Shown: positions 1-64,000 of the stretch, in pieces | How the letters are laid out: each line of letters begins with the position of its first letter | Position numbering within the stretch: position 1 is the first letter of the stretch | From: Thioalkalivibrio thiocyanodenitrificans ARhD 1 | GTDB taxonomy: Bacteria > Pseudomonadota > Gammaproteobacteria > Ectothiorhodospirales > Ectothiorhodospiraceae | Length of the DNA: 64,000 bases | NCBI RefSeq assembly: GCF_000378965.1 | Contig: NZ_KB900536.1 | Location: 2,481,407-2,545,406, forward strand | Direction: 5' to 3' | Notes under the pieces: generated by a model | Told to the model about the DNA's origin: nothing | What the model saw: the letters and a program-made list of their open reading frames with translations, nothing else | Databases searched by the model: none | Program-made: the position numbers and the translations under genes

Positions 1-780
1 GAGCGCCTGAGCAGGCGCGTGAACGATGCCGGGGTCATCCGGCTGGTGCGTGCCTACCTGAGCGCGGGCATCCTGGATGGCGGTGTGGTGATCGAGCGCG
101 TGGGGGGGACGCCGCAGGGCGGCCCGCTCTCGCCGCTGTTGGCCAACGTGTTGCTGGACGAAGTGGATCGAGCGCTTGAACGCAGAGGCCATCGCTTCGC
201 CCGCTACGCCGACGACTGCAACGTGTACGTGCGCAGTCAGAAGGCGGGCGAGCGGGTGATGCGTCTGCTGCGGCGCTGTTACGACAAACTGCGCTTGCGG
301 ATCAATGAATCCAAGAGTGCGGTGGCCCGCGTATTCGGCCGCAAATTCCTTGGTTACGCCCTGTGGCGGTCCGGGGATGGCGAGGTGCGACGCGGGGTGT
401 CGGAAAAGGCGCTGGAGGCGTTCAGGCAGAGGGTCAGGCAACTGACCCGGCGCAACAGCGGGTGCAGCATGGCAGAGGTGATCGGCAGGTTGCGCAGTTA
501 TCTGCTGGGCTGGAAAGGGTACTTTGGGTTGGCGCAAACCCCCAGTGTCTGGCGCAGGCTGGACGAGTGGATACGCCGCCGCCTACGGTCCTTGCAGCTC
601 AAACAGTGGCGACGCGGCAAGACGATCTACCGGGAACTGATCCGGCTGGGAGCCAGTGCCCGGGTGGCGCAATCGGTGGCGGCGCTGAGCCGCCGCTGGT
701 GGCATAACAGCCTCTCTGCCGTGCACCACGTGCTGACGATTGCCTATTTTGAGCGGCTGGGAGTGCCGCGTCTCTCATGA
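1..780 (+). CDS. Group II intron reverse transcriptase/maturase, C-terminal part
   Basis: The frame is open from the first base of the window, so the N-terminus lies upstream. The part seen holds the later reverse transcriptase blocks (PQGGPLSP, then the catalytic YADD at 205-216) and a maturase X domain rich in Trp and Arg, ending in the usual FERLGVPRL tail. The maturase helps splice the host intron, and reverse transcription copies it into new sites. No HNH endonuclease domain follows the X domain, as in the endonuclease-free bacterial classes. The stop sits 12 bases before intron domain V, the normal arrangement for an intron-encoded protein. Confidence 0.93.
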   Translation, partial: ERLSRRVNDAGVIRLVRAYLSAGILDGGVVIERVGGTPQGGPLSPLLANVLLDEVDRALERRGHRFARYADDCNVYVRSQKAGERVMRLLRRCYDKLRLRINESKSAVARVFGRKFLGYALWRSGDGEVRRGVSEKALEAFRQRVRQLTRRNSGCSMAEVIGRLRSYLLGWKGYFGLAQTPSVWRRLDEWIRRRLRSLQLKQWRRGKTIYRELIRLGASARVAQSVAALSRRWWHNSLSAVHHVLTIAYFERLGVPRLS

Positions 781-792
781 CCTCAACTTCTC

Positions 793-870
793 GAACCGCC
801 CGGTGCGGACCCGCATGCCGGGTGGTGTGGCAGGGGAACGGTCAGCTATGCTGACCGCCCCTATGCCGAT
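793..870 (+). ncRNA. Group II intron domains V and VI
   Basis: Domain V (about 793-828) forms an 11-pair stem between GAACCGCCCGG and CCGGGTGGTGT with two G-U pairs. Domain VI pairs GGCA (829-832) with TGCC (864-867), GGGG with CCCC, and CGGTCAGC (839-846) with GCTGACCG (850-857). U862 and A863 stay bulged. Domain V is the catalytic core of splicing and A863 the predicted branch nucleotide. The end CTATGCCGAT resembles the CTACTCGAT-type ends of related introns. Confidence 0.85.
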
Positions 871-871
871 T

Positions 872-898
872 CGGACTTATATACTTGACAAACCTACT
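872..898 (+). repeat. IS1595 left inverted repeat (inner part)
   Basis: It begins CGGACTTATATA and pairs with the right copy at 3734-3760, which reads CGGACCTATATA on the minus strand. It also contains the -35 hexamer of the transposase promoter, so the end sequence doubles as a promoter element. Confidence 0.8.
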
Positions 899-914
899 GG
901 ATGGATGTACAGTC
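885..914 (+). promoter_or_regulatory. Transposon promoter with LexA-like box
   Basis: TTGACA (885-890) is followed after 17 bases by TACAGT (908-913), a good sigma70 arrangement for the transposase operon. The bases 895-914, TACTGGATGGATGTACAGTC, hold the CTG-N10-CAG core of a LexA site and agree with the E. coli consensus at 15 of 20 positions. The box covers the spacer and the -10, so LexA bound there would block transcription. Damage-controlled expression is an inference. Confidence 0.6.
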
Positions 915-936
915 AGCCTATATTGAGGGGAACGCT

Positions 937-1875
937 ATGTGTGATCTGACTGCTCCTGAATTCCAGAACGAGGATATCGCCCGGGAACATATCGAGGCGA
1001 GCCGTTGGCCAAACGGCCCTGTGTGCCCGCATTGTGGTGGGACAGAGCGTATTTATCCGATAAAACCGAATGAAAAGAAGAAGATACGAAAGGGCCTGTA
1101 TAAGTGTAATGATTGTGAGAAGCAATTCACGGTAACGATCGGGACAGTATTCGAGGGTAGCCGAGTGCCCTTGAACAAGTGGCTGATGGCGATTCACCTG
1201 ATGTGCGCGAGCAAAAAAGGGATTAGTTCCAATCAGTTGCATCGCATGCTCGGTGTCACCTATAAGACAGCGTGGTTTATGACCCACAGGATTAGGGAGG
1301 CGATGCGTGAAGACGCCCCTTCCCCGATGGGTGGTGCTGGCGGTACGGTTGAGGTGGACGAAACTTTTTGGGGCAATACAAAGCCGAAAGGCGATAAGAA
1401 GGGCCGTGGTTACCACCACAAGGAGAAGGTACTTACTCTGGTTGAGAGGGGTGGGCGTGCGCGGTCTTTCCATGTGCCGTCTGTTAATGCCAAGACGCTT
1501 CGACCGATACTGAGGGCGCAGATATTGGCAGACACTCACGTCATGACTGACGAGGCGGGCCAATACTGCCATACTCGGGAACCAATGACGGCTGACTTTG
1601 CCCAGCATAGCTACGTCAAGCACGGCCTGGGTGAATATGTTCGTGGGGACGTACACACGAATACGATTGAGAGTTACTTTGCGATCCTGAAGAGGGGGCT
1701 GAATGGGACTTTCCACCATGTCGGCGCCCATCATCTATGTCGCTATATCGGAGAATTCGACTTTCGGTATAACTATCGAGCTAACCTTGGATATAGCGAT
1801 AAGGATCGCGCAGCGGCTGCTCTCAAAGGCATAGAGGGCAAACGTTTGATGTACCGGGACTCACTACCAAGATGA
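937..1875 (+). CDS. IS1595-family (ISXO2-like) transposase
   Basis: This DDE-type transposase moves the element by cutting at its inverted repeats. From the ATG at 937 (preceded by GAGGGG) it is 312 aa. A zinc ribbon comes first (C30, C33, C57, C60), then the ISXO2-like catalytic domain with D141 (VDETFWG), D205 (TDEAG) and the HTNTIES motif carrying E245. An upstream ATG at 901 is less likely because it overlaps the -10 element. The stop overlaps the next ATG (ATGA), so the cargo genes are translationally coupled to the transposase. Confidence 0.92.
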   Translation: MCDLTAPEFQNEDIAREHIEASRWPNGPVCPHCGGTERIYPIKPNEKKKIRKGLYKCNDCEKQFTVTIGTVFEGSRVPLNKWLMAIHLMCASKKGISSNQLHRMLGVTYKTAWFMTHRIREAMREDAPSPMGGAGGTVEVDETFWGNTKPKGDKKGRGYHHKEKVLTLVERGGRARSFHVPSVNAKTLRPILRAQILADTHVMTDEAGQYCHTREPMTADFAQHSYVKHGLGEYVRGDVHTNTIESYFAILKRGLNGTFHHVGAHHLCRYIGEFDFRYNYRANLGYSDKDRAAAALKGIEGKRLMYRDSLPR

Positions 1876-2681
1876 TTGATCTTACTTTTCATGTAGAAGG
1901 CATTGATGAGGACGACGGAGACGTCAGACTCAAGGCTTTCATTGATCAGTTATCTGCTCTCCGCAAAGCATTAAATGCAGCGGACGAGATAGTTACACAT
2001 TCCGAAAAACCGACAGCGATTTACCGTGTTTCTGGGTTGAGTCATGAAAGTCCTGCGGCTGTAACACTAACGGCTACCCCAACTGATTCTAAACACGATT
2101 ACACCGGGAGTGTGGTTGATTACTTCGTTAATGGTATTAATACCATACGAAATAGCGAAGACCTCCCGGAAGACGCCACAGAATCTTTTCTTGATAGTGT
2201 AACTAGCTTGGTTAATGGGTTAGATAAAAAATTCAAAAGGATGTGGATTGATGTTAATGGAAAGAAAAGGGTTTCTATAGACGGGAGTCTCGCGTCTGCC
2301 CTTAATAAGGTACTTAGCCGTACCATGGTGACCTACGGCACGGTTAACGGCATTGTTGAAAGGTTTAATAGTCACAGTGAACCTCATTATTTCTATCTCT
2401 ATTATCCTTATACAGGGCATGCCGTTAAATGCATTTTTCCTAAAAGCATGTTGATGCTTGCTGCCCAAGCGGTAGAGAAGAATGTCACAGTAACCGGCGA
2501 ATTAAAAATTCGAGACAAGAAGTTTCATCCGTCCGAGTGCGTGGTCAAAGATATAGAAATACACCCAAGCGATTCTGAATTGCCTTTAATGAATGATCTT
2601 ATTGGTGTAGCCCCAGACGCTACTGGGGCAGAAAGTACATTTGAATTTATACAAAAAATAAGAGATGAATGGTGGCATTAG
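1872..2681 (+). CDS. Unknown cargo protein, partner of the PIN gene
   Basis: I do not recognise a family for this 269-aa acidic protein. It has no signal peptide or membrane segment. The N-terminal half (to about residue 120) looks alpha-helical and the C-terminal half contains beta-rich stretches such as HYFYLYYPYTGHAVKCIF. Its start overlaps the transposase stop and its end overlaps the PIN gene by 13 bases, so the three are made from one message. By position it is the best candidate for an antitoxin or regulator of the PIN nuclease, but it is much longer than usual VapB antitoxins. Codon use is AT-rich like the rest of the element. Confidence 0.75.
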   Translation: MIDLTFHVEGIDEDDGDVRLKAFIDQLSALRKALNAADEIVTHSEKPTAIYRVSGLSHESPAAVTLTATPTDSKHDYTGSVVDYFVNGINTIRNSEDLPEDATESFLDSVTSLVNGLDKKFKRMWIDVNGKKRVSIDGSLASALNKVLSRTMVTYGTVNGIVERFNSHSEPHYFYLYYPYTGHAVKCIFPKSMLMLAAQAVEKNVTVTGELKIRDKKFHPSECVVKDIEIHPSDSELPLMNDLIGVAPDATGAESTFEFIQKIRDEWWH

Positions 2682-3193
2682 GAGACGGCATATACTGGGA
2701 TTCCTGTATTTTCTATGCGCTATTGAAGGGTGAAAAGCATAGGGATGGTGAATTAGAGGCTATAAAGCGGCAGGCGAAAGCGTTTGATGAAGGTAATCTG
2801 TATATAATTACCTCTTCAATAACATTGACGGAGGTAATGCCAGCTAAGTTGGAGCAGGCACACCAAGAACTTTTTGCTGGGATGCACAAACGGTCTACGT
2901 TTGTCTGGGTAGACGCAAACCCTAAGGTGACCGGATTAGCGGTGGAGTTGCGTACAAAGTTCGTAAAAACTCAACCAATTACAGGAAATAATCTCTGGTT
3001 AAGTACGCCTGATGCGATTCATATAGCTTCTGCAATATCGGTTGGAGTGCCTGAATTGATTACCCTTGACGGGAATGATAAGCCCAAACTCAAAGAGACA
3101 TCTATGCTGGAGTTTAGCAATGAAATTGAGGCTCAATATGGGCTGAAAATTATGCGGCCGGACACTACTGGGCAAATCGACTTGTATGAATAA
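2669..3193 (+). CDS. PIN-domain nuclease (VapC-like)
   Basis: This 174-aa protein has the pattern of a PIN domain, a Mg-dependent RNase fold used by VapC toxins. Acidic residues fall where expected: D11 in IYWDSC, E55 in LTEV, D115 in STPDAIHIASA and D134 in ITLDGND. It overlaps the 269-aa gene upstream and the 44-aa gene downstream. A role as addiction toxin or RNA-cleaving factor that stabilises the transposon is inference from fold and position. Confidence 0.8.
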   Translation: MVALGDGIYWDSCIFYALLKGEKHRDGELEAIKRQAKAFDEGNLYIITSSITLTEVMPAKLEQAHQELFAGMHKRSTFVWVDANPKVTGLAVELRTKFVKTQPITGNNLWLSTPDAIHIASAISVGVPELITLDGNDKPKLKETSMLEFSNEIEAQYGLKIMRPDTTGQIDLYE

Positions 3194-3320
3194 GAAGCGA
3201 AAAAAATCAGATCAGGAGAAAGAACGGCATGACCCAGAAGAAGTGCTCAAACGAATGCTAAGAACACCCCCGCCCAAGAAGGAAAAGGGTGACAGAAAGA
3301 AGGAGGAGCCGGCTGCTTAG
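3186..3320 (+). CDS. Small highly charged protein, 44 aa
   Basis: An ATG inside the last codons of the PIN gene opens a 44-aa frame rich in Lys, Arg and Glu, with a central EEVLKRMLRTPPPKK segment. The overlap, the charge pattern and the terminator that starts within its last codons support a real gene at the end of the cargo operon. Small proteins with a comparable LLxTPPKP-type segment often sit beside PIN genes. It could bind the nuclease or nucleic acid; the function is unknown. Confidence 0.6.
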   Translation: MNKKRKKSDQEKERHDPEEVLKRMLRTPPPKKEKGDRKKEEPAA

Positions 3321-3331
3321 CCGGCTTTTTT
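3307..3331 (+). terminator. Intrinsic terminator of the cargo operon
   Basis: The palindrome AGCCGGCT occurs twice around the loop GCTT and is followed by six T. It ends the tnp-unknown-PIN-small protein transcript and includes the stop codon of the 44-aa gene. Confidence 0.9.
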
Positions 3332-3392
3332 ATGGTGCACTGGTCAGATTGCGGGATTTACAGCGGTAGTGGAGAGTGCGATTGTGGTGCTG

Positions 3393-3689
3393 CTAGAGCT
3401 GGCAATAAATTCTATTCATCGCTTTGTCATCACGCTTGTATCCTGGTCTCGCACTGGAAAATCGCTGTCCAGATAGCGATACGCCGAGCATTTCGTCGGT
3501 GTGGAATATCTTCCAGCCTTGAGCATCCCCAGACGAGCTTGATCCGCCGGCTTGGTAAGCGCGTAGCGCGTCATGCCCCTGGGCATCTTCTCCGTGGGCG
3601 TGGGGCTCAACAACGCGGCGATAACCGTGATAAGTGAATTCAAGCAACCGCATTTCTCGGATTGCTTGGCAAATTGTTTGATTCACCAT
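3393..3689 (-). CDS. WYL-like small protein
   Basis: This 98-aa protein faces the cargo operon from the right end of the transposon. The segment LLEFTYHGYRRVVEPHAHG, followed by ALRAYQ and WKIFHTDEM, resembles the ligand-sensing WYL fold of regulators, but no HTH or nuclease is attached. Stand-alone proteins of this type are common in mobile and defence-associated DNA. A sensor or accessory role is possible. An AGGA sits 11 bases before the ATG. Confidence 0.65.
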   Translation of the reverse strand: MVNQTICQAIREMRLLEFTYHGYRRVVEPHAHGEDAQGHDALRAYQAGGSSSSGDAQGWKIFHTDEMLGVSLSGQRFSSARPGYKRDDKAMNRIYCQL

Positions 3690-3733
3690 CCGAACATTCC
3701 TGCCCTAACTCACTGTTCATGCTATAGGGCGTG

Positions 3734-3773
3734 AGAAGGTTTGTAAAATATATAGGTCCGTTTTTTTTACCCC
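3734..3773 (-). repeat. IS1595 right inverted repeat
   Basis: Read inward on the minus strand it starts GGGGT, continues with eight A, then CGGACCTATATATT and ACAAACCT, matching the left end. Directly outside it the sequence GATTCAAG begins, part of a heptamer repeat arm that the element interrupted. Confidence 0.75.
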
Positions 3774-3783
3774 GATTCAAGGT

Positions 3784-3789
3784 TCAAGA
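3784..3789 (+). repeat. IS481 target-site duplication (second copy 5013-5018)
   Basis: TCAAGA stands directly outside each end of the IS481 copy. A perfect 6-bp duplication fits the family and indicates a fairly recent insertion. Confidence 0.9.
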
Positions 3790-5012
3790 TGTACAAGTTT
3801 GGTAATTACCCGACACACGGGGCCTCCGGCAGTTGATCATGCCGCCTTTTTTTCCACGTTGGCGTCGTCCTTGGGGACGATGGGTGGAAGCTTCTTTGTG
3901 CCGAGCGCTTCGCGCAGCGCCTGAGCAGGGGTTCGGCCCTTCAGGCGATAGCCCTGATGGCTGCGCCTGAGGTTGTAGAACTCGAGGAACCTGTCCAGAT
4001 CGCGCTGGATCTCCTCGGGCGAGAGATACCAGGTCTGGCGCCCGGCGACGCGGAAGCATTCATCGAGCAGCGTGCGGTTCATGCGCTCGACAAAACCGTT
4101 GGTGCGTGGGCTGCGGATCCTGGTGGTGCGATGTTCGATGTCATGGAGCGCCAGCAGCAGCTCGTAGGGGTGCTGCTCGGGACGCCCGCAGAACTCGCGC
4201 CCGTTGTCGGTGAGGATCGCTTTTACTGCCACGCCCAAGGTCTCATAGAAGGGCAGCACCCGGTCATAGAGCAGATCAGCCGAGGTGATGGGCATCTTCG
4301 AGGTGTAGACCTTGGCGAAGGCGAGTGAACAGAAGGCATCGACCACGACCTGGACGTAGACCTTGCCGACGCCCTTGAGGGTGCCCCAGTAGTAGGTGTC
4401 CTGGTTGAGCAGTTCTCCGGGGCCATTGGTCTCGACATGACGCATACGGAACTCGCAGGAATGGCGCTCAAGCAGGCGGACCTGGGCATCGGAGAGCACG
4501 AAGGTGTCCTCTTGGGCCCGGGCCTCGAGGCGCAACAGGCGCTTGTGGCGGGTCTCGAGATCGTGGCGAAGCCACACCCCGCGCACACCGGAGGGGCTGA
4601 CGTTGACATCCCGGAGGCGCAGCTCATTGGCGATGCGCTGGGCGCCGTAAGTGGGGAACTCAAGGCAGAGCGCGAGGATCGCCTCCTCGACCTCGGGGGC
4701 GACCCGGTTGGGGTGGGGGTTTCTGGGCCCCCGGCGTTGCTCGATGAGGGCGCCCACACCGCCCACCTGGAAGGCCCGGCGCACCTCGTAGAAGGTGTCT
4801 CGGTGATAGCCCATGATCTTGCACGCCTTGGACACATTGCCCAGTTCCTCGGCCAGTTGCAGCAAAGACAGCTTGCGCTTGGTACTCTCTGTGACTGCGG
4901 TCATCGGGAGTTCTCCTTGGTAGATGGATTGTCTGGCGACTACCAATCTACCGGAGACCCCGGTGCCCGCCCTAATCAGGGCGGACTGTCGGAAAATTAC
5001 TCAACTAGCTCA
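3790..5012 (-). mobile_element. IS481-family insertion sequence
   Basis: This 1223-bp element has one transposase gene. The ends begin TG on each side, and the right end (from 3790) and the reverse complement of the left end agree at about 20 of 29 positions, including GTAATT and CCGACA. It sits inside the left arm of a heptamer-repeat hairpin. Removing it with one TCAAGA copy restores that arm exactly. Confidence 0.93.
3837..4904 (-). CDS. IS481-family transposase
   Basis: The 355-aa transposase has an N-terminal helix-turn-helix pair (KLSLLQLAEELGNVSKACKI, then the GPRNPHPNRV linker region) and an rve-type integrase core. Catalytic residues are visible as D159 (NQDTYYWG), D223 (LTDNGREF) and E263 (TNGFVERMN). 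The ATG at 4904 is chosen because AAGGAGA lies six bases before it; an upstream ATG at 4946 has no such site. The frame is intact, so the element may still be active. Confidence 0.93.
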   Translation of the reverse strand: MTAVTESTKRKLSLLQLAEELGNVSKACKIMGYHRDTFYEVRRAFQVGGVGALIEQRRGPRNPHPNRVAPEVEEAILALCLEFPTYGAQRIANELRLRDVNVSPSGVRGVWLRHDLETRHKRLLRLEARAQEDTFVLSDAQVRLLERHSCEFRMRHVETNGPGELLNQDTYYWGTLKGVGKVYVQVVVDAFCSLAFAKVYTSKMPITSADLLYDRVLPFYETLGVAVKAILTDNGREFCGRPEQHPYELLLALHDIEHRTTRIRSPRTNGFVERMNRTLLDECFRVAGRQTWYLSPEEIQRDLDRFLEFYNLRRSHQGYRLKGRTPAQALREALGTKKLPPIVPKDDANVEKKAA

Positions 5013-5094
5013 TCAAGATTCAAGATTCAAAGGCGGCACTGAGGTTCATGCCGGGCGCCCGCCCCTTTGAATCTTGAATCTTGAACCTTGAATC
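5013..5094. repeat. Heptamer hairpin locus A (interrupted)
   Basis: The right arm at 5064-5094 consists of units CTTGAAT/CTTGAAC. The left arm has been split by the insertion sequences: bases 3774-3789 plus 5019-5033 together give 31 bases perfectly complementary to the right arm. The loop in between is GC-rich. The locus lies about 80 bases upstream of the PfkB kinase gene. Confidence 0.88.
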
Positions 5095-5177
5095 GCCTCT
5101 CCCCCCTCCCTTGCAGGCTACGAGTGCCTTCGGTAAGGTCGGTGGGTTTCAGCAAGTCGCCCCTCCAAGGAGTATCC

Positions 5178-6110
5178 ATGTCTGCACTGATCTGCGGTTC
5201 CATCGCCTACGACACCATCATGGTCTTTCCCGACCGGTTCAAGAACCACATCCTGCCGGACAAGGTGCATATCCTGAATGTGTCGTTCATGGTGCCGCAG
5301 ATGCGCCGGGAGTTCGGCGGCTGCGCGGGCAACATCGCCTTCAACCTCAAGCTTCTCGGTGGTGACCCCGTGCTCATGGCCACCGTGGGCGGGGATTTCG
5401 CCCCGTACGCCAACTGGCTGGACGAGAACGGCATCAGCCGCAAGCACGTGAAGGTGCTGAACGACATCTACACCGGGCAGGCGTTCATCACCACGGACCA
5501 GGACGACAACCAGATCACGGCCTTCCATCCGGGCGCCATGAGCGAGTCCCATCAGAACAAGGTGAGCGATGCCGACGGCATCACCCTTGGCATCGTCTCG
5601 CCGGATGGCCGCGACGGCATGATCCAGCACGCGGAACAGTTCGCGGAAAGCGGCATACCCTTCATCTTCGACCCGGGCCAGGGCATGCCCATGTTCGGCA
5701 GAGAGGATCTGGTGCGCTTCGTCGAGCAGGCCACCTGGGTGACGCTCAACGACTACGAGGCCCAGCTCATGTGCGAGCGCACGGCACTGAGCATCGACGA
5801 GCTGGCCACCCGCGTGGAGGCCCTGGTCGTGACCCGGGGCGGCGAGGGATCTCTCGTCTACACCGGGGGTAAGTGTCTGGAGATTCCGTCCGCGAAGGCG
5901 CGCGAGATCCAGGATCCCACCGGTTGCGGCGACGCCTACCGCGCCGGCCTGCTGCACGGCCTGCTGCACGGCATGGACTGGGAGACCACCGGACGGATCG
6001 CCGCACTCATGGGCGCCGTCAAGATCGAACACCACGGCACGCAGAACCACCGTTTCGACCGCGACGGCTTCGCGGAGCGCTTCCAGCGCGAGTTTGGCTA
6101 TCGGTTTTGA
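5178..6110 (+). CDS. PfkB-family kinase, adenosine-kinase-like
   Basis: This 310-aa kinase phosphorylates a sugar or nucleoside with ATP. The N-terminal PfkB signature is GGCAGNIAFNLKLLGG (about residues 42-57), and the C-terminal one, with the catalytic Asp, is DPTGCGDAYRAGLLHG (about 245-260). The second motif and overall layout resemble adenosine-kinase-like members rather than fructokinases, but substrate cannot be fixed by eye. The ATG at 5178 follows AAGGAG. It is a single gene between two repeat loci. Two other PfkB paralogs (38054 and 52249) are in the window. Confidence 0.85.
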   Translation: MSALICGSIAYDTIMVFPDRFKNHILPDKVHILNVSFMVPQMRREFGGCAGNIAFNLKLLGGDPVLMATVGGDFAPYANWLDENGISRKHVKVLNDIYTGQAFITTDQDDNQITAFHPGAMSESHQNKVSDADGITLGIVSPDGRDGMIQHAEQFAESGIPFIFDPGQGMPMFGREDLVRFVEQATWVTLNDYEAQLMCERTALSIDELATRVEALVVTRGGEGSLVYTGGKCLEIPSAKAREIQDPTGCGDAYRAGLLHGLLHGMDWETTGRIAALMGAVKIEHHGTQNHRFDRDGFAERFQREFGYRF

Positions 6111-6130
6111 GATCTGAAACGAGCTGCGAC

Positions 6131-6291
6131 GGAAAGGCGAACCGCGACGCAAAGACGCGAAGGCGCAAAGGTTCGCAAAGATTTGTCGGATTTAGGGAAG
6201 GCCGGCTAACGCCGGCCTTCCCCGCGGGCATTACTGTCTTTTAAATGCTCAAGAGACTTTGCGTTCCTTTGCGCCTTCGCGCCTTTGCGTC
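6131..6291. repeat. Repeat hairpin locus B (8-base period)
   Basis: Units like CGCAAAGG/CGCGAAGG form a left arm at 6146-6180 and an inverted right arm at 6257-6291 with only a few mismatches. The arms flank a strong central hairpin. The 17-mer GGAAAGGCGAACCGCGA at 6131-6147 recurs at 41859-41875, so this repeat type is dispersed. It separates the convergent PfkB and spoVR genes. Confidence 0.85.
6195..6222. terminator. Bidirectional terminator-like hairpin
   Basis: GGGAAGGCCGGC pairs perfectly with GCCGGCCTTCCC around the loop TAAC between two convergent genes. There is no T-run, so termination is probable but not certain. Confidence 0.6.
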
Positions 6292-6312
6292 AAGGCTTTT
6301 AACCCGCCCAAA

Positions 6313-7869
6313 TCAGGCCAGGCGCAGATCCGGCTCCACGTCCTCGTAGGCGTTGAGCACGTCCTCGCTGCCGGGGTCCACTTCCACCAGGCTGACCGGG
6401 TAGCCCCAGAGGTTGGCCAGGTGGCGCAGTACCATCAGGGTGCTGCGCTCCTCCAGCAGGCGGCCGTCCAGGATGCGATGCTCCAGGATCAGGCGGCGGT
6501 CGCCGGTCAGGTCCACGTCCACCACCTGGATGTCGGCTTCATGGCGGGCCAGGTCATACTGCGCGGCCAGCGCGCGGCGCACGTCGCGGAAACCGGCCTC
6601 GTCGTGGATGGCCTCCACTTCCATTTCATCGTCATCGGCATCATCCAGCACGGAGAACAGGCGCCACTCGCGCATCATGCGCGGACTCAGGAACTGCAGG
6701 ATGAAGCTCTCGTCCCGGTACTCCGCCCAGGCGGTCTTCCACGTGCCCAGGGGGTCCTGGCAACCGGCGATGTCCGGGAACCAGCGGCGGTCCTCGTCCG
6801 TGGGGTGCTCGCAGATGCGCTTCAGGTCCTGAAGAATGCCGAAGCCCAGCGCGTAGGGGTTGATGCCCGAGAAACGCCGATCATCGAACTCCGGCTGGAA
6901 TACCACGTTGGTGTGGGCGTGCAGGAACTCCATGAACGCGCCGTCGGTGATCTGCCCTGTCTCGTGCAGGCGGTTCATGATGGCGTAGTGGACCGTGGTG
7001 GCGCAGCCCTCGTTCATCACCTTCGTCTGCTTCTGGGGATAGAAGTACTGGGACACGACCCGCACGATGCGCAGGATCTCGCGCTGCCAGTGGGCCAGCC
7101 GGGGCGCGCGTTTTTCCAGGAAATACAGCAGGTTTTCTTCCGGCAGGCCGAGCTTCCTGCGCCGGGCATCCATGTCCGGATCCTCGTCCCCGTCTTCGGG
7201 CGCGCGCTTCGGCAGCGTGCGCCACAGATCATTGAAGGTCTGTTCCTCGAAACGGCGCCGTTCCCGCTCACGTTCCATCTCCCGCCTGAGGTTGAGAGGC
7301 TGGCGCCGGGGATAGCGGTGCACGCCGTGGCTCATGAGCGCGTGGGCGGCGTCGAGCACCTGCTCCACAGCGCGGGCGCCGTAGCGTTCCTCGCACTCGC
7401 TGACATAACGCTTGGCGAAGTCCAGATAGTCCAGGATCGAGTCGGCGTCGGTCCATGCCTTGAAGAGCTGGTTGTTCTTGAAGAAATGACTGTGGCCGAA
7501 GGCGGCGTGGGCCATGACCAGGGTCTGCATGGTCATGGTGTTCTCTTCCATGATGTAGCACAGGCATGGGTTGGAGTTGATGACGATCTCGTAGGCCAGC
7601 CCGGTCATACCCTTGCGGTACATCATCTCGTCCCGGGCGAAGTGCTTGCCGAAGGACCAGTGCCGGTAGAACAGCGGCATGCCCATGGAGGAATAGGCAT
7701 CGAGCATCTGCTCCGAACTGATCACCTCCACCTGGCTGGGGTAGGGGTCCAGACCCATCTCGTCCACCGCGATACGCTCGATGGCGTCGAAGGCCTTGCG
7801 CACCAGGCGGTAGTCCCAGTCGGGGCCGGTGTAGATGAGCCGGGCGTCTTTCTCGAACTGGCTGATCAT
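6313..7869 (-). CDS. spoVR: SpoVR family protein
   Basis: This 518-aa cytoplasmic protein is full length for the SpoVR/YcgB family, with the typical start FEKDARLIYTGPDWDY and the central SFGKHFARDEMMYRKGMTGLAYEIVINSNP block. The molecular function of the family is not settled. In proteobacteria it is the third gene of the prkA-yeaH-spoVR stress operon. Its ATG lies one base after the yeaH stop, so the two are translated together. Confidence 0.95.
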   Translation of the reverse strand: MISQFEKDARLIYTGPDWDYRLVRKAFDAIERIAVDEMGLDPYPSQVEVISSEQMLDAYSSMGMPLFYRHWSFGKHFARDEMMYRKGMTGLAYEIVINSNPCLCYIMEENTMTMQTLVMAHAAFGHSHFFKNNQLFKAWTDADSILDYLDFAKRYVSECEERYGARAVEQVLDAAHALMSHGVHRYPRRQPLNLRREMERERERRRFEEQTFNDLWRTLPKRAPEDGDEDPDMDARRRKLGLPEENLLYFLEKRAPRLAHWQREILRIVRVVSQYFYPQKQTKVMNEGCATTVHYAIMNRLHETGQITDGAFMEFLHAHTNVVFQPEFDDRRFSGINPYALGFGILQDLKRICEHPTDEDRRWFPDIAGCQDPLGTWKTAWAEYRDESFILQFLSPRMMREWRLFSVLDDADDDEMEVEAIHDEAGFRDVRRALAAQYDLARHEADIQVVDVDLTGDRRLILEHRILDGRLLEERSTLMVLRHLANLWGYPVSLVEVDPGSEDVLNAYEDVEPDLRLA

Positions 7870-7870
7870 G

Positions 7871-9154
7871 TCAGGCCCTCAACTCCGCGGGCGTGAACAG
7901 GTCCTGGAACACCGGGAAGATGTCTGCGCGCTTCTTGACCCGGCGCATGGCCATGGGATGACCCGCCGCCACCAGCCGCTCGTAGACCTCCCACAGGTCG
8001 GAGGCCGCCTCCCAGCCCCGCTCCTCGGCCACCTCGATGTAGGCGAAGTAGCGGCATACGGGGAGGATCACGTCCTCCAGCATCTGTACCACCGTGGGGT
8101 TGTCGGCAGGCGTGTTGTCGCCGTCGGAGGCCTGGGCGGCGTAGATGTTCCATTCCGCCGGCGAGTAGCGTTCACGGACCACGCGCTCCATTTCCCGCAA
8201 TGCCGGAGACACCAGGGTGCCGCCGGTTTCCCGGGAGTAGAAGAAGGTCTCCTCGTCCACCTCCTGTGCGATATGGGTATGGCGGATAAAGACAATGTCC
8301 ACATGCCGGTAACGCCGCTCCAGGAACAGGTACAGCAGCATGAAGAAGCGCTTGGCCAGATCCTTCATGTCCTCGGTCATGGAGCCGGAGACGTCCATCA
8401 GGCAGAACATCACCGCGCGGGAGATGGGCCGCGGGGTGGGGACGAAGCGGTTGTAGCGCAGGTCGATGGGGTCGATGTACGGGATCAGGCGCGAGCGCCG
8501 GGTGAGCGCCTCGCGCTGGCGGATAAGTTCGCGCAGCTGCTCCATGTCCTTGCCGGAGCGCTCCAGTCGGTCGATCTCACGGTCAAGGGCCAGGATCTCG
8601 TCGCGTTTGGGCCGGCGCAGCGCCAGTCGCCGGGACAGCGAGTTGCGCATGGTACGGGTGAGGTTGAGGCTCGACGGCGAACCGGACACCGAAAAACCCG
8701 CCCGCTGGATGCCCTGCTGCTCCACCTTGGAGAGTTGGGTGCGGGCAAGCTCCGGCAGTTCCAGGTTCTCGAAGAACAGGTCCAGGAATTCGTCCCGGCT
8801 CACGGTGAACTGGAACTCGTCTTCCCCTTCACCGTCCGGGCTCCCCTCCGGGCCGGGCCCGCCGCCACCGCCGTCGGGGCGCGGAATGCGGTCGCCGGCA
8901 TGATACTCCTTGTTGCCGGGCACCACGTGCCGGCGCGTGCCGGTGCTCCGGTCCTTGCGAAACGAGGGTTCCTGCAGTCCGTCCGAGGGGATGCGGATCT
9001 CCTCCTCGCCCTGGCCCACCTCGGTGACCTTGCGCCGCGCGGATACGTCGCGCACCGCATCCAGGATCTGCCGCTTGGCCCTTCGGATGAAGCGCTGGCG
9101 ATTGGCCAGGCTCTTGTCCTTGGGGTTGAGACGCCGATCAACGATGTTCACCAC
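7871..9154 (-). CDS. yeaH: YeaH/YhbH family (DUF444) VWA-like protein
   Basis: This 427-aa protein has a basic N-terminus, a Gly-rich linker (about 95-105) and a C-terminal von Willebrand A-like domain with the metal site DVSGSMTE at residues 254-261. Family members act with the PrkA kinase in starvation and stress responses; the biochemical role is unclear. It lies 24 bases after prkA and one base before spoVR in one operon. Confidence 0.95.
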   Translation of the reverse strand: MVNIVDRRLNPKDKSLANRQRFIRRAKRQILDAVRDVSARRKVTEVGQGEEEIRIPSDGLQEPSFRKDRSTGTRRHVVPGNKEYHAGDRIPRPDGGGGGPGPEGSPDGEGEDEFQFTVSRDEFLDLFFENLELPELARTQLSKVEQQGIQRAGFSVSGSPSSLNLTRTMRNSLSRRLALRRPKRDEILALDREIDRLERSGKDMEQLRELIRQREALTRRSRLIPYIDPIDLRYNRFVPTPRPISRAVMFCLMDVSGSMTEDMKDLAKRFFMLLYLFLERRYRHVDIVFIRHTHIAQEVDEETFFYSRETGGTLVSPALREMERVVRERYSPAEWNIYAAQASDGDNTPADNPTVVQMLEDVILPVCRYFAYIEVAEERGWEAASDLWEVYERLVAAGHPMAMRRVKKRADIFPVFQDLFTPAELRA

Positions 9155-9178
9155 AGGTGTGACCCCTCCGGCGGGTGT

Positions 9179-11125
9179 TCAGCCCGCCTGCTTGACGCGC
9201 ATGTACCATTCCACCAGGCGGCGCACCTGACGCTCGGTGTAGCCCCGTTCCACCATGCGCTGAACGAAGTCGCTGTGCTTGCGCTCCAGGTCGGAATCCG
9301 CCTTGGTGCCGAAGCTGATCACCGGGAGCAGGTCCTCCACCTGGCTGAACATGCGTTTCTCGATCACCTCGCGGATCTTCTCGTAGGAGGTCCAGGAGGG
9401 CATCTTGCCGCCCTGGGCCGCCTGGGAGCGCAATGCGAACTTCACCACCTCGTTGCGGAAGTCCTTGGGGTTGGCGATGCCGGCGGCCTTCTCGATCTTG
9501 GACAGCTCCTGATTGAGGCCGGGGCGGTCGAGCATCTGTCCGGTATCCGGGTCCTTGAAGTCGTGGTCCTCGATCCACGCGTCGGCGTACGCCACGTAGC
9601 GTTCGAACAGGTTCTGGCCGAAGTCGTGGTAGGACTCCAGGTACGCCTTCTGGATCTCGTTGCCGATGAAGTCCGCGTAGCGCGGTGCCAGCTCCGACTT
9701 GATGAACTCCAGGTAGCGCCGCTCCGTCTCCTCCGGGAACTGTTCCCGGCGAATGGACTGCTCCAGCATGTAGAGCAGATGCACCGGGTCGGCGGCCACC
9801 TCGCGGTTGTCGTAGTTGAAGGTCTCGGAGAGGACCTTGAAGGCGAAACGGGTGGAGACGCCGGTCATGCCCTCGTCCACGCCCGCCACGTCCCGGTATT
9901 CCTGCATGGACTTGGCCTTGGGGTCGGTGTCCTTGAGGCTTTCGCCGTCGTAGGTGCGCATCTTGGAGTACAGGCTGGAGTTCTCGTGCTCCTTCAGACG
10001 CGTGAGCACGGAGAACCGCGCCAGCAGGTCCAGGGTGGCCGGGGCGCAGGGCGCCTCGCTCAGCTCACTCGTGCGGATCAGCTTGTCGTAGATGAGCCTT
10101 TCTTCCGTGGCTCGCAGGCAATAGGGCACCTTGATCACGGAGATGCGGTCCAGGAAGGCCTCGTTGTTCTTGTTGTTGCGGAACGCCTGCCACTCGGCCT
10201 CGTTGGAATGGGCCATGATCACGCCCTGGAAGGGGATGGCGCCGATGTTCTCGGTGCCCACGTAGTTGGCCTCCTGGGTGGCGGTCAGCAGGGGGTGCAG
10301 CATCTTGATGGGCGCCTTGAACATCTCCACGAACTCCAGCAGCCCCTGGTTTGCGCGGTTGAGCCCGCCCGAGTAGCTGTAGGCGTCCGTGTCGTTCTGG
10401 CTGTAGAGCTCCAGCTTGCGGATGTCCACCTTGCCCACCAGCGACGAGATGTCCTGATTGTTCTCGTCGCCCGGTTCCGTCTTGGCGATGGCGATCTGGC
10501 GCAGTTTGGACGGATAGATGCGCACCACGGAGAAGCGCGCGATGTCGCCGCCGAACTCGTCCAGCCGCTTGACCGCCCAGGGCGATATGAGACCGGTGAG
10601 GCGGCGTTTCGGGATGCCGAACCGGGCTTCCAGGTCGGCGCCGTGGGTCTCCGGGTCGAACAGACCCAAGGGGCTCTCGAACACCGGAGAGATCTCGTCG
10701 CCGGCCTTGAGCACGTAGATGGGATGTTTCTCCATGAGGCTCTTGAGCCGTTCCGCCAGGGAGGACTTGCCGCCGCCCACGGGGCCCAGCAGGTAGAGGA
10801 TCTGCTTGCACTCCTCCAGGCCCTGTGCGGCATAGCGGAAGAAGCCGACGATACGCTCGACGGTCTCCTCCATGCCGTAGAAGTCCTCAAAGGCCGGATA
10901 GACCTTGATGGTCCGGTTGAGAAAGATGCGTCCCAGGCGCTCGTCCTTGGCGGTATCGAGGACATTGGGTTCGCCGATGGCGGCAACCAGCCGTTCCCCG
11001 GCGGTCGCGTACATCAGGGGGTCGTCGCTGCAGGCCTCCAGATAGGCGGCCAGCGGCATCTCCGATTCCTGGCGCTTCTGATACTCCCGAGCATACTGGG
11101 CAATCAGGGTTTCTGCGGAATCCAT
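9179..11125 (-). CDS. prkA: PrkA serine protein kinase (YeaG)
   Basis: The 648-aa protein combines an AAA+ module (Walker A GPVGGGKSS at 114-122) with the C-terminal PrkA kinase-like domain (KMPSWTSYEKIREVIEKRMF near 580). YeaG-type PrkA controls metabolic adaptation under nutrient stress, and PrkA has also been described as an AAA+ protease in Bacillus. It is the first gene of the prkA-yeaH-spoVR operon, with a good site (GAGGAGG) before the ATG. The promoter should lie in the 640-base gap upstream. Confidence 0.95.
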   Translation of the reverse strand: MDSAETLIAQYAREYQKRQESEMPLAAYLEACSDDPLMYATAGERLVAAIGEPNVLDTAKDERLGRIFLNRTIKVYPAFEDFYGMEETVERIVGFFRYAAQGLEECKQILYLLGPVGGGKSSLAERLKSLMEKHPIYVLKAGDEISPVFESPLGLFDPETHGADLEARFGIPKRRLTGLISPWAVKRLDEFGGDIARFSVVRIYPSKLRQIAIAKTEPGDENNQDISSLVGKVDIRKLELYSQNDTDAYSYSGGLNRANQGLLEFVEMFKAPIKMLHPLLTATQEANYVGTENIGAIPFQGVIMAHSNEAEWQAFRNNKNNEAFLDRISVIKVPYCLRATEERLIYDKLIRTSELSEAPCAPATLDLLARFSVLTRLKEHENSSLYSKMRTYDGESLKDTDPKAKSMQEYRDVAGVDEGMTGVSTRFAFKVLSETFNYDNREVAADPVHLLYMLEQSIRREQFPEETERRYLEFIKSELAPRYADFIGNEIQKAYLESYHDFGQNLFERYVAYADAWIEDHDFKDPDTGQMLDRPGLNQELSKIEKAAGIANPKDFRNEVVKFALRSQAAQGGKMPSWTSYEKIREVIEKRMFSQVEDLLPVISFGTKADSDLERKHSDFVQRMVERGYTERQVRRLVEWYMRVKQAG

Positions 11126-11768
11126 AACGTCTTTACCTCCTCGTCAGGACGCAGTGTGTGGCCAATTCGGCCATGCAATATGAGGGCCATGGCAGAGAAC
11201 GAACCGCGCGTTCGACCCTCGGACGCCGCCTGGGGCGTGTACCCGATGTGTTCCGGTCAGCGGTATGGCTTTGGCACGCCGGACGCGCGCCCGTTTCCCG
11301 GCACTTCACCTGCTCTATTGGACGCCCCGGAGCCGATGCAGTTCCGATGCCCATTCCGGGGCGGGGCGGCGCCGTGCACCGTGACGGTACGCCTGCGCCC
11401 CCGGGTTGTGCGGAGGAAGTCAATTCGGAAAACCGGCGGCGGGGCGTCGGGTTATGCAGCACAAAACCTGACTGAAAACGATGGATCACGTCATCAACCG
11501 GCCGGCACCCGTGTCACGGTACATGGACTGGCAGTTCCTCCCGCGACCGGCGAAGGCGCTGCCTGCTCCCCTAAAGCTTAGTACAGGTGAAGGGGCAGTG
11601 AGAAAGACAATTTACTCATCCGACGAACGCGCCGTTTTGTCAAGTGAGGTGTGACAGGGGAATGTGAGAAGGGTGAATTGAGAAGTGGGAATAAAAATCG
11701 ATATCGACCACCTGCGTCACCCGTCCGGGGTGAATCCTCCTTTTTTCGCACTTCCCAATTCACCCTTC
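11126..11768. other. Intergenic region upstream of prkA, 643 bases
   Basis: No convincing gene is seen; short open frames here have no ribosome site or family resemblance. The region must hold the prkA promoter on the minus strand (right part next to 11125) and ends with repeat locus C before the sucrose synthase stop. Confidence 0.6.
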
Positions 11769-11772
11769 TCAC
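11664..11772. repeat. Heptamer hairpin locus C
   Basis: The left arm 11664-11691 is four heptamers (GTGAGAA, GGGTGAA, TTGAGAA, GTGGGAA), and the right arm 11745-11772 is its near-perfect inverse. The loop of about 53 bases includes a T-run. The right arm runs to within a few bases of the sucrose synthase stop codon. Confidence 0.88.
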
Positions 11773-14147
11773 TTCAAAAGCGCCATCGGCCTGAACTGCA
11801 GCGTGTGGAACATCTCCAGGTAACGCTGGGTTTCCGCACGCTCCAGATTGGTCACATACTTCCAGAAGCCGTAGATGCGCGACAGGGTCATCATGCGCTG
11901 TGCATACAGGCGCCAGGTATAGCGTTCCTCCACCCGGCTGATGGCGGCCCGGGAGACGGCATCCCAGTGCGCCGGGTCCGCGGCGCAGCGCTCCAGGAAC
12001 TCCGCGAGCTGTATCGCCGCGTCCTCGCCGTGATTCGGGTCGATATGAAAGCCGCTCTCCCCGTGTTCGATGATCTCCAGCGGGCCGCCGTAGCGGGTGG
12101 CGAAGGTGGGCAGGCCCGAGGCCATGGCCTCGATCACCGTCAGGCCGAAGGCCTCGAACAGGGCCGGCTGCACGAAGACCCCCCGGTGATCGGCGATGCA
12201 GCGGTAGATCTCGCCGGATACCGTCTTGTCCAGGCGAACTCCCAGCCAGCGTACGCATCCGTCCAGGCCATGCTCGTCGAACAGCGCGTGCATGCATTCG
12301 ATCTGGGTCTGCTCCTCCCGGTCGTCGGAATGATGCGGGTCCACGGCACCCGCCACCACCACCAGGTTGGCCTGATTGCGCAGCTCCGGGTGTTCGGCAT
12401 ACCAGGACACCAGGCCCGTGATGTTCTTGATCCGGTCCAGGCGCGCCATGGTGAAGATCACGGGGCGGCCGGGATCCGACAGCACTCCCCGGGCATCGTC
12501 CCGGGGCCCGCCGAAGATCATGTCCTCGATCTCGCCGTGCAGTCCGCTGATGCGGTGTTCCGTGTCCGTATACGGAAAGTACACGCGCTCGTCGGCGCCC
12601 GGCGAGACGATGTTGAACTTGGGGTCGAATACGTTGATGCCGTGCACCACCCGATACAGATCCGGCATGGCAAAGTGCATGTAGCTCTCGTACTGGCCGA
12701 TCTCGTCGTTGGTGCCGGCGATCTCCTGGTAGGTGCTGGTGATGATGAAGTCCGCCGAGTTCATGGCGATCAGGTCGGCGGTGAACTGCGTGGCGAAGTG
12801 GTACTGGGCGTCGTTGTCCTTCCAGTAGAGATCCGAATAGAGGTACTTGGTCTTCTCCAGGGCATGGGCGATGTTGCATTGGGTGACGTGCATGCGCGCC
12901 GAGAGCAGAGAGGCCACCAGGTTGCCGTCGGAGTAGTTGCCGATAATCAGGTCGGGCCGCCCGCCCAGGTCCGCCAGAATGGTGCGTTCCACCTCGTCGG
13001 CGAAGCGCTCCAGGTAGGGCCAGATCTCGAAGCGGGAGATCCACTGGGGGATGATCTCCCCGTCGTCACTTCGGAACGGCACCCGCAGAATGCGCGCGCC
13101 CTCGGTGCCGGAGATGGCCTCCTCGGGCTCATCGCAGGTGGTGCCCCGGGCCTCCGGGATGAGGCGGGTCACCACGCGGATGCGGGGCTCGATCTCCAGG
13201 CCCTGCTCCGAGAGCCGGTCGCGCATCTCGCGCTCCAGCGCCCTGACCTGGTCCAGGATGTAGACCACCTGTCCGCCCGTGTCCGGCAGGCCGAGCACGC
13301 CGGCCTGGCCGAAGAAGCCATGGGGGGAGAGAATCAGGAGGCTGAAGATCATGGGGATGCGCGCCAGGAAGCGCTCCAGGCTCTCCGGAGACGGGGCCTC
13401 GAGCAGCTCCGAAAGCAGGCGCAGCGTGTCCAGGACCCTGCCCGCGTCCCGTCCCCAGCCGGGTTCGAAGCCCAGATGCTGCAGTTCGTGGGCGATCTCG
13501 GGCCAGGCGGTCTCACGGCGCTGCCGGGACAGGTATTTCTCCGCATCGCGGATGGCGGTGCGCAGGGCGTCCACGTTGCCGATGTGGTCGTTGATCATCA
13601 GCAGCCGGCCGTCGCAGCGGTGCTCGCGCAGGAACAGGAACAGCTTGTCGAGCCCGCCGTTGGCCCGATCGAACAACTGGCTGGAGAGCTTGCGGTTGAG
13701 AAACTCCATGCCGCGTCCGATGGACCGGGTCTCGCGCATCTGCGGGAACTCCCGGTTGAAGGGTTCGATGTCGAACTCCAGCGGCCGCGTGTGACGCGGC
13801 GCGGGGCAGACCAGGTGCTCCTTGATCTCCAGGAACCGGCTCACGGTGAGTTCCTCCACCCCCAGATCATCCGCGTGAATGCGCACGAACGACCAGCGTC
13901 CGATGCGCGGGCGCAGGGCGAGACACACCCAGGGGGCAGCCAGGACCGCCTCCTGGCAGTCATCCACGATGCGCGCCAGCGGGCTGTCTGCGAGTCCGGC
14001 GTCGTCCTGCTCCAGGCAGAGGGCGTCGAACACGTCGCGTAGCTCCGAGCGCAGCAGGAAGGGGCGGCCCAGGGAAAGGTAACGCCGCAGCAAGAGGTAG
14101 GCGGCCTCGCGTTGTGCCTGCAGGCGGTCCTGAAGCTGCTGGGTCAT
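11769..14147 (-). CDS. Sucrose synthase
   Basis: The 792-aa GT-B enzyme interconverts sucrose plus NDP and NDP-glucose plus fructose. Its length is normal for bacterial sucrose synthases. The N-terminal regulatory half is followed by the glycosyltransferase core with [18 protein letters not shown] (about 290-307), [11 protein letters not shown] (about 580) and the [20 protein letters not shown] nucleotide-sugar loop near 690. A sucrose-phosphate synthase is not present here, and fructokinase-type genes lie elsewhere in the window. In non-photosynthetic bacteria this enzyme links sucrose to glycogen or compatible-solute metabolism. It is a single gene, divergent from marR. Confidence 0.95.
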
Positions 14148-14235
14148 GGGGGTCTCCGAAGGCGGGCGGGAGGCACATCCGACACCGGCGCCCGCGTTGA
14201 GTTTGTGGCGTGCCAGATGTTATTGTACAAAAATA

Positions 14236-14248
14236 GTTTGTTGCAAAC
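14236..14248. promoter_or_regulatory. Possible MarR operator
   Basis: GTTTG and CAAAC flank a TTG spacer 15 bases before the marR start, inside an AT-rich promoter-like stretch that also contains the palindrome TTGTACAA. The place suits autoregulation, but no binding motif for this regulator is known to me. Confidence 0.35.
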
Positions 14249-14262
14249 AGATACTGTAAGCC

Positions 14263-14787
14263 ATGTCCATGACGCATTCCTCCGTGGCCGGATCGCCGGG
14301 TCCCGACGATGCCCGCACCCCGCCCGCCGGCGTGCAGTCGGTGATCCGCCAGTTGCGCGTGGTCTACCGTGCCCTGCAGACCCATTCCCGCAGCATCGAG
14401 AAGGCCTGCGGGGTCAGCGCCGCGCAACTGTGGGCGCTCTGGGAACTGCGCCGCGCGCCGGGCCTGAGGGTGGGGGACCTGTCGCAACGCCTGTTGATCC
14501 ATCCCTCCACGGCTTCCAACATGCTCGATAAGCTGGAGGACAAGCGGCTGGTGGAGCGCCGCAGGACGGGCATGGACCAGAGGGTCGTAAGCCTGTTTCT
14601 CACCGACCGGGGTGAAACCCTGCTCCGGGCGGCGCCCGCGCCGGCGCAGGGGGATCTCAATCGTGCGCTTCAGGCGCTGCCGGAACAGCAGCTGGCCGCC
14701 CTGGAGTCCGGCCTGGCAGCGCTGCTGGAGCGCATGGAGGCGCGTGATGAGCGCGCGGCCCTTCGCCCCATCGCGGGGGATGAGTAA
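14263..14787 (+). CDS. MarR family transcriptional regulator
   Basis: This 174-aa protein has the winged-helix core of MarR regulators: VRVGDLSQRLLIHPSTASNMLDKLEDKRLVERRR spans the recognition helix and wing (about 73-108), with dimerisation helices at both ends. It is divergent from sucrose synthase and is the first gene before the carbamoyl/amide metabolism set, so it may control that set in response to a metabolite. Another ATG lies two codons downstream. Confidence 0.88.
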   Translation: MSMTHSSVAGSPGPDDARTPPAGVQSVIRQLRVVYRALQTHSRSIEKACGVSAAQLWALWELRRAPGLRVGDLSQRLLIHPSTASNMLDKLEDKRLVERRRTGMDQRVVSLFLTDRGETLLRAAPAPAQGDLNRALQALPEQQLAALESGLAALLERMEARDERAALRPIAGDE

Positions 14788-14875
14788 CCAGTCACGTACG
14801 CCGCAGCGGTCTGCGTTGAGTATGGGGACCTGTGCGCGGTTCCATCCGGCATGTCCGGGAGGAGCACAACGATAC

Positions 14876-16162
14876 ATGAATGAAATCAGAGTCAACTTCG
14901 AACGCCTGCGCGAGGATGTGCAGAGTCTCTCACGCATCGGCCAGAAGGAGGATCAGGGGATCCACCGCATGGCCTTCAGTGACGGCGACCTGGAGGGCAG
15001 GCGCTGGTTCCGCTCGCGCATCGAGGACGCGGGTCTCGATGTCTTCGAGGACGGCGCCGCCAATCTGCACGCGCGCCTGGACTGGGACGGCAAGCGCGCC
15101 AGCGTGATGATGGGTTCGCACCTGGACACCGTGCCGGGCGGGGGTCCGCTGGACGGCGCGCTCGGCGTGCTGGTGGGCCTGGAGGTGATGCGCACCATCC
15201 AGGAGGCGGGTGTCCCGCTCAGGCATCCCCTGGAAGTGGTGGACTTCACCGACGAGGAGGGCCGTTTCGGCGGCCTGTTCGGTTCGCAGGCGATTGCCGG
15301 GCAGCTCACGCCGGCGACCATCCACAATGCCCGGGATCTGGATGGTGTGGCCCTCACCGAGGCCATGGCCGCCTGGGGTCTGGATGCCAACGCGGCATTG
15401 TTCGCGCGCCGCGCACCGGAATCCATCCATGCCTATCTGGAGCTGCATATCGAACAGGGCCCCGTCCTGGACCGCAACCATGTGCCGATCGGCATCGTGG
15501 ATGCCATCACCGGGCTCTTCAAGTGGGATGCGCACTTCAGGGGCCAGACCAACCATGCGGGCACGACCCCCATGGACATGCGTGCCGACAGCTTCCAGGG
15601 CCTGGCGGAGTTTGCCGGCGAGATCAATCGCATCCTGGAGGAACACGGCAGCCCCCACAGCCGCGCCACCATCGGCCGCGTGGAACTCAAGCCCGGGGCC
15701 GCCAATACGGTGCCCGGCGAGACCGGCTTCTCCCTGGATGTGCGCGACACCGACGGGGAGACCCTGAGGAACCTGGCGGACGCGTTTCGCCGTACGCTCT
15801 CCGCCCTGGCGCGCCGGCGTGACCTGATGTTCGAGTTCGAGGTGCTCTCCGAGATCCCGCCCACGCGCTGCGATCCCGGTCTGGTGCAGCTGCTGACCGA
15901 GACCGCCGATCGGCTGGGCCTAGAACACCTGCGCATGCCGAGCGGCGCCGCGCATGATGCCCAGATCATGGGCTCGGCGACGCGCACCGGCATGATCTTC
16001 GTGCCCAGTATCGAGGGCAAGAGTCATTCGGCCTCCGAGTGGACACCGTGGGAAGACATCGAGAAAGGCGCCAACCTGGCGCTTCACGCCATCCTTCAAC
16101 TGGCCGCTGCGGATGCGGGCACGACCACCGGGGAGCAGCAAGCGAAGAGGAAGAAGGCATGA
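14876..16162 (+). CDS. Zn-dependent N-carbamoyl-amino-acid hydrolase (HyuC/AllC type)
   Basis: This 428-aa M20-family amidohydrolase removes a carbamoyl group from N-carbamoyl compounds (L-amino acids, beta-ureidopropionate or allantoate, depending on member). The di-metal ligands are visible: H82 (GSHLDT), D93 (PLDG), E127/E128 (DFTDEEGRF), H191 with E193 (LHIEQG) and H384 (KSHSASEWT). The central NHAGTTPMDMR stretch (about 217-227) is typical of the carbamoylase branch. The ATG at 14876 follows GGGAGGAGC. Its stop overlaps the next start (ATGA), coupling it to the amidase-like gene. In context I infer that it degrades the product of the carbamoyltransferase downstream. Confidence 0.9.
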   Translation: MNEIRVNFERLREDVQSLSRIGQKEDQGIHRMAFSDGDLEGRRWFRSRIEDAGLDVFEDGAANLHARLDWDGKRASVMMGSHLDTVPGGGPLDGALGVLVGLEVMRTIQEAGVPLRHPLEVVDFTDEEGRFGGLFGSQAIAGQLTPATIHNARDLDGVALTEAMAAWGLDANAALFARRAPESIHAYLELHIEQGPVLDRNHVPIGIVDAITGLFKWDAHFRGQTNHAGTTPMDMRADSFQGLAEFAGEINRILEEHGSPHSRATIGRVELKPGAANTVPGETGFSLDVRDTDGETLRNLADAFRRTLSALARRRDLMFEFEVLSEIPPTRCDPGLVQLLTETADRLGLEHLRMPSGAAHDAQIMGSATRTGMIFVPSIEGKSHSASEWTPWEDIEKGANLALHAILQLAAADAGTTTGEQQAKRKKA

Positions 16163-16905
16163 ACGACAAGCCGGACAACGTGACCGACCTGTCCAGGTTC
16201 GACAACGTCGACCCGCTGCGTGATCAGTATCGCGATACGCTGATCACCAACCGGGAACTCAAGCGTGAGCTGGGGGCGCACCATGCGGCCCTGCTGTGCA
16301 TCGATCTCCAGTATCTGGATGCGGCGCGTGGCCACGGGGTGTTCGCGTACGCGGAGCGCCCGGGTGTGCCCAGGGAGGCCGACGAGTATTACTTCCATCG
16401 CCTGGAGACCCTGGTGCTGCCCAACGTGCGGCGCCTGCAGGATGCCTTCCGGGCCGTGGGCCTGGAGGTCATCCACACCCGCATCCAGTCGCTCACCGCC
16501 GACGGGCGCGACCGGGGCCCGGGCCACAAGCGGCTCGACCTGCACGCCGCGCCGGGATCCAGGGAGGCGGATTTCCTGGAGATCGTGGCGCCGCAGGGCG
16601 ACGAGATCGTTATCAACAAGACCGCCAGCGGCGTGTTCACCTCCACCAATCTGGAATACGTGCTGCGCAACCTGGAGATCACGTCCCTGTTCGTGGCGGG
16701 CGTGTACAGCAACGAGTGCGTATCCACGGCCATCCGCGACGCCTGCGACCTCGGGTTCTACGTCACCCTCATCGAGGACGGCTGCGCCACGGTGACCCCG
16801 GAGATGCAGAAGGCGACGCTGACCACCATCAAGGACCGCTATGCCCGTGTCATGACTACGGACGAGGCGCTGGCCGAGATCGCCAAGGTGGAAGAGGCCT
16901 CCTGA
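16159..16905 (+). CDS. Isochorismatase-like cysteine hydrolase (amidase type)
   Basis: This 248-aa member of the isochorismatase/nicotinamidase fold shows the catalytic triad D49 (LLCIDLQ), K154 (INKTASGVF) and C187 (NECVSTAIRDA). Members hydrolyse amides such as nicotinamide, N-carbamoylsarcosine or ureidoacrylate through the Cys. A roughly 40-residue N-terminal extension precedes the fold. It is translationally coupled to the carbamoyl hydrolase, which suggests the two remove a carbamoyl and an amide group from one substrate. The exact substrate cannot be read from sequence. Confidence 0.88.
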   Translation: MNDKPDNVTDLSRFDNVDPLRDQYRDTLITNRELKRELGAHHAALLCIDLQYLDAARGHGVFAYAERPGVPREADEYYFHRLETLVLPNVRRLQDAFRAVGLEVIHTRIQSLTADGRDRGPGHKRLDLHAAPGSREADFLEIVAPQGDEIVINKTASGVFTSTNLEYVLRNLEITSLFVAGVYSNECVSTAIRDACDLGFYVTLIEDGCATVTPEMQKATLTTIKDRYARVMTTDEALAEIAKVEEAS

Positions 16906-17002
16906 GCCGGGAAAGAGCCGCGCCAAAGACTATAAACAGGGAATCACCCCGTAATCCGTCGCGTTGACCATTGTTCATCCGTGACCCGAAGAGAGGCACG
17001 CC

Positions 17003-18091
17003 ATGGTAGTTCCAAACGATCCGCAGCTGGAGCGTCCGCTGCAACCCAAGGACGGCACCGCAGGCATCGAACGCCCGCGCGCCCTGTTCGAAAGCCTGCC
17101 CGAGGACCCTCGCCCGCTGATGTCGCTGTCCAGCCGTCACGTGGTGTCCTCGCGCCAGTTCGACCGGGACACGCTGCTGCAGGTGTTCCGCCTGGCCGCG
17201 CAGTTCGAGAGTACGCCGGCGCTGCTGCACCCGCCGCTGGCGGGCAAGATCCTCATCAGCGCTTTCTATGAGCCCAGCACGCGCACCCGCCTGTCCTTCG
17301 AGAGCGCCTGGCATCGGCTGGGCGGGGACATTATGTCCATTACCGATCCCAAGAGCACGGGCATGGCCAAGGGCGAATCCCTCTCGGACATCGCCGAGAT
17401 GTTCAACAACTACGGGGATGTGATCGTGCTGCGCAACAGCGAGGCCGGCTCCATCTACGAGATGCTGGACTCCCTGCGCATTCCCATCATCAACGCCGGT
17501 AACGGGATCGATGAGCATCCCACCCAGGCAATGGCGGACGTCTACGCCATGCTCAAGTGGCGCCCCGAGCTGGCTCGCCCGGACCTGCCGGCCGCAGAGC
17601 GGATCCGGATCGGCATCATCGGCGTGCCGAGCCGCATGCGCACGGTGCGAAGCCTGTTGCTGCTGCTCACCCTGTTCTCCTCGTCCGTCGAAGAGGTGGT
17701 GATCCTCAGCCGGGAAGACGATCTCTTCGACGAAGGGCAGCGCGAGGAGTTGGCCGGCGCGGGCCTGAATATCCGGGTCGCCACGGATCTGGATGGTGAG
17801 TTGCCCGGTCTGGACGTGGTCTACATCAACGCCATCGCCTGGGTGGGCGATACCTTCGAGGCCATGGGCATGGACATGCGCCTGACCCCCGATTCACCGC
17901 TCAAGGAAGGTGCGATCATCCTCCACCCGCTGGCGCGCGGCGAGGAGTTGTCCACGGACCTCGACAAGACACCCCACAACTGGTACTTCGCCCAGGCGCG
18001 TGGCGCGGTGTTCATCCGCATGGCCCTGCTCACCTGCATGGTGCGCCGGATCAGCGAGGTGATGGACACCCCGGACCCGTCCCGGGCCTGA
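17003..18091 (+). CDS. Aspartate-carbamoyltransferase paralog of altered specificity
   Basis: The 362-aa protein has the PyrB fold with about 40 extra N-terminal residues. Carbamoyl-phosphate residues are kept: STRTR (92-96), K123, R144, HPTQ (172-175) and HPLAR (308-312), and an Arg matching R167 is present in PSRMRTVRS. The segment that in E. coli PyrB carries R229 and Q231 (TRVQKER), which bind the aspartate side chain and amine, reads INAIAWVGDTFE instead. So it should carbamoylate an amino group, but probably not of aspartate. It is not next to pyrC or pyrR. Neighbours (carbamoyl hydrolase, amidase, amidotransferase) point to a special N-carbamoyl compound. Confidence 0.85.
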   Translation: MVVPNDPQLERPLQPKDGTAGIERPRALFESLPEDPRPLMSLSSRHVVSSRQFDRDTLLQVFRLAAQFESTPALLHPPLAGKILISAFYEPSTRTRLSFESAWHRLGGDIMSITDPKSTGMAKGESLSDIAEMFNNYGDVIVLRNSEAGSIYEMLDSLRIPIINAGNGIDEHPTQAMADVYAMLKWRPELARPDLPAAERIRIGIIGVPSRMRTVRSLLLLLTLFSSSVEEVVILSREDDLFDEGQREELAGAGLNIRVATDLDGELPGLDVVYINAIAWVGDTFEAMGMDMRLTPDSPLKEGAIILHPLARGEELSTDLDKTPHNWYFAQARGAVFIRMALLTCMVRRISEVMDTPDPSRA

Positions 18092-18129
18092 ATTGATTCA
18101 ACGGCTGCCGCGAAGATGCGGAGTAAAGC

Positions 18130-18152
18130 GATCCCGGGATGCCGCCGGGATC
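18130..18152. terminator. Hairpin between carbamoyltransferase and amidotransferase genes
   Basis: GATCCCGG pairs with CCGGGATC around a 7-base loop in the 183-base gap. No T-run follows, so it may be an attenuator or an RNA-stability element rather than a full terminator. Confidence 0.45.
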
Positions 18153-18274
18153 AGGCATCGGGGATTCGCCGCCCGCGGGGCGCTTCTTATCCTCCGGATC
18201 CCGACACCCGCTTTCCTCCGCGCCTCCCCGGCAAGCCTTGACCCTGATTTCCGATTTCGCAGGAGAATGCACAC

Positions 18275-20287
18275 ATGTGTGGAATAGCTGGCGTGATGAA
18301 CGCCGACCCCAATCAACCCGTCGATCCCGAGACCCTGGTGGCCATGGCGGCCATCCAGTATCACCGCGGGCCGGACGGTTTCGGTTACCGGGTGGAGAAG
18401 GACCGTGGCGTGGGTTTCTCCCATGCCCGGCTCACCATCATCGACCTGGACGAGAACCGCGGCCGCCAGCCGTTCGTCTCCCATGACGGGAACCTGTTGC
18501 TGGCCGTGAACGGCGAGCTCTACGACTATAAGCGCATCCGCACCGAACTGACCTCCCGGGGCGCCAAGTTCCGCACCAAGAGCGACTCGGAGATGGTGCT
18601 GCATCTGTATGAGCGCTACGGCCTGGAGGAGACGCTCAAGCAGATGCGCGGCGAGTTCGGCGTGGCCCTGTACGATCGTGCCCGCGACCGGCTCATGCTG
18701 ATCCGCGACCGTTTCGGCGTGAAGCCCCTCTACTGGACCGAGGTGGATGGCCGGATCGTCTTCGGTTCCGAGATCAAGGTGCTGTTCGCGCACCCGGCCG
18801 TGCCGCGCCGCTTCAATGCCAGGGGGCTCTATCACCAGCTCATGCAGACGGTGGTTCCCGGCACGACGGCCTTCGACGGCATTCACCAGGTCAAGCCGGG
18901 CCACGTGGTGACCATCGAGCGCCGTCACGGCAAGTTCGAGATCCACGACGAGCGTTACTGGGATATGGACTTCCCGTTGCTCTCCGAGCGGGGCGAGCCC
19001 GAGGACGACGAGGTCTACATCGAAGGCGTGCGCCGTGAGCTGATGGAGGCCGTGCAACTGCGCCTGGAGGCGGACGTGCCGGTGGCGTGCTACCTCTCCG
19101 GCGGAATCGATTCCTGCATCACGCTGGGACTGTCCGCCGCCAACCAGCAGGCGCCGGTCAAGGCCTTCACCATCGGCTTCGACAACGCCGACTACGACGA
19201 GACCGCCATCGCTACGGAGATGGCCGAATCCGTGGGGGCCGATCAGGACATCATGCGGCTGAACGCCGACCATCTCTACGACAACCTCGTCGAGACCCTG
19301 TGGCACGCCGAGCGCACCATCTACAACACGCTGGGCGTCGCCAAGCTGCTCATGAGCCGGCATGTGAACAAGGCCGGCTACCGGGTGGTGGTCACCGGCG
19401 AGGGTTCCGATGAGCTGTTTGCCGGATATCCCGCCTTCCGCCGCGACATGTTTCTGCACGGCCTCGATACCATGGATGCGGCCGAGCGGGCGAGCTGGGA
19501 GCAGATGCTGGCCGAGAGCAACAAGCTGTTCTCCGGCGCCATGCTCGCGGAGAACGAACTGAACGATCCGGCCCTGAACGACCTGGTGGGCTTCACGCCG
19601 TCCTGCCTGCAGCCGTGGCTGGCGAGCGCAGCCCATGTGCCCGGTCTCCTGTCCGCGGCCATGCGCGAACAGGTGAAGGGCTATGAACCGGGGCGTGCCA
19701 TCGCGGAGGCGCTGGACGGCGACATGATCGAGGGGCGCCATCCTCTGGACAAGGCCCAGTACGTGTGGATCAAGACCATGCTGGAAGGGCAGATCCTCAC
19801 CTGGGGCGGTGACCGGGTGGACATGGCCAACTCCATGGAGGCGCGCCCGCCGTTCCTCGACCATCACCTGGCCGAGTTCGCCACGCGGATTCCGCCTTCC
19901 ATGCGCATTCGCGGCCGTACGGAGAAGTACGTGCTGCGCGAATCCATGAAGGGGCTGCTGCCCAAGGTGCTCTACGAGCGCGAGAAGTTCGCGTTCATGG
20001 CGCCCCCGGCGCATACGGATCCGAAGAAGTGGGCGGCCATGCGTGCGCTGGCCGATGAGTACCTGTCCGACGAGGCCATCGAGGCCGCCGGCCTGCTGGA
20101 CCCCGCGGGCGTGAAGGCGCTGTTCGATCTGCACGAGGCCGAGGACACCACCGTCTCCACCCAGGTGCAGCTGGATGCCGTGATCAACCACATGATCGGC
20201 GTGCAGGTCCTGCACCGCCACTTCGTCGCCCGGGACGTTCCGGCGCTGGCGCGGCAGAAGGCGAAGGAACTGGGGTGGGCGGCCTGA
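18275..20287 (+). CDS. Asparagine-synthetase-like glutamine amidotransferase
   Basis: This 670-aa enzyme combines an N-terminal class II glutaminase (nucleophile Cys2, then HRGPDGFG and NGELYDYKR) with a C-terminal ATP-pyrophosphatase synthetase domain (SGGIDS at about 272-277, GEGSDELFAGY near 390). It uses glutamine ammonia and ATP to turn a carboxylate into an amide. Typical AsnB is about 550 aa, so this one is long. With the divergent carbamoyltransferase just upstream and MscS downstream, I infer an osmolyte-type amide product, though free asparagine synthesis is possible. CAGGAG precedes the ATG. Confidence 0.88.
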   Translation: MCGIAGVMNADPNQPVDPETLVAMAAIQYHRGPDGFGYRVEKDRGVGFSHARLTIIDLDENRGRQPFVSHDGNLLLAVNGELYDYKRIRTELTSRGAKFRTKSDSEMVLHLYERYGLEETLKQMRGEFGVALYDRARDRLMLIRDRFGVKPLYWTEVDGRIVFGSEIKVLFAHPAVPRRFNARGLYHQLMQTVVPGTTAFDGIHQVKPGHVVTIERRHGKFEIHDERYWDMDFPLLSERGEPEDDEVYIEGVRRELMEAVQLRLEADVPVACYLSGGIDSCITLGLSAANQQAPVKAFTIGFDNADYDETAIATEMAESVGADQDIMRLNADHLYDNLVETLWHAERTIYNTLGVAKLLMSRHVNKAGYRVVVTGEGSDELFAGYPAFRRDMFLHGLDTMDAAERASWEQMLAESNKLFSGAMLAENELNDPALNDLVGFTPSCLQPWLASAAHVPGLLSAAMREQVKGYEPGRAIAEALDGDMIEGRHPLDKAQYVWIKTMLEGQILTWGGDRVDMANSMEARPPFLDHHLAEFATRIPPSMRIRGRTEKYVLRESMKGLLPKVLYEREKFAFMAPPAHTDPKKWAAMRALADEYLSDEAIEAAGLLDPAGVKALFDLHEAEDTTVSTQVQLDAVINHMIGVQVLHRHFVARDVPALARQKAKELGWAA

Positions 20288-20289
20288 AA

Positions 20290-20358
20290 GTGGGAGGTGT
20301 GAATTGGGAAGTTGGAGAAGAGATCCTGACTTCCCACTTCTAAATTCCAACTTCGCAC
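20290..20358. repeat. Heptamer hairpin locus D
   Basis: The left arm 20290-20317 reads GTGGGAG, GTGTGAA, TTGGGAA, GTTGGAG. The right arm 20331-20358 is four inverted heptamers of the same family, less well matched than at other loci. It begins two bases after the amidotransferase stop. Confidence 0.8.
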
Positions 20359-20398
20359 TTCGTTCGACCATGTAGATACAACCGCTGGAGCATCAAAC

Positions 20399-21322
20399 AT
20401 GGAACTCGTCCTAGAATACTTCGAACAGGTTCAATGGGACGATCTGATCTTCTCGACCCTGCGTATCCTGCTGATCCTGGTGATGGCCTGGGCGGTTATG
20501 TATGCCGTGCGCACGGCGCTGTCGCGTATGGAACGGCGGCTCGTCGAGCGGGGCAAACAGCAGGGGGACGTCCCCTCGGAGGCCAGCAAGCGCGCCGAGA
20601 CCCTGGTGCGGCTGCTGCGCCAGGCGGTGATGATCGTCGTCTGGGTGATGGCCCTGCTGGTGATCCTCAACGAGTTCGGCGTCTCGGTCACGCCCATTCT
20701 GGCCTCGGCCGGCGTGCTGGGGCTTGCGGTGGGCTTCGGCGCCCAGAACCTGGTGCGGGACATCATCAGCGGCTTCTTCTTCATCCTGGAGAACCAGGTG
20801 CGGGTGGGGGACGTGGTGGTGGTCAACGGCACCGGCGGGCTGGTGGAGTCCATCAACTTCCGGACACTGGTGCTGCGCGATCTGGAAGGCAAGGTGCACA
20901 TCTTTCCCAACGGCACCATCGACGCGGTGACCAACCTTACCCGGGAATGGTCCGCCTACGTGTTCGACATCGGCGTGGCCTACAAGGAGGACACCGACAG
21001 GGTGGTGGATATCCTCAAGGCCGTGGGCGAGGAGATGAGGGCCGACGCGGAATACGGCCCGAACATCATCGAGGACATGGAGATCTTCGGCGTGGACAGG
21101 TTCGGGGATTCCGCGGTGGTCATCAAGGGGCGCATCAAGACCCGGCCCATCAAGCAGTGGTACGTGGGACGCGAGTTTCTGCGTCGCGTCAAGTATGCCT
21201 TCGACGCCCAGGGTGTGGAGATCCCCTTCCCGCATCGCACCCTCTACTTCGGCGAGGCAAGCCCTCCCTTCCTTGCCCGGATGCTCAACCGGGAGCCGGC
21301 TTCCACGGACATCGATCAATAA
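20399..21322 (+). CDS. Small-conductance mechanosensitive channel (MscS)
   Basis: This 307-aa inner-membrane protein has three hydrophobic segments (about 15-35, 74-92 and 95-120). The third contains the Gly/Ala-rich pore helix GLAVGFGAQNLVRDIISGFF. The beta domain follows (VRVGDVVVVNGTGGLVESINFRT, FPNGTIDAVTNLT). MscS opens on hypo-osmotic shock to release solutes. Its position behind the proposed osmolyte genes fits a release valve. The repeat hairpin in between may separate the transcripts. Confidence 0.95.
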   Translation: MELVLEYFEQVQWDDLIFSTLRILLILVMAWAVMYAVRTALSRMERRLVERGKQQGDVPSEASKRAETLVRLLRQAVMIVVWVMALLVILNEFGVSVTPILASAGVLGLAVGFGAQNLVRDIISGFFFILENQVRVGDVVVVNGTGGLVESINFRTLVLRDLEGKVHIFPNGTIDAVTNLTREWSAYVFDIGVAYKEDTDRVVDILKAVGEEMRADAEYGPNIIEDMEIFGVDRFGDSAVVIKGRIKTRPIKQWYVGREFLRRVKYAFDAQGVEIPFPHRTLYFGEASPPFLARMLNREPASTDIDQ

Positions 21323-21360
21323 CCGCACAGATCCTTCTCAATCACTAAGGAGTCGATACC

Positions 21361-21882
21361 ATGCACGACAGCATCGCACTGCGCGCACGCAACAACAGAC
21401 GCCCGGTCCTCGCGATCCTCGGCCTGCTGCTTGCGCTGGCGTGGGCGCTCCCCGGCCTCGTGATGGCCCAGGGCGGCGCCGCGGATCAGCCTCAACTGGT
21501 ACAGGTCGTCAAGAGCAACAAGTCCTTCCCCGAGACCCTGAGGGTCTTCCGGGAGGAAGTGGTCAAGGCGGGTTGGAGTGTGCTCAATGTCAACAATATG
21601 GCGGGCGTGCTGTCCGAGCGGGGCTTCACCCTGGATCCGGTGGTGATTCTGGATGTATGCAGCGGCAAGTACAGTGCGCGGATTCTGGGCAATGACGACT
21701 ATCGCCCCATCTCCGCCTTCATGCCGTGCCGCGTGAGCATCTACCAGACCTCCGGCGGGGAGGTGTTCATCGCCCGCATGAACACCGGTGCCTTCGTGGA
21801 CATGATGCCGCCTGAGGTGGCCGAGATCATGTCCGCGTCTGACAGCGAGATCGAGGAGATCATCGCCAGGACGGTTCGCTGA
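21361..21882 (+). CDS. DUF302 protein, exported
   Basis: The 173-aa protein begins with a cleavable signal peptide (RRPVLAILGLLLALAWALPGLVMAQ), so it acts in the periplasm. The mature part shows the DUF302 pattern: FPETLRVFREEVVKAGWSVLNVNNM followed by LDPVVILDVCSGKYSARIL and PCRVSIYQTSGG. DUF302 domains occur in sulfur-oxidising and other bacteria, and their function is unknown. A good site (AAGGAG) precedes it, 39 bases after mscS. Confidence 0.85.
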   Translation: MHDSIALRARNNRRPVLAILGLLLALAWALPGLVMAQGGAADQPQLVQVVKSNKSFPETLRVFREEVVKAGWSVLNVNNMAGVLSERGFTLDPVVILDVCSGKYSARILGNDDYRPISAFMPCRVSIYQTSGGEVFIARMNTGAFVDMMPPEVAEIMSASDSEIEEIIARTVR

Positions 21883-21907
21883 TCGGGTCGGGCCGCGTCC
21901 CGCGACA

Positions 21908-22273
21908 TTAGCGGCTCAGTGTGCCTTCCGCCACCCTGTTGCCATTGGAGTAGATGGCGATCTGATCGCCGTCACGCGTGAGTTCCATGCAGGCCTTGTT
22001 GCCCGCCAGCCGGCCGCTCAGCCACTCTCGGCAATACTGGCCGTTGTCGCTGACCCACCAGCGCGCCGATGCGCCGTGGCCGTCGACCAGTGAGCCATCC
22101 GGGTGAAACTCCAGTACATAGGCCGATTGGCTGCGCAGATAGATACCTGAAAGTGTGGCGCCGCTGAGCAATGCCTCCACCTCGGCATGATCGCGAAGGT
22201 AGTCCTGGGCCGCCACCGTGCCCCCCGATATGGTCAAGGCCAGAAACGCCAGACGTGTGATCGTGGGCGTCAT
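21908..22273 (-). CDS. Exported hypothetical protein
   Basis: I do not recognise this 121-aa protein. From the ATG at 22273 (GAGGA just before) it starts with a signal peptide (TRLAFLALTISGGTVAAQ). The mature part contains a two-Cys core (GQYCREW, NKACMEL) that could form a disulfide, and short beta strands such as IYLRSQSAYVLEFHPDGS. It is convergent with DUF302 and divergent from the heme d1 operon. Confidence 0.65.
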   Translation of the reverse strand: MTPTITRLAFLALTISGGTVAAQDYLRDHAEVEALLSGATLSGIYLRSQSAYVLEFHPDGSLVDGHGASARWWVSDNGQYCREWLSGRLAGNKACMELTRDGDQIAIYSNGNRVAEGTLSR

Positions 22274-22408
22274 GAGGCGTCCTCGTCGGTCCGAAAGGGA
22301 TTTCAGCATAGCGCACATCAGCCGGCCCATCACACCGGCCGTGCATGCCGGGCCGTTCGGCTGGGGCGGCCGCGATGCGGCGTTAAAGATGTACTGTGGA
22401 TACAAAAT

Positions 22409-22452
22409 TTGACCGATATCAAGGCGCTGCACCCCGGTGGGCAATCAATAAT
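22409..22452 (+). promoter_or_regulatory. FNR/DNR-type promoter of the heme d1 operon
   Basis: TTGACCGATATCAA (22409-22422) matches the FNR/DNR/NnrR half-site pattern TTGAY-N4-ATCAA. AATAAT at 22447-22452 can serve as -10. A start near 22457-22459 puts the box centre near -41.5, the classic class II activation distance. The leader to nirE would be about 180 bases. An fnr gene is at 62023-62787. Confidence 0.75.
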
Positions 22453-22636
22453 GGAAGCCAGAAGGGGCCCGGTCCGCGGGACATTGGACACATTCGGTGA
22501 CCACCACGTGCCACATGCTCGTGGTCAGCACACGAAACTTCAATGCAGACAGCATGTTAGCCTGTGAGGAACGATGCACCGATGGACCTGCCCGGATCGC
22601 CGGTGATGCGCTTACGAGACAAGATGTGGTGAAGAA

Positions 22637-23428
22637 ATGACCGATAACTCCTGCGTCTATCTGGTGGGAACGGGACCGGGTGACCCGGACCTGCTGACCA
22701 TCCGGGCACTGCGGCTGATCGAGCGGGCCGATGTGGTTGTCTATGATCGGCTGATCTCCAGGGGTGTGCTGGACCTCATCCCGGCGGGCGCAAGCCGGAT
22801 CTACGTGGGCAAGGAGACGGATCGCCACACCCTGCCCCAGGACGAGATCAACCGGCTGCTGGTCAGGGCGGCCGCCAGGGCGCGGGTGGTGGTGCGGCTC
22901 AAGGGCGGTGATCCGTTCGTGTTCGGACGCGGCGGCGAGGAGGCCGAGTACCTGCGCCGGCACAACGTGCGCTTCGAGATTGTCCCGGGCGTGACCGCGG
23001 CCACCGCCGTTACCGCGTATGCCGGCATTCCGCTCACCCATCGCGGGCTGGCGACCGGCGTGCAGATCATTACCGGCCACAGCCGCAGCAACCTGCCCCT
23101 GCCCCATGACTGGGCGCGTCTGGCCAATTCCGACCATACGCTGATCATCTACATGGGGCTCTCCAATATCGACGAGATCAGTGCCCGGCTCATCCAGGCT
23201 GGCCTGTCCGGCGACACGCCCGCCGCGGCAGTCCAGGATGGCGCGACCACGCAACAGCGGCGCATCATCACCACGCTCGCCGAACTGGGTCCGCGGGCCC
23301 GCGAGGCGAAGTTTCGCCCGCCGGTGCTGTTCATCGTCGGCAGGGTGGTGTCCATGGCCGCGGCGCTGGACTGGTATCGCCCCGAGTCCCCGGAGGCGCG
23401 CGAGGACGCGCGTGAGCAGAGTGCGTAA
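22637..23428 (+). CDS. nirE: Uroporphyrinogen-III C-methyltransferase NirE
   Basis: This 263-aa SAM-dependent enzyme methylates uroporphyrinogen III at C2 and C7 to precorrin-2, the entry step to heme d1. Motifs seen are VGTGPGDPDLLT at the N-terminus, KGGDPFVFGRGGEE (about 87-100) and VPGVTAATAVTAYAGIPLTHR. The length is that of the single-domain enzyme without a CysG dehydrogenase domain. It opens the nir operon and overlaps nirC. Confidence 0.93.
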   Translation: MTDNSCVYLVGTGPGDPDLLTIRALRLIERADVVVYDRLISRGVLDLIPAGASRIYVGKETDRHTLPQDEINRLLVRAAARARVVVRLKGGDPFVFGRGGEEAEYLRRHNVRFEIVPGVTAATAVTAYAGIPLTHRGLATGVQIITGHSRSNLPLPHDWARLANSDHTLIIYMGLSNIDEISARLIQAGLSGDTPAAAVQDGATTQQRRIITTLAELGPRAREAKFRPPVLFIVGRVVSMAAALDWYRPESPEAREDAREQSA

Positions 23429-23753
23429 CCGGATGTCCGCATGGCTGCTGCTGGGCGCGCTGCTGAGTCTGCCGGCGGTGTCCCCGGCGGAGCCGCAGCT
23501 CAGTGAGCCGCGCAAGGCCGAGCTGCGCCATCTGCTCAAGCAGGACTGCGGCTCCTGCCACGGCCTGACCATGCGCGGTGGGCTGGGCCCGCCGATCACG
23601 CCGCAGGCCCTGGCCGAACGCGACCGGGAGACCATGGTGGCCACCGTCCTGTACGGGCGCCCCGGCACGCCCATGCCGCCCTGGTCTACTATCCTGACGG
23701 AGGACGAGGCGAGATGGCTGGTCGATCTGCTTTACGAGGGGGATATCCGGTGA
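23412..23753 (+). CDS. nirC: Small cytochrome c NirC
   Basis: This 113-aa periplasmic monoheme cytochrome has a signal peptide (MSAWLLLGALLSLPAVSPAE) and one heme site, CGSCH, near residue 49; a Met ligand is likely in TPMPPW. NirC proteins pass electrons in nitrite reductase maturation or function. The GTG at 23412 follows GAGGA; an ATG at 23433 is an alternative. It overlaps nirE upstream, and its TGA overlaps the nirF GTG. Confidence 0.88.
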   Translation: MSRVRNRMSAWLLLGALLSLPAVSPAEPQLSEPRKAELRHLLKQDCGSCHGLTMRGGLGPPITPQALAERDRETMVATVLYGRPGTPMPPWSTILTEDEARWLVDLLYEGDIR

Positions 23754-24949
23754 GACCTTTGGAACGACTCGGGCGGTGGCTGACACTGGTGCTGCTCATG
23801 GCCCTGGGCCAGGCCGCGGTGGCCGGTGGCGAGGCGGGGCAGTTGCGCGGCACCGGCGACCTGGGCGTGATCGTCGAACGGGCCACCGGCAGCGTGCAGA
23901 TCGTCGACACCACCACCCGCGAGAGCCTTGCGCGGATCACCGGCCTGGGCGATCTCTCCCATGCCTCGGTGAAGTACTCGCGCGACGCGCGCTACGCCTA
24001 CGTGTTCGGGCGCGACGGCGGCCTCACCCAGTTGGACCTGCTCACCCGGCGCATCACCAATCGCATCATCCAGTCGGGCAACAGCATCGGCGGCGCCATC
24101 TCCCAGGACGGCCGCCTGCTGGCCGTGGCCAACTACGACCCCGGCGGCGTGAAGGTCTTCGACGCGCGCACCCTGGAACTGGTGGCCGACATCCCGGCGG
24201 TGGACGACAAGGGCGAGCGTTCCAAGGTGGTGGGGCTGGTGGATGCCCCGCGCCAGCGCTTCGTGTTCACCCTGTTCGAGGCCGGTGAGATCTGGGTGGC
24301 GGATTTCAGCGAGGGCAAGGAGCCGCGCATCACCCGACACCGGGAGGTGGGTCGCCAGCCCTACGATGCCCTGATCACGCCCGACGGGCGCCACTACATC
24401 GCCGGCCTGTTCGGCGAGGACGGCATGGCCCTGCTGGACCTGCGCAACCCCGATGCCGGCGTGCAGCGCATCATGGACGGCTACGGCCGCGGCGACGAAC
24501 CACTGCCGGTGTTCAAGATGCCCCACCTGGAGGGCTGGGCCATGGCGGGCGACTACGCCTTCATGCCGGCGGTGGGCCACCACTCCGTGCTGGTGGTGAA
24601 CCGGCGCGACTGGAGCGAAGTGGCGCGTATCCCGGTGCATGGTCAGCCCATCTTCGTCATGGCAAGCCCCGACCAGCATGCGGTATGGGTCAACTTCGCC
24701 TACCCGGACAATGACACCCTGCAGATCATCGACGTGGACACCCTGGAGATCACCGGCGAACTGAAACCGGGCCCGGCGGTGCTGCACATGGAGTTCACCC
24801 CGCGCGGCGAGCACATCTGGGTGTCGGTGCGCGACGCTGACGAGGTGCACATCTACGACGCATACTCCCTGGAGCGGCTCGGGCGCCTGAATGTGGAGAG
24901 TCCCAGCGGCATCTTCTTCACCGCCCGCGCCCACCGCATCGGACTGTGA
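23750..24949 (+). CDS. nirF: Heme d1 biosynthesis protein NirF
   Basis: This 399-aa protein starts with a signal peptide (LTLVLLMALGQAAVAGG) and folds as the heme d1-type eight-bladed propeller related to the NirS C-terminal domain, without a cytochrome c part. NirF acts in the periplasm on a late step of heme d1 formation. Typical segments are GDLSHASVKYSRDARYAYVFGRDG and VGRQPYDALITPDGRHYIAGLFGEDG. Initiation at the GTG that overlaps the nirC stop (GTGA) is the natural choice. Confidence 0.92.
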   Translation: MRPLERLGRWLTLVLLMALGQAAVAGGEAGQLRGTGDLGVIVERATGSVQIVDTTTRESLARITGLGDLSHASVKYSRDARYAYVFGRDGGLTQLDLLTRRITNRIIQSGNSIGGAISQDGRLLAVANYDPGGVKVFDARTLELVADIPAVDDKGERSKVVGLVDAPRQRFVFTLFEAGEIWVADFSEGKEPRITRHREVGRQPYDALITPDGRHYIAGLFGEDGMALLDLRNPDAGVQRIMDGYGRGDEPLPVFKMPHLEGWAMAGDYAFMPAVGHHSVLVVNRRDWSEVARIPVHGQPIFVMASPDQHAVWVNFAYPDNDTLQIIDVDTLEITGELKPGPAVLHMEFTPRGEHIWVSVRDADEVHIYDAYSLERLGRLNVESPSGIFFTARAHRIGL

Positions 24950-25416
24950 GGCGCGCCCCCGTGGAACTCTCACCCCTGGAGAAGCACCTGCTCAACGACT
25001 TCCAGCACCATCTGCCGCTCAGTCCGCGGCCCTATGCGGACATGGCCGCGCAACTGGGGGTCAGCGAGGAGGAAGTCCTCTCCGCCCTTGCGCGGCTTCA
25101 TGAACAGGGGCTGGTGAGCCGGGTAGGCGCGGTGTTCCGGCCCCACAGTATCGGTGCCAGCACCCTGGCCGCCATGGCGGTGCCGCCGGAGCGGCTCGAG
25201 GCGGTGGCCGGGCTCATCAACGGTTACCCGAACGTCAATCACAACTACGAGCGAGAACACGCGTACAACCTGTGGTTCGTGGTGACCGCCAGGGACGAGG
25301 ACGAACTGTGCGCGGTGCTCGAGGACATGGAGAGCCGCACGGGCATTCCCATCCTCGCCCTGCCGTTGCTCGAGGATTATCACATCGACCTGGGGTTCGA
25401 CCTGCGATGGACATGA
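24946..25416 (+). CDS. nirD: Siroheme decarboxylase subunit NirD
   Basis: This 156-aa Lrp/AsnC-like protein has an N-terminal HTH (RPYADMAAQLGVSEEEVLSALARL) and the heme d1-type core with NHNYEREHAYNLWFVVTA. In the NirDLGH set it helps remove two acetate carboxyls from siroheme to give 12,18-didecarboxysiroheme; it is an enzyme subunit, not a classical regulator. A GTG start overlaps the nirF stop. It is one of four paralogs in a row. Confidence 0.9.
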   Translation: MRRAPVELSPLEKHLLNDFQHHLPLSPRPYADMAAQLGVSEEEVLSALARLHEQGLVSRVGAVFRPHSIGASTLAAMAVPPERLEAVAGLINGYPNVNHNYEREHAYNLWFVVTARDEDELCAVLEDMESRTGIPILALPLLEDYHIDLGFDLRWT

Positions 25417-25979
25417 ACCGGTTCAGGAACCATCTGCGAGGCATTCGCGGGCGGGTCGGGTCGCTGGACCGCACCGACATCGCGCTGATCGGGGCCATCG
25501 AGAAGGGCCTGGCGCTCACGCCCCGGCCCTATGCGGAGATCGCCCGCCGGCTCGGGCTGAGCGAACAGCAGGTGGTGGATCGCCTGGCGGCGTTGCGCGA
25601 CCGCGGTGTGATCAAGCGTCTGGGCGTGGTGGTGCGCCACCGGGAACTGGGCTACCGGGCCAACGCCATGGTGGTCTGGGACGTGCCGGACGACAGAGTG
25701 GCCGAGCTGGGGCCGCGCTTCAGCCGCTATGACTTCGTCACTCTGTGTTACCGGCGGCCCCGCCAGCTGCCGGAATGGCCTTACAACCTGTTCTGCATGA
25801 TCCACGGCAAGTCCCATGACGAGGTGCGGGCGCGCATCGTGCAACTGGTGCAGGAATGCGGCCTGCGGTCCGTCGACCACGAGGTGCTGTTCAGCCGCCG
25901 CCGCTTCAAACAGTGCGGTGCGCGCTATCACGGCAGCGATGCGCCCCGGCCGACGTGCGAGGCGGGCTATGGCACATGA
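25407..25979 (+). CDS. nirL: Siroheme decarboxylase subunit NirL
   Basis: This 190-aa paralog has the HTH RPYAEIARRLGLSEQQVVDRLAALRDRGVIKRLGVV and the NirL/H-type core VTLCYRRPRQLPEWPYNLFCMIHG, with a His-containing segment VDHEVLFSRRRFKQ near the end. It should pair with NirD in the decarboxylase. The ATG at 25407 overlaps the nirD stop by ten bases; a C-terminal tail of about 20 residues is not well conserved. Confidence 0.88.
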   Translation: MDMNRFRNHLRGIRGRVGSLDRTDIALIGAIEKGLALTPRPYAEIARRLGLSEQQVVDRLAALRDRGVIKRLGVVVRHRELGYRANAMVVWDVPDDRVAELGPRFSRYDFVTLCYRRPRQLPEWPYNLFCMIHGKSHDEVRARIVQLVQECGLRSVDHEVLFSRRRFKQCGARYHGSDAPRPTCEAGYGT

Positions 25980-26439
25980 GGCCCCCGCCGGTGCACTGGA
26001 CGCCCTGGACCGGCAGATCATCAACACGCTGCAGGACGGATTCCCGATCTGCGAGCGGCCCTACGCGCAGGTGGCGGCTCGACTGGGCACCGACGAGCAG
26101 ACCCTGATCGGGCGTCTCGGGCGCCTGCTGGATGAACGTTTCCTGACCCGCTTCGGTCCCATGTATCAGGCGGAGCGCCTCGGGGGCGCGTTCTCCCTGG
26201 TGGCCATGCGCGTGCCTGCCGGAGACTTCGAGCGCGTCGCAGGCATCGTCAACGGATTCACCGAGGTGGCCCACAACTACGAGCGCGAGCACGCGTTCAA
26301 CATGTGGTTTGTGCTCGCCACCGAGACCCCGCAGGCCATCGCCGAGGTGCTCGAACGCATCGAGCAGGCCAGCGGTTATCCCTGCTACAACATGCCCAAG
26401 CTCGAGGAGTATTACGTGAGGCTCAAGTTGCCCGTCTGA
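25969..26439 (+). CDS. nirG: Siroheme decarboxylase subunit NirG
   Basis: This 156-aa protein is a NirD-like paralog with HTH RPYAQVAARLGTDEQTLIGRLGRL and core AHNYEREHAFNMWFVLAT. It overlaps nirL by 11 bases. D/G-type and L/H-type subunits alternate in this operon, as expected for two heterodimer pairs. Confidence 0.88.
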   Translation: MAHEAPAGALDALDRQIINTLQDGFPICERPYAQVAARLGTDEQTLIGRLGRLLDERFLTRFGPMYQAERLGGAFSLVAMRVPAGDFERVAGIVNGFTEVAHNYEREHAFNMWFVLATETPQAIAEVLERIEQASGYPCYNMPKLEEYYVRLKLPV

Positions 26440-26443
26440 CCTC

Positions 26444-26974
26444 ATGAACCGCGCGACATCACAACCGACCCCGCCCTCGCGGCCGGATGACGAGGCCCCC
26501 ATCGACGCCCTGGACCGGGCGTTGATCGTCGCCACCCAGTCCGGCCTGCCATTGGTCCCGGAGCCGTATCATGCGCTGGCCGGGGAGCTGGGCGTCGACG
26601 CGCAGGAGGTCATGGACCGGCTGCGCAGCATGCAGGAACGGGGCATCATCCGGCGCATCGCCGCGGTGCCCAACCACTACCGGCTGGGATTCACCCACAA
26701 CGGCATGAGCGTGTGGAATGTGCCCGACGACCGCATCGGCGAACTGGGCCCCCGGGTGGGGGCCCTGGATTTCGTCAGCCACTGCTATCACCGGCCGAGA
26801 CATCCGCCGCACTGGCCCTACAACCTGTTCGCCATGGTGCATGCGGACAGCCGCGAGGAGGCCGAGCGCAAGGTGTGCATCATCTCCGAACTGCTGGGGC
26901 CGGACGATCTGGGCCACGAGGTGCTGTTCAGCCGGCGCATCCTCAAGAAAACCGGCCTGCGACTGACGGCCTGA
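26444..26974 (+). CDS. nirH: Siroheme decarboxylase subunit NirH
   Basis: This 176-aa NirL-like paralog carries VSHCYHRPRHPPHWPYNLFAMVHA and ends with GHEVLFSRRILKKTGLRL, the standard C-terminus of this branch. It starts four bases after the nirG stop and forms the second subunit pair with NirG. Confidence 0.88.
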   Translation: MNRATSQPTPPSRPDDEAPIDALDRALIVATQSGLPLVPEPYHALAGELGVDAQEVMDRLRSMQERGIIRRIAAVPNHYRLGFTHNGMSVWNVPDDRIGELGPRVGALDFVSHCYHRPRHPPHWPYNLFAMVHADSREEAERKVCIISELLGPDDLGHEVLFSRRILKKTGLRLTA

Positions 26975-26984
26975 GGACAAGACC

Positions 26985-28211
26985 ATGTTTAGAATCAGCC
27001 AGTACATGCGCGAACTCCACAGCCTGGTCGAGGGCGCCGACGCGGTCTTGCCGCCCCACCGCCGGCCCCCGGGGCCGGTGGTGATCTGGAATCTCATCCG
27101 GCGCTGCAATCTCACCTGCAAGCACTGCTACTCCATCTCGGCGGACAAGGACTTCCCGGGCGAGCTGAGCACGCAGGAGGTGTTCACGGTGATGGACGAC
27201 CTCAAGGGCTTCGGCGTGCCGGTGCTGATCCTCTCCGGCGGCGAGCCGCTGCTGCGACGGGACATCTTCGAGGTCTCGCAACGCGCCAAGGCCATGGGTT
27301 TCTACGTGGGCCTTTCCACCAACGGGACGCTCATCACCCGCGACAACATCGGGCCCATCGCCGAGGTGGGCTACGATTACGTGGGCATCAGCATCGACGG
27401 CATCGAGGAGACCCATGATCACTTCCGTCGGCGCAAGGGGGCGTTCGAGGAGTCCATGAACGGCATCCGCCTGTGCCGGGAGAACGGCATCAAGGTGGGC
27501 ATGCGCTTCACCATCACCATGGACAATGCCCACGAACTTCCCGAACTGCTCGCCCTGATGGAGCGCGAGGACGTGGACAAGTTCTACCTGTCGCATCTGA
27601 ACTACGCCGGACGCGGCAACCGCAACCGCAAGGACGATGCCTTTCACCAGGTCACCCGCCAGGCCATGGACCTGCTGTTCGACACCTGCTGGCAGGATGT
27701 CCGGGCCGGGCGCCACCGGGAGTTCGTCACCGGCAACAACGACGCGGACGGCGTGTACCTGCTGTTCTGGGTGGCGCGCCACTATCCCGAGCATCTTGAC
27801 TACATGCGCGCCCGGCTCGAGCAGTGGGGCGGCAACTCCAGCGGCGTGAACATCGCCAACATCGACAACCTGGGCAACGTCCACCCGGACACCTTCTGGT
27901 GGGACTACAACCTGGGCAATGTGCGCGAGCGCCCCTTCTCAGACATCTGGCAGGACACCCGCGACCCGCTCATGGCGGGGCTCAAGGCCGCGCCCCGGCC
28001 GCTCAAGGGGCGCTGCGCCGAATGCGCGTACCGGTCGGTGTGCGGCGGCAACACACGGGTCAGGGCCTGGCAGCTGACCGGCGACCCGTGGCAGGAGGAT
28101 CCGGCCTGTTACCTCACCGACGAGGAGATCGGCGTCAGCGGCACGGGCGAGCGGCTGCAGATGTTCCCCTACTCGCGCCGCAGCATCCCGGAGAAGTATG
28201 ACTTTCGATGA
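26985..28211 (+). CDS. nirJ: Radical SAM heme d1 synthase NirJ
   Basis: This 408-aa radical SAM enzyme has the 4Fe-4S motif C41-N-L-T-C45-K-H-C48 and the GGEPLL SAM segment, with a C-terminal auxiliary cluster region (CAECAYRSVCGG and a further Cys in EDPAC). It replaces the two propionates of didecarboxysiroheme with oxo groups. It follows nirH by ten bases with a normal ribosome site and is separated from nirN by a short GC hairpin. Confidence 0.93.
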   Translation: MFRISQYMRELHSLVEGADAVLPPHRRPPGPVVIWNLIRRCNLTCKHCYSISADKDFPGELSTQEVFTVMDDLKGFGVPVLILSGGEPLLRRDIFEVSQRAKAMGFYVGLSTNGTLITRDNIGPIAEVGYDYVGISIDGIEETHDHFRRRKGAFEESMNGIRLCRENGIKVGMRFTITMDNAHELPELLALMEREDVDKFYLSHLNYAGRGNRNRKDDAFHQVTRQAMDLLFDTCWQDVRAGRHREFVTGNNDADGVYLLFWVARHYPEHLDYMRARLEQWGGNSSGVNIANIDNLGNVHPDTFWWDYNLGNVRERPFSDIWQDTRDPLMAGLKAAPRPLKGRCAECAYRSVCGGNTRVRAWQLTGDPWQEDPACYLTDEEIGVSGTGERLQMFPYSRRSIPEKYDFR

Positions 28212-28214
28212 AAC

Positions 28215-28234
28215 CGGGCCCCGACCGGGGCCCG
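28215..28234 (+). other. Intercistronic GC hairpin nirJ-nirN
   Basis: CGGGCCCC pairs with GGGGCCCG around GACC, just after the nirJ stop. There is no T-run, so it more likely stabilises or partly attenuates the message than ends it, lowering nirN relative to nirJ. Confidence 0.55.
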
Positions 28235-28254
28235 AAACCGGCGGATGATACCCG

Positions 28255-29757
28255 ATGCGCAAGCTCCCTCTACGTCACGTTGTTGCCGCGCTGTTGTGCG
28301 CGGTGGCTCTCCTGTTGATCTCGTCGCCGGGCCTCTCGGCGGAGGCCAAGCGGCTCTACGAGCAGCACTGTGCCAGTTGTCATTCCGCCGACCGGCTCGG
28401 CGGCATGGGCCCCGCGCTGTTGCCGGAGAACCTGCGGCGCCTGCGCCCGGACGCTGCCACCGAGGTGATCGCCGACGGCCGCATTGCCACCCAGATGCCG
28501 GGCTTTTCGCACGAACTGGATGCCGAACAGATCAGCCTGCTGGTGGACTTCATCTACGAACCCCTGGCCGAGATGCCCGTCTGGGGGATGGCGGAGATGG
28601 ACGCCTCCCGGGTGGTGCACCATGAGCGCAGTGAGCTCAGTGATACGCCGCTGTTCGACGCCGATCCCCTGAACCTGTTCATCGTGGTGGAGCTGGGCGA
28701 CCATCACGCGAGCCTGCTGGACGGCGACAGCCTGGAGGTGCTCACCCGCTTCCCCACCCGCTACGCGCTGCACGGCGGCCCCAAGTACGAGCCCGACGGG
28801 CGTTTTGTCTACTTCGCCTCACGCGACGGCTGGATCAGCAAATTCGACGTCTACAACATGAAGACCGTGGCCGAGATCCGCGCCGGCATCAACACCCGCA
28901 ACGTGGCCGTCTCCGGCGACGGCCGTTATCTGCTGGTGGGCAACTATCTGCCCCACAGCGCCGTGCTGCTGGATGCCGGGGACCTCACCCCCCTGAAGAT
29001 CCTGGAGGCGCGCGACGCGGAGGGAACCTCGTCGCGGGTCAGCGCCGTCTACACGGCCGCGCCGCGCGAGAGCTTCATCGTCGCGCTCAGGGATGTGGCC
29101 GAGGTGTGGGAGATCGGCTACGGGACACCCGGGTTCCCCCTGCGGCGCATCGAACTGGACGACTACCTGGACGACTTCTTCTTCGACCCCGGTTACCGGC
29201 ACCTGATCGGCGCGGCGCGCAATGCCAACAACGCCCAGGTGGTCAACCTGGACGAGGGGCTCAAGGTGGCCGAACTGGATCTCACCGGCTTGCCGCACCT
29301 GGGTTCCGGGATCAGCTGGGAGTACCGCGGCCGTCCGGTGCTCGCAACCCCCAACCTTCGGGAGGGGCAGGTCAGCGTCATCGACATGCAGGAATGGAAG
29401 ATCATCGAGCGCATCGACACCCTGGGCCCGGGTTTCTTCATGCGCAGCCATGGCGACTCGCCCTATGCCTGGGTGGATGTCTTCTTCGGCCCGAACAGGG
29501 ACGCGGTGCACATCATCGACAAGAACACCCTGGAGATCGTGCGCACCCTGCGCCCGGCGCCCGGCAAGACCGCCGCGCACGTGGAATACGACCGCCACGG
29601 GCGCTACGCCATCCTGAGCATCTGGGACGACGACGGCGCAATCGTGATCTACGACGGCGACACTCTGGAGGAGGTCAAGCGCATTCCCATGAAGCGCCCG
29701 TCCGGCAAGTACAACGTCTACAACAAGACGCGCCTCGACCCCGGTACCAGTCATTGA
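28255..29757 (+). CDS. nirN: Dihydro-heme d1 dehydrogenase NirN
   Basis: This 500-aa periplasmic protein has a signal peptide (residues 1-29), a cytochrome c domain with C39-A-S-C42-H43, and a C-terminal heme d1-binding propeller. It resembles the nitrite reductase NirS but is the NirN branch, which oxidises dihydro-heme d1 in the last step of the pathway. Position at the end of the biosynthesis operon and the short N-terminal part support NirN over NirS; about 500 aa is the NirN size. No nirS gene is present in the window. Confidence 0.85.
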   Translation: MRKLPLRHVVAALLCAVALLLISSPGLSAEAKRLYEQHCASCHSADRLGGMGPALLPENLRRLRPDAATEVIADGRIATQMPGFSHELDAEQISLLVDFIYEPLAEMPVWGMAEMDASRVVHHERSELSDTPLFDADPLNLFIVVELGDHHASLLDGDSLEVLTRFPTRYALHGGPKYEPDGRFVYFASRDGWISKFDVYNMKTVAEIRAGINTRNVAVSGDGRYLLVGNYLPHSAVLLDAGDLTPLKILEARDAEGTSSRVSAVYTAAPRESFIVALRDVAEVWEIGYGTPGFPLRRIELDDYLDDFFFDPGYRHLIGAARNANNAQVVNLDEGLKVAELDLTGLPHLGSGISWEYRGRPVLATPNLREGQVSVIDMQEWKIIERIDTLGPGFFMRSHGDSPYAWVDVFFGPNRDAVHIIDKNTLEIVRTLRPAPGKTAAHVEYDRHGRYAILSIWDDDGAIVIYDGDTLEEVKRIPMKRPSGKYNVYNKTRLDPGTSH

Positions 29758-30185
29758 GGAACGACAGGGCCGGAAGGCATGCAGCGGGGTGAAGACCCGA
29801 TCCGGTCTTCGGCCTCCAACACACAGAAGAAAGACGGTACCCGCTCCAGGGCGCCGGCTCCTGACGCCGCCTTGATCCGGCCCCCGTTTTGCGCCTTAAT
29901 GAACGCTTCAGTACACCGCACATCCCGGCGCCGCCCCGCGCCGGGATGCCGTGTTTCTCCAACGGCCCCGGATTGATATCAGAACGAGCGAGGCCGTACG
30001 GGAACCGGGAGGGGAGGGATCCTGCGCATGACAGTTCCTCTTCGTACTGCCGGGCATCCTGCCCGGGATACCGCCGTATGCAATCTGACGCCCGGCGGCT
30101 GCGCCTGATTGGGTGATCGGCTGATGCAGGCTGTCACCCATTACTGCGGCGTCAGTCTATTACACGGTTATGCCCTTTAAAGGAC
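29758..30185. other. Intergenic region after nirN, 428 bases
   Basis: It contains the operon terminator, a hairpin GAAGACC/GGTCTTC near 29796-29816 and a TGGGTGA/TCACCCA inverted pair near 30113-30142. No supported gene is visible. From about 30140 the composition becomes more AT-rich, leading into the small hypothetical gene. Confidence 0.5.
29921..29948 (+). terminator. Terminator-like hairpin of the nir operon
   Basis: CATCCCGGCGC pairs perfectly (11 bp) with GCGCCGGGATG around CGCCCC, about 165 bases after the nirN stop, followed by a weak T-rich stretch (GTGTTTCTCC). Confidence 0.6.
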
Positions 30186-30572
30186 ATGAGTCTTAAAGCC
30201 AAAAAACTCCGGAAGGCGCTCAGTAAGAGCGCGAAGAAGGGCTTCCGTGGCTACCCAATAGCGACGATCGCCCTCTATGGCCCAGACGACAAAACAGCCA
30301 CTAAGGTGGTCGCGAGTATCGTTGCTCACGAGGATGCCGAGCCGGATGCGATGAAGAAGTGGTACTCCGACAAGGATCTAAGAAATAATGAATCCATTTT
30401 AAGTGGTATAAAGGATTTTCTCGCTGCTCATGGCGCCCGGTCCGTTGTAATGCCTGACCGCATTATCGGTTGTCCTCACGAGGAGGGAGTGGACTACCCA
30501 GAAGGACAAGAATGTCCAACCTGCCCTTTTTGGAAAGGCCGGGATCGCTGGACAGGAGAAAGGGTCCATTAA
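30186..30572 (+). CDS. Conserved hypothetical protein with possible zinc site
   Basis: I recognise no function for this 128-aa protein. It has a basic N-terminus (SLKAKKLRKALSKSAKKGFRGYP), a middle segment VVASIVAHEDAEPDAMKKWYSD and a Cys-rich C-terminus with IIGCPHEEGVDYPEGQ followed by CPTCPFW, where three Cys and a His could hold zinc. The composition is more AT-rich than its neighbours, and it stands alone beside a RAYT transposase, so transfer is likely. The start has the normal spacing to AAAGGA. Confidence 0.72.
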   Translation: MSLKAKKLRKALSKSAKKGFRGYPIATIALYGPDDKTATKVVASIVAHEDAEPDAMKKWYSDKDLRNNESILSGIKDFLAAHGARSVVMPDRIIGCPHEEGVDYPEGQECPTCPFWKGRDRWTGERVH

Positions 30573-30915
30573 GGTCCCCCTAGACAGAGCATAGCAACCA
30601 CGTCGAGCCGGCGGCTTACCCTTCCGCTGCGCTACAGGGAAACACGCGGCTCATATGGACGTATGCGGCTGGGGCGAAGGAGCGATCCTGGTGACAAACC
30701 AGAAGCGATCCCACCCACTTCAAGGCGCTGAGAGGCGAGGCATCCAGGCGCAGCCGGCGACGGGTGTAGAGATGCCGGATTTGGGAGTGTTTCTCGGACG
30801 AGAACGGGACAGATCAACGCCCGGTGAGCGCCCTCTACATGCATTCGCCAGATGAAGAGCGCAGCCAATCCTCAGATCAGGCCTGATGGGATGCAGAGAA
30901 TGGCGGGCGTGCTAA
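30573..30915. other. Intergenic region, 343 bases
   Basis: I see no gene or clear RNA here, only a small inverted repeat (TCAGGCCTGA at about 30879-30888). It is the 3' flank of the RAYT gene and could hold degenerate repeat copies. Confidence 0.4.
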
Positions 30916-31896
30916 CTAACTGAGCAGTTCGCGGCAGACGGCGAGATTGGGTGTTCGTCGATAACCGAGGGCTTGGCAGGCGGCCCTGAGCCGGTAGGCG
31001 GCCCCGACCAGTCCCTTGAAGCGGCTTTCGAAGTGGCGCGTCATGTAGACCCAGTGACGCGGATCGATATCCAGGCGCTCCAGGATCGGGGGCAGGCTGG
31101 CGGGGATGGCGCCGCACTTGTCCTCGCGCAGGATCCGCCCGGTCCAGTCGACCAGCTCCAGGTAATCCTCCAGGCGAAAGGGAAGCCCCTTCGGCATTGC
31201 CTGGCGGGGATTGCCGACGAAGGGCAGCAGGTGGGCCGGCTGCGTCAGGCCTGTGGCCAGAGCTGCCCGGATCCGTTCCCGTACCGAGGTATGGTGTGAG
31301 GTCTCCGGCGTCTCGGCCATGCCGGCGCGAACCGGATTGAGGTCCACATAGGCCAGACAGGCCGCCAGCGCCTTTTCATCGAGCAGGGCCTGGCACTTGA
31401 AGCGCCCTTCCCAGAAGCGACCGGTGCATTGATCCTCCTCATTGGCTCCCCGGGCGATGGACTCGTTCAGGCAGCGCATAAACCAGCTGATGTCGCCCAG
31501 ACGGCTGCGCCACAGGGCCACCAGCTCGTGGACCAGCGCCAGCTCCGCTTGCAGCAGTGTCTCCCCGGCGAGATGGCGTTGTACCAGCGGATGGCCGGTG
31601 AACAGTTCCCGCCAGCGCCGGATGACCTCCTTCTCACCCCATCCCTCCGCCCGGGCCCGATCCACATGCAGCACCACATGGTAGTGATTGGACATCACGG
31701 CATAAGCGCAGAGATCAATGGCGAAGACCGCCGCCAGCGCCTTCATGCGCGCTTCGATCCACTGCCGGCGGTGCTCGTGGCTTTTGCCCGACTGGGCATC
31801 CTCCCCGCAGAGAAAGGCGCGGCGCACGCAGCGCGATACGCAGTGGTAGTAGGGAGTGGCGTCGAGCGAGACGAGGGCTTTCCTTGGCTTGGGCAT
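30916..31896 (-). CDS. REP-associated tyrosine transposase (RAYT)
   Basis: This 326-aa protein belongs to the IS200-like Y1 transposases that act on REP sequences. The HUH motif is seen in MSNHYHVVLHV and the catalytic Tyr in CLAYVDLNPVRAGM; the GRFWEGRFKCQALLDE block is typical. Such genes are domesticated, lack IS ends and are thought to spread short palindromic repeats. The ATG at 31896 begins MPKPRKALVSLDATPYYHCVSR, as in relatives; an upstream ATG at 31956 adds unrelated residues. A repeat field lies directly upstream. Confidence 0.9.
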   Translation of the reverse strand: MPKPRKALVSLDATPYYHCVSRCVRRAFLCGEDAQSGKSHEHRRQWIEARMKALAAVFAIDLCAYAVMSNHYHVVLHVDRARAEGWGEKEVIRRWRELFTGHPLVQRHLAGETLLQAELALVHELVALWRSRLGDISWFMRCLNESIARGANEEDQCTGRFWEGRFKCQALLDEKALAACLAYVDLNPVRAGMAETPETSHHTSVRERIRAALATGLTQPAHLLPFVGNPRQAMPKGLPFRLEDYLELVDWTGRILREDKCGAIPASLPPILERLDIDPRHWVYMTRHFESRFKGLVGAAYRLRAACQALGYRRTPNLAVCRELLS

Positions 31897-31966
31897 GATA
31901 TCGATCCTTGATATCGAACGGGCCTTCAGGTTGGCATACCTGAGATTTGTGGGCAAGCTTGGGGCT

Positions 31967-32160
31967 GGGTGTCCAGACAGGCATCTAAGAGCGGGTGTCC
32001 AGGCAAGCAGTCCTCCGCCAGAAAGATCCCTTCAGCCAAGCATCTATCCGGGCAAAGGTGGGTGTCCGGGCAAGGATCAGGCAAAGGTGGGCAAAGGTGG
32101 GTGTCGCAAGGATGGGTGTCCGCCGGAAAGCTCACGGATGGATGTCCGCCAGAAAGATCT
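31967..32160 (+). repeat. REP-like repeat field next to the RAYT gene
   Basis: GGGTGTCC occurs at 31967-31974, 31993-32000, 32060-32067 and 32114-32121, with variants at about 32099 and 32139. Spacers contain GGCAA and CCGCCRGAAAG, and GCAAAGGTGGG is tandemly repeated near 32081-32105. The sequence fits the pattern of repeats beside a RAYT gene. The 355-base gap 31897-32251 otherwise contains only an upstream GATATCGA direct repeat. Confidence 0.7.
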
Positions 32161-32251
32161 GCGGTTCGGAACTCACTTGGAATCAATGGTAGGGGATTTG
32201 CAGAATGGTACGGGATTCGGCTGCCCCATGGGGTTAATCTCATCAGACAGG

Positions 32252-33124
32252 ATGGTGAGTCTGAGTACGACGTTCGTGGTGCTTGCGGCACTGTGCTGGG
32301 GCCTTTCTGGCGGGATCGGCGGCATTCTCACGGGCCAAGGCTGGGACCCGGTTGTGGTGTCGTTCTACCGGGGCGCCATCGGGTTCTTGTTCGTTCTCGT
32401 CTGGCTGGCGTTGCGCCCGCGCGGCAGCGGCCTGGCAAGTCGCCGCTTATGGTTCTGGTCGGCGGTCGCCGGTGTGGGCGTGGCCGGCAACTTCGCATTT
32501 TATTTCATAAGCATAGCGGAGGGCAGTGTCGCGGTTGCTGCGACCCTGATGTACTGCGCACCGGTGTTCGTCTATCTCGTGTCCTTCACCCTCAAGCTCG
32601 AAAGCCCCACGCTGTTCAAGTGGGCCGCGATCGCGCTGGTGATGCTTGGCGTCGTGCTGCTTACAGGTATTTACGAGATTGGGGCGGGCGACGTCACGCC
32701 GATCGCCGCCGGTGCCGGGCTGCTTTCCGGCCTGTCCTATGCGGTGTTCATTTTCGGTTTCAAGTATGCGGCACCTCACGGCAGCCCGCAGGCGATTCTC
32801 GTGATAGCGTTCGCGGTGCTCGCCATCATACTTATCTGGCTGGGTGATGCCGATCAGACCGTGGCAGTGCTGAGTACGCCGAGTTGGCCACTGTTCGTGG
32901 TGTTGGGGGTGCTTGGCGCCGGATTGTCGTTTATCTTCTATATCGTCGGCCTGAACCATACCGCGCCGGCCGTAGCGTCTGTTGTGGCGATGGTCGAGCC
33001 GGTCACCGCTTCGCTATTCGGCGTTGTGGTTCTGAATGAAAGCCTGGTCGGTCTGCAGATCTTCGGCATGGGGCTGATCTTGGTAACGGTCACCGCGCTG
33101 AGCGCGTATTCGCGCGCTCAATGA
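32252..33124 (+). CDS. EamA/DMT family transporter
   Basis: This 290-aa inner-membrane protein has about ten hydrophobic segments in two EamA repeats (first from LSTTFVVLAALCWGLSGGI, second from AGAGLLSGLSYAVFIFGFKYA). The family exports amino acids or other metabolites. The substrate is unknown. ATG 32252 is used; an in-frame ATG at 32228 is possible. It is followed by a LysE exporter and may share its function in efflux of small metabolites. Confidence 0.85.
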   Translation: MVSLSTTFVVLAALCWGLSGGIGGILTGQGWDPVVVSFYRGAIGFLFVLVWLALRPRGSGLASRRLWFWSAVAGVGVAGNFAFYFISIAEGSVAVAATLMYCAPVFVYLVSFTLKLESPTLFKWAAIALVMLGVVLLTGIYEIGAGDVTPIAAGAGLLSGLSYAVFIFGFKYAAPHGSPQAILVIAFAVLAIILIWLGDADQTVAVLSTPSWPLFVVLGVLGAGLSFIFYIVGLNHTAPAVASVVAMVEPVTASLFGVVVLNESLVGLQIFGMGLILVTVTALSAYSRAQ

Positions 33125-33253
33125 GCCTCTGTCGACTGAATGGAGCTTGTTCTTTGTCGGTTTCCTCGCACTTTCTTACATGCTCATGGCGGCGTACCTG
33201 TCATATCGATATGCCGAACAGACCAGTATCCTGATTCAAGCGACATTCGAAAA

Positions 33254-33880
33254 ATGTTTCCCATAGAGATCTGGATTGCATACTCCGTAGCATGCGTTCT
33301 TCTCGTGCTCTCGCCCGGTCCGGATAACCTTCTGGCCATCGGCCGGGGACTCAGTCAGGGCCGGTTGGCCGCCTGCGTGTCGGGTATGTCGTCGGGTTCC
33401 GGCATTCTCTTCCATGTTGGCGCTGCCACCTTTGGTCTTACGGTGCTGCTACAGACCTCGGTGGTGGCTTTTTGGGTGGTCAAGATCCTTGGCGCTGCCT
33501 ACCTGCTTTGGCTCGGTATCAAGGTGTTGCGCTCGCGCCAACTCTTTAGCTGTGAGCCGGCGGAAAAAGCCCCGCTGCGTTCGGTCGCCTCAACGGCGTT
33601 CCTCTCTGCGGCTCTTAACCCAAAGCCCGGTTTGTTTGTGTTGGCGTTCATTCCGCAGTTCGTCAGCCCGGAGCGAGGCTCCGTCACAGTGCAGATGCTC
33701 GTTTACGGAATCTGGTTCGCGCTCCTGACGGCCGTTGGGTTTGCCCTGATGGGCGTATTCGCCTCTGGCCTGAGCGCGTGGCTTCGCGCGCGTCCGCGTA
33801 TTGTGGCGGGCCTGAACGTCGGCGCAGGTCTGGCATTCGTGGGTACGGGGCTGTCCATCGCAGCCCTCAAGCAGCGGTAG
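33254..33880 (+). CDS. LysE/RhtB family exporter
   Basis: The 208-aa protein shows the LysE pattern: an N-terminal hydrophobic stretch with SPGPDNLLAIGRGLSQGR (about 20-37), five to six membrane segments and LNPKPGLFVLAFIPQFVSP in the middle. Family members export amino acids or homoserine lactones. It lies 129 bases after the EamA gene on the same strand. An A-rich stretch, not a strong site, precedes the ATG. Confidence 0.88.
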   Translation: MFPIEIWIAYSVACVLLVLSPGPDNLLAIGRGLSQGRLAACVSGMSSGSGILFHVGAATFGLTVLLQTSVVAFWVVKILGAAYLLWLGIKVLRSRQLFSCEPAEKAPLRSVASTAFLSAALNPKPGLFVLAFIPQFVSPERGSVTVQMLVYGIWFALLTAVGFALMGVFASGLSAWLRARPRIVAGLNVGAGLAFVGTGLSIAALKQR

Positions 33881-33973
33881 GGGCCCTCGGGTTGTCCCGG
33901 TACCCGGTCGTAAACGTAAGGGGTTGTGCTGCAGATGGCTTGAACCGGCGTTAGTCTTCAGGAAGAGGTGCGA

Positions 33974-34351
33974 ATGCACAAAAGCAGACTCGGAAACATC
34001 GTCATCGACTGCCAGACTGACGACTTGCTGTCAGAAGCGCGATTCTGGAGTGCCGCACTGGGTTACCCGTTGCCCCGTGATCCGGATGAAACCAGCAACT
34101 TTATCCAGCTCGAAACGCCTCCCGGCGATGTACAGGTCATCGTTCAGCGCGTTCATCATGAGGCACGCGCTCACCTGGACATCGAGACAGACTCGATAGA
34201 ATCAGAGGCGGCGCGATTGGGACAGTTGGGCGCAACAGTCGTATCCCGCAACGACGGATGGGTGGTCATGCAAGCGCCGAGCGGGCATCGGTTCTGCGTG
34301 GGCAGTCCCTATCGTGGCGGCTTCGATCAGGGGGCCAGCACCTGGGAGTGA
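33974..34351 (+). CDS. VOC (glyoxalase-like) family protein
   Basis: This 125-aa protein has the paired beta-alpha-beta-beta-beta pattern of the vicinal oxygen chelate fold: LGNIVIDCQTDDLLSEARFWSAALGYPL, then ARAHLDIETDSIESEAARLGQLGATVV and WVVMQAPSGHRFCVG. Such single-domain proteins may be dioxygenases, isomerases or binding proteins. The function is not predictable. AGGAAGAGG precedes the ATG. Confidence 0.82.
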   Translation: MHKSRLGNIVIDCQTDDLLSEARFWSAALGYPLPRDPDETSNFIQLETPPGDVQVIVQRVHHEARAHLDIETDSIESEAARLGQLGATVVSRNDGWVVMQAPSGHRFCVGSPYRGGFDQGASTWE

Positions 34352-34522
34352 TGCCTGGCCATTCCTTCGAGCCTGCGCCGCCGGGCGGCCTGATCTCAGG
34401 TGTTAGGGTGCCGGTCCCACACTGTTCGCGCCGCGAAGGCGATGAACCAAGGCCACGAGGGTCGCTTCGGCGTCATGATTCATTCAGGCGGCCCCCCCGG
34501 GACATTGCGCCCCATCCGCATC

Positions 34523-34557
34523 GGGCAGCCCGGCAGTGTTGCACTGCCGGGCTGCCC
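34523..34557. terminator. Bidirectional terminator hairpin
   Basis: Sixteen bases (GGGCAGCCCGGCAGTG) pair perfectly with 34542-34557 around a 3-base loop, between the convergent VOC and dodecin genes. There is no T-run, but the stability and position suit termination for both. Confidence 0.7.
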
Positions 34558-34569
34558 GTCATGCCGTGC

Positions 34570-34776
34570 TCAGCCCTCCAGCCGGAATCCGATCTTGAGT
34601 GTCACCTGCCAGTGGGCGATCTTGCCGTCCTCGATATGGCCGCGGGTCTCCACCACCTCGAACCAGTCCATGTTCCGGACGGTCTTGGAGGCGCGTTCGA
34701 TGGCCGTGCGGATGGCGTCATCCGAGCCCGAGGTGGACGATCCGGTGAGTTCCAGGGTCTTGTAGACGTGCGACAT
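34570..34776 (-). CDS. Dodecin, flavin-binding
   Basis: This 68-aa protein matches dodecin in length and sequence: [20 protein letters not shown], then [25 protein letters not shown] with the flavin-stacking Trp, and [13 protein letters not shown]. Twelve copies form a hollow sphere that stores riboflavin or FMN. AAGGAGA stands before the ATG. Confidence 0.93.
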
Positions 34777-34888
34777 GGTGGTTCTCCTTGAGGCTGCTGG
34801 TGGATGTCGGGACAGTACCCGTGCAAAGGTCCGACATCCCTGAGAGTAGCGGATGCGCGGCCGCTTCGCCGCCTGCCGAGGGGCATGC

Positions 34889-35674
34889 ATGGCGGGTTTT
34901 CGGTATGCTGGATGTATGTATCCGGAAGATGCGGCATTTCGCAAGGTGCTGGTCCTGAATCCGAAGGGCGGGGCCGGCAAGTCGACGCTGGCCACCAACC
35001 TGGCGGCCTATTACGCCGTTCGGGGATTGCGCGCCACCCTCATGGACATGGATGCCCAGGGCACGAGTATGCGCTGGCTCGGAAAGCGCGGCGAGGACCG
35101 CCCCGGTGTCCATCCCCTGAAGGCATTCGACCTGCCCGCCAACGTGACCCGCAGCTTTGCCATGCAACCGCCCGCGGACACGCAGCGTCTGGTGGTGGAC
35201 ACGCCCGCCGGTGTCTCCCGGGATGAGTTGCGTGAGCTGACGCGCGATGCCGACCGTATCCTGATCCCCGTGTTGCCCTCGGATATCGACATCCATGCGG
35301 CCACCCGGTGCGTCGGGGACCTGTTGCTGGCGGCGAAGATCCCCCGCTCGGACAATCGCATCGCCGTGGTCGCCAACCGCGTCAAGCGCAATACCCTGGT
35401 GTTCCGTGCCCTGATGCGCTTTCTTACCAGCCTGGAGATCCCGGTGGCGGGCGTGCTGCGCGACTCCCAGAATTATGTGCGCGCCTTCGAGGCGGGCCGG
35501 GGGATTCATGAGCTGCGCGGCGGCACCCAGGCCCGGGATGTGGCCCAGTGGACCAGCCTGGTGGGCTGGGTGGAGGAGGGCCGGGTGCCCGCCATCGAGT
35601 CGCTCTGGGAGGACCCGGCCAGGGAGCGGAAACCAGGTCCGGAGAGCCTGGTTTCGGACCTGTCCCGCACCTGA
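34889..35674 (+). CDS. Orphan ParA/MinD-like ATPase
   Basis: The 261-aa protein has a deviant Walker A KGGAGKST (residues 26-33), [18 protein letters not shown] as the second motif and VVDTPAG as Walker B. ParA-type ATPases position DNA or protein cargo. No parB lies next to it, so the cargo is unknown. The ATG at 34889 follows GAGGGG; the ATG at 34916 would leave a start more like other ParA proteins. Confidence 0.8.
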
Positions 35675-35688
35675 GAAGGCTCACCCCC

Positions 35689-36486
35689 ATGGCATCCCCC
35701 GTCCTCTATATCCCCCACGGTGGCGGCCCCATGCCCCTGATGGATGACCCCTCCCACCGTGATCTGGTGGCCTTCCTCAAGGCCGTTCCTGCCCGGCTGG
35801 GGACACCCGCGGCGATCCTGGTGGTCAGCGCGCACTGGGAGGCGGAGATTCCCACGCTGACCGGTGCGCCCCGGCCGAAGCTGATCTACGACTACTACGG
35901 CTTTCCCGACGAGACCTACCGCATTCGCTATCCGGCGCCGGGCGATCCGCAACTGGCGAATCGGCTGCATGGCATGCTGCGGTCGGCGGGCCTCGAAGGG
36001 CGTGTGGATGCGCAGCGGGGGTTCGATCACGGCCTGTTCGTCCCCCTCGGGCTGATGTACCCGGATGCCCGCATCCCCTGCATCGAGCTGTCATTGCTCG
36101 GACACCTGGAGCCGGGCGCGCACATTGCCCTGGGCAGGGCGCTGGCGGCCGTTCGCGAGGACAACGTACTGGTGCTGGGGTCGGGGTTCTCCTTTCACAA
36201 CATGCAGGCGCTGCTGGACCCCCGCGTAGGTGATCCCCGGGAGGTCGACGCCTTTCACGACTGGCTGATCGAGACCTGCACGTCGCTCGAACTGGCACCG
36301 GCGGAACGCGAGCGCCGGCTGATCGGCTGGCGGGACGCGCCCGCGGCGCGCTTCTGTCATCCCCGGGAGGAGCACCTGCTGCCCCTGCACGTGTGCTATG
36401 GGCTGGCGTCAGGCCGCACGCCGGCGGCGCAGGCGGTGTTCGACGGACCGGTCATGGGACGTCGTGCGGTGGCGCTCCTGTGGTGA
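35689..36486 (+). CDS. DODA-type class III extradiol dioxygenase
   Basis: This 265-aa LigB-fold protein has metal-binding His candidates at H10 (IPHGGGPMP), H49 (VSAHWE) and H114 (FDHGLFVPL). The family opens catechol-type rings; E. coli YgiD acts on 4,5-DOPA. The physiological substrate here is unknown. It starts 15 bases after parA and its 3' end overlaps the convergent ABC gene by 35 bases. Confidence 0.88.
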   Translation: MASPVLYIPHGGGPMPLMDDPSHRDLVAFLKAVPARLGTPAAILVVSAHWEAEIPTLTGAPRPKLIYDYYGFPDETYRIRYPAPGDPQLANRLHGMLRSAGLEGRVDAQRGFDHGLFVPLGLMYPDARIPCIELSLLGHLEPGAHIALGRALAAVREDNVLVLGSGFSFHNMQALLDPRVGDPREVDAFHDWLIETCTSLELAPAERERRLIGWRDAPAARFCHPREEHLLPLHVCYGLASGRTPAAQAVFDGPVMGRRAVALLW

Positions 36487-37216
36487 CCTGCCGCGCCACA
36501 TCCAGGAAGACCTCCTCCAGATTCTGCCGGCCGTAACGCCGGATCAGGGCCGCCGGGGTGCCGGTGTCCACGATCCGGCCCGCGCGCATCATGACCACCT
36601 GGTCGCACAGGCGCGTCACCTCCGGCATGTTGTGGGAGGCAAGCACGATGGTGGCGCCGGAGCGTACCCGGTAGGCCTCCAGCCAACCGCGCACCCGGTC
36701 GGCCGTGTCCGGATCCAGCGACGCCGTGGGTTCGTCCAGCAGCAGCAACTCCGGTTCGTTGAGCAGCCCCTTGGCCAGCGCCACGCGGGTGCGCTGGCCG
36801 GCCGACATGTTGCGGTACGGGCGTTGCAGATGTGCCTCCAGGTCCAGTTCGGCCGCCAGCGCGCGGATGCGCGCGGGCAGGTTGCGCACCCCGTAGAGCC
36901 GCCCGTAGACCATGAGATTTTCCCGCACCGTGAGTCGCTGGGGCAGGTCGGTATAAGGGGAGGCGTAGTTCATGCGGCCCAGCACCCGGTAGCGGTGGCG
37001 GCCCATGTCCTCGCCCAGCACGCGGATCTCGCCGGCGCTGGGCGTCATCAGGCCCAGCAGCATGGCGAGGGTGGTGGTCTTGCCTGCGCCATTGGGGCCG
37101 AGCAGGGCGGTGGTGCTGCCGCGGGGCACGCGGAAGCTGACCTCCTCCACGGCGCGCACCGTGCCGAAGATCTTGGCGAGTCCCGTGACCCGGATGGCCG
37201 GTTCGACGGAGGTCAC
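36452..37216 (-). CDS. ABC transporter ATP-binding protein
   Basis: The 254-aa ATPase has Walker A GPNGAGKT (40-47), signature NMSAGQRTR and Walker B LLLLDEPTASLDP. It resembles ATPases of two-gene drug or Nod-type exporters, but the permease is not next to it, and its transport partner is unknown. Its start overlaps the GGCT stop, so it ends an operon of four overlapping genes. Confidence 0.88.
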   Translation of the reverse strand: MTSVEPAIRVTGLAKIFGTVRAVEEVSFRVPRGSTTALLGPNGAGKTTTLAMLLGLMTPSAGEIRVLGEDMGRHRYRVLGRMNYASPYTDLPQRLTVRENLMVYGRLYGVRNLPARIRALAAELDLEAHLQRPYRNMSAGQRTRVALAKGLLNEPELLLLDEPTASLDPDTADRVRGWLEAYRVRSGATIVLASHNMPEVTRLCDQVVMMRAGRIVDTGTPAALIRRYGRQNLEEVFLDVARQVTTGAPPHDVP

Positions 37217-37734
37217 GGGCCGGGCTTCCAGCCAGGCAGATCCGCCAGGTCCGCGAGCATGCGGCGGTGGTGTGCCACCCGTGCCGAATCCGGGTCCGCG
37301 ATGGCCGGGTGGCCCGCGATGGCTGCGACGTAATCCCCGGGGGCGCCCAGGTACCGGGCGCCGGTGGCGATGAGATCGCGGTACCAGTCATAGGGAACGG
37401 CCCGGGTGTCCAGCCGTTCCGGCAGGGCCAGGTAGGTGAAGGCACGGCTGCCGTCCGGCAGCGTCAGTGCGGTAATGCCGTAGCCGCGTTCGGCCTCGTC
37501 CAGGGGCCCGCGATCCCGGGCGGGAAAGGTGAAGATGGCACACCACACACGATCCGCGGCCCGCTCAGTGGCCACCAGGTGGCCCTTGCCGGAACCGTCA
37601 TAACCGCGTTTGTGGAAGGTGAGACGCCAGCCGGTGAGACACACCCGTCCTTCCAGTTCGGCCGTGGGCACACGCTTGCGCAGGCGTTCGGGATGCAGGT
37701 TGGAGCCATAGGCCAGGTACCGGAGCCGGTTCAT
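37213..37734 (-). CDS. Gamma-glutamylcyclotransferase-like protein
   Basis: This 173-aa protein begins RYLAYGSNLHPERLRKRVP, the YGSN substrate loop of GGCT-fold enzymes, and keeps the acidic catalytic region near PLDEAERGYG. GGCTs release 5-oxoproline from gamma-glutamyl peptides. Its ATG overlaps the Rieske stop (ATGA). Confidence 0.82.
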   Translation of the reverse strand: MNRLRYLAYGSNLHPERLRKRVPTAELEGRVCLTGWRLTFHKRGYDGSGKGHLVATERAADRVWCAIFTFPARDRGPLDEAERGYGITALTLPDGSRAFTYLALPERLDTRAVPYDWYRDLIATGARYLGAPGDYVAAIAGHPAIADPDSARVAHHRRMLADLADLPGWKPGP

Positions 37735-38057
37735 GCCAGCACCACCTTTTCGCCTTCGAGTCGGACGGGCACGGCGCTCAGGGACTGGCGCCGGCACGGT
37801 CCGGCGAGGCAGTAGCCGTCGTCGATGCGAAACAGGGCCCCGTGGGTGGCGCAGACGATGTGCTCGCCTTCCTCGTCCAGGAACGCGTCATCCTGCCATT
37901 CCAGCGGACCGCCGGTGTGCGGGCAGCTGTTGCGATAGGCCCGCACGATGTCCTGGCGGCGCACCACGAAGATCTCCTCCGGGCCCCGGCCCAGGTCCAC
38001 GGTCAGACCCAGGGAACCCGTGGCATCCAGTTGTTCGAGTCGACAGAGTTCGGTCAT
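37731..38057 (-). CDS. Rieske 2Fe-2S ferredoxin-like protein
   Basis: The 108-aa protein has the cluster-binding pairs CPHTGG (45-50) and CATHGALF (69-76). It is a stand-alone soluble Rieske domain as found with oxygenases or as an electron carrier. The partner is unknown. It overlaps both neighbours by four bases; AAGGA precedes its ATG. Confidence 0.87.
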   Translation of the reverse strand: MTELCRLEQLDATGSLGLTVDLGRGPEEIFVVRRQDIVRAYRNSCPHTGGPLEWQDDAFLDEEGEHIVCATHGALFRIDDGYCLAGPCRRQSLSAVPVRLEGEKVVLA

Positions 38058-38926
38058 ATCACATCCTTCAGTCCGTCCAGCCCCCGTTGACCCACCTTTC
38101 GCCCGGCGAGGCGAACGGCCAGGTCCAGGGCCTCCGGTACGTTGCGGCCTCCGGCGAGGCCGTGAATGAGCCCGGCATTGAAGGTGTCCCCCGCCCCCAG
38201 TGTGTCGACCACCCGGGGCGGTGCCGCGGCAGGCGCATGATGCATCCCGCCGTCGTGATCCAGTGCCCAGGCGCCCGCCTCTCCCCAGGTACAGACCAGG
38301 ATCCGCCCCGGACAGTTCGCGCCGGTGTGTTCCAGAAAGTCCCTGGCGCTGTCGAAGCCCCGCCCCCGGGCAAACGGCCTGGAGAAGAGCACCACATCGG
38401 GCAGGGAGAACAGCGTGTCCACGTCGGGACGCTCCTTCTCCACTTCCAGGGACACCGGCTGGTCCACCAGCCTGGGGCGCAGCGCGTGCAGCAACGCAGC
38501 GGTGGTCCGTGCGTCCCGTGCCTCCAGGTGCACCCAGTCCATGTGTTCCACGGGCACCGTGCGCAGGTGCGCCGCATCCATCTCCGGCAGGTCCCGAAAA
38601 TGCACGATGGTGCGCGAGCCGGTCCGCGCGCTGAGGGTGACATAGGAGCAGGGAGTGCGGCCCTCGTGCCGGGCGCAGCAGTCCACGCCCACGCCCCTTT
38701 CCCTGAGCATGCCCGACAGGCGTTCCCCGTCCGGCTCCAGGGCCAGCACGGCGGCGAGGTCGACCCGGTGCCCGAGCTGCACCAGCACGCGCGCGCTGTT
38801 GGCGGCGTTGCCGCCCGGCGTCACCTGCTGCCCTGTGGCCCGCAGTTCCTCGTCCTCCACCGGGTAGTGGTCCACGGTGTTGACGATGTCCATGGTGGCG
38901 TTGCCGATGACGAGGATATGGGACAT
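38054..38926 (-). CDS. PfkB-family sugar kinase, ketohexokinase-like
   Basis: This 290-aa kinase shows GGNAANSARVLVQLGHRVD (about 39-57) and DTLGAGDTFNAGLIHGLAGG (about 241-260) with the catalytic Asp. The early DHYPVEDEELRATGQQ and the overall shape recall ketohexokinase and related sugar kinases. It is the first gene of an overlapping operon with Rieske, GGCT and ABC-ATPase genes, an unusual mix whose joint role is unclear. Confidence 0.82.
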   Translation of the reverse strand: MSHILVIGNATMDIVNTVDHYPVEDEELRATGQQVTPGGNAANSARVLVQLGHRVDLAAVLALEPDGERLSGMLRERGVGVDCCARHEGRTPCSYVTLSARTGSRTIVHFRDLPEMDAAHLRTVPVEHMDWVHLEARDARTTAALLHALRPRLVDQPVSLEVEKERPDVDTLFSLPDVVLFSRPFARGRGFDSARDFLEHTGANCPGRILVCTWGEAGAWALDHDGGMHHAPAAAPPRVVDTLGAGDTFNAGLIHGLAGGRNVPEALDLAVRLAGRKVGQRGLDGLKDVI

Positions 38927-39000
38927 GGGGGAGTGCGCTTGTGGCCACGGGAGTGCGCGCCTAACCTATCACGATCCACTGGATACTTCAGGTCCCGGGC

Positions 39001-39417
39001 ATGCGACTTTTCGAATCCTCCGAGCAGGCGGAAGCCGCCTTCTACGATGCCTTCGAGCGGGCGGACATGGACGCCATGCGCGAAGTGTGGGCCGATGAAC
39101 GGGGCGTGTGCTGCGTCCATCCGGGCGGTGAGCGCCTGGATGGCGTGGCCGCCGTGATGGACAGCTGGGCGTCCATCCTCGCCGACGGGCCCATGCTGCG
39201 TTTTCGCATCACCCACCGGCAGGTGCGGGTCAGCGGCGATCTGGCCGTGCATGTGCTGCGGGAGAACCTCTACGTGGACGGCGCCCTGCGCGGCGTCGCG
39301 CTGGCCACCAACGCCTATCGCCGTGGCGAGTCCGGCTGGCGCATGATCCTGCATCACGCCGCGCCGGATCCCAACCCGCCCGGCATCGAACCGCCCGCAC
39401 CGGGGGGCGTTCACTGA
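39001..39417 (+). CDS. SnoaL/NTF2-like protein
   Basis: This 138-aa protein has the cone-shaped NTF2-like pattern: SSEQAEAAFYDAFERADMDAMREVWAD, a CCVHPGGERLDG loop and RITHRQVRVSGDLAVHVLREN. Members of this group (ketosteroid-isomerase-like) are often of unknown function. It is a single gene before the ampG-xthA genes on the other strand. Confidence 0.8.
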   Translation: MRLFESSEQAEAAFYDAFERADMDAMREVWADERGVCCVHPGGERLDGVAAVMDSWASILADGPMLRFRITHRQVRVSGDLAVHVLRENLYVDGALRGVALATNAYRRGESGWRMILHHAAPDPNPPGIEPPAPGGVH

Positions 39418-39438
39418 AGGCGCGTTAGGTGGCAAGGG

Positions 39439-39466
39439 GTGAGGCGTAAGGCGTGAGGCGTGAGGG
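39439..39466 (+). repeat. Heptamer array L (single arm)
   Basis: There are four units in a row: GTGAGGC, GTAAGGC, GTGAGGC, GTGAGGG, just after the SnoaL-like gene. No clear inverted partner is seen before ampG. Confidence 0.7.
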
Positions 39467-39561
39467 GCGTATCGCTCAGGCGCCGAAGCGCACGTCTGCG
39501 AAGAAAGTCTGCGCGCCGCCGGCCTCGACGATCGAGGTTCCGCGCCCTTGTCGCCCACGGG

Positions 39562-40917
<1,356 letters not shown>

Positions 40918-40974
40918 GGATGGGTGTCGTGATCCTTGAAAGGATTTGCATCCGTGTCGCGGCGGCGAATCCGT

Positions 40975-41760
40975 TCAGAGCTCCGGCGGGAAGGGCACAT
41001 CGTAGTCCATGATCAGGGGTGCGTGATCGGAGAATCGCTCCCCGGTATAGATACTCGCCGAGCGGATCCTGTCGCGCAGGCCCGGCGAGACGATCTGGTA
41101 ATCCAGACGCCATCCCACGTTCTTCGCCCGGGCCTGTCCCCGGTTGGACCACCAGGTGTACTGTTCCGGCCGGGTATCGACCACGCGAAACGCGTCCACC
41201 CAGCCCACCTGATCGAACAGCGCGTCCAGCCAGGCCCGTTCCTCGGGCAGGAATCCGGAGTTCTTCTGGTTGCTTTTCCAGTTCTTCAGGTCGATGGGCT
41301 TGTGGGCGATGTTCCAGTCTCCGCAGATGACGAACTGGCGGCGCTTGCGCCGCAGCGCCCTGAGGTGATTCATGAACAGGTCCATGAAGCGGTACTTGGC
41401 GGCCTGGCGTTCCTCGCCGGAGGAACCGGAGGGCAGGTACAGGGAGATCACCGAAAGTTTCCCGAACTGTGCCTCGATGTAACGCGCCTCCTGGTCGAAC
41501 TCCTCGGAGCCGAGTCCGGTGATGATCCGGTCGGGTTCCACGCGGCTGAACAGGGCCACCCCGCTGTAACCCTTTTTTGCGGCATCGTAGTAGTAGGTGA
41601 AATGGCCTTGGGGCCAGAAGGTCTCGTCGCCGAGCTGGTGCTCCTGGGCCTTGGTCTCCTGGAGGCAGACCACGTCGGCCTGCTGTTGCTTGAGCCAGTC
41701 GAAGAAGCCCTTGCGGGCGGCGGAACGGATGCCGTTGGCGTTGAGGGTGATGATGCGCAT
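40975..41760 (-). CDS. xthA: Exodeoxyribonuclease III
   Basis: This 261-aa AP endonuclease/3'-5' exonuclease acts in base excision repair. Motifs are LNANGIR at the start, CLQETK, GDWNIAH (metal and catalytic residues) and SDHAPL at the end. The ATG at 41760 matches the usual N-terminus MRIITLNANGIR; a longer frame upstream is not needed. It is divergent from pyrE across a structured gap. Confidence 0.94.
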   Translation of the reverse strand: MRIITLNANGIRSAARKGFFDWLKQQQADVVCLQETKAQEHQLGDETFWPQGHFTYYYDAAKKGYSGVALFSRVEPDRIITGLGSEEFDQEARYIEAQFGKLSVISLYLPSGSSGEERQAAKYRFMDLFMNHLRALRRKRRQFVICGDWNIAHKPIDLKNWKSNQKNSGFLPEERAWLDALFDQVGWVDAFRVVDTRPEQYTWWSNRGQARAKNVGWRLDYQIVSPGLRDRIRSASIYTGERFSDHAPLIMDYDVPFPPEL

Positions 41761-41858
41761 GGGTGCGAAGGTTACCGGCATGGCCCGGAAGTGGAAAGGG
41801 CGGCATATGGATGCGGGCAGGGAAGGCCGGGACGGATCCGGCATCCCGGCGTCCGGGC

Positions 41859-41954
41859 GGAAAGGCGAACCGCGAAGGGTGCCCGGGTGTGTATCTCAAC
41901 AGACTTCGTGGTTCGCCGTTGAGATCACCCGGGACGATGGCCGCTGTCGTCCCG
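41859..41954 (+). promoter_or_regulatory. Interleaved hairpins upstream of pyrE
   Basis: Three stems can form: A (41864-41877 with 41904-41917), B (41882-41900 with 41918-41933, one bulge) and C (41930-41937 with 41947-41954). A and B are interleaved, and B and C overlap, so they exclude each other or make a pseudoknot. The first 17 bases repeat a motif of locus B at 6131. It could be a pyrE leader control element or a decayed repeat. Confidence 0.5.
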
Positions 41955-41991
41955 TTCCCCTGACATCAAGGATCTTGTATCTTTGCCCCCC

Positions 41992-42633
41992 ATGAAAACC
42001 TACCGGTCCGAGTTTCTTGCCTTCTGCCTGGAGCGCGGCGTGCTGCGCTTCGGGGAATTCACCCTGAAGTCCGGCCGTGTCAGTCCGTACTTCTTCAATG
42101 CGGGCCTGTTCAGCACGGGCTCCGACCTGGCCCGCCTGGGCAGCTTCTACGCCCGGGCCATCAGCGACTCGGGGCTGGCATTCGACATGCTCTTCGGCCC
42201 GGCCTACAAGGGGATCCCGCTGGCGGCGGCCACCGCCATCGCCCTGGCCAGGCATCATGACCGGGATCTGCCCTGGTGCTTCAACCGCAAGGAAGCCAAG
42301 GATCACGGCGAAGGCGGCAACCTGGTGGGCGCGCCGCTGGCGGGTCGTGTGCTCATCGTGGACGACGTGATCACTGCCGGGACCGCCATCCGCGAGTCGG
42401 TGGACATCATCCGTGCCGCCGGCGCGCAGCCCGTGGGCGTGGCCATTGCGCTCAATCGCCAGGAGCGTGGCCGGGGCGAACGCTCGGCCATTCAGGAAGT
42501 GGAGGCCGAGTTCGGCCTGAGCGTGGTCAGTATCGCCACCCTCGATGACCTCATCGCGTTCATGCGCGAACGCGGCGGCCTCGATGCGCATCTCAAGGCG
42601 GTGGAGGCCTACCGGGCGCAGTACGGGATATAG
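41992..42633 (+). CDS. pyrE: Orotate phosphoribosyltransferase
   Basis: The 213-aa enzyme makes OMP from orotate and PRPP in pyrimidine synthesis. The PRPP motif [13 protein letters not shown] (about 118-130) and [10 protein letters not shown] loop are present. The ATG at 41992 gives the usual N-terminus [29 protein letters not shown]. It is part of the common radC-coaBC-dut-argB-pyrE neighbourhood of gammaproteobacteria. Confidence 0.95.
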
Positions 42634-42661
42634 GGGGCCGTGTCCCCGGGGATCGGGCCGG

Positions 42662-43027
42662 CTACGAGCCGACGACCTTTCTGTTCACCACAGTCACCAC
42701 CAGGAAGCCCAGCAGTACCCCTGCGCCATTGGCCGCGATGTCCAGCCATTCGAAGGTGCGCGTGGGAATGAAATGCTGCACCACCTCCAGGGCCGCGCCC
42801 AGGCCGAATGCGCCCGCCAGCACGAGCGGTGCGTGCCGCGGGTATGCATACAGGCCGAGCAGCGCGAGAATGCCGTAGGCCGCCACGTGGCTCAGCTTGT
42901 CCGGGAGTCCGGTCTCCGGGACCTGGGCGGCAGGCATCACACTGCCGGCAATGATCAGTGCCGCGAACCACCAGAAGGCGATGATCCGTATCCGGGCCCA
43001 GCGCTTGCGGGTGACGGGGTCGTTCAT
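42662..43027 (-). CDS. VanZ-like membrane protein
   Basis: This 121-aa protein has four hydrophobic segments and the VanZ-type sequence LPDKLSHVAAYGILALLGLYA followed by LGAALEVVQHFIPTRTFEWLDIAANGAGVLLG. The function in proteobacteria is unknown. It lies 28 bases downstream of the TSUP permease gene, on the same strand. Confidence 0.85.
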   Translation of the reverse strand: MNDPVTRKRWARIRIIAFWWFAALIIAGSVMPAAQVPETGLPDKLSHVAAYGILALLGLYAYPRHAPLVLAGAFGLGAALEVVQHFIPTRTFEWLDIAANGAGVLLGFLVVTVVNRKVVGS

Positions 43028-43055
43028 GCGGGTATCTCGATGTGGCCGGGCACCG

Positions 43056-43811
43056 TCATCTCAGGATCAGGCTCAGCCCGACCAGCAGCGTGACCGCCTC
43101 GTAGATGCGTTTGATCCACCGGTTGCCGTGGCGGATGGCCAGACCGGCGCCCAGATACCCGCCGATCAGCGAGCCCGCCAGCAGGGCGGGCAGCCAGCTC
43201 CAGCGGATCTCGCCCAGCACGCCCAGCACCAGGGCGCCCGTGCCGTTCCAGAAGACCCCCACCAGCACGAGCGTATAGGCCACCGCCCGCTTGTAATCCA
43301 GGCCGAACCAGCGTACCAGCCAGAACGTGGCGAACAAACCCGTGCCGGAAGTGAGCGAACCGTTCAGGATCCCGATAAGGAACAGGCCCGCGCCGCCCAC
43401 CAGGTAGCCGTGGCGGGTACGGTGGCTGGGTGCGTAGGTCTGCCCCAGACCGGGACGGAGCACGGAATACAGTCCGAGGCCCATGGTGAGCAGACCCAGG
43501 GCGACTTCGGCGCCGCGTTCGGGCACCTGAAGGATGAAACTGGCACCGATCGTTACGCCTGGCAGGCCGGTGATCAGGATAAAGCCTGTGAACCGGCGTT
43601 CCAGTGTGTTCTCCTTGAGGTGTCTCAGCGTGGCGCCGAGACCGAGGGCCACGCTGGCCACCTTGTGGGTGGCCAGCGCCACGCCGAAGGGCAGGCCCAG
43701 GAAGATGAGCGCGGGCAGCTGCACCAGACCCGCGCCGCCTCCGGACACGGCCGAAAGCAGGTTCGCGCCCAGGGCGATGAAGAACAGCAGGATCTGGTCC
43801 AGGATGTACAA
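43056..43811 (-). CDS. TauE/SafE (TSUP) family permease
   Basis: This 251-aa inner-membrane protein has about eight membrane segments in two related halves, beginning LLFFIALGANLLSAVSGGGAGLVQLPAL. TSUP proteins move sulfite, sulfoacetate or other organosulfur anions. In a presumed sulfur oxidiser, sulfite export is attractive, but no sulfur gene is adjacent. Confidence 0.87.
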   Translation of the reverse strand: MYILDQILLFFIALGANLLSAVSGGGAGLVQLPALIFLGLPFGVALATHKVASVALGLGATLRHLKENTLERRFTGFILITGLPGVTIGASFILQVPERGAEVALGLLTMGLGLYSVLRPGLGQTYAPSHRTRHGYLVGGAGLFLIGILNGSLTSGTGLFATFWLVRWFGLDYKRAVAYTLVLVGVFWNGTGALVLGVLGEIRWSWLPALLAGSLIGGYLGAGLAIRHGNRWIKRIYEAVTLLVGLSLILR

Positions 43812-43917
43812 GGCGGGTGGATAACGGCCCGATTGGATTTATCATGAGTGATCGGCGGGACTGGCCATCGGAGGGGCCGCGGTCCGGGCCGGACGATCGT
43901 AACACAGGGTCCGCGAG

Positions 43918-44526
43918 ATGCGCGTAGCAGGCAAACTGGTGTTTTTTGCGGGCCTTGGGGTGCTGCTTGTTTCCGTGACGCTGCAGGCCCAGATGTACCG
44001 CTGGACCGACCCGGACGGCCGTGTGCATTACAGTGATTCGCCGCCGCCGGAGGCCGAGCGCAGGGAGCTCCGCGTTCTGGATGAACGCGGTCTGACGGTG
44101 CGTGAACTGGATCGGCCGAGGACCCGCGAGGAGATCCAGGAGGCCCGCCGCGAGGAGGCGCTGGAGGCACAGCGCCGGGAGGAACAGGAGGCCCGGGAAC
44201 GCCGGGATCGCATCCTGCTCCAGAGTTTCGGATCGGAGCGCGAGCTGATCGCTGCCCGGGATGACCGGGTCACCATCGTGGATGGCAGTCTCGACATCAC
44301 CGAAGAGAAGATTCGCAGACTGGAGGAACAGATCACGCGCCTGCAACAGCGAAGGGAGCGAAGCGGATCACCGGCCGGTCTGGACGAGGACATCGCCGGA
44401 CTGGAACGCCAGCTGCGGCTGCAGCTCCGCTATCGCGACGAACGCCTGGAGGAACGCCAGCGCATCATCGATCAGTTCGATGCCGACCTGGAACGCCTGC
44501 GTGAACTGAAGGCGGCGGCGAGGTGA
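43918..44526 (+). CDS. DUF4124 protein with long coiled coil
   Basis: The 202-aa protein has a signal peptide (KLVFFAGLGVLLVSVTLQAQ), then the DUF4124 motif MYRWTDPDGRVHYSDSPPP, then a charged coiled coil from about residue 70 to the end. DUF4124 proteins are periplasmic and of unknown role, possibly linked to the envelope. A repeat hairpin directly follows the stop. Confidence 0.85.
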   Translation: MRVAGKLVFFAGLGVLLVSVTLQAQMYRWTDPDGRVHYSDSPPPEAERRELRVLDERGLTVRELDRPRTREEIQEARREEALEAQRREEQEARERRDRILLQSFGSERELIAARDDRVTIVDGSLDITEEKIRRLEEQITRLQQRRERSGSPAGLDEDIAGLERQLRLQLRYRDERLEERQRIIDQFDADLERLRELKAAAR

Positions 44527-44527
44527 C

Positions 44528-44622
44528 GTTCAACGTTCAATAGTTCAATGTTCAACGACCCACCCAACCTCGGCCACGTTCGACCCTTTGAACATTGAAC
44601 ATTGAACATTGAATTTTGAATT
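44528..44622. repeat. Heptamer hairpin locus E
   Basis: Units GTTCAAC/GTTCAAT in 44528-44556 face inverted units (CATTGAA) in 44586-44622, around a short GC-rich loop. The locus lies between the convergent DUF4124 and argB stops. Confidence 0.85.
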
Positions 44623-44629
44623 GCCGTTC

Positions 44630-45629
<1,000 letters not shown>

Positions 45630-45636
45630 TTGGTCC

Positions 45637-46089
45637 TCACTTGATCCCGGACGACCCGAATCCCCCTTCCCCCCGGTGGCTTTCCTCGAAGGATTCCACC
45701 ACCTGGAACTCGGCCTGCACCACGGGCACGATCACCAGTTGCGCGATCCGTTCCCCGGGCTGCACGACGAAGGGTTCACGCCCCCGGTTCCAGCAGGAAA
45801 CGAACAGTTGGCCCTGGTAATCGGAGTCGATCAGCCCGACCAGGTTGCCCAGCACGATGCCGTGCTTGTGGCCCAGGCCCGAGCGGGGCAGGATCATGGC
45901 GGCCAGGCCCGGATCGTCGATGTGGATGGCGATGCCCGTGGGGATGAGTTGCGTGTCGCCGGGCGCCAGGGTGAGCGGGTCGTCCAGACAGGCACGCAGG
46001 TCCATGCCCGCCGAGCCGGAGGTGGCGTGGGTGGGCAGGGGAATGTCCCGGCCGACGCGCGGGTCGAGAATCTTCAGTTCGATCTTCAT
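45637..46089 (-). CDS. dut: dUTP diphosphatase
   Basis: The 150-aa trimeric dUTPase has all five motifs in order: [38 protein letters not shown] and [10 protein letters not shown]. It removes dUTP and supplies dUMP. It follows coaBC on the same strand, as in many gammaproteobacteria, but a large repeat array separates the two. Confidence 0.96.
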
Positions 46090-46097
46090 AGAGGCGA

Positions 46098-46249
46098 TTC
46101 AAAGTTCAAGGTTCAAAGTTCAAAGTTCAAAGTTCAAAGTTCAAAGTTCAAGGTTCAAGGTTCAAAGGGATGGGTATCTCCTCCCCCTGGAATTACCTGC
46201 CGGAATCATGGATTACACCCCCTTTGAACTTTGAACTTTGAACCTTGAT
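46098..46249. repeat. Heptamer hairpin locus G
   Basis: Ten tandem units TTCAAAG/TTCAAGG (46098-46167) face four inverted units (46222-46249). The left arm lies between dut and coaBC. The right arm is inside the 3' end of the coaBC reading frame. Confidence 0.9.
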
Positions 46250-47441
46250 CTGCCCTCAAGCGTTCCGAAATCACCCGCACCAGTTGCCGGGCCAGCTGTT
46301 CCTTGGGCTGGCGGGGGAGTTTGGTGCCGCCCCCGGGCCAGAGGAGCGCCAGGGCGTTGTCGTCCGCGTCAAAGCCTCTGCCACCGGACACGTCGTTGGC
46401 CGCGATCAGGTCCAGGCCCTTTTTCATCAGCTTGGTCCGGGCGTTGCGCTCGAGGTCCCGGGTCTCGGCGGCGAAGCCCACCGTGAACGGGCGATCCGCG
46501 AGCGCCGCCACGGCGGCCAGGATGTCGGGGTTGCGTTCGAGCCCCAGTTGCAGGTGCCCGGCGCTCTTCTTGATCTTGTGGGTGGATACGGCGGCGGCCC
46601 GGTAGTCCGCCACGGCGGCGGCGGCGATGAAGACCTGGACTTGGGCCGACCGGGACAAGACGACCTCGTGCATCTCTGCAGCCGTTTCCACGGGTATGCA
46701 CTCGATGCCCTCGGGCGGGGCCAGTGCCGTGGGCCCGGTGACGAGCGTGACCCGCGCCCCCGCCTCCCGGGCGGCCCGGGCCACGGCGTAGCCCATCTTT
46801 CCCGAGCTCCGGTTGCTGAGGTAACGCACCGGGTCCAGGGGTTCCCGGGTGGGACCGGCGGTCACGAGCACGTGCAGGCCCGCCAGCGAACCGCCGGCGA
46901 ACAGCGCTTCGAGACCAGCCAACAATTCGGGTGTTTCGAGCATGCGGCCCTCGCCGGTCTCGCCGCAGGCCTGACTGCCTTCACCCGGCCCCAGCAGGTG
47001 CACGCCGCGTGCGCACAGGGTGTCGGCATTGGCACGGGTGGCGGGGTGCGCCCACATGGCGCGGTTCATGGCCGGCGCCACGCACAGGGGCGCCTCGCTG
47101 GCCAGGCAAAGGGTGGTGAGCAGGTCGTCGGCCCGGCCGTGGGCCAGGCGCGCCAGAAAATCCGCGGTGGCGGGCGCCACCAGGATCGCGTCGGCCCAGC
47201 GCGCCAGGGCGATGTGGTCCATGCCCGCTTCGGCCTCCGGGTCGAACAGTGTGCCGCGCACCGGCTGGCCGGACAGGGCCTGGAAGGTGAGCGGGGTGAC
47301 GAACTCGGTGGCGGCCCGGGTCATCACCACGCGCACCTCGGCCCCCGCATCGCGCAGGCGGCGCGTCAGCTCGCAGGCCTTGTAGGCCGCGATGCCGCCG
47401 GTGACTCCCAGCAGGATGCGTTTTTGGGCGAGACTGGACAT
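46206..47441 (-). CDS. coaBC: CoaBC (phosphopantothenoylcysteine decarboxylase/synthetase)
   Basis: This 411-aa bifunctional enzyme makes 4'-phosphopantetheine for CoA. The N-terminal flavoprotein CoaC part has GVTGGIAAYKACEL and the APAMNRAMW/H region. The C-terminal CoaB part has VTAGPTREPLDPVRYLSNRSSGKMG and AAVADYR. The ATG at 47441 gives the usual start MSSLAQKRILLGVTGG. The last residues SKFKVQRGCNP and the stop codon are encoded by the heptamer repeat arm, so the repeat replaced the original 3' end. Confidence 0.95.
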   Translation of the reverse strand: MSSLAQKRILLGVTGGIAAYKACELTRRLRDAGAEVRVVMTRAATEFVTPLTFQALSGQPVRGTLFDPEAEAGMDHIALARWADAILVAPATADFLARLAHGRADDLLTTLCLASEAPLCVAPAMNRAMWAHPATRANADTLCARGVHLLGPGEGSQACGETGEGRMLETPELLAGLEALFAGGSLAGLHVLVTAGPTREPLDPVRYLSNRSSGKMGYAVARAAREAGARVTLVTGPTALAPPEGIECIPVETAAEMHEVVLSRSAQVQVFIAAAAVADYRAAAVSTHKIKKSAGHLQLGLERNPDILAAVAALADRPFTVGFAAETRDLERNARTKLMKKGLDLIAANDVSGGRGFDADDNALALLWPGGGTKLPRQPKEQLARQLVRVISERLRADQGSKFKVQRGCNP

Positions 47442-47694
47442 CCGTTCAGTGTATGGCCCCGGCGCGGCATTTGGAACCATCGTCCCTGGCGCGCATATCT
47501 CGCCACCGTTCGTGGCGAGGGCGTCAAGATGCCGCAGTGGCGGGGCGAACGCACCGGACGCGAACCGCCAGGGTGCCGGGGTTGTGTCGGGAAGGAATTC
47601 TCCGGGCGTCCCTGGCAATTCCCGCCGGCGACTCCGGGTTTGCGTTCATTTGCTGCCGCCCAACGGGTATCCTGCCCGGACACCCGGGCTGCCC

Positions 47695-48996
47695 ATGCCA
47701 ATGACCAACACCTACCCGCCCCGTTTCCAGCAGGTGCGCTGGACCATCTTCACCCTGCTCATCCTGGCCTACATGCTGGTGTTCTTTCACCGCATGGCCC
47801 CGGGGGTGGTGGCCAGTGATCTGTCCGCCGCCTTCGGCATCAGTGCGGCCGCGCTGGGGTCGCTGGCGGCCATGTACTACTACATCTACACGGCCATGCA
47901 GATCCCCGCCGGTGTGCTGGCAGACACGCTGGGCGCCCGGTACGCGGTGTTCCTGGGGAACCTGGTGGCGGGTGTCGGCTCCATCATGTTCGGGCTCGCG
48001 GACACGTTTGCCGTGGCCAGCACGGGCCGGTTCCTGGTGGGGCTGGGCGTCTCGGTGGTGTTCGTGGGGCTGATGAAGAGCAACACCGTGTGGTTCAGCG
48101 AACGCCACTACGGCACCATCAGCGGCGCCACCATACTGCTGGGCAACGTGGGGGCCATTGCCGCCACGGGACCGCTGGCCCTGTTGCTGGTGTACACCGA
48201 CTGGCGCAACGTGTTCGTGGCGCTGGGGTTGCTGGCACTCGCCCTGGCGTTCGCATCCTGGTGGAAGGTGCGTGACCGCCCCGAGGACATGGGCTTCCCG
48301 TCCGTGCGTGAGATGGAGGGATTGCCCGCCCACCCGCTTCGCCATCAGCACTGGATCTCGGACCTGCGCCATGTACTCACCCACAGGCGCCTGTGGCCGG
48401 GTTTTGTCTACGATTTCGGCGTCACCGGTTCCCTGTTCGGGTTCGTGGGCCTGTGGGCCATTCCGCTGCTCCGTGACGTGCACGGGCTGGACCGCGGGGA
48501 CGCCTCCGGCTACACCACGGTCGCGCTGGTGGCCTTCGCCCTGGGGTGCCTCATCTCCGGGAGTTTCTCCGACCGCCTGAGACGGCGCCGGCCGGTGCTG
48601 ACCGGCGGGGCCGTCGCCTATGCCGGCGCGTGCGGCGCGTTTCTGATCCTGCCTTGGGGCCCGGGCCCCGTGGCTTACCTGCTGTTCACGGTGCTCGGGT
48701 TGTCGGCAGGCTGCTTCGTGGTGGCCTATGCGCAGGCCAAGGAGGTCACCGCCCCGGCGCTCTCGGGCATGGCCATTGCGCTGGTCAACACGGGACTGTT
48801 TCTCGGCGCGGCACTCTTTCAGCCCCTGTTCGGGTGGATGCTGGACCTGGGCTGGGACGGCACCATGGTGGCCGGCGTGCCGGTCTACGGCGCCGCCGAT
48901 TATCGCAACGGATTGCTGCTCCTGTTCGGTTTCGCCCTGCTCGCGGTGTTTGCGAGCCTCGGTTTCACGGAGACCCGCTGCCGGAATATCGCGTGA
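47695..48996 (+). CDS. MFS transporter
   Basis: This 433-aa membrane protein has 12 predicted membrane segments and MFS signatures (GVLADTLGARYAV between TM2 and TM3; SGSFSDRLRRRRPV in the second half). It resembles anion or sugar-phosphate type MFS members; the substrate is unknown. Two close ATGs (47695, 47701) are possible. It interrupts the coaBC-radC neighbourhood and ends just before repeat locus H. Confidence 0.87.
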   Translation: MPMTNTYPPRFQQVRWTIFTLLILAYMLVFFHRMAPGVVASDLSAAFGISAAALGSLAAMYYYIYTAMQIPAGVLADTLGARYAVFLGNLVAGVGSIMFGLADTFAVASTGRFLVGLGVSVVFVGLMKSNTVWFSERHYGTISGATILLGNVGAIAATGPLALLLVYTDWRNVFVALGLLALALAFASWWKVRDRPEDMGFPSVREMEGLPAHPLRHQHWISDLRHVLTHRRLWPGFVYDFGVTGSLFGFVGLWAIPLLRDVHGLDRGDASGYTTVALVAFALGCLISGSFSDRLRRRRPVLTGGAVAYAGACGAFLILPWGPGPVAYLLFTVLGLSAGCFVVAYAQAKEVTAPALSGMAIALVNTGLFLGAALFQPLFGWMLDLGWDGTMVAGVPVYGAADYRNGLLLLFGFALLAVFASLGFTETRCRNIA

Positions 48997-49010
48997 CAGG
49001 TACACTGGAG

Positions 49011-49097
49011 TTCAAAGTTCAAAGTTCAAAGTTCAAAGTTCAAAGTTCAAAGGGTGCATGGCATCATCTCCTTGAACTTTGAACTTTGAACTTTGAA
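49011..49097. repeat. Heptamer hairpin locus H
   Basis: There are six perfect TTCAAAG units (49011-49052), then four inverted units (49070-49097) after an 17-base loop. It lies between the MFS and radC genes, both on the plus strand. Confidence 0.9.
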
Positions 49098-49127
49098 CTG
49101 TATTTACGCACACGGAGGTGCAACCCC

Positions 49128-49799
49128 ATGCCCATCACCGACTGGCCCGCAGACGAACGTCCTCGGGAGAAACTCCTCAAGCGCGGCGCGGCCGCGCTTT
49201 CCGATGCCGAACTGCTGGCCATTTTCCTGCGCACCGGCGTGGCCGGCCGCACGGCCGTGGATCTCGCCCGGGATCTGCTCTCGCGATTCGGTGGCCTGCG
49301 CCCACTGCTGCAGGCGGATCTGGATTCGTTCTGCGCGGCGCGCGGGCTCGGGCAGGCCAAGTACACGCAGCTTCAGGCCGTGCTGGAGATGGGCCGGCGG
49401 CATCTGTCGGAGACACTGGCGCGCGGTGAAGCACTCGGCAACCCGGATGACACGCGCCGCTATCTGTCGGCGCGTTTGCGGGATTACCCCTTCGAGGTCT
49501 TCGCCTGCCTGTTCCTGGACAACCGGCACCGGGTGATCACCTTCGAGGAACTGTTCAGGGGCACCATCGACGGCGCCAGCGTGCATCCCCGCGAGGTGGT
49601 CCGCCGTGCGCTGGTCCACAATGCCGCCGCCGTGATCCTGGCGCACAATCATCCCTCGGGGGTGGCCGAGCCTTCGCGCTCCGATGAGGCCATCACCCGG
49701 CGCCTGCGCGAGGCGCTGGCGCTGGTGGACATCCGGGTGCTGGACCACGTGGTGGTGGGCGATGAACTGGTGTCCTTCGCGGAGCGGGGGCTCCTGTAG
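49128..49799 (+). CDS. radC: RadC family JAB-domain protein
   Basis: The 223-aa protein has an N-terminal HhH-like part ([17 protein letters not shown]) and the C-terminal MPN/JAB domain with the metal motif HNHPSG-x-AEPS-x-SD. Despite its name the cellular role is not certain. The ATG at 49128 follows CGGAGG. An in-frame upstream ATG arises from repeat DNA. Confidence 0.94.
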
Positions 49800-49804
49800 C
49801 CCGT

Positions 49805-51616
49805 TCAGCGTGACTTGCGCGGGGTCTTGCGGCGGGCGCCCGGCCCGGTCGGGGATTTGCCGGGCGGCCGGCGGGCGGGTTTACCCGTGTCGCGCCTGCC
49901 CCTGGGCGCCTTCGGTGCCGGCTCGCCCGCCGGCCGCAGACCCAACCGGCGGCCACACACCCACACCCCCTGCAAATGCCTGAGCAGCGGCCGCGGCATC
50001 TCCGAGGGCAGATCCACGGTGGACATCTCGTCGCCAATATCGATATGCCCGATGTACTGGCTGTCGAGGCCCGCCTCGTTGGCGATGGCGCCCACCAGGT
50101 TGCCGGGCTTGAGGCCGTGGGTATGGCCCACGTCCACCACGAAGCGTTCCATCACGACCTCCGGATGCCCCTTGAGCGGCAACGGCGCCTCCGACAGGCC
50201 GCCGGGTTCACTGCCCCTGCGCGTCCGTGGCCGTTCATCACGCCTGGCGCCCGCTGCCTCGCGCGGGGCGGGCGGCGGAGGGGCGGCCCGTTCATCCAGC
50301 AGCAGGGGTTCCTTGCCCTGCGCCAGCCTTGCCAGGGCGGCGGCGATCTCCAGCGCGTCCGCGCCGGTCTCCTGCTGGTAGTCGGTGACCAGTTCGAGGA
50401 ACGGCTCCAGATCATCGGCTTCCAGGGCGTCGGCAATGCGCGCCTTGAAGCGTGCGACGCGCTGGGTATTCACGTCACCCGCGGTGGGCATGTGCATGGG
50501 TTCGATGGGCTGGCGCGTGGCCCGTTCGATGGCCTTGAGCATGCGCTGCTCGCGGGGCGCCACGAACAGGATCGCCTCGCCCATGCGCCCGGCACGGCCG
50601 GTGCGGCCGATGCGGTGCACGTAGGATTCGGTGTCATGGGGGATGTCGTAGTTGAGCACATGACTGATGCGCTCCACGTCCAACCCCCGGGCGGCCACAT
50701 CGGTGGCCACCAGGATGTCCAGTTGCCCCTTTCTCAGCCGCTCCACGGTGCGTTCCCGCTGGTTCTGGGGGATGTCGCCGTTCAGCGCCTCGCAGGCATG
50801 GCCGCGCGCGGTGAGGCGTTCCGAAAGCTCGATGGTCTCCGTCCGGGTGCGCACGAAGATGAGCATGGCGTCGAAGGGCTCGGTCTCCAGCAGCCTGGTG
50901 AGCGCATCGAGCTTATGCAGCCCGCTCACGCGCCAGTAGCGCTGGCGGATGGTGGTGGCGGTGGTGGTGGCCGAGCGGATGCGCACCTCTTCGGGGTCCT
51001 TGAGGTGCTTGTGCGCCACCCGGCGGATCACCTCGGGCATGGTGGCCGAGAACAGCGCCACCTGCCGTGCAGGCGGAGTCTGTTCCAGGATCCACTCCAC
51101 GTCGTCGATGAAGCCCATGCGCAGCATCTCGTCGGCCTCGTCCAGCACCAGCGTACGCAGCGCATCCAGTTTCAGCGTGCCGCGGCGCATGTGATCCATC
51201 ACCCGCCCAGGCGTGCCGACGACCACCTGGGCGCCCCGGCCCAGCTGCTTGAGCTGCACGCCGTAAGGCTGGCCGCCGTAGACAGGCAGCACGTGGAATC
51301 CGGACAGGTGGCGGGCATAGACCTGGAAGGCCTCCGCCACCTGGATGGCCAACTCGCGGGTGGGCGTGAGCACCAGCACCTGGGTCCGGGTGTCGGACGG
51401 GTCCAGGCGCGAGAGTGCCGGCAGGGCGAAGGCCGCCGTCTTTCCGGTACCGGTCTGGGCCTGTCCCAGCAGGTCGCGGCCCGCCAGCAAGGGCGGGATA
51501 CCCTGGGCCTGGATGGGGGTCGCCTGCTCGTAACCGGTGTCGGCAATGGCCTTGAGAACAGGCGCTGTCAGGCCGAGGGTGTCGAAGCCGGCCGGGGAGT
51601 CGATGTCGCTCTTCAA
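49805..51616 (-). CDS. deaD: DEAD-box RNA helicase with DbpA-type RNA-binding domain
   Basis: This 603-aa helicase has the Q motif, AQTGTGKT (motif I), PTRELA, VLDEADEML (motif II), SAT (III) and HRIGRTGRAG (VI). A charged linker is followed by the DbpA RNA-binding fold (FVVDVGHTHGLKPGNLVGAIANEAGLDS) and a basic tail. This is the CsdA/DeaD architecture that remodels ribosomal and messenger RNA, often in the cold. It is convergent with radC, with a 5-base gap. Confidence 0.94.
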   Translation of the reverse strand: MKSDIDSPAGFDTLGLTAPVLKAIADTGYEQATPIQAQGIPPLLAGRDLLGQAQTGTGKTAAFALPALSRLDPSDTRTQVLVLTPTRELAIQVAEAFQVYARHLSGFHVLPVYGGQPYGVQLKQLGRGAQVVVGTPGRVMDHMRRGTLKLDALRTLVLDEADEMLRMGFIDDVEWILEQTPPARQVALFSATMPEVIRRVAHKHLKDPEEVRIRSATTTATTIRQRYWRVSGLHKLDALTRLLETEPFDAMLIFVRTRTETIELSERLTARGHACEALNGDIPQNQRERTVERLRKGQLDILVATDVAARGLDVERISHVLNYDIPHDTESYVHRIGRTGRAGRMGEAILFVAPREQRMLKAIERATRQPIEPMHMPTAGDVNTQRVARFKARIADALEADDLEPFLELVTDYQQETGADALEIAAALARLAQGKEPLLLDERAAPPPPAPREAAGARRDERPRTRRGSEPGGLSEAPLPLKGHPEVVMERFVVDVGHTHGLKPGNLVGAIANEAGLDSQYIGHIDIGDEMSTVDLPSEMPRPLLRHLQGVWVCGRRLGLRPAGEPAPKAPRGRRDTGKPARRPPGKSPTGPGARRKTPRKSR

Positions 51617-51788
51617 TGTGAGGAATCCGTAAGCTGCGCGGTGGGCGCAAAGGGTGGGATCAGGCGGACATTATAGTGGGTCGGAGCACTCGGCCGCCCC
51701 CATTTTGACGCCGGACCCACCTTCGGCCACACTCTGCTGGATTGGTTCAATCAATCGATGGCAGTGCGCCGATACCGGCGCCACGGGG

Positions 51789-52184
51789 ATGACTGACGTC
51801 ATGGGTGAAGACCTGGGAAAACTGGTTCTGCGCGTCACGCTGGGGGTGCTGATCCTCATGCACGGGATCCACAAGCTGATCCATGGCGTGTCGGGGATCG
51901 AGGCGATGCTCGCGGGGGCGGGGCTCCCTGCGTTTCTCGCCTACGCGGTCTACGTGGGGGAGGTGGTCGCCCCGATCCTGCTGATCATGGGCTGGTACGC
52001 GCGTATCGGCGCGGTGCTGGTAGCCGTCAACATGGTGGTGGCCATCGCCCTGGTCCATCCCGCCGAACTCCTCGACCTGACCCGCCATGGGGGTTGGGCG
52101 CTGGAGCTTCAGGGCATGTTCCTGTTCAGCGCGGTGGCCCTGGCGTTCATGGGCCCCGGGCGAATCAGCATCAACAACCGGTGA
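51789..52184 (+). CDS. DoxX family membrane protein
   Basis: This 131-aa protein has four hydrophobic segments and the DoxX pattern LVLRVTLGVLILMHGIHKLIHG and LAYAVYVGEVVAPILLIMGWYARIGAVLVAVNMV. The family is linked in places to thiosulfate:quinone oxidoreductase or oxidative stress, but most members are uncharacterised. ATG 51789 or 51801 is possible. Confidence 0.85.
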   Translation: MTDVMGEDLGKLVLRVTLGVLILMHGIHKLIHGVSGIEAMLAGAGLPAFLAYAVYVGEVVAPILLIMGWYARIGAVLVAVNMVVAIALVHPAELLDLTRHGGWALELQGMFLFSAVALAFMGPGRISINNR

Positions 52185-52205
52185 GGGGTCAGGAGTCAGG
52201 AGTCA
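52185..52205 (+). repeat. Heptamer array I (single arm)
   Basis: Three units, GGGGTCA, GGAGTCA and GGAGTCA, start directly after the DoxX stop. No good inverted arm is visible in the 43 bases before the next gene end, so this looks like a remnant or a young array. Confidence 0.65.
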
Positions 52206-52248
52206 GGCGTAAACCCGGCTGCACGGGTTCCCGTCTGGCGCCTTACCC

Positions 52249-53151
52249 TTACCCTTCCAGCATATAAAACGCCCTGTCTTCCGTCGTCGCCCCGCGCAGC
52301 GTGCACACCCGTGCCGCGAAGCGGGCCGCGCGTTCCAGGATCGTCTCCCAATGCCAGCCGCGGATGAGGCCCATGAGGGTGACGGCGCTGAATGCGTCGC
52401 CGGCACCGACCGTGTCCACGAGCCCTTCCACCGGCGGGGCGGGCCGGGAGATCCAGGTGCCATCGGCACCCGCCACCAGTGCGCCCTCGGAGCCCCGGGT
52501 CAGGATCACGGCGTCGAGTCCGAAACGCGCCAGCAGCCCGCGAACCCGCGCTTCCTGACCGGCATCCGGGTCCGCGGACAATGCGGCCAGTTCATCGTCA
52601 TTGAGCTTGACCCATGTTGCCCCGGCCATGAGCGCGTGCACGGTATCCGTGTCCCACCACGGGTCACGCAGATTCACGTCCATGAAAACCCCGCCGGTCA
52701 TGCTCCCCTTGAGGGTGGACAAGGCATGCCGGGCACGGGCCTCGCGAACCGCCAGGCTTCCGTGATAGAGGATGGAGTTCTCGCGCCCGGCCACCGCCCG
52801 GAGCGCCTGGTCCGTGTTCACATGGTCATAGGCCTGATCCGCGACGATCTCGTAAGCGGGTTCGCCGCTGTCCAGACTGACCCGCACCGTTCCTGTGGGG
52901 TGATCGGGATCCGTTTGCAGACCGCCCGCATCCATGCCCCAGCGGGCCATGAGGCGCTGCACGTCCCCCCCCGGTTCATCCTCGCCCACCGCCCCGACGA
53001 ACAGCGGCCCGGCTCCGAAGCCCGCCAGGTTCCAGGCCACGTTGAACGGCGCACCTCCCAGCACCCGGCGGTCCGGAAAACAGTCGAACAGCACTTCGCC
53101 GAACACGACGGGTCCGGGAGTGGCGGAAGGGTGTGATTTAGCGTCGGTCAT
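52249..53151 (-). CDS. PfkB-family carbohydrate kinase, fructokinase-like
   Basis: This 300-aa kinase has GGAPFNVAWNLAGFG (about 32-46), the fructokinase-type first signature, and DTVGAGDAFSAVTLMGLIRG (about 255-274) with the catalytic Asp. VFGEVLFDCFPD at the start is also typical of fructokinases. It could phosphorylate fructose released by the sucrose synthase encoded at 11769. It is a single gene whose start lies next to repeat locus J. Confidence 0.87.
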   Translation of the reverse strand: MTDAKSHPSATPGPVVFGEVLFDCFPDRRVLGGAPFNVAWNLAGFGAGPLFVGAVGEDEPGGDVQRLMARWGMDAGGLQTDPDHPTGTVRVSLDSGEPAYEIVADQAYDHVNTDQALRAVAGRENSILYHGSLAVREARARHALSTLKGSMTGGVFMDVNLRDPWWDTDTVHALMAGATWVKLNDDELAALSADPDAGQEARVRGLLARFGLDAVILTRGSEGALVAGADGTWISRPAPPVEGLVDTVGAGDAFSAVTLMGLIRGWHWETILERAARFAARVCTLRGATTEDRAFYMLEG

Positions 53152-53169
53152 GGTCGTTGTGGTCCCCGA

Positions 53170-53330
53170 TTGTCAGTTGTCAGTCGCCAATTGTCCGTTG
53201 CAAGAACCCCTTGACATGCCTCGGGGGCCGATCACGCTCCTGACAACTGACAACTGACAACTGACAACTGACAACTGACAACTGACAACTGACAACTGAC
53301 AACTGACAACTGACAACTGACTATTGACTA
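53170..53330. repeat. Heptamer hairpin locus J (expanded)
   Basis: The left arm begins with two TTGTCAG units and three variants (53170-53204). The right arm has eleven perfect CTGACAA units (53240-53316), then CTGACTA and TTGACTA. The arms are very unequal, as expected after slippage. The end of the array codes for the last residues of the neighbouring gene. Confidence 0.92.
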
Positions 53331-54211
53331 CTCACCCACTGCGGCAGCTTGACGTCCTCCGGCACGACCACCTCGACGCCGACGGGCAGATGATCCGAAT
53401 AGTTGACGTTGTACACGTCCACCTGGCTTACGCCCAGGCCGGGTGTCACCAGGATGTGGTCGAAGGCATGGATCGGACGCCAGCTGGGGTAGGTCTTCTG
53501 GGTCGCCAGGGGTTCCTGGAGGCGCGTCTTGCGGACCAGCCGGCGGACTTCATCGGTGTGACACGAGCAGTTCATGTCCCCCATCACCACCACGTGCTCG
53601 TGGTCGCGCAGCACCTCCGCGATGTACTCCATCTGCATCTGACGGGCGCGTTGTCCCAGCGACAGGTGCACCAGCATGATCACCAGAGAGCCGGTCCCGT
53701 GTTCCGCGCCGAAGTGCGCCTCCAGCGCACCGCGCCCGGGGATCACCCCGGGCAGCTTGTGCTCCACCACCGTGTGGGGGTGAAAGCGCGACAGCAGACC
53801 CAGGCTGTGCTGGGCGATCTTGCCCAGGTTGCGGTTGGTCTGGCTGTACCAGTAGGGGTGGTCGCTGCGTTCGGCCAGATACTGCGCCAGATTGATGAAC
53901 TGGCTGCGCAGGCTTCCGGCGTCCAGTTCCTGGAGCCCGACCAGGTCAAAGCCGGAGATGAATCGCGCCACGCTGTCCAGGTTGCCCAGACGCCCCTGGT
54001 ACGGGAGGAAGTGCTTCCAGCTGTTGGTGAAGTAATGGTGGAAGCGCTTGGAGCTGATGCCGACCTGGACGTTGTAGCTGAGAATGCGGATTCGCCGGCC
54101 GGATACCGGCGGCGTGCTGGGGCCTGTGTCAAGCGCCCCGGCCTCTGCATCGGTGATCAGGGGGCCGAGGGTCGGAGAAGGTTCAGGCTTCACGGGGGAT
54201 GGGTTGCTCAT
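53321..54211 (-). CDS. Endonuclease/exonuclease/phosphatase family protein
   Basis: The 296-aa protein has the EEP core: RILSYNVQVGIS, VGLQELD, MLVHLSLG, VVMGDMNCS and SDHLPVGVEV. EEP enzymes hydrolyse phosphodiesters or phosphomonoesters (nucleic acids, lipids, inositol phosphates). There is no signal peptide and the target is unknown. The final residues and stop codon lie in the heptamer array. Confidence 0.87.
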   Translation of the reverse strand: MSNPSPVKPEPSPTLGPLITDAEAGALDTGPSTPPVSGRRIRILSYNVQVGISSKRFHHYFTNSWKHFLPYQGRLGNLDSVARFISGFDLVGLQELDAGSLRSQFINLAQYLAERSDHPYWYSQTNRNLGKIAQHSLGLLSRFHPHTVVEHKLPGVIPGRGALEAHFGAEHGTGSLVIMLVHLSLGQRARQMQMEYIAEVLRDHEHVVVMGDMNCSCHTDEVRRLVRKTRLQEPLATQKTYPSWRPIHAFDHILVTPGLGVSQVDVYNVNYSDHLPVGVEVVVPEDVKLPQWVSSQ

Positions 54212-54332
54212 TATTGTCCGGTTAACTGTAAGGGGCGGGCGATTCGGTCAGGGGTTCCGTGCCCCGCCGCTTCCCCGATGCACGGTGCGCGCGGCACGGG
54301 ATCCATGCCGGGCGACACCGGGCGGTCCGGGG

Positions 54333-54998
54333 TCAGCGCGATGCGCCCGACTCGCCGGAGGCCTTTTCCACCAGGTGGTCCATCACGCGCATCATCCTGT
54401 CAAAGCTGCCGCTCATGCCGGGGCTCACCAGGTGACGGCCATCAACGGCCACCGCCGGCACACCTTCGATCCGGTAGTCGCGTGTGAGCTGGATCGCCTC
54501 ACGCACCTTTTCCGTGACCTCGTCCGAGGCCAGTGCACGCCGGAATTCCCCGGGGTCGACGCCCTGCTGTTCCACGAAGCGCAGAACGGAGCGCTCGTCC
54601 GCCATGCGCCGGCCCTGGGCATGGATGGCGTGGAAGAACGGTGTATGCAGCTTGTCCAGGAGATCCAGTGATTCGGCGGCGTAGAACACACGGGCATGAA
54701 AGGCCCAGAGGTCATTGAACACGGCCGGCAGATAGCGGAAGGTCACGTTTTCCTGATTTCGGGCCTTCCATTCGTGGACATGCGGTTCGAAGTTGTAGCA
54801 ATGGGGGCAGCCGTACCAGAACAGTTCGACCACCTCTACCCGGCCCTCGTCGGCCTGCGTGGACACGGGCGGGTCGATGACCTGGTAGTCGATGCCCGCG
54901 ACCGGTTCGTCGGCAGACGCCACGGGCAGGGCCGCCAGCCCGGTCAGCAGCAGGAAGGTGATCAGCACGGTCAGTTTGTGAATCATGAAATACCTCAT
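54333..54998 (-). CDS. dsbA: Thiol:disulfide interchange protein DsbA
   Basis: This 221-aa periplasmic oxidase has a signal peptide (HKLTVLITFLLLTGLAALPVASA) and the thioredoxin-fold active site CPHC in FWYGCPHCYNFEPHV; the cis-Pro loop is EGVPAVAVDG. It introduces disulfides into exported proteins. The start overlaps the ccsA stop (ATGA), linking it to cytochrome c maturation; an ATG four codons downstream is possible. Confidence 0.94.
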   Translation of the reverse strand: MRYFMIHKLTVLITFLLLTGLAALPVASADEPVAGIDYQVIDPPVSTQADEGRVEVVELFWYGCPHCYNFEPHVHEWKARNQENVTFRYLPAVFNDLWAFHARVFYAAESLDLLDKLHTPFFHAIHAQGRRMADERSVLRFVEQQGVDPGEFRRALASDEVTEKVREAIQLTRDYRIEGVPAVAVDGRHLVSPGMSGSFDRMMRVMDHLVEKASGESGASR

Positions 54999-56356
54999 AG
55001 CTCACCATAGGAATGCAGGCCGGAAAGGAACATGTTCACCCCGAGAAAGGCAAAGGTGGTGATGAACAGTCCGCCGATGGACCACCAGGCCATGCCGACA
55101 CCTCGCCAGCCCTTGGTGAATCGCATGTGCAGCCAGGCCGCATAGTTCAACCAGACGATCAGGGCCCAGGTCTCCTTCGGGTCCCATGACCAGTAGCCGC
55201 CCCAGGCCTCGGCGGCCCACATGGCGCCCAGGATGGTGGCGATGGTAAAGAAGGCGAAGCCCAGTGCGATGACCTTGTAGCTCACCTCGTCCAGCAGTTC
55301 CCGGGAGGGCAGGCGCGTGGCCAGCAGGCCCTGGGGGTTGACCCGCTCGCCGCGCACGCGCAGCAGGTAGGCGACCCCGAGCATGGCGGCGATGGCGAAT
55401 CCGCCGTAGCCCACGAAGTTGGCCGGAACGTGGATCTTCATCCACCAGCTCTGCAGCGCGGGCACCAGGGGTTCCACCACGTGGGCCTGGCGGTCGAACA
55501 CGTACCACAGCAGGAAGGCCACCGCGGCGCTGACCACCAGCATCACGAAGCCGCCCATGGCCCGGCTGCGGGTGCGCTGTTCGTAGTACAGGTACATCAG
55601 GGTGGTCATCACCGCGAAGATGATGAACACCTCGTAGAGGTTGCTCACCGGGATGTACCCCCAGGTGGGGTCGTGCAGGTAGGTCTCGCGCCAGCGCACG
55701 AACAGCCCTGCCAGGCCCATCACCGAGCCGGTCCAGGCCAGTGCCGAACCCACGCGGGCCGGGAAGTCGCTGCGGGCGAACAGGCCGATCAGGGCCGCCG
55801 CCGCCACGATCAGGAACATGGGTGCGATGAACTGCACGCCGGTGACGACATCTGCGGCACCGACATACCAGAACCCGGCGCCCGCGAGGCCCGTGATCGC
55901 CATCACCAGGGCGGCGGGGCGCAGGGCCGGGGTGCCGTCCCTGTAGCGGAACAGGCTGCCCAGGTAGGCGGTGGTGGCGGCGAAGTAGAGTACGCACATC
56001 CACATGGTCGCCGACTGCCCGGACAACAGGTACTTGAGGAGGAAACCGCTCTCGGCCCTTGCCAGATCGCCCCGCCCTCCCAGGACACCACCGTAGCTCA
56101 ACACCCCGATCACGCCCAGCGCGGCGACTGCAATGGCGTAGGGCTGGAATGCCCGCCAGTACCATCCCATCCACAGGGTGCCTGCGGCGCTCAACACCAG
56201 AATGCTGATCTCGTAGCGGTCCATGCGGGCGCCGTAGACCGACAGGACGAACGCGGTGGCAGCCACCACCAGAATGCCCCATGCCCAGTCCCGGGCGCTC
56301 AGGCTGCGCAGAAAACCCGGCGGTTCGATCTCGATTGCGTCGTGGGGGACGGACAT
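54995..56356 (-). CDS. ccsA: System II cytochrome c biogenesis protein CcsA
   Basis: This 453-aa inner-membrane protein has about 12 hydrophobic segments, the heme-handling WWD domain (WGGYWSWDPKETWALIVWLNYAAWLH) and flanking His residues. With ResB it exports heme and joins it to CXXCH sites. The first part holds extra membrane segments compared with short CcsA proteins. It is 48 bases after resB and overlaps dsbA. Confidence 0.94.
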   Translation of the reverse strand: MSVPHDAIEIEPPGFLRSLSARDWAWGILVVAATAFVLSVYGARMDRYEISILVLSAAGTLWMGWYWRAFQPYAIAVAALGVIGVLSYGGVLGGRGDLARAESGFLLKYLLSGQSATMWMCVLYFAATTAYLGSLFRYRDGTPALRPAALVMAITGLAGAGFWYVGAADVVTGVQFIAPMFLIVAAAALIGLFARSDFPARVGSALAWTGSVMGLAGLFVRWRETYLHDPTWGYIPVSNLYEVFIIFAVMTTLMYLYYEQRTRSRAMGGFVMLVVSAAVAFLLWYVFDRQAHVVEPLVPALQSWWMKIHVPANFVGYGGFAIAAMLGVAYLLRVRGERVNPQGLLATRLPSRELLDEVSYKVIALGFAFFTIATILGAMWAAEAWGGYWSWDPKETWALIVWLNYAAWLHMRFTKGWRGVGMAWWSIGGLFITTFAFLGVNMFLSGLHSYGEL

Positions 56357-56404
56357 CTTGCTTACCTCAATGATTACGGCGGCTTCGGCGGTACGCGTGA
56401 TTGC

Positions 56405-58438
56405 TCAGGTGTGTTGTTCGGCGGATCCGCCGGGCCCGGAATCGGGGCGCCGGCCCAGAACGGCCGCGGAAAGCCCCTGAAATTCCTTGTCGAATTCCAC
56501 CATATTCCGGTTGCTGGTGCCAGCGAAGACCGCCCGCGTACCCTGTTCCTGCGGCTTGACCCACACCCAGACGCGGCGGTGCGCCACGTAGAAGAGCAGG
56601 AAGATGCCGAGGGTCAGCATCACGCTGCCGAAATAGACCACGTTCTGCCCCGGGGCCTTGGTGATCATCAGCCCGGAGGCCTCGATCGGGTTGAAACCGG
56701 TCATCTGGATGAACACCGGGGAGCCGTAGAACGTTGCGGCGTTGATCGCGGCGACGGCGTCCTCCAGGAATATCCGGTCGGCCTCGGTGATCTCGTCCAC
56801 GCCCTCTTCGGCCAGCACCTCCAGGTACAGGGCCTGGAGACCGGCATGCAGCACGCGCACGAAGACGTCGGTGACCTGCTCCGCCTGATCCGGCGGAGTG
56901 CGGGTCTCGATCTCGTGGGCCAGGGCGTCATAGCCGCCCTGGGCGAAGACGTTCATCAGGCGCTCCATGGTCTGCACCAGCTGGGCCTGCATGGTTTCGT
57001 CGCCCACCGGCATGGCGCCGGAGGTGGCCGTCTGCCGCGCCACGTCCGCCACCACCCCCGGATTGCGCAGCATGGCCTGAAAGGTCATGAAGCGTTCGAT
57101 GCCGCCGTCGGGGGCTGCGGGAATGTGCAGGAACCGGAACTCCCGGGTCGCGTCCTCGCGCATGCCACTCAGGTAGAACAGGCGGCCCTCTTCCTCCACG
57201 GGTGTCAGGTAGTTCTCGAACTCCCGGGATTCGCCGGTCTGGCTGCGCAGGCGCAGATGGACGCTGGGGCCGAACTGGCGCGTGACCACCTCGCCGTCAT
57301 CTTCGATGAAGCGGCGCGTGTTGTGCATCTCCAGATTCATGATCTCCAGCCGCCACTGGCCGCTGTCCGCCACTTCCATGGGATAACTCTCGAACACCTT
57401 GCCCTCGAACGGCACCGGTTCGATCCCCCGGGGTCCGAAGGGCCAGATGTTGAAGCTCAGCTCGGAGCCTCCGTCGCCGAAGCTGGCCTGGTAGATGGCA
57501 TGACCCTTGTAGATCAACGGGTGATTGACCCGGATGGTGTGTTCCAGCGGCTCGGGCAGGTCGTCGTCGTAGATGACCAGGTCGCTCTCGAAGGTGCGCG
57601 GTGTGCCGGTGGAGAAATGCTCCACGCGGAACTCCCTGACCTCGATGCGGAACGGCAGTTCCTGAACCACGTAGCCGTCGCGCACGGTGATGAAGATGAT
57701 GCCCGCGCTCTGTCCTTCGGCCAGTTCCACGCCGCCCCGGAAGGAAGGGTTGTTCGGCCCGAGGCGGCTGATCGCCGGCACCCGGGAGGCCGGGAGGTCG
57801 CGGGTTTCCACCACCAGGCGGCCGGTGAGTTCGGCCAGTTTCAGGGGCATCCGTCCGTCGAGCACGGCGCCCACGCAGATCACCACGATGGCCACGTGGG
57901 TGAACAGATACCCCATGCGGTTGGCGGCCCCCTTCATGGCGGACAGGATCTGATGGTCGCCGTGATCCTTGACCCGGACCCGGTAACCCCGGCTGGTGAG
58001 CGCGCGCCGGGCCCGGTCCAGCACGGCATCGGGAGGCGTTTCCAGGTCGGCGCTGACGCTGTGGCGGATGCTGCGCAGCGACTTTTCCTTGACCGCCACC
58101 CGGAACTGCCGCATGTCGCGGATCATGGTCGGGGTATGCCGATACACGCACACGCTGGTGGAGACCACCAGGAAGGCCACGATGGCCAGAAACCAGCCGG
58201 CGGAGTACACGTCGTAAAGACCCATGCCGGCGAAGATCTCGTGCCAGAACGGCCCGAAATTGAGCAGGTACTCCTGGTAGGGGCGATGCTGCTCCAGCAC
58301 CGTGCCGATGATCGAGGCAATGCCGACCGCCACCAGCAGCGTGATGGCCAGGTTCATGGAACCCAGAAACTCCAGCACGATGGCCGCGGTGGTCCGCCCC
58401 CTTCGCCGGGGTCGGGTGTCAACGGTGGTACTGCTCAT
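56405..58438 (-). CDS. resB: System II cytochrome c biogenesis protein ResB/Ccs1
   Basis: This 677-aa protein has membrane segments near 24-46, 76-98 and 167-190 and one near the C-terminus (about 605-625), with a large periplasmic domain in between, the usual ResB plan. It forms the heme-delivery complex with CcsA. The set serves the many c-type cytochromes here (NirC, NirN, c4). Confidence 0.94.
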   Translation of the reverse strand: MSSTTVDTRPRRRGRTTAAIVLEFLGSMNLAITLLVAVGIASIIGTVLEQHRPYQEYLLNFGPFWHEIFAGMGLYDVYSAGWFLAIVAFLVVSTSVCVYRHTPTMIRDMRQFRVAVKEKSLRSIRHSVSADLETPPDAVLDRARRALTSRGYRVRVKDHGDHQILSAMKGAANRMGYLFTHVAIVVICVGAVLDGRMPLKLAELTGRLVVETRDLPASRVPAISRLGPNNPSFRGGVELAEGQSAGIIFITVRDGYVVQELPFRIEVREFRVEHFSTGTPRTFESDLVIYDDDLPEPLEHTIRVNHPLIYKGHAIYQASFGDGGSELSFNIWPFGPRGIEPVPFEGKVFESYPMEVADSGQWRLEIMNLEMHNTRRFIEDDGEVVTRQFGPSVHLRLRSQTGESREFENYLTPVEEEGRLFYLSGMREDATREFRFLHIPAAPDGGIERFMTFQAMLRNPGVVADVARQTATSGAMPVGDETMQAQLVQTMERLMNVFAQGGYDALAHEIETRTPPDQAEQVTDVFVRVLHAGLQALYLEVLAEEGVDEITEADRIFLEDAVAAINAATFYGSPVFIQMTGFNPIEASGLMITKAPGQNVVYFGSVMLTLGIFLLFYVAHRRVWVWVKPQEQGTRAVFAGTSNRNMVEFDKEFQGLSAAVLGRRPDSGPGGSAEQHT

Positions 58439-58582
58439 TGTCTGTTTTCGCGTGTCTCTTCAACCGATAGGGGCGACCACCGTTGGCGGGCGGCCTGCGC
58501 CCGCGGGAACCCCGGCGCCAATGGATTGGACTGCATTCCGGTCACAAGTTCACCCCCATGGCCGGGGGCCGGATCCGCAGAG

Positions 58583-58610
58583 ACAACAAAGGGTGGCCGC
58601 AAGGCCACCC
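58583..58610 (-). terminator. Intrinsic terminator of the cytochrome c4 gene
   Basis: On the minus strand GGGTGGCC pairs with GGCCACCC around TTGC and is followed by TTTGTTGT, 30 bases after the cytochrome stop. Confidence 0.75.
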
Positions 58611-58639
58611 TCGTCGCATACCCGCCGGATCCGGAAGGC

Positions 58640-59257
58640 TCAGTCGCGCCGGAGACCCGCCATGAACTCGGAGACGGCCTGGATCTCCTCGTCGGTCATG
58701 CGCCGGGCGATGTTGCGCATCATGCGACCGGCATCGTTGGCACGCGAGCTGTCCCGGAACTGACGCAGCTGGTTGGCGTTGTACTGGGCATGCTGGCCAG
58801 CCACCCTGGGGAACATGGCGGCCGGGTTGCCGTCGCCCGCCGGCCCGTGGCAGGCGATGCAGGCCGCCACGCCGGTGGCCGCATTGCCGCCGCGATAGAG
58901 GGCGCCGCCGAGGTCCACCATGGCTTCGTCCGCGGTGCCGGCACTGGCGGTCTGGGAGGCAAAGTAGGCCGCCAGATCGCGCATGTCCTGCTCGCTCAGG
59001 TTTGCCACCTGGCCCGCCATCAGCGGATCCTGCCGGCGACCTTGCTTGTAATCCGACAGCTGCTTGTACAGGTAGGCCTCCCCCTGGCCGGCCAGCTTCG
59101 GCCACTCGGGGTTGACGCTGTTGCCGTCCGCGCCATGGCAGGCGGCGCAGGCGCCGGACAGTTCCTGGCCGCGGTTCGGATCACCGGCATCCGCCAGCAG
59201 GGGGGCGGACATGGACAGTCCGAGGGCGGCAAGCGCAATCAGGGCATACGTCTTCAT
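58640..59257 (-). CDS. Diheme cytochrome c4-type protein
   Basis: The 205-aa periplasmic protein has a signal peptide (TYALIALAALGLSMSAPLLA) and two cytochrome domains with heme sites CAACH (near 36-40) and CIACH (near 132-136), plus distal Met candidates. c4 cytochromes carry electrons to terminal oxidases or reductases. AGGAG precedes the ATG at 59257. Located just upstream of the maturation genes on the same strand, but with its own terminator. Confidence 0.93.
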   Translation of the reverse strand: MKTYALIALAALGLSMSAPLLADAGDPNRGQELSGACAACHGADGNSVNPEWPKLAGQGEAYLYKQLSDYKQGRRQDPLMAGQVANLSEQDMRDLAAYFASQTASAGTADEAMVDLGGALYRGGNAATGVAACIACHGPAGDGNPAAMFPRVAGQHAQYNANQLRQFRDSSRANDAGRMMRNIARRMTDEEIQAVSEFMAGLRRD

Positions 59258-59505
59258 CGTGGATTTACTCCTGAACACCATCAAAACAGGGAAGGATCGA
59301 CCCGGCCGGCCTGCCGGATCCGGGCGAACCCGGCAGGCCGCTCACGCGCGCCGGATCAGTCTCGGTTCGGCTGGCTGAAAACCCCGGCGGCATCCATGAC
59401 CATTGACCGGGGCCTTGTGGTTGTCGAAAAATGGCGCACTGTATATCACAAATCACCCGTACCCGCAAAAGCACGAGGGGCGCTGCCCCGGGTCTGGAGC
59501 AGCCC

Positions 59506-60102
59506 TTGAATCCCTTCTACCGACAGGCCCGGTATCTCATCAGCGCCTCGCGCATCCAGGGGCTTCCGCCCGACGAGGGTCGGGAGGTGGCCTTCGCCGG
59601 CCGGTCCAATGCCGGCAAGTCCAGCGCCATCAACGTGTTATGCGACCAGAAGGCGCTCGCCCGCACCAGCAAGACGCCCGGCCGAACGCAGATGATCAAC
59701 TTTTTTGCCCTGGACGACCGGCGCCGTCTGGTGGATCTGCCGGGCTACGGTTACGCGAAGGTGCCGGCCGCCATGCGCGCGGCCTGGCAGCGGCTCATGT
59801 CGCGCTATCTGGGTGAGCGGCAAAGCCTGGCGGGGCTGGTGGTGGTGATGGATATCCGTCGTCCGCTGACGGCACAGGACTGGGAGATGCTCGGCTGGGC
59901 TGCCGAGCGGCATCTGCCCGTGCATGTTCTGCTGACCAAGGCCGACAAACTGCGCCGGGGTCCGGCCATGGATACCGCCCGGGCAGTGGCCGACGCCCTG
60001 GGCGAGGCCGGTATCGAGGCGACCGTCCAGCCATTCTCCGCCCTCAGGCGCGAGGGGGTGGACGATGCCCACGGCATCCTCGATGCATGGCTGGGAATCT
60101 GA
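59506..60102 (+). CDS. engB: Ribosome biogenesis GTPase EngB (YsxC)
   Basis: This 198-aa GTPase helps assemble the large ribosomal subunit. G motifs: GRSNAGKSS (G1), T in KTPGRTQ (G2), DLPGYG (G3) and TKADK (G4). Homologs start MNPxYxQARxLxSA, which matches only if translation begins at the TTG at 59506; GGAG lies six bases before it. The longer ATG frame from 59431 adds an unrelated stretch. Confidence 0.94.
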
Positions 60103-60107
60103 CGGGC

Positions 60108-60275
60108 AAAAAAAACCCCGGCACCTTCCTGGCGCCGGGGCCAGGCCATCCTGGCCCATTGGTGATATGAAGCTCCCTGGTGACGTCCTGCCACGACCGG
60201 ACGCCGGCGTCCTGCCGATGACTGTCCGGGTCTCCTGGACCCTCCCTCCGTGGCTTCCATGAAGATGATCCGCCA
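60108..60275 (-). ncRNA. CsrB/RsmZ-like CsrA-binding small RNA (predicted)
   Basis: On the minus strand this gap contains at least five AGGA and several GGA motifs in about 150 bases. Four sit in hairpin loops: GGGTC-CAGGA-GACCC (60228-60242), CGGC-AGGAC-GCCG (60205-60217), GGCCA-GGA-TGGCC (60144-60156), and the terminator CCCCGGCGCC-AGGAA-GGTGCCGGGG (60116-60140), which runs into eight U. AGGA/ANGGA in loops is the CsrA/RsmA-binding signature, and a final terminator loop of this kind is known in CsrB/RsmZ RNAs. The 5' end near 60275 is a guess. It is transcribed opposite to engB and pip. Confidence 0.68.
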
Positions 60276-60335
60276 TCCGCCATACCCGCGAAAGCCGGAG
60301 AAACCGGGTAATTGTGAGGTTGGTCCACATTTGGT

Positions 60336-60353
60336 TGTAGGATTCCGCCTACG
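60336..60353 (-). promoter_or_regulatory. GacA/UvrY-type upstream activating palindrome
   Basis: TGTAGG-N6-CCTACG closely matches the GacA site TGTAAG-N6-CTTACA, with the same 6-base gap, and lies about 60 bases upstream of the predicted small RNA start. GacA boxes of this type activate rsmY/rsmZ/csrB genes. Confidence 0.6.
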
Positions 60354-60450
60354 CTCGCGCCGGGGTGAGCCCGGATCGGCTCCTGTCCGGCCACCGCTTG
60401 CCACGGGGCGTGGCGGCGCAGCCCGTCGGGTGGTCGGCGTCACGGGGTGG

Positions 60451-60479
60451 TGAGATGTAGGGGTTCGAGAGGCTATGAT
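60451..60479 (+). promoter_or_regulatory. Possible promoter of pip-dtd
   Basis: TATGAT (60474-60479) is a good -10; the base stretch 17 upstream, TGAGAT, is a weak -35. A hairpin CGAAGGC/GCCTTCG (60498-60519) follows in the leader. Confidence 0.4.
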
Positions 60480-60553
60480 GGAGATCCCTTGCCGGTTCGA
60501 AGGCGAAACTCTGCCTTCGGGCGGGACGATCATCCCTGTTGCCGGAATCAGCC

Positions 60554-61504
60554 ATGAAGAGCCTCTATCCGCCCATCGAACCGCACCGCGTCGAAACCCT
60601 GGCGGTGGATGACATCCACCGCTTGCATCTGGAGACCTGCGGCAACGCCGGCGGCCTCCCCGTGGTGTTCCTCCATGGCGGTCCCGGGTCCGGGTGCGAG
60701 CCCTGGCACCGGCGTTTCTTCGATCCCGCCCGCTACCGGATCGTGCTGTTCGACCAGCGGGGATGCGGGCACTCCCGGCCGCATGCGGCGCTCGAGGGCA
60801 ACACCACGGCGCACCTGGTGGCGGACATGGAGTGCATCCGGGAGCACCTGGGCATCGATCGCTGGGTGGTCTTCGGGGGTTCCTGGGGTTCCACCCTGGC
60901 GCTGGCCTATGCAGAGGCCCATCCCGAGCGGGTGCTGGGGCTGGTGCTGCGGGGCATCTTCCTGTGCCGCCCCCGGGACATCCGCTGGTTCTACCAGGAC
61001 GGTGCCGGCCGGCTGTTTCCGGACTACTGGGACGACTACCTGGCGCCCATTCCCGAGGCGGAGCGCGATGACATGGTCGCCGCCTACTACCGGCGCCTGA
61101 CGGGGCAGGACGAGGTGGCCCGGATGGCGGCGGCCAAGGCGTGGTCGGAGTGGGAGGGTCGCACGGCCACCCTGCTGCCCAACCCGTCGGTGGTTGCCCA
61201 TTTCCAGGATCCCCACGTGGCGCTCAGCCTGGCCCGGATCGAGTGTCACTACTTCATGAACGATGCCTTCCTGGAACCGGATCAACTGTTGCGCGACGCC
61301 CATCGCCTGGCGGATATCCCCGGCACCATCGTGCATGGCCGCTACGACGTGGTGTGTCCCCTGGATCAGGCCCACGCCCTGCATCGGGTCTGGCCCCGGG
61401 CCGGGTTCGAGATCATCGCCGATGCCGGACATTCCGCCGGCGAGCCGGGGATCGTGGACGCCCTGATCCGGGCCACCGATGCATTGGCGGAGCGCCTGGC
61501 TTGA
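60554..61504 (+). CDS. pip: Proline iminopeptidase
   Basis: This 316-aa alpha/beta hydrolase removes N-terminal proline from peptides. HGGPGSG forms the oxyanion region, [10 protein letters not shown] holds the nucleophile Ser (near 109), and the Asp (GRYDVVCP) and His ([10 protein letters not shown]) of the triad follow. The ATG at 60554 matches homolog starts ([11 protein letters not shown]). The stop overlaps the TTG of dtd. Confidence 0.94.
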
Positions 61505-61938
61505 TCGGCCTGTTGCAGCGGGTGACCGGGGCGTCGGTGCGGGTGGAAGGCGAAACGGTGGGCGAGATCGGTCCGGGTGTGCTGGCACTGGTGGGGGTGC
61601 GGCGGGGCGATACCGGGGCGCGGGCGGAGCGCCTGCTGGAACGGATCCTGGGTTACCGGATGTTCGAGGATGGGGCCGGGCGCATGAACCTCAGCCTGCG
61701 CGACGTCGGAGGCGGCCTGCTGCTGGTGCCCCAGTTCACCCTGGCCGCCGACACCCGCAAAGGCATGCGGGCCAGTTTCACGCCCGCCGCAGACCCGGAC
61801 ACCGGGCGCATGCTCTTCGAGGCGCTGGTGGCGCGGGCCCGCGAGGTGTATCCCGGGGTGGCCGCCGGGCGCTTTGGCGCGCACATGCAGGTGAGTCTCG
61901 TGAACGACGGCCCGGTCACGTTCTGGATCGAGGGGTGA
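61501..61938 (+). CDS. dtd: D-aminoacyl-tRNA deacylase
   Basis: This 145-aa enzyme frees tRNA mischarged with D-amino acids. [14 protein letters not shown] (Ser/Gln-Phe-Thr motif) and the NxGPxT-type motif VNDGPVT at the end are intact. Translation must begin at the TTG overlapping the pip stop (TTGA), giving the usual [13 protein letters not shown] start; GGAG is eight bases upstream. Confidence 0.94.
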
Positions 61939-61942
61939 GGAA

Positions 61943-62022
61943 GGCGATTCAAGATTTAAAATTCAAAGTTCAAAAGGAAGGGCCTCCCTCTTGAATCTTG
62001 AATTTTGAACTTTGAATCGCCT
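61943..62022. repeat. Heptamer hairpin locus K
   Basis: Units ATTCAAG/ATTCAAA/GTTCAAA run from GGCGATTC (61943) and are mirrored up to GAATCGCC (62014-62021), around a short loop. It separates the convergent dtd and fnr genes; the right arm ends one base before the fnr stop. Confidence 0.88.
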
Positions 62023-62787
62023 TTATCCGCGATGCTTGTCCGAGTGGGGTTCGTCCACGCTCTGGGCGCCGGCCACCTGGTGCATGCGGTCCATGTCCAG
62101 GATCTCCACCAGCTTGCGGTCCACGGACAGCAGGCCGCTCTCCTGGAACCGGGTGAACAGCCGGCTGACCGTCTCCACCGCCAGACCCAGGTAGTTGGCG
62201 ATGTCGTTGCGTGACATGGTCAGGTTGAACTCCTGGCGGGAGAAACCCCGTTCCCCGAAGCGGCTGGACAGGCTCAACAGGAAGGCGGCCAGCCGCGCGT
62301 CGGAGGATTTCTTGGCCAGAAGGGTCATCAGGTGCTCGTCGGTCTGGATCTCCCGACTCATGATGCGAAACAGCTGCCGCTGGAGACCAGGCACCCTGCC
62401 GGAGAGCTCCTCCAGGCGGTCGAAGGGGATCTCGCACACGGAAGTGGTCTCCAGCGCGCGCGCGGCGCACGGGTGTGTCCCCTCGCTGATGGCGTCCAGG
62501 CCCAGGAGTTCTCCGGGCAGGTGAAAGCCGGTGACCTGCTCCTGGCCGTCGTCGCTCAGGGCCGAGGTCTTGACCGAGCCTGAGCGCACCGCATAGAGCG
62601 CCTCCATGCGGTCGCCGGGACGGTACAGGTAGTCGCCCCGGTGCAGGGGCCGGCGCCGGTTGATGATCTTCTCCAGGGACTCGAGCTCCTCATTGGTGAT
62701 ACCCATGGGAATGCACAGGTCGTGGAGGCTGCAAGCGCTGCAGGCCTGCTTGAGTCCGTGAAGGTCGACGATATTCGAGGATGGCAT
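62023..62787 (-). CDS. fnr: FNR/ANR oxygen-sensing regulator
   Basis: This 254-aa Crp/Fnr regulator keeps the four cysteines for a 4Fe-4S cluster: C16, C19, C25 and C118 (SVCEIPF). The cNMP-like fold and the HTH with [23 protein letters not shown], which has the E-x-x-S-R recognition pattern for TTGAT half-sites, are present. It switches genes on without oxygen and is the natural activator of the site at 22409. The start at 62787 ([20 protein letters not shown]) fits family length; upstream Mets are possible. Confidence 0.94.
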
Positions 62788-62890
62788 TCGCTCGGTTCCC
62801 GTGGCTTGGGGCGGCGCAACGGCAGCCGCATACTCAAGATACCCGAGCCTTGACATCCCCACAACCTGTCCCGGAGTGATAGGGCGTGTA

Positions 62891-62908
62891 AGCACAGGCG
62901 CCTGTGCT
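62891..62908. promoter_or_regulatory. Perfect 18-bp palindrome between fnr and hisB
   Basis: AGCACAGGCGCCTGTGCT is fully symmetric and lies between the divergent fnr and hisB genes, followed by -10-like TATGAT (62908) and TACAAT (62924). It may be an operator for either gene; no regulator is assigned. Confidence 0.45.
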
Positions 62909-62951
62909 ATGATGACAACCCGTTACAATCCTGCGGATTTCCTGCATCACC

Positions 62952-63545
62952 ATGTCCAAGCGAATCGCCGAGGTCTCCCGCGATACCCTGGAAACCCGGA
63001 TCCGGGCCCGGGTCAATCTGGATGGCCAGGGCCGGGGCCAGTTCAGCACGGGCGTACCCTTCCTGGAGCACATGCTGGACCAGGTGGCCCGGCACGGGGT
63101 CATGGACCTCGAGATCGACGCCGAAGGGGACCTGCACATCGATGCCCACCACACGGTGGAGGACATCGGAATCACCCTGGGTCAGGCCATGGCGAAGGCG
63201 CTGGGCGACAGGAAGGGCATCCGCCGCTACGGGCACGCCTACGTGCCCCTGGACGAGGCGCTGTCCCGCGTGGTGGTGGATTTCTCCGGCCGTCCCGGCC
63301 TGGAATACCACGTGGATTATCCCCGGGCGCGCATCGGCGAGTTCGATGTGGACCTGTTCGGCGAGTTCTTCCAGGGCTTCGTCAATCATGCTGCCGTGAC
63401 GCTGCATATCGACAATCTGCGCGGGCAGAACGCCCATCATGTGGCGGAGACCGTCTTCAAGGCCTTCGGCCGGGCGCTGCGCATGGCGGCGGAAGCGGAC
63501 CCGCGTATCCCGGGGGCCACGCCCTCCACCAAGGGCAGCCTCTGA
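62952..63545 (+). CDS. hisB: Imidazoleglycerol-phosphate dehydratase
   Basis: This 197-aa single-function HisB catalyses the dehydration step of histidine synthesis. The two His-rich metal motifs [11 protein letters not shown] and NAHHVAE and the FLEHMLDQ segment are present. There is no N-terminal phosphatase domain, unlike enterobacterial HisNB. It starts the his cluster continued by hisH. Confidence 0.95.
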
Positions 63546-63601
63546 GAGGGCCCGCACGGACTCATCCATCCAGTCATCGCAGATTCCCGGATCCTCGCAG
63601 A

Positions 63602-64000
63602 ATGAACACCGTGGCAGTGGTCGATTACGGCATGGGCAACGTGCGCTCCGTGGTCAAGGCGCTGGAGCACGTGGCGCCGGCAGGTACCCGCGTATCGCTG
63701 ACCGACAGCCCCGAGGTGATTCTGGATGCCGAACGGGTGGTCTTTCCGGGCCAGGGGGCCGCACGGGACTGCATGGCCGCGTTGACCGCCCGGGGGCTCG
63801 ACGAGGCGCTGCGCCGCACCGCCGCTGATCGCCCCTTTCTCGGCGTCTGCATGGGCATGCAGGTGCTGGTGGACTATAGTGAGGAGAATGGTGGCACCCG
63901 GTGTCTGGGCGTGCTCCCGGGCCAGGTGCGATTTTTCGGAGAGGATCTGCAGGAGGCCGGGGGTGGCCCCCGGCTGAAGATTCCCCACATGGGCTGGAAC
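63602..64000 (+). CDS. hisH: Imidazole glycerol phosphate synthase subunit HisH (partial)
   Basis: The frame runs off the window after 133 codons. It has the class I glutaminase start [14 protein letters not shown], the oxyanion PGQGAARD and the nucleophile Cys in GVCMGMQVL. HisH feeds ammonia to HisF in histidine synthesis. It lies 56 bases after hisB in the usual hisB-hisH order. Confidence 0.93.

Follow-up and report, generated by a model that had tools for sequence, protein, structure and literature searches.

A candidate gene cluster for the osmolyte N-alpha-carbamoyl-L-glutamine 1-amide in Thioalkalivibrio thiocyanodenitrificans

We describe a gene group of Thioalkalivibrio thiocyanodenitrificans ARhD 1 that, with a probability of about 70%, makes, recycles and controls N-alpha-carbamoyl-L-glutamine 1-amide (CGA), a nitrogen-rich salt-protecting solute, by the steps and from the acceptor proposed below. 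At its core lie an ATCase-like carbamoyltransferase (CT) and an AsnB-like amidotransferase, which form a strict pair across genomes and are present in the type strain of a CGA producer. L-glutamine would be the acceptor of the carbamoyl group, CGA the product and osmotic protection its role. An earlier, sequence-only reading had outlined such a pathway: the CT/AsnB-like pair, a CT distinct from PyrB, the producer strain and the hydrolase families are retained here, and the MscS channel is dropped as a component.

Results

The gene row and its relatives

In the window, that is, the whole 64,000-nucleotide stretch analysed here, profile matches confirm a row of six genes, all on the + strand: MarR, M20, isochorismatase-fold, CT, AsnB-like and MscS (Table 1). 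The first 4 bases of the isochorismatase-fold gene are also the last 4 of the M20 gene. The M20, isochorismatase-fold, CT and AsnB-like genes occur together again in gammaproteobacteria and, in another gene order, in spirochaete contigs, so they are not neighbours by chance.

Table 1 Features of the cluster and its surroundings in the window.
Feature	Position	Strand	Evidence
Sucrose synthase, divergent neighbour	11769..14147	-	TIGR02470 1181 bits
Operator-like palindrome TGTTATTGTACAAAAATAG, just 5' of MarR	14218..14236	.	Recurrence of core across loci
MarR-family regulator, first gene of operon	14263..14787	+	PF12802 52.1 bits, PF01047 46.6 bits
M20-family N-carbamoyl-L-amino-acid hydrolase (predicted)	14876..16162	+	NF006771, TIGR01879; start 14876 is the most likely
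Isochorismatase-fold amidohydrolase (predicted)	16159..16905	+	PF00857 111.8 bits
CT, proposed glutamine carbamoyltransferase	17003..18091	+	PF02729, PF00185, residue table
AsnB-like glutamine-dependent amidotransferase (predicted)	18275..20287	+	PF00733 293 bits, TIGR01536
MscS-type channel, adjoins cluster	20399..21322	+	PF00924, PF21082, PF21088

The related loci are the 80 best of 185 relatives. Two alignments, A1 (37 rows) and A2 (34 rows), were hand-picked from these 80; trees and residue tables comprise 72 rows, the window and those 71 of the 80 loci whose AsnB-like ORF exceeds 600 aa.

The two core genes go together outside the host strain, as the earlier reading would have it. Among 370 gammaproteobacterial genomes, CT is found in 23 and AsnB-like in 23; they are the same 23, drawn from 14 families, and in 22 of them the pair lies on one contig within 1.1 kb. 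A replicate in the spirochaete group (the phylum of genome G012) places both genes in the same 10 of 198 genomes. In the host's own order, CT and AsnB-like are each present in 38/38 high-quality genomes. CT and AsnB-like are thus a strict pair. In both trees, which have very long outgroup branches and SH-aLRT support only, a clade of six spirochaete rows plus an unplaced MAG sits within the gammaproteobacterial rows, which suggests transfer as a unit.

The producer strain

According to the literature, CGA was isolated in 1991 from the salt-loving Ectothiorhodospira marismortui and is described as a compatible solute, in line with what the sequence-only reading had stated. E. mobilis DSM 4180 is listed as E. 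marismortui DSM 4180T. We found the cluster in this type strain of the named producer (locus L014, among the best 80 of 185 relatives). Its presence there is only moderately telling, as every good genome of the order carries the pair. In the searchable open-licence PMC literature, including passages of PMC7824335, PMC1224877, PMC3857566 and PMC5818414, no genes for CGA are named, which agrees with the earlier statement that none are known to have been assigned.

Passages of Thioalkalivibrio papers report betaine and sucrose as solutes. Given a pair found in 38/38 good genomes of the order, the product must therefore be minor, conditional or different there. By term search, carbamoyl is not mentioned in the main text of the Thioalkalivibrio cold paper, nor in those of the K90mix, T. 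sulfidophilus and Thiohalobacter papers.

Hydrolases and carbamoyltransferase

The M20 protein scores 539 bits on NF006771 (cut-off 399) and 372.2 on the hydantoinase/carbamoylase model TIGR01879 (cut-off 204), and its nearest solved sequence is the N-carbamoyl-L-amino acid hydrolase 3n5f. Its best-scoring equivalog is ErtE, an N-carbamyl-L-glutamate amidohydrolase, at 391, below the cut-off of 520. The isochorismatase-fold protein has N-carbamoylsarcosine hydrolase, biuret hydrolase and RutB among its solved relatives, and lies far below the cut-offs of all four matching NCBIfam equivalogs. These family matches suggest that the two enzymes could remove carbamoyl and amide groups, as had been supposed.

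CT passes the cut-offs of PF02729 and PF00185 and stays below those of the general ATCase models (NF002032, 183.6 vs 263; TIGR00670, 181.8 vs 236.95). Its AlphaFold model has a pLDDT of 83.8, and 50/50 Foldseek matches among those listed are ATCases. In the alignment, the equivalents of S52, T53, R54, T55, K84, R105, H134 and R167 are unchanged in 72/72 CT rows and that of Q137 in 71/72. We take the S52–R167 set to be the carbamoyl-phosphate and catalytic residues, and R229 and Q231 to be the aspartate side-chain residues of PyrB. Both of the latter are present in the host genome's own PyrB in the same alignment. Across the 72 CT rows, the R229 equivalent is A in 54, S in 14, T in 3 and K in 1, and the Q231 equivalent A in 57, S in 13, L in 1 and V in 1; the loop following residue 231 is also shorter than in PyrB. 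The alignment thus confirms that the aspartate side-chain site is missing, as first noticed by eye. The conserved residues of CT fit an enzyme that carbamoylates the alpha-amino group of some amino acid, aspartate excepted; the analyses here fit glutamine and other acceptors of this kind alike.

In the host genome, PyrB and ArgF have genes of their own, which settles a point on which the earlier proposal depended: CT is not its only PyrB. Canonical PyrB was found in 7/7 other genomes in a spot check; in one MAG (G016), no OTCace_N gene besides CT was found. That CT might be a second PyrB is ruled out by its sub-cut-off scores, the separate PyrB, the replacement of R229 and Q231 and the spot-checked genomes.

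The same two steps might use another acceptor, glutamate or a further amino acid, and yield a related carbamoyl amino-acid amide, with CGA perhaps made only in Ectothiorhodospira. Some variation at positions 229 and 231 across the 72 rows would allow this, as would the best-scoring M20 equivalog, which acts on N-carbamyl-L-glutamate (score below cut-off). One review knows CGA from a single organism; another source reports it in other purple sulfur bacteria. We nonetheless consider another acceptor unlikely: a glutamate side chain has no obvious partner in CT, because almost every row has small, uncharged residues at positions 229 and 231, and one organism with the genes is known to contain a solute that carries both groups.

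Neighbours and the link to salt

The cluster adjoins a gene for sucrose, another osmolyte of these bacteria. Sucrose synthase lies within the stretch covered in 12 of the best 80 of 185 loci, including all 8 from Ectothiorhodospira. The MscS channel had been read as a defining part, the outlet for the solute. However, a close match is near the cluster in just 7 of the best 80 of 185 loci, with a weak match (29%) in a further locus, which rules it out as a conserved member of the module. The first reading overlooked two conserved parts, a sodium/solute symporter and, with it, a small FN3-like membrane protein; they are located in the cluster elsewhere and about 45 kb away in the host genome.

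If the product served to store nitrogen, or were a signal or secondary metabolite rather than an osmolyte, its link to salt would be incidental. CGA does contain four nitrogens, and dedicated hydrolases could free them. We regard this as quite improbable. A strong betaine-type transporter (BCCT) occurs in 17/23 genomes with CT vs 66/347 without, in counts that ignore kinship, and sucrose synthase adjoins part of the loci, as stated above. Those of the 80 loci with a named genus belong to marine, saline or soda-lake genera. The literature description of CGA as a compatible solute points the same way. Salt RNA-seq of T. versutus D301 (PMC9062515) is compatible with either view: in the passages covered, nitrogen assimilation genes rise with salt, betaine genes do not, and the words carbamoyl, asparagine and aspartate are absent.

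The MarR protein of the window is 59% identical to its counterpart in the corresponding position of a Thioalkalivibrio cluster. A conserved palindrome 5' of its gene had escaped the first reading. The core TTG[TC][AG]CAAA occurs within -200..+60 of the MarR start in 29/37 loci, against a background of 42 matches in 644155 bases, or 0.017 expected per 260 bases; perfect 18-base palindromes are present in 8/30 loci. The window's own copy is imperfect, with 7/9 pairs, no better than single-locus shuffles, and draws its support from recurrence across loci only.

The amidotransferase and the invariant core

The AsnB-like protein scores 420.6 on the asparagine synthase model TIGR01536, above the cut-off of 267.1. 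Its glutaminase and synthetase residues (C2, R52, N79, G80, E81, D104, SGG.DS, E376 and K571), among them the glutaminase Cys and the PP-loop, are present in 72/72 rows. It falls below the cut-offs of the XrtA/PEP-CTERM amidotransferase (TIGR03108, 386.8 vs 816.9) and of the amidotransferase for N-acetylglutaminylglutamine amide, NAGGN (TIGR03104, 299.7 vs 570.1). A different gene of the host genome scores 977 on TIGR03104, and the two proteins are 30% identical; the AsnB-like protein is thereby ruled out as the NAGGN enzyme. The NAGGN ligase model TIGR03103 has a part-model match in the host genome (469 bits vs 569), far from the NAGGN amidotransferase gene.

By fold or sequence, the nearest enzymes to the pair are ATCase and asparagine synthase. 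It is nevertheless very improbable that the pair is just an extra ATCase beside an ordinary asparagine synthase, placed together by accident. CT is under both general ATCase cut-offs and has neither Arg229 nor Gln231, PyrB is separate, and the two genes co-occur strictly in two genome groups, all of which already contradicts such a reading.

The 16 Idiomarinaceae loci among the best 80 of 185 carry CT, AsnB-like and the symporter; at E 1e-5, neither M20 nor the isochorismatase-fold protein has a match in the stretch searched. CT and AsnB-like thus make up the invariant core, to which the hydrolases are an optional addition, a distinction overlooked at first. A role in the catabolism of carbamoylated amino acids or of compounds of the hydantoin type, which the two hydrolases and the symporter would fit, is barely credible, being already weakened by these loci and by a core of two synthetic enzymes.

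Discussion

We propose that CT transfers the carbamoyl group of carbamoyl phosphate onto the alpha-amino group of L-glutamine. The equivalent of Arg167 would bind the alpha-carboxylate, while the space left by Arg229 and Gln231 would accept the longer, neutral side chain. By analogy with AsnO/PA3459, the AsnB-like enzyme may then activate the alpha-carboxylate of N-carbamoylglutamine with ATP and add an amide nitrogen from a second glutamine. For removal, the isochorismatase-fold enzyme would cleave the amide, after which the M20 enzyme would strip the carbamoyl group and return glutamine. MarR, with the conserved palindrome before its gene, probably controls the operon, and the symporter, with the FN3-like protein, may recapture leaked solute.

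Two core genes and one strain, DSM 4180, are now at hand for the question of how CGA is made. We see an even chance that CGA, so far regarded as peculiar to a single halophile, is common in salt-adapted bacteria. If the proposed pathway is true, the transcarbamoylase family gains an acceptor, the masking of the alpha-carboxylate in the style of NAGGN operates in a second osmolyte, and genes whose family resemblance reads aspartate carbamoyltransferase and asparagine synthase are corrected.

Three known systems can be set beside the cluster. CT shares with PyrB the fold, the carbamoyl-phosphate site and the equivalents of Lys84, Arg105, His134, Gln137 (71/72) and Arg167; it differs in the replaced Arg229 and Gln231, the shortened loop after 231 and scores under the general cut-offs. 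Among N-carbamoyl-L-amino-acid hydrolases, the M20 protein is alike in exceeding the hydantoinase/carbamoylase cut-off and unlike ErtE in missing that of the equivalog. The isochorismatase-fold protein shares its fold family with the biuret, N-carbamoylsarcosine and ureidoacrylate amidohydrolases, but stays far under the cut-offs of the four matching NCBIfam equivalogs.

A parallel in logic is the NAGGN pathway, in which AsnO/PA3459, with its partners Ngg/PA3460 and the MarR protein PA3458, amidates the alpha-carboxylate; in P. aeruginosa, PA3458 represses this AsnB-like/acetyltransferase osmolyte operon. In both systems, as we propose for ours, an AsnB-like amidotransferase turns an alpha-carboxylate into an amide and a separate enzyme masks the amino end; a repressing MarR gene stands beside the operon in P. 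aeruginosa, and a MarR gene heads it here. In NAGGN, however, the amino end is masked by acetylated glutamine, whereas here it would be masked by a carbamoyl group, and the hydrolases are found inside the operon.

The gene cluster

The sequence-only reading had described a run of genes for a MarR regulator, a carbamoyl hydrolase, a second hydrolase, an ATCase-like carbamoyltransferase (CT), an AsnB-like glutamine-dependent amidotransferase and MscS, and all six are confirmed. A tRNA search of the window gave no hits. A gene for a DUF302 protein comes after the MscS gene, as it does 3' of the cluster in the three loci closest to the window (L004, L054 and L070). Further downstream, several ORFs resemble heme d1 or denitrification genes on reading of the ORF list: uroporphyrin methyltransferase, cytochrome c, NirF-like, several Lrp-type NirD/L/G/H-like and a radical SAM NirJ-like.

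Genes of the cluster and related features (window positions unless a locus or genome is named)
Feature	Position	Strand	Remark
Sucrose synthase		-	divergent from MarR
MarR	within 14263-21322	+	ORF list and family searches
M20 N-carbamoyl-amino-acid hydrolase	within 14263-21322	+	3' end overlaps the next gene by four bases
Isochorismatase-fold hydrolase	within 14263-21322	+	starts inside the M20 gene end
CT	17003-18091	+
AsnB-like amidotransferase	18275-20287	+
MscS	within 14263-21322	+
DUF302 protein	21361-21882
Heme d1/denitrification-like ORFs	22637-28211
Small protein	L101:5110-5733; G000:C1:2451803-2453218		beyond the window; travels with SSS symporter and CT cluster
NAGGN amidotransferase	L095:9532-11328		same genome, beyond the window
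Two-frame CT	L099:8651-9711		G034
BCCT gene and pair	G408:C34:42605-48913

CT and the AsnB-like gene form a strict pair

A scan of named genomes retained the best 80 of 185 relatives, and the AsnB-like gene is present in 77 of these 80 CT loci. Two of the other three stop at a contig edge; in the third, from Thiorhodospira (L011), both genes are present 0.7 Mb apart in G070, which is identified with the L011 genome by its matching contig and position. Genome searches place CT and AsnB-like each in 41 of 47 genomes of the order, and each in 38/38 of those of good quality; each list contains one incomplete genome that the other lacks (G053 and G057). Across an even sample of the gammaproteobacteria, in a search that scores only the best 3-5 first-look candidates per genome, each gene occurs in 23 of 370 genomes, the identical 23 from 14 families (Fisher p = 4e-37, not corrected for kinship), with 22 pairs on one contig at most 1.1 kb apart and one divided between two contigs. 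The phylum of G012, a genome titled Spirochaetaceae, repeats the pattern: the identical 10 of 198 genomes hold both genes, every pair on one contig. Co-occurrence, which the sequence-only reading had proposed to check, holds in the order and in both wider samples, and the two genes are a strict pair.

CT differs from PyrB and ArgF

A profile search finds the carbamoyl-phosphate domain in three genes of the window's genome: an ornithine carbamoyltransferase (470 bits, cut-off 306), an aspartate carbamoyltransferase (402 bits, cut-off 263) and CT, which at 183.6 bits falls under that ATCase cut-off of 263. PyrB is encoded apart from CT in this genome. A dihydroorotase-like gene follows this PyrB; the end of the stretch cuts it, hence a score below its cut-offs. 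Three or four domain matches are found in 22 of 24 CT-bearing genomes (two are halves of one gene in the sole genome with four), and two in Idiomarina seosinensis. In G016, a MAG of 2.4 Mb (L052, L098), CT is the only match, and its AsnB-like match spans residues 1-497 only. PyrB with the R-x-Q motif is present in 7/7 genomes inspected (ten stretches), I. seosinensis among them. A CT-family HMM gives full-length members 558-663 bits, E. coli PyrB 184, one spirochaete-group row (G540) 385 and a two-frame CT 476. In this last case, from the window's family (G034), the neighbours match full length; the split reflects real decay or a sequencing error.

In an alignment of 72 CTs (window and 71 loci, E. 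coli numbering), the equivalents of S52, T53, R54, T55, K84, R105, H134, R167, L267 and R296 are unchanged, and Q137 has one exception. R229 is replaced by A (54), S (14), T (3) or K (1), and Q231 by A (57), S (13), L (1) or V (1). In ATCase structures, R167 binds the α-carboxylate of aspartate, and R229 and Q231 its side-chain carboxylate; the alignment bears out the suggested absence of an aspartate side-chain site. The predicted structure (mean pLDDT 83.8, pTM 0.86, modelled from 37 rows) retrieved ATCases in all 50 Foldseek matches listed. Judged by its residues, CT is a predicted transcarbamoylase with changed specificity.

Hydrolases, symporter and regulator

M20 ORFs occur in 57 of the 80 CT loci, and 51 have an isochorismatase-fold ORF. 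The order CT, M20, isochorismatase-fold, AsnB-like is seen in eight loci, of which seven are titled Leptospiraceae or Spirochaetaceae and one is an unplaced MAG, so the four genes stay together despite rearrangement. Among the M20 matches, those of Kangiella and some others are distant (46-48%) and lie on the opposite strand, and neither hydrolase was found in the 16 Idiomarinaceae loci.

An SSS-superfamily sodium/solute symporter is present in 67/80 loci, typically directly before CT; the three scanned score 130-136 bits, under the TIGR00813 cut-off of 184. It is missing from the clusters of the window and of Ectothiorhodospira. Every good genome of the order (38/38) nevertheless has a relative, which in the window's genome lies some 45 kb upstream of CT, beyond the window. 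A small protein of 150-200 residues is found in 63/80 loci; in G030 and in the genome of the window it comes before the symporter. By eye it appears to have a signal peptide, a single FN3-like domain and a single membrane helix; eight members scanned gave no Pfam match over cut-off. It may be an accessory subunit of this symporter.

MarR sits immediately before M20 in the window as well as in 29 loci. Of 37 loci with MarR, 29 carry a palindrome core, TTG[TC][AG]CAAA, at the start of this gene (expected 0.017 per region).

A predicted carbamoyl amide solute

The genera named in the 80 loci are generally known from marine, saline or soda-lake habitats: Thioalkalivibrio, Ectothiorhodospira, Thiorhodospira, Thiohalobacter, Idiomarina, Pseudidiomarina, Aliidiomarina, Kangiella, Aliikangiella, Ketobacter and Thiogranum. 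In the class sample, a strong BCCT betaine-type transporter (E 1e-80) accompanies 17 of 23 CT genomes vs 66 of 347 others (Fisher p = 7e-8, not corrected for kinship). G408, a distant member of the class, has a BCCT gene at most 2 kb from the pair. At high salt, an excerpt of PMC9062515 reports, T. versutus D301 raises nitrate assimilation and glutamine synthetase transcripts and not betaine genes, a pattern that fits a nitrogen-rich second solute without proving one.

The pair very probably makes a carbamoyl amino-acid amide. We propose N-α-carbamoyl-L-glutamine 1-amide (CGA), with a probability of roughly 0.7: its two groups are exactly those that CT and the amidotransferase would add, and glutamine would be the acceptor of CT. 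Passages of PMC1224877 and PMC3857566, both citing Galinski and Oren 1991, give CGA as a solute of E. marismortui; according to PMC7824335 it was found in other purple sulfur bacteria too, and E. marismortui is listed there as DSM 4180T. The DSM 4180 contig (L014) carries MarR, M20, isochorismatase-fold, CT and AsnB-like genes adjoining sucrose synthase, which is weaker evidence than it appears, since the pair occurs throughout the order. The open-licence PMC papers, in the parts consulted, name no genes for CGA.

Against CGA, excerpts of Thioalkalivibrio papers give betaine and sucrose as solutes, although loci of this genus carry the pair, those of T. versutus AL 2 (L027) and T. sulfidiphilus (L070) among them.

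Comparison with known amidotransferases

The window's genome also encodes a bona fide amidotransferase for N-acetylglutaminylglutamine amide (NAGGN; TIGR03104, 977 bits), with no NAGGN acetyltransferase-ligase over cut-off in that genome and no MarR seen beside it among ORFs of at least 140 aa. The AsnB-like protein is 30% identical to this amidotransferase and scores under the TIGR03104 cut-off, as well as that of TIGR03108; glutaminase and synthetase residues are kept in 72/72 rows of its family. A precedent for amidation of the α-carboxylate of glutamine is AsnO/PA3459, whose operon is repressed by the adjoining MarR protein PA3458, according to the portion of PMC8070244 consulted.
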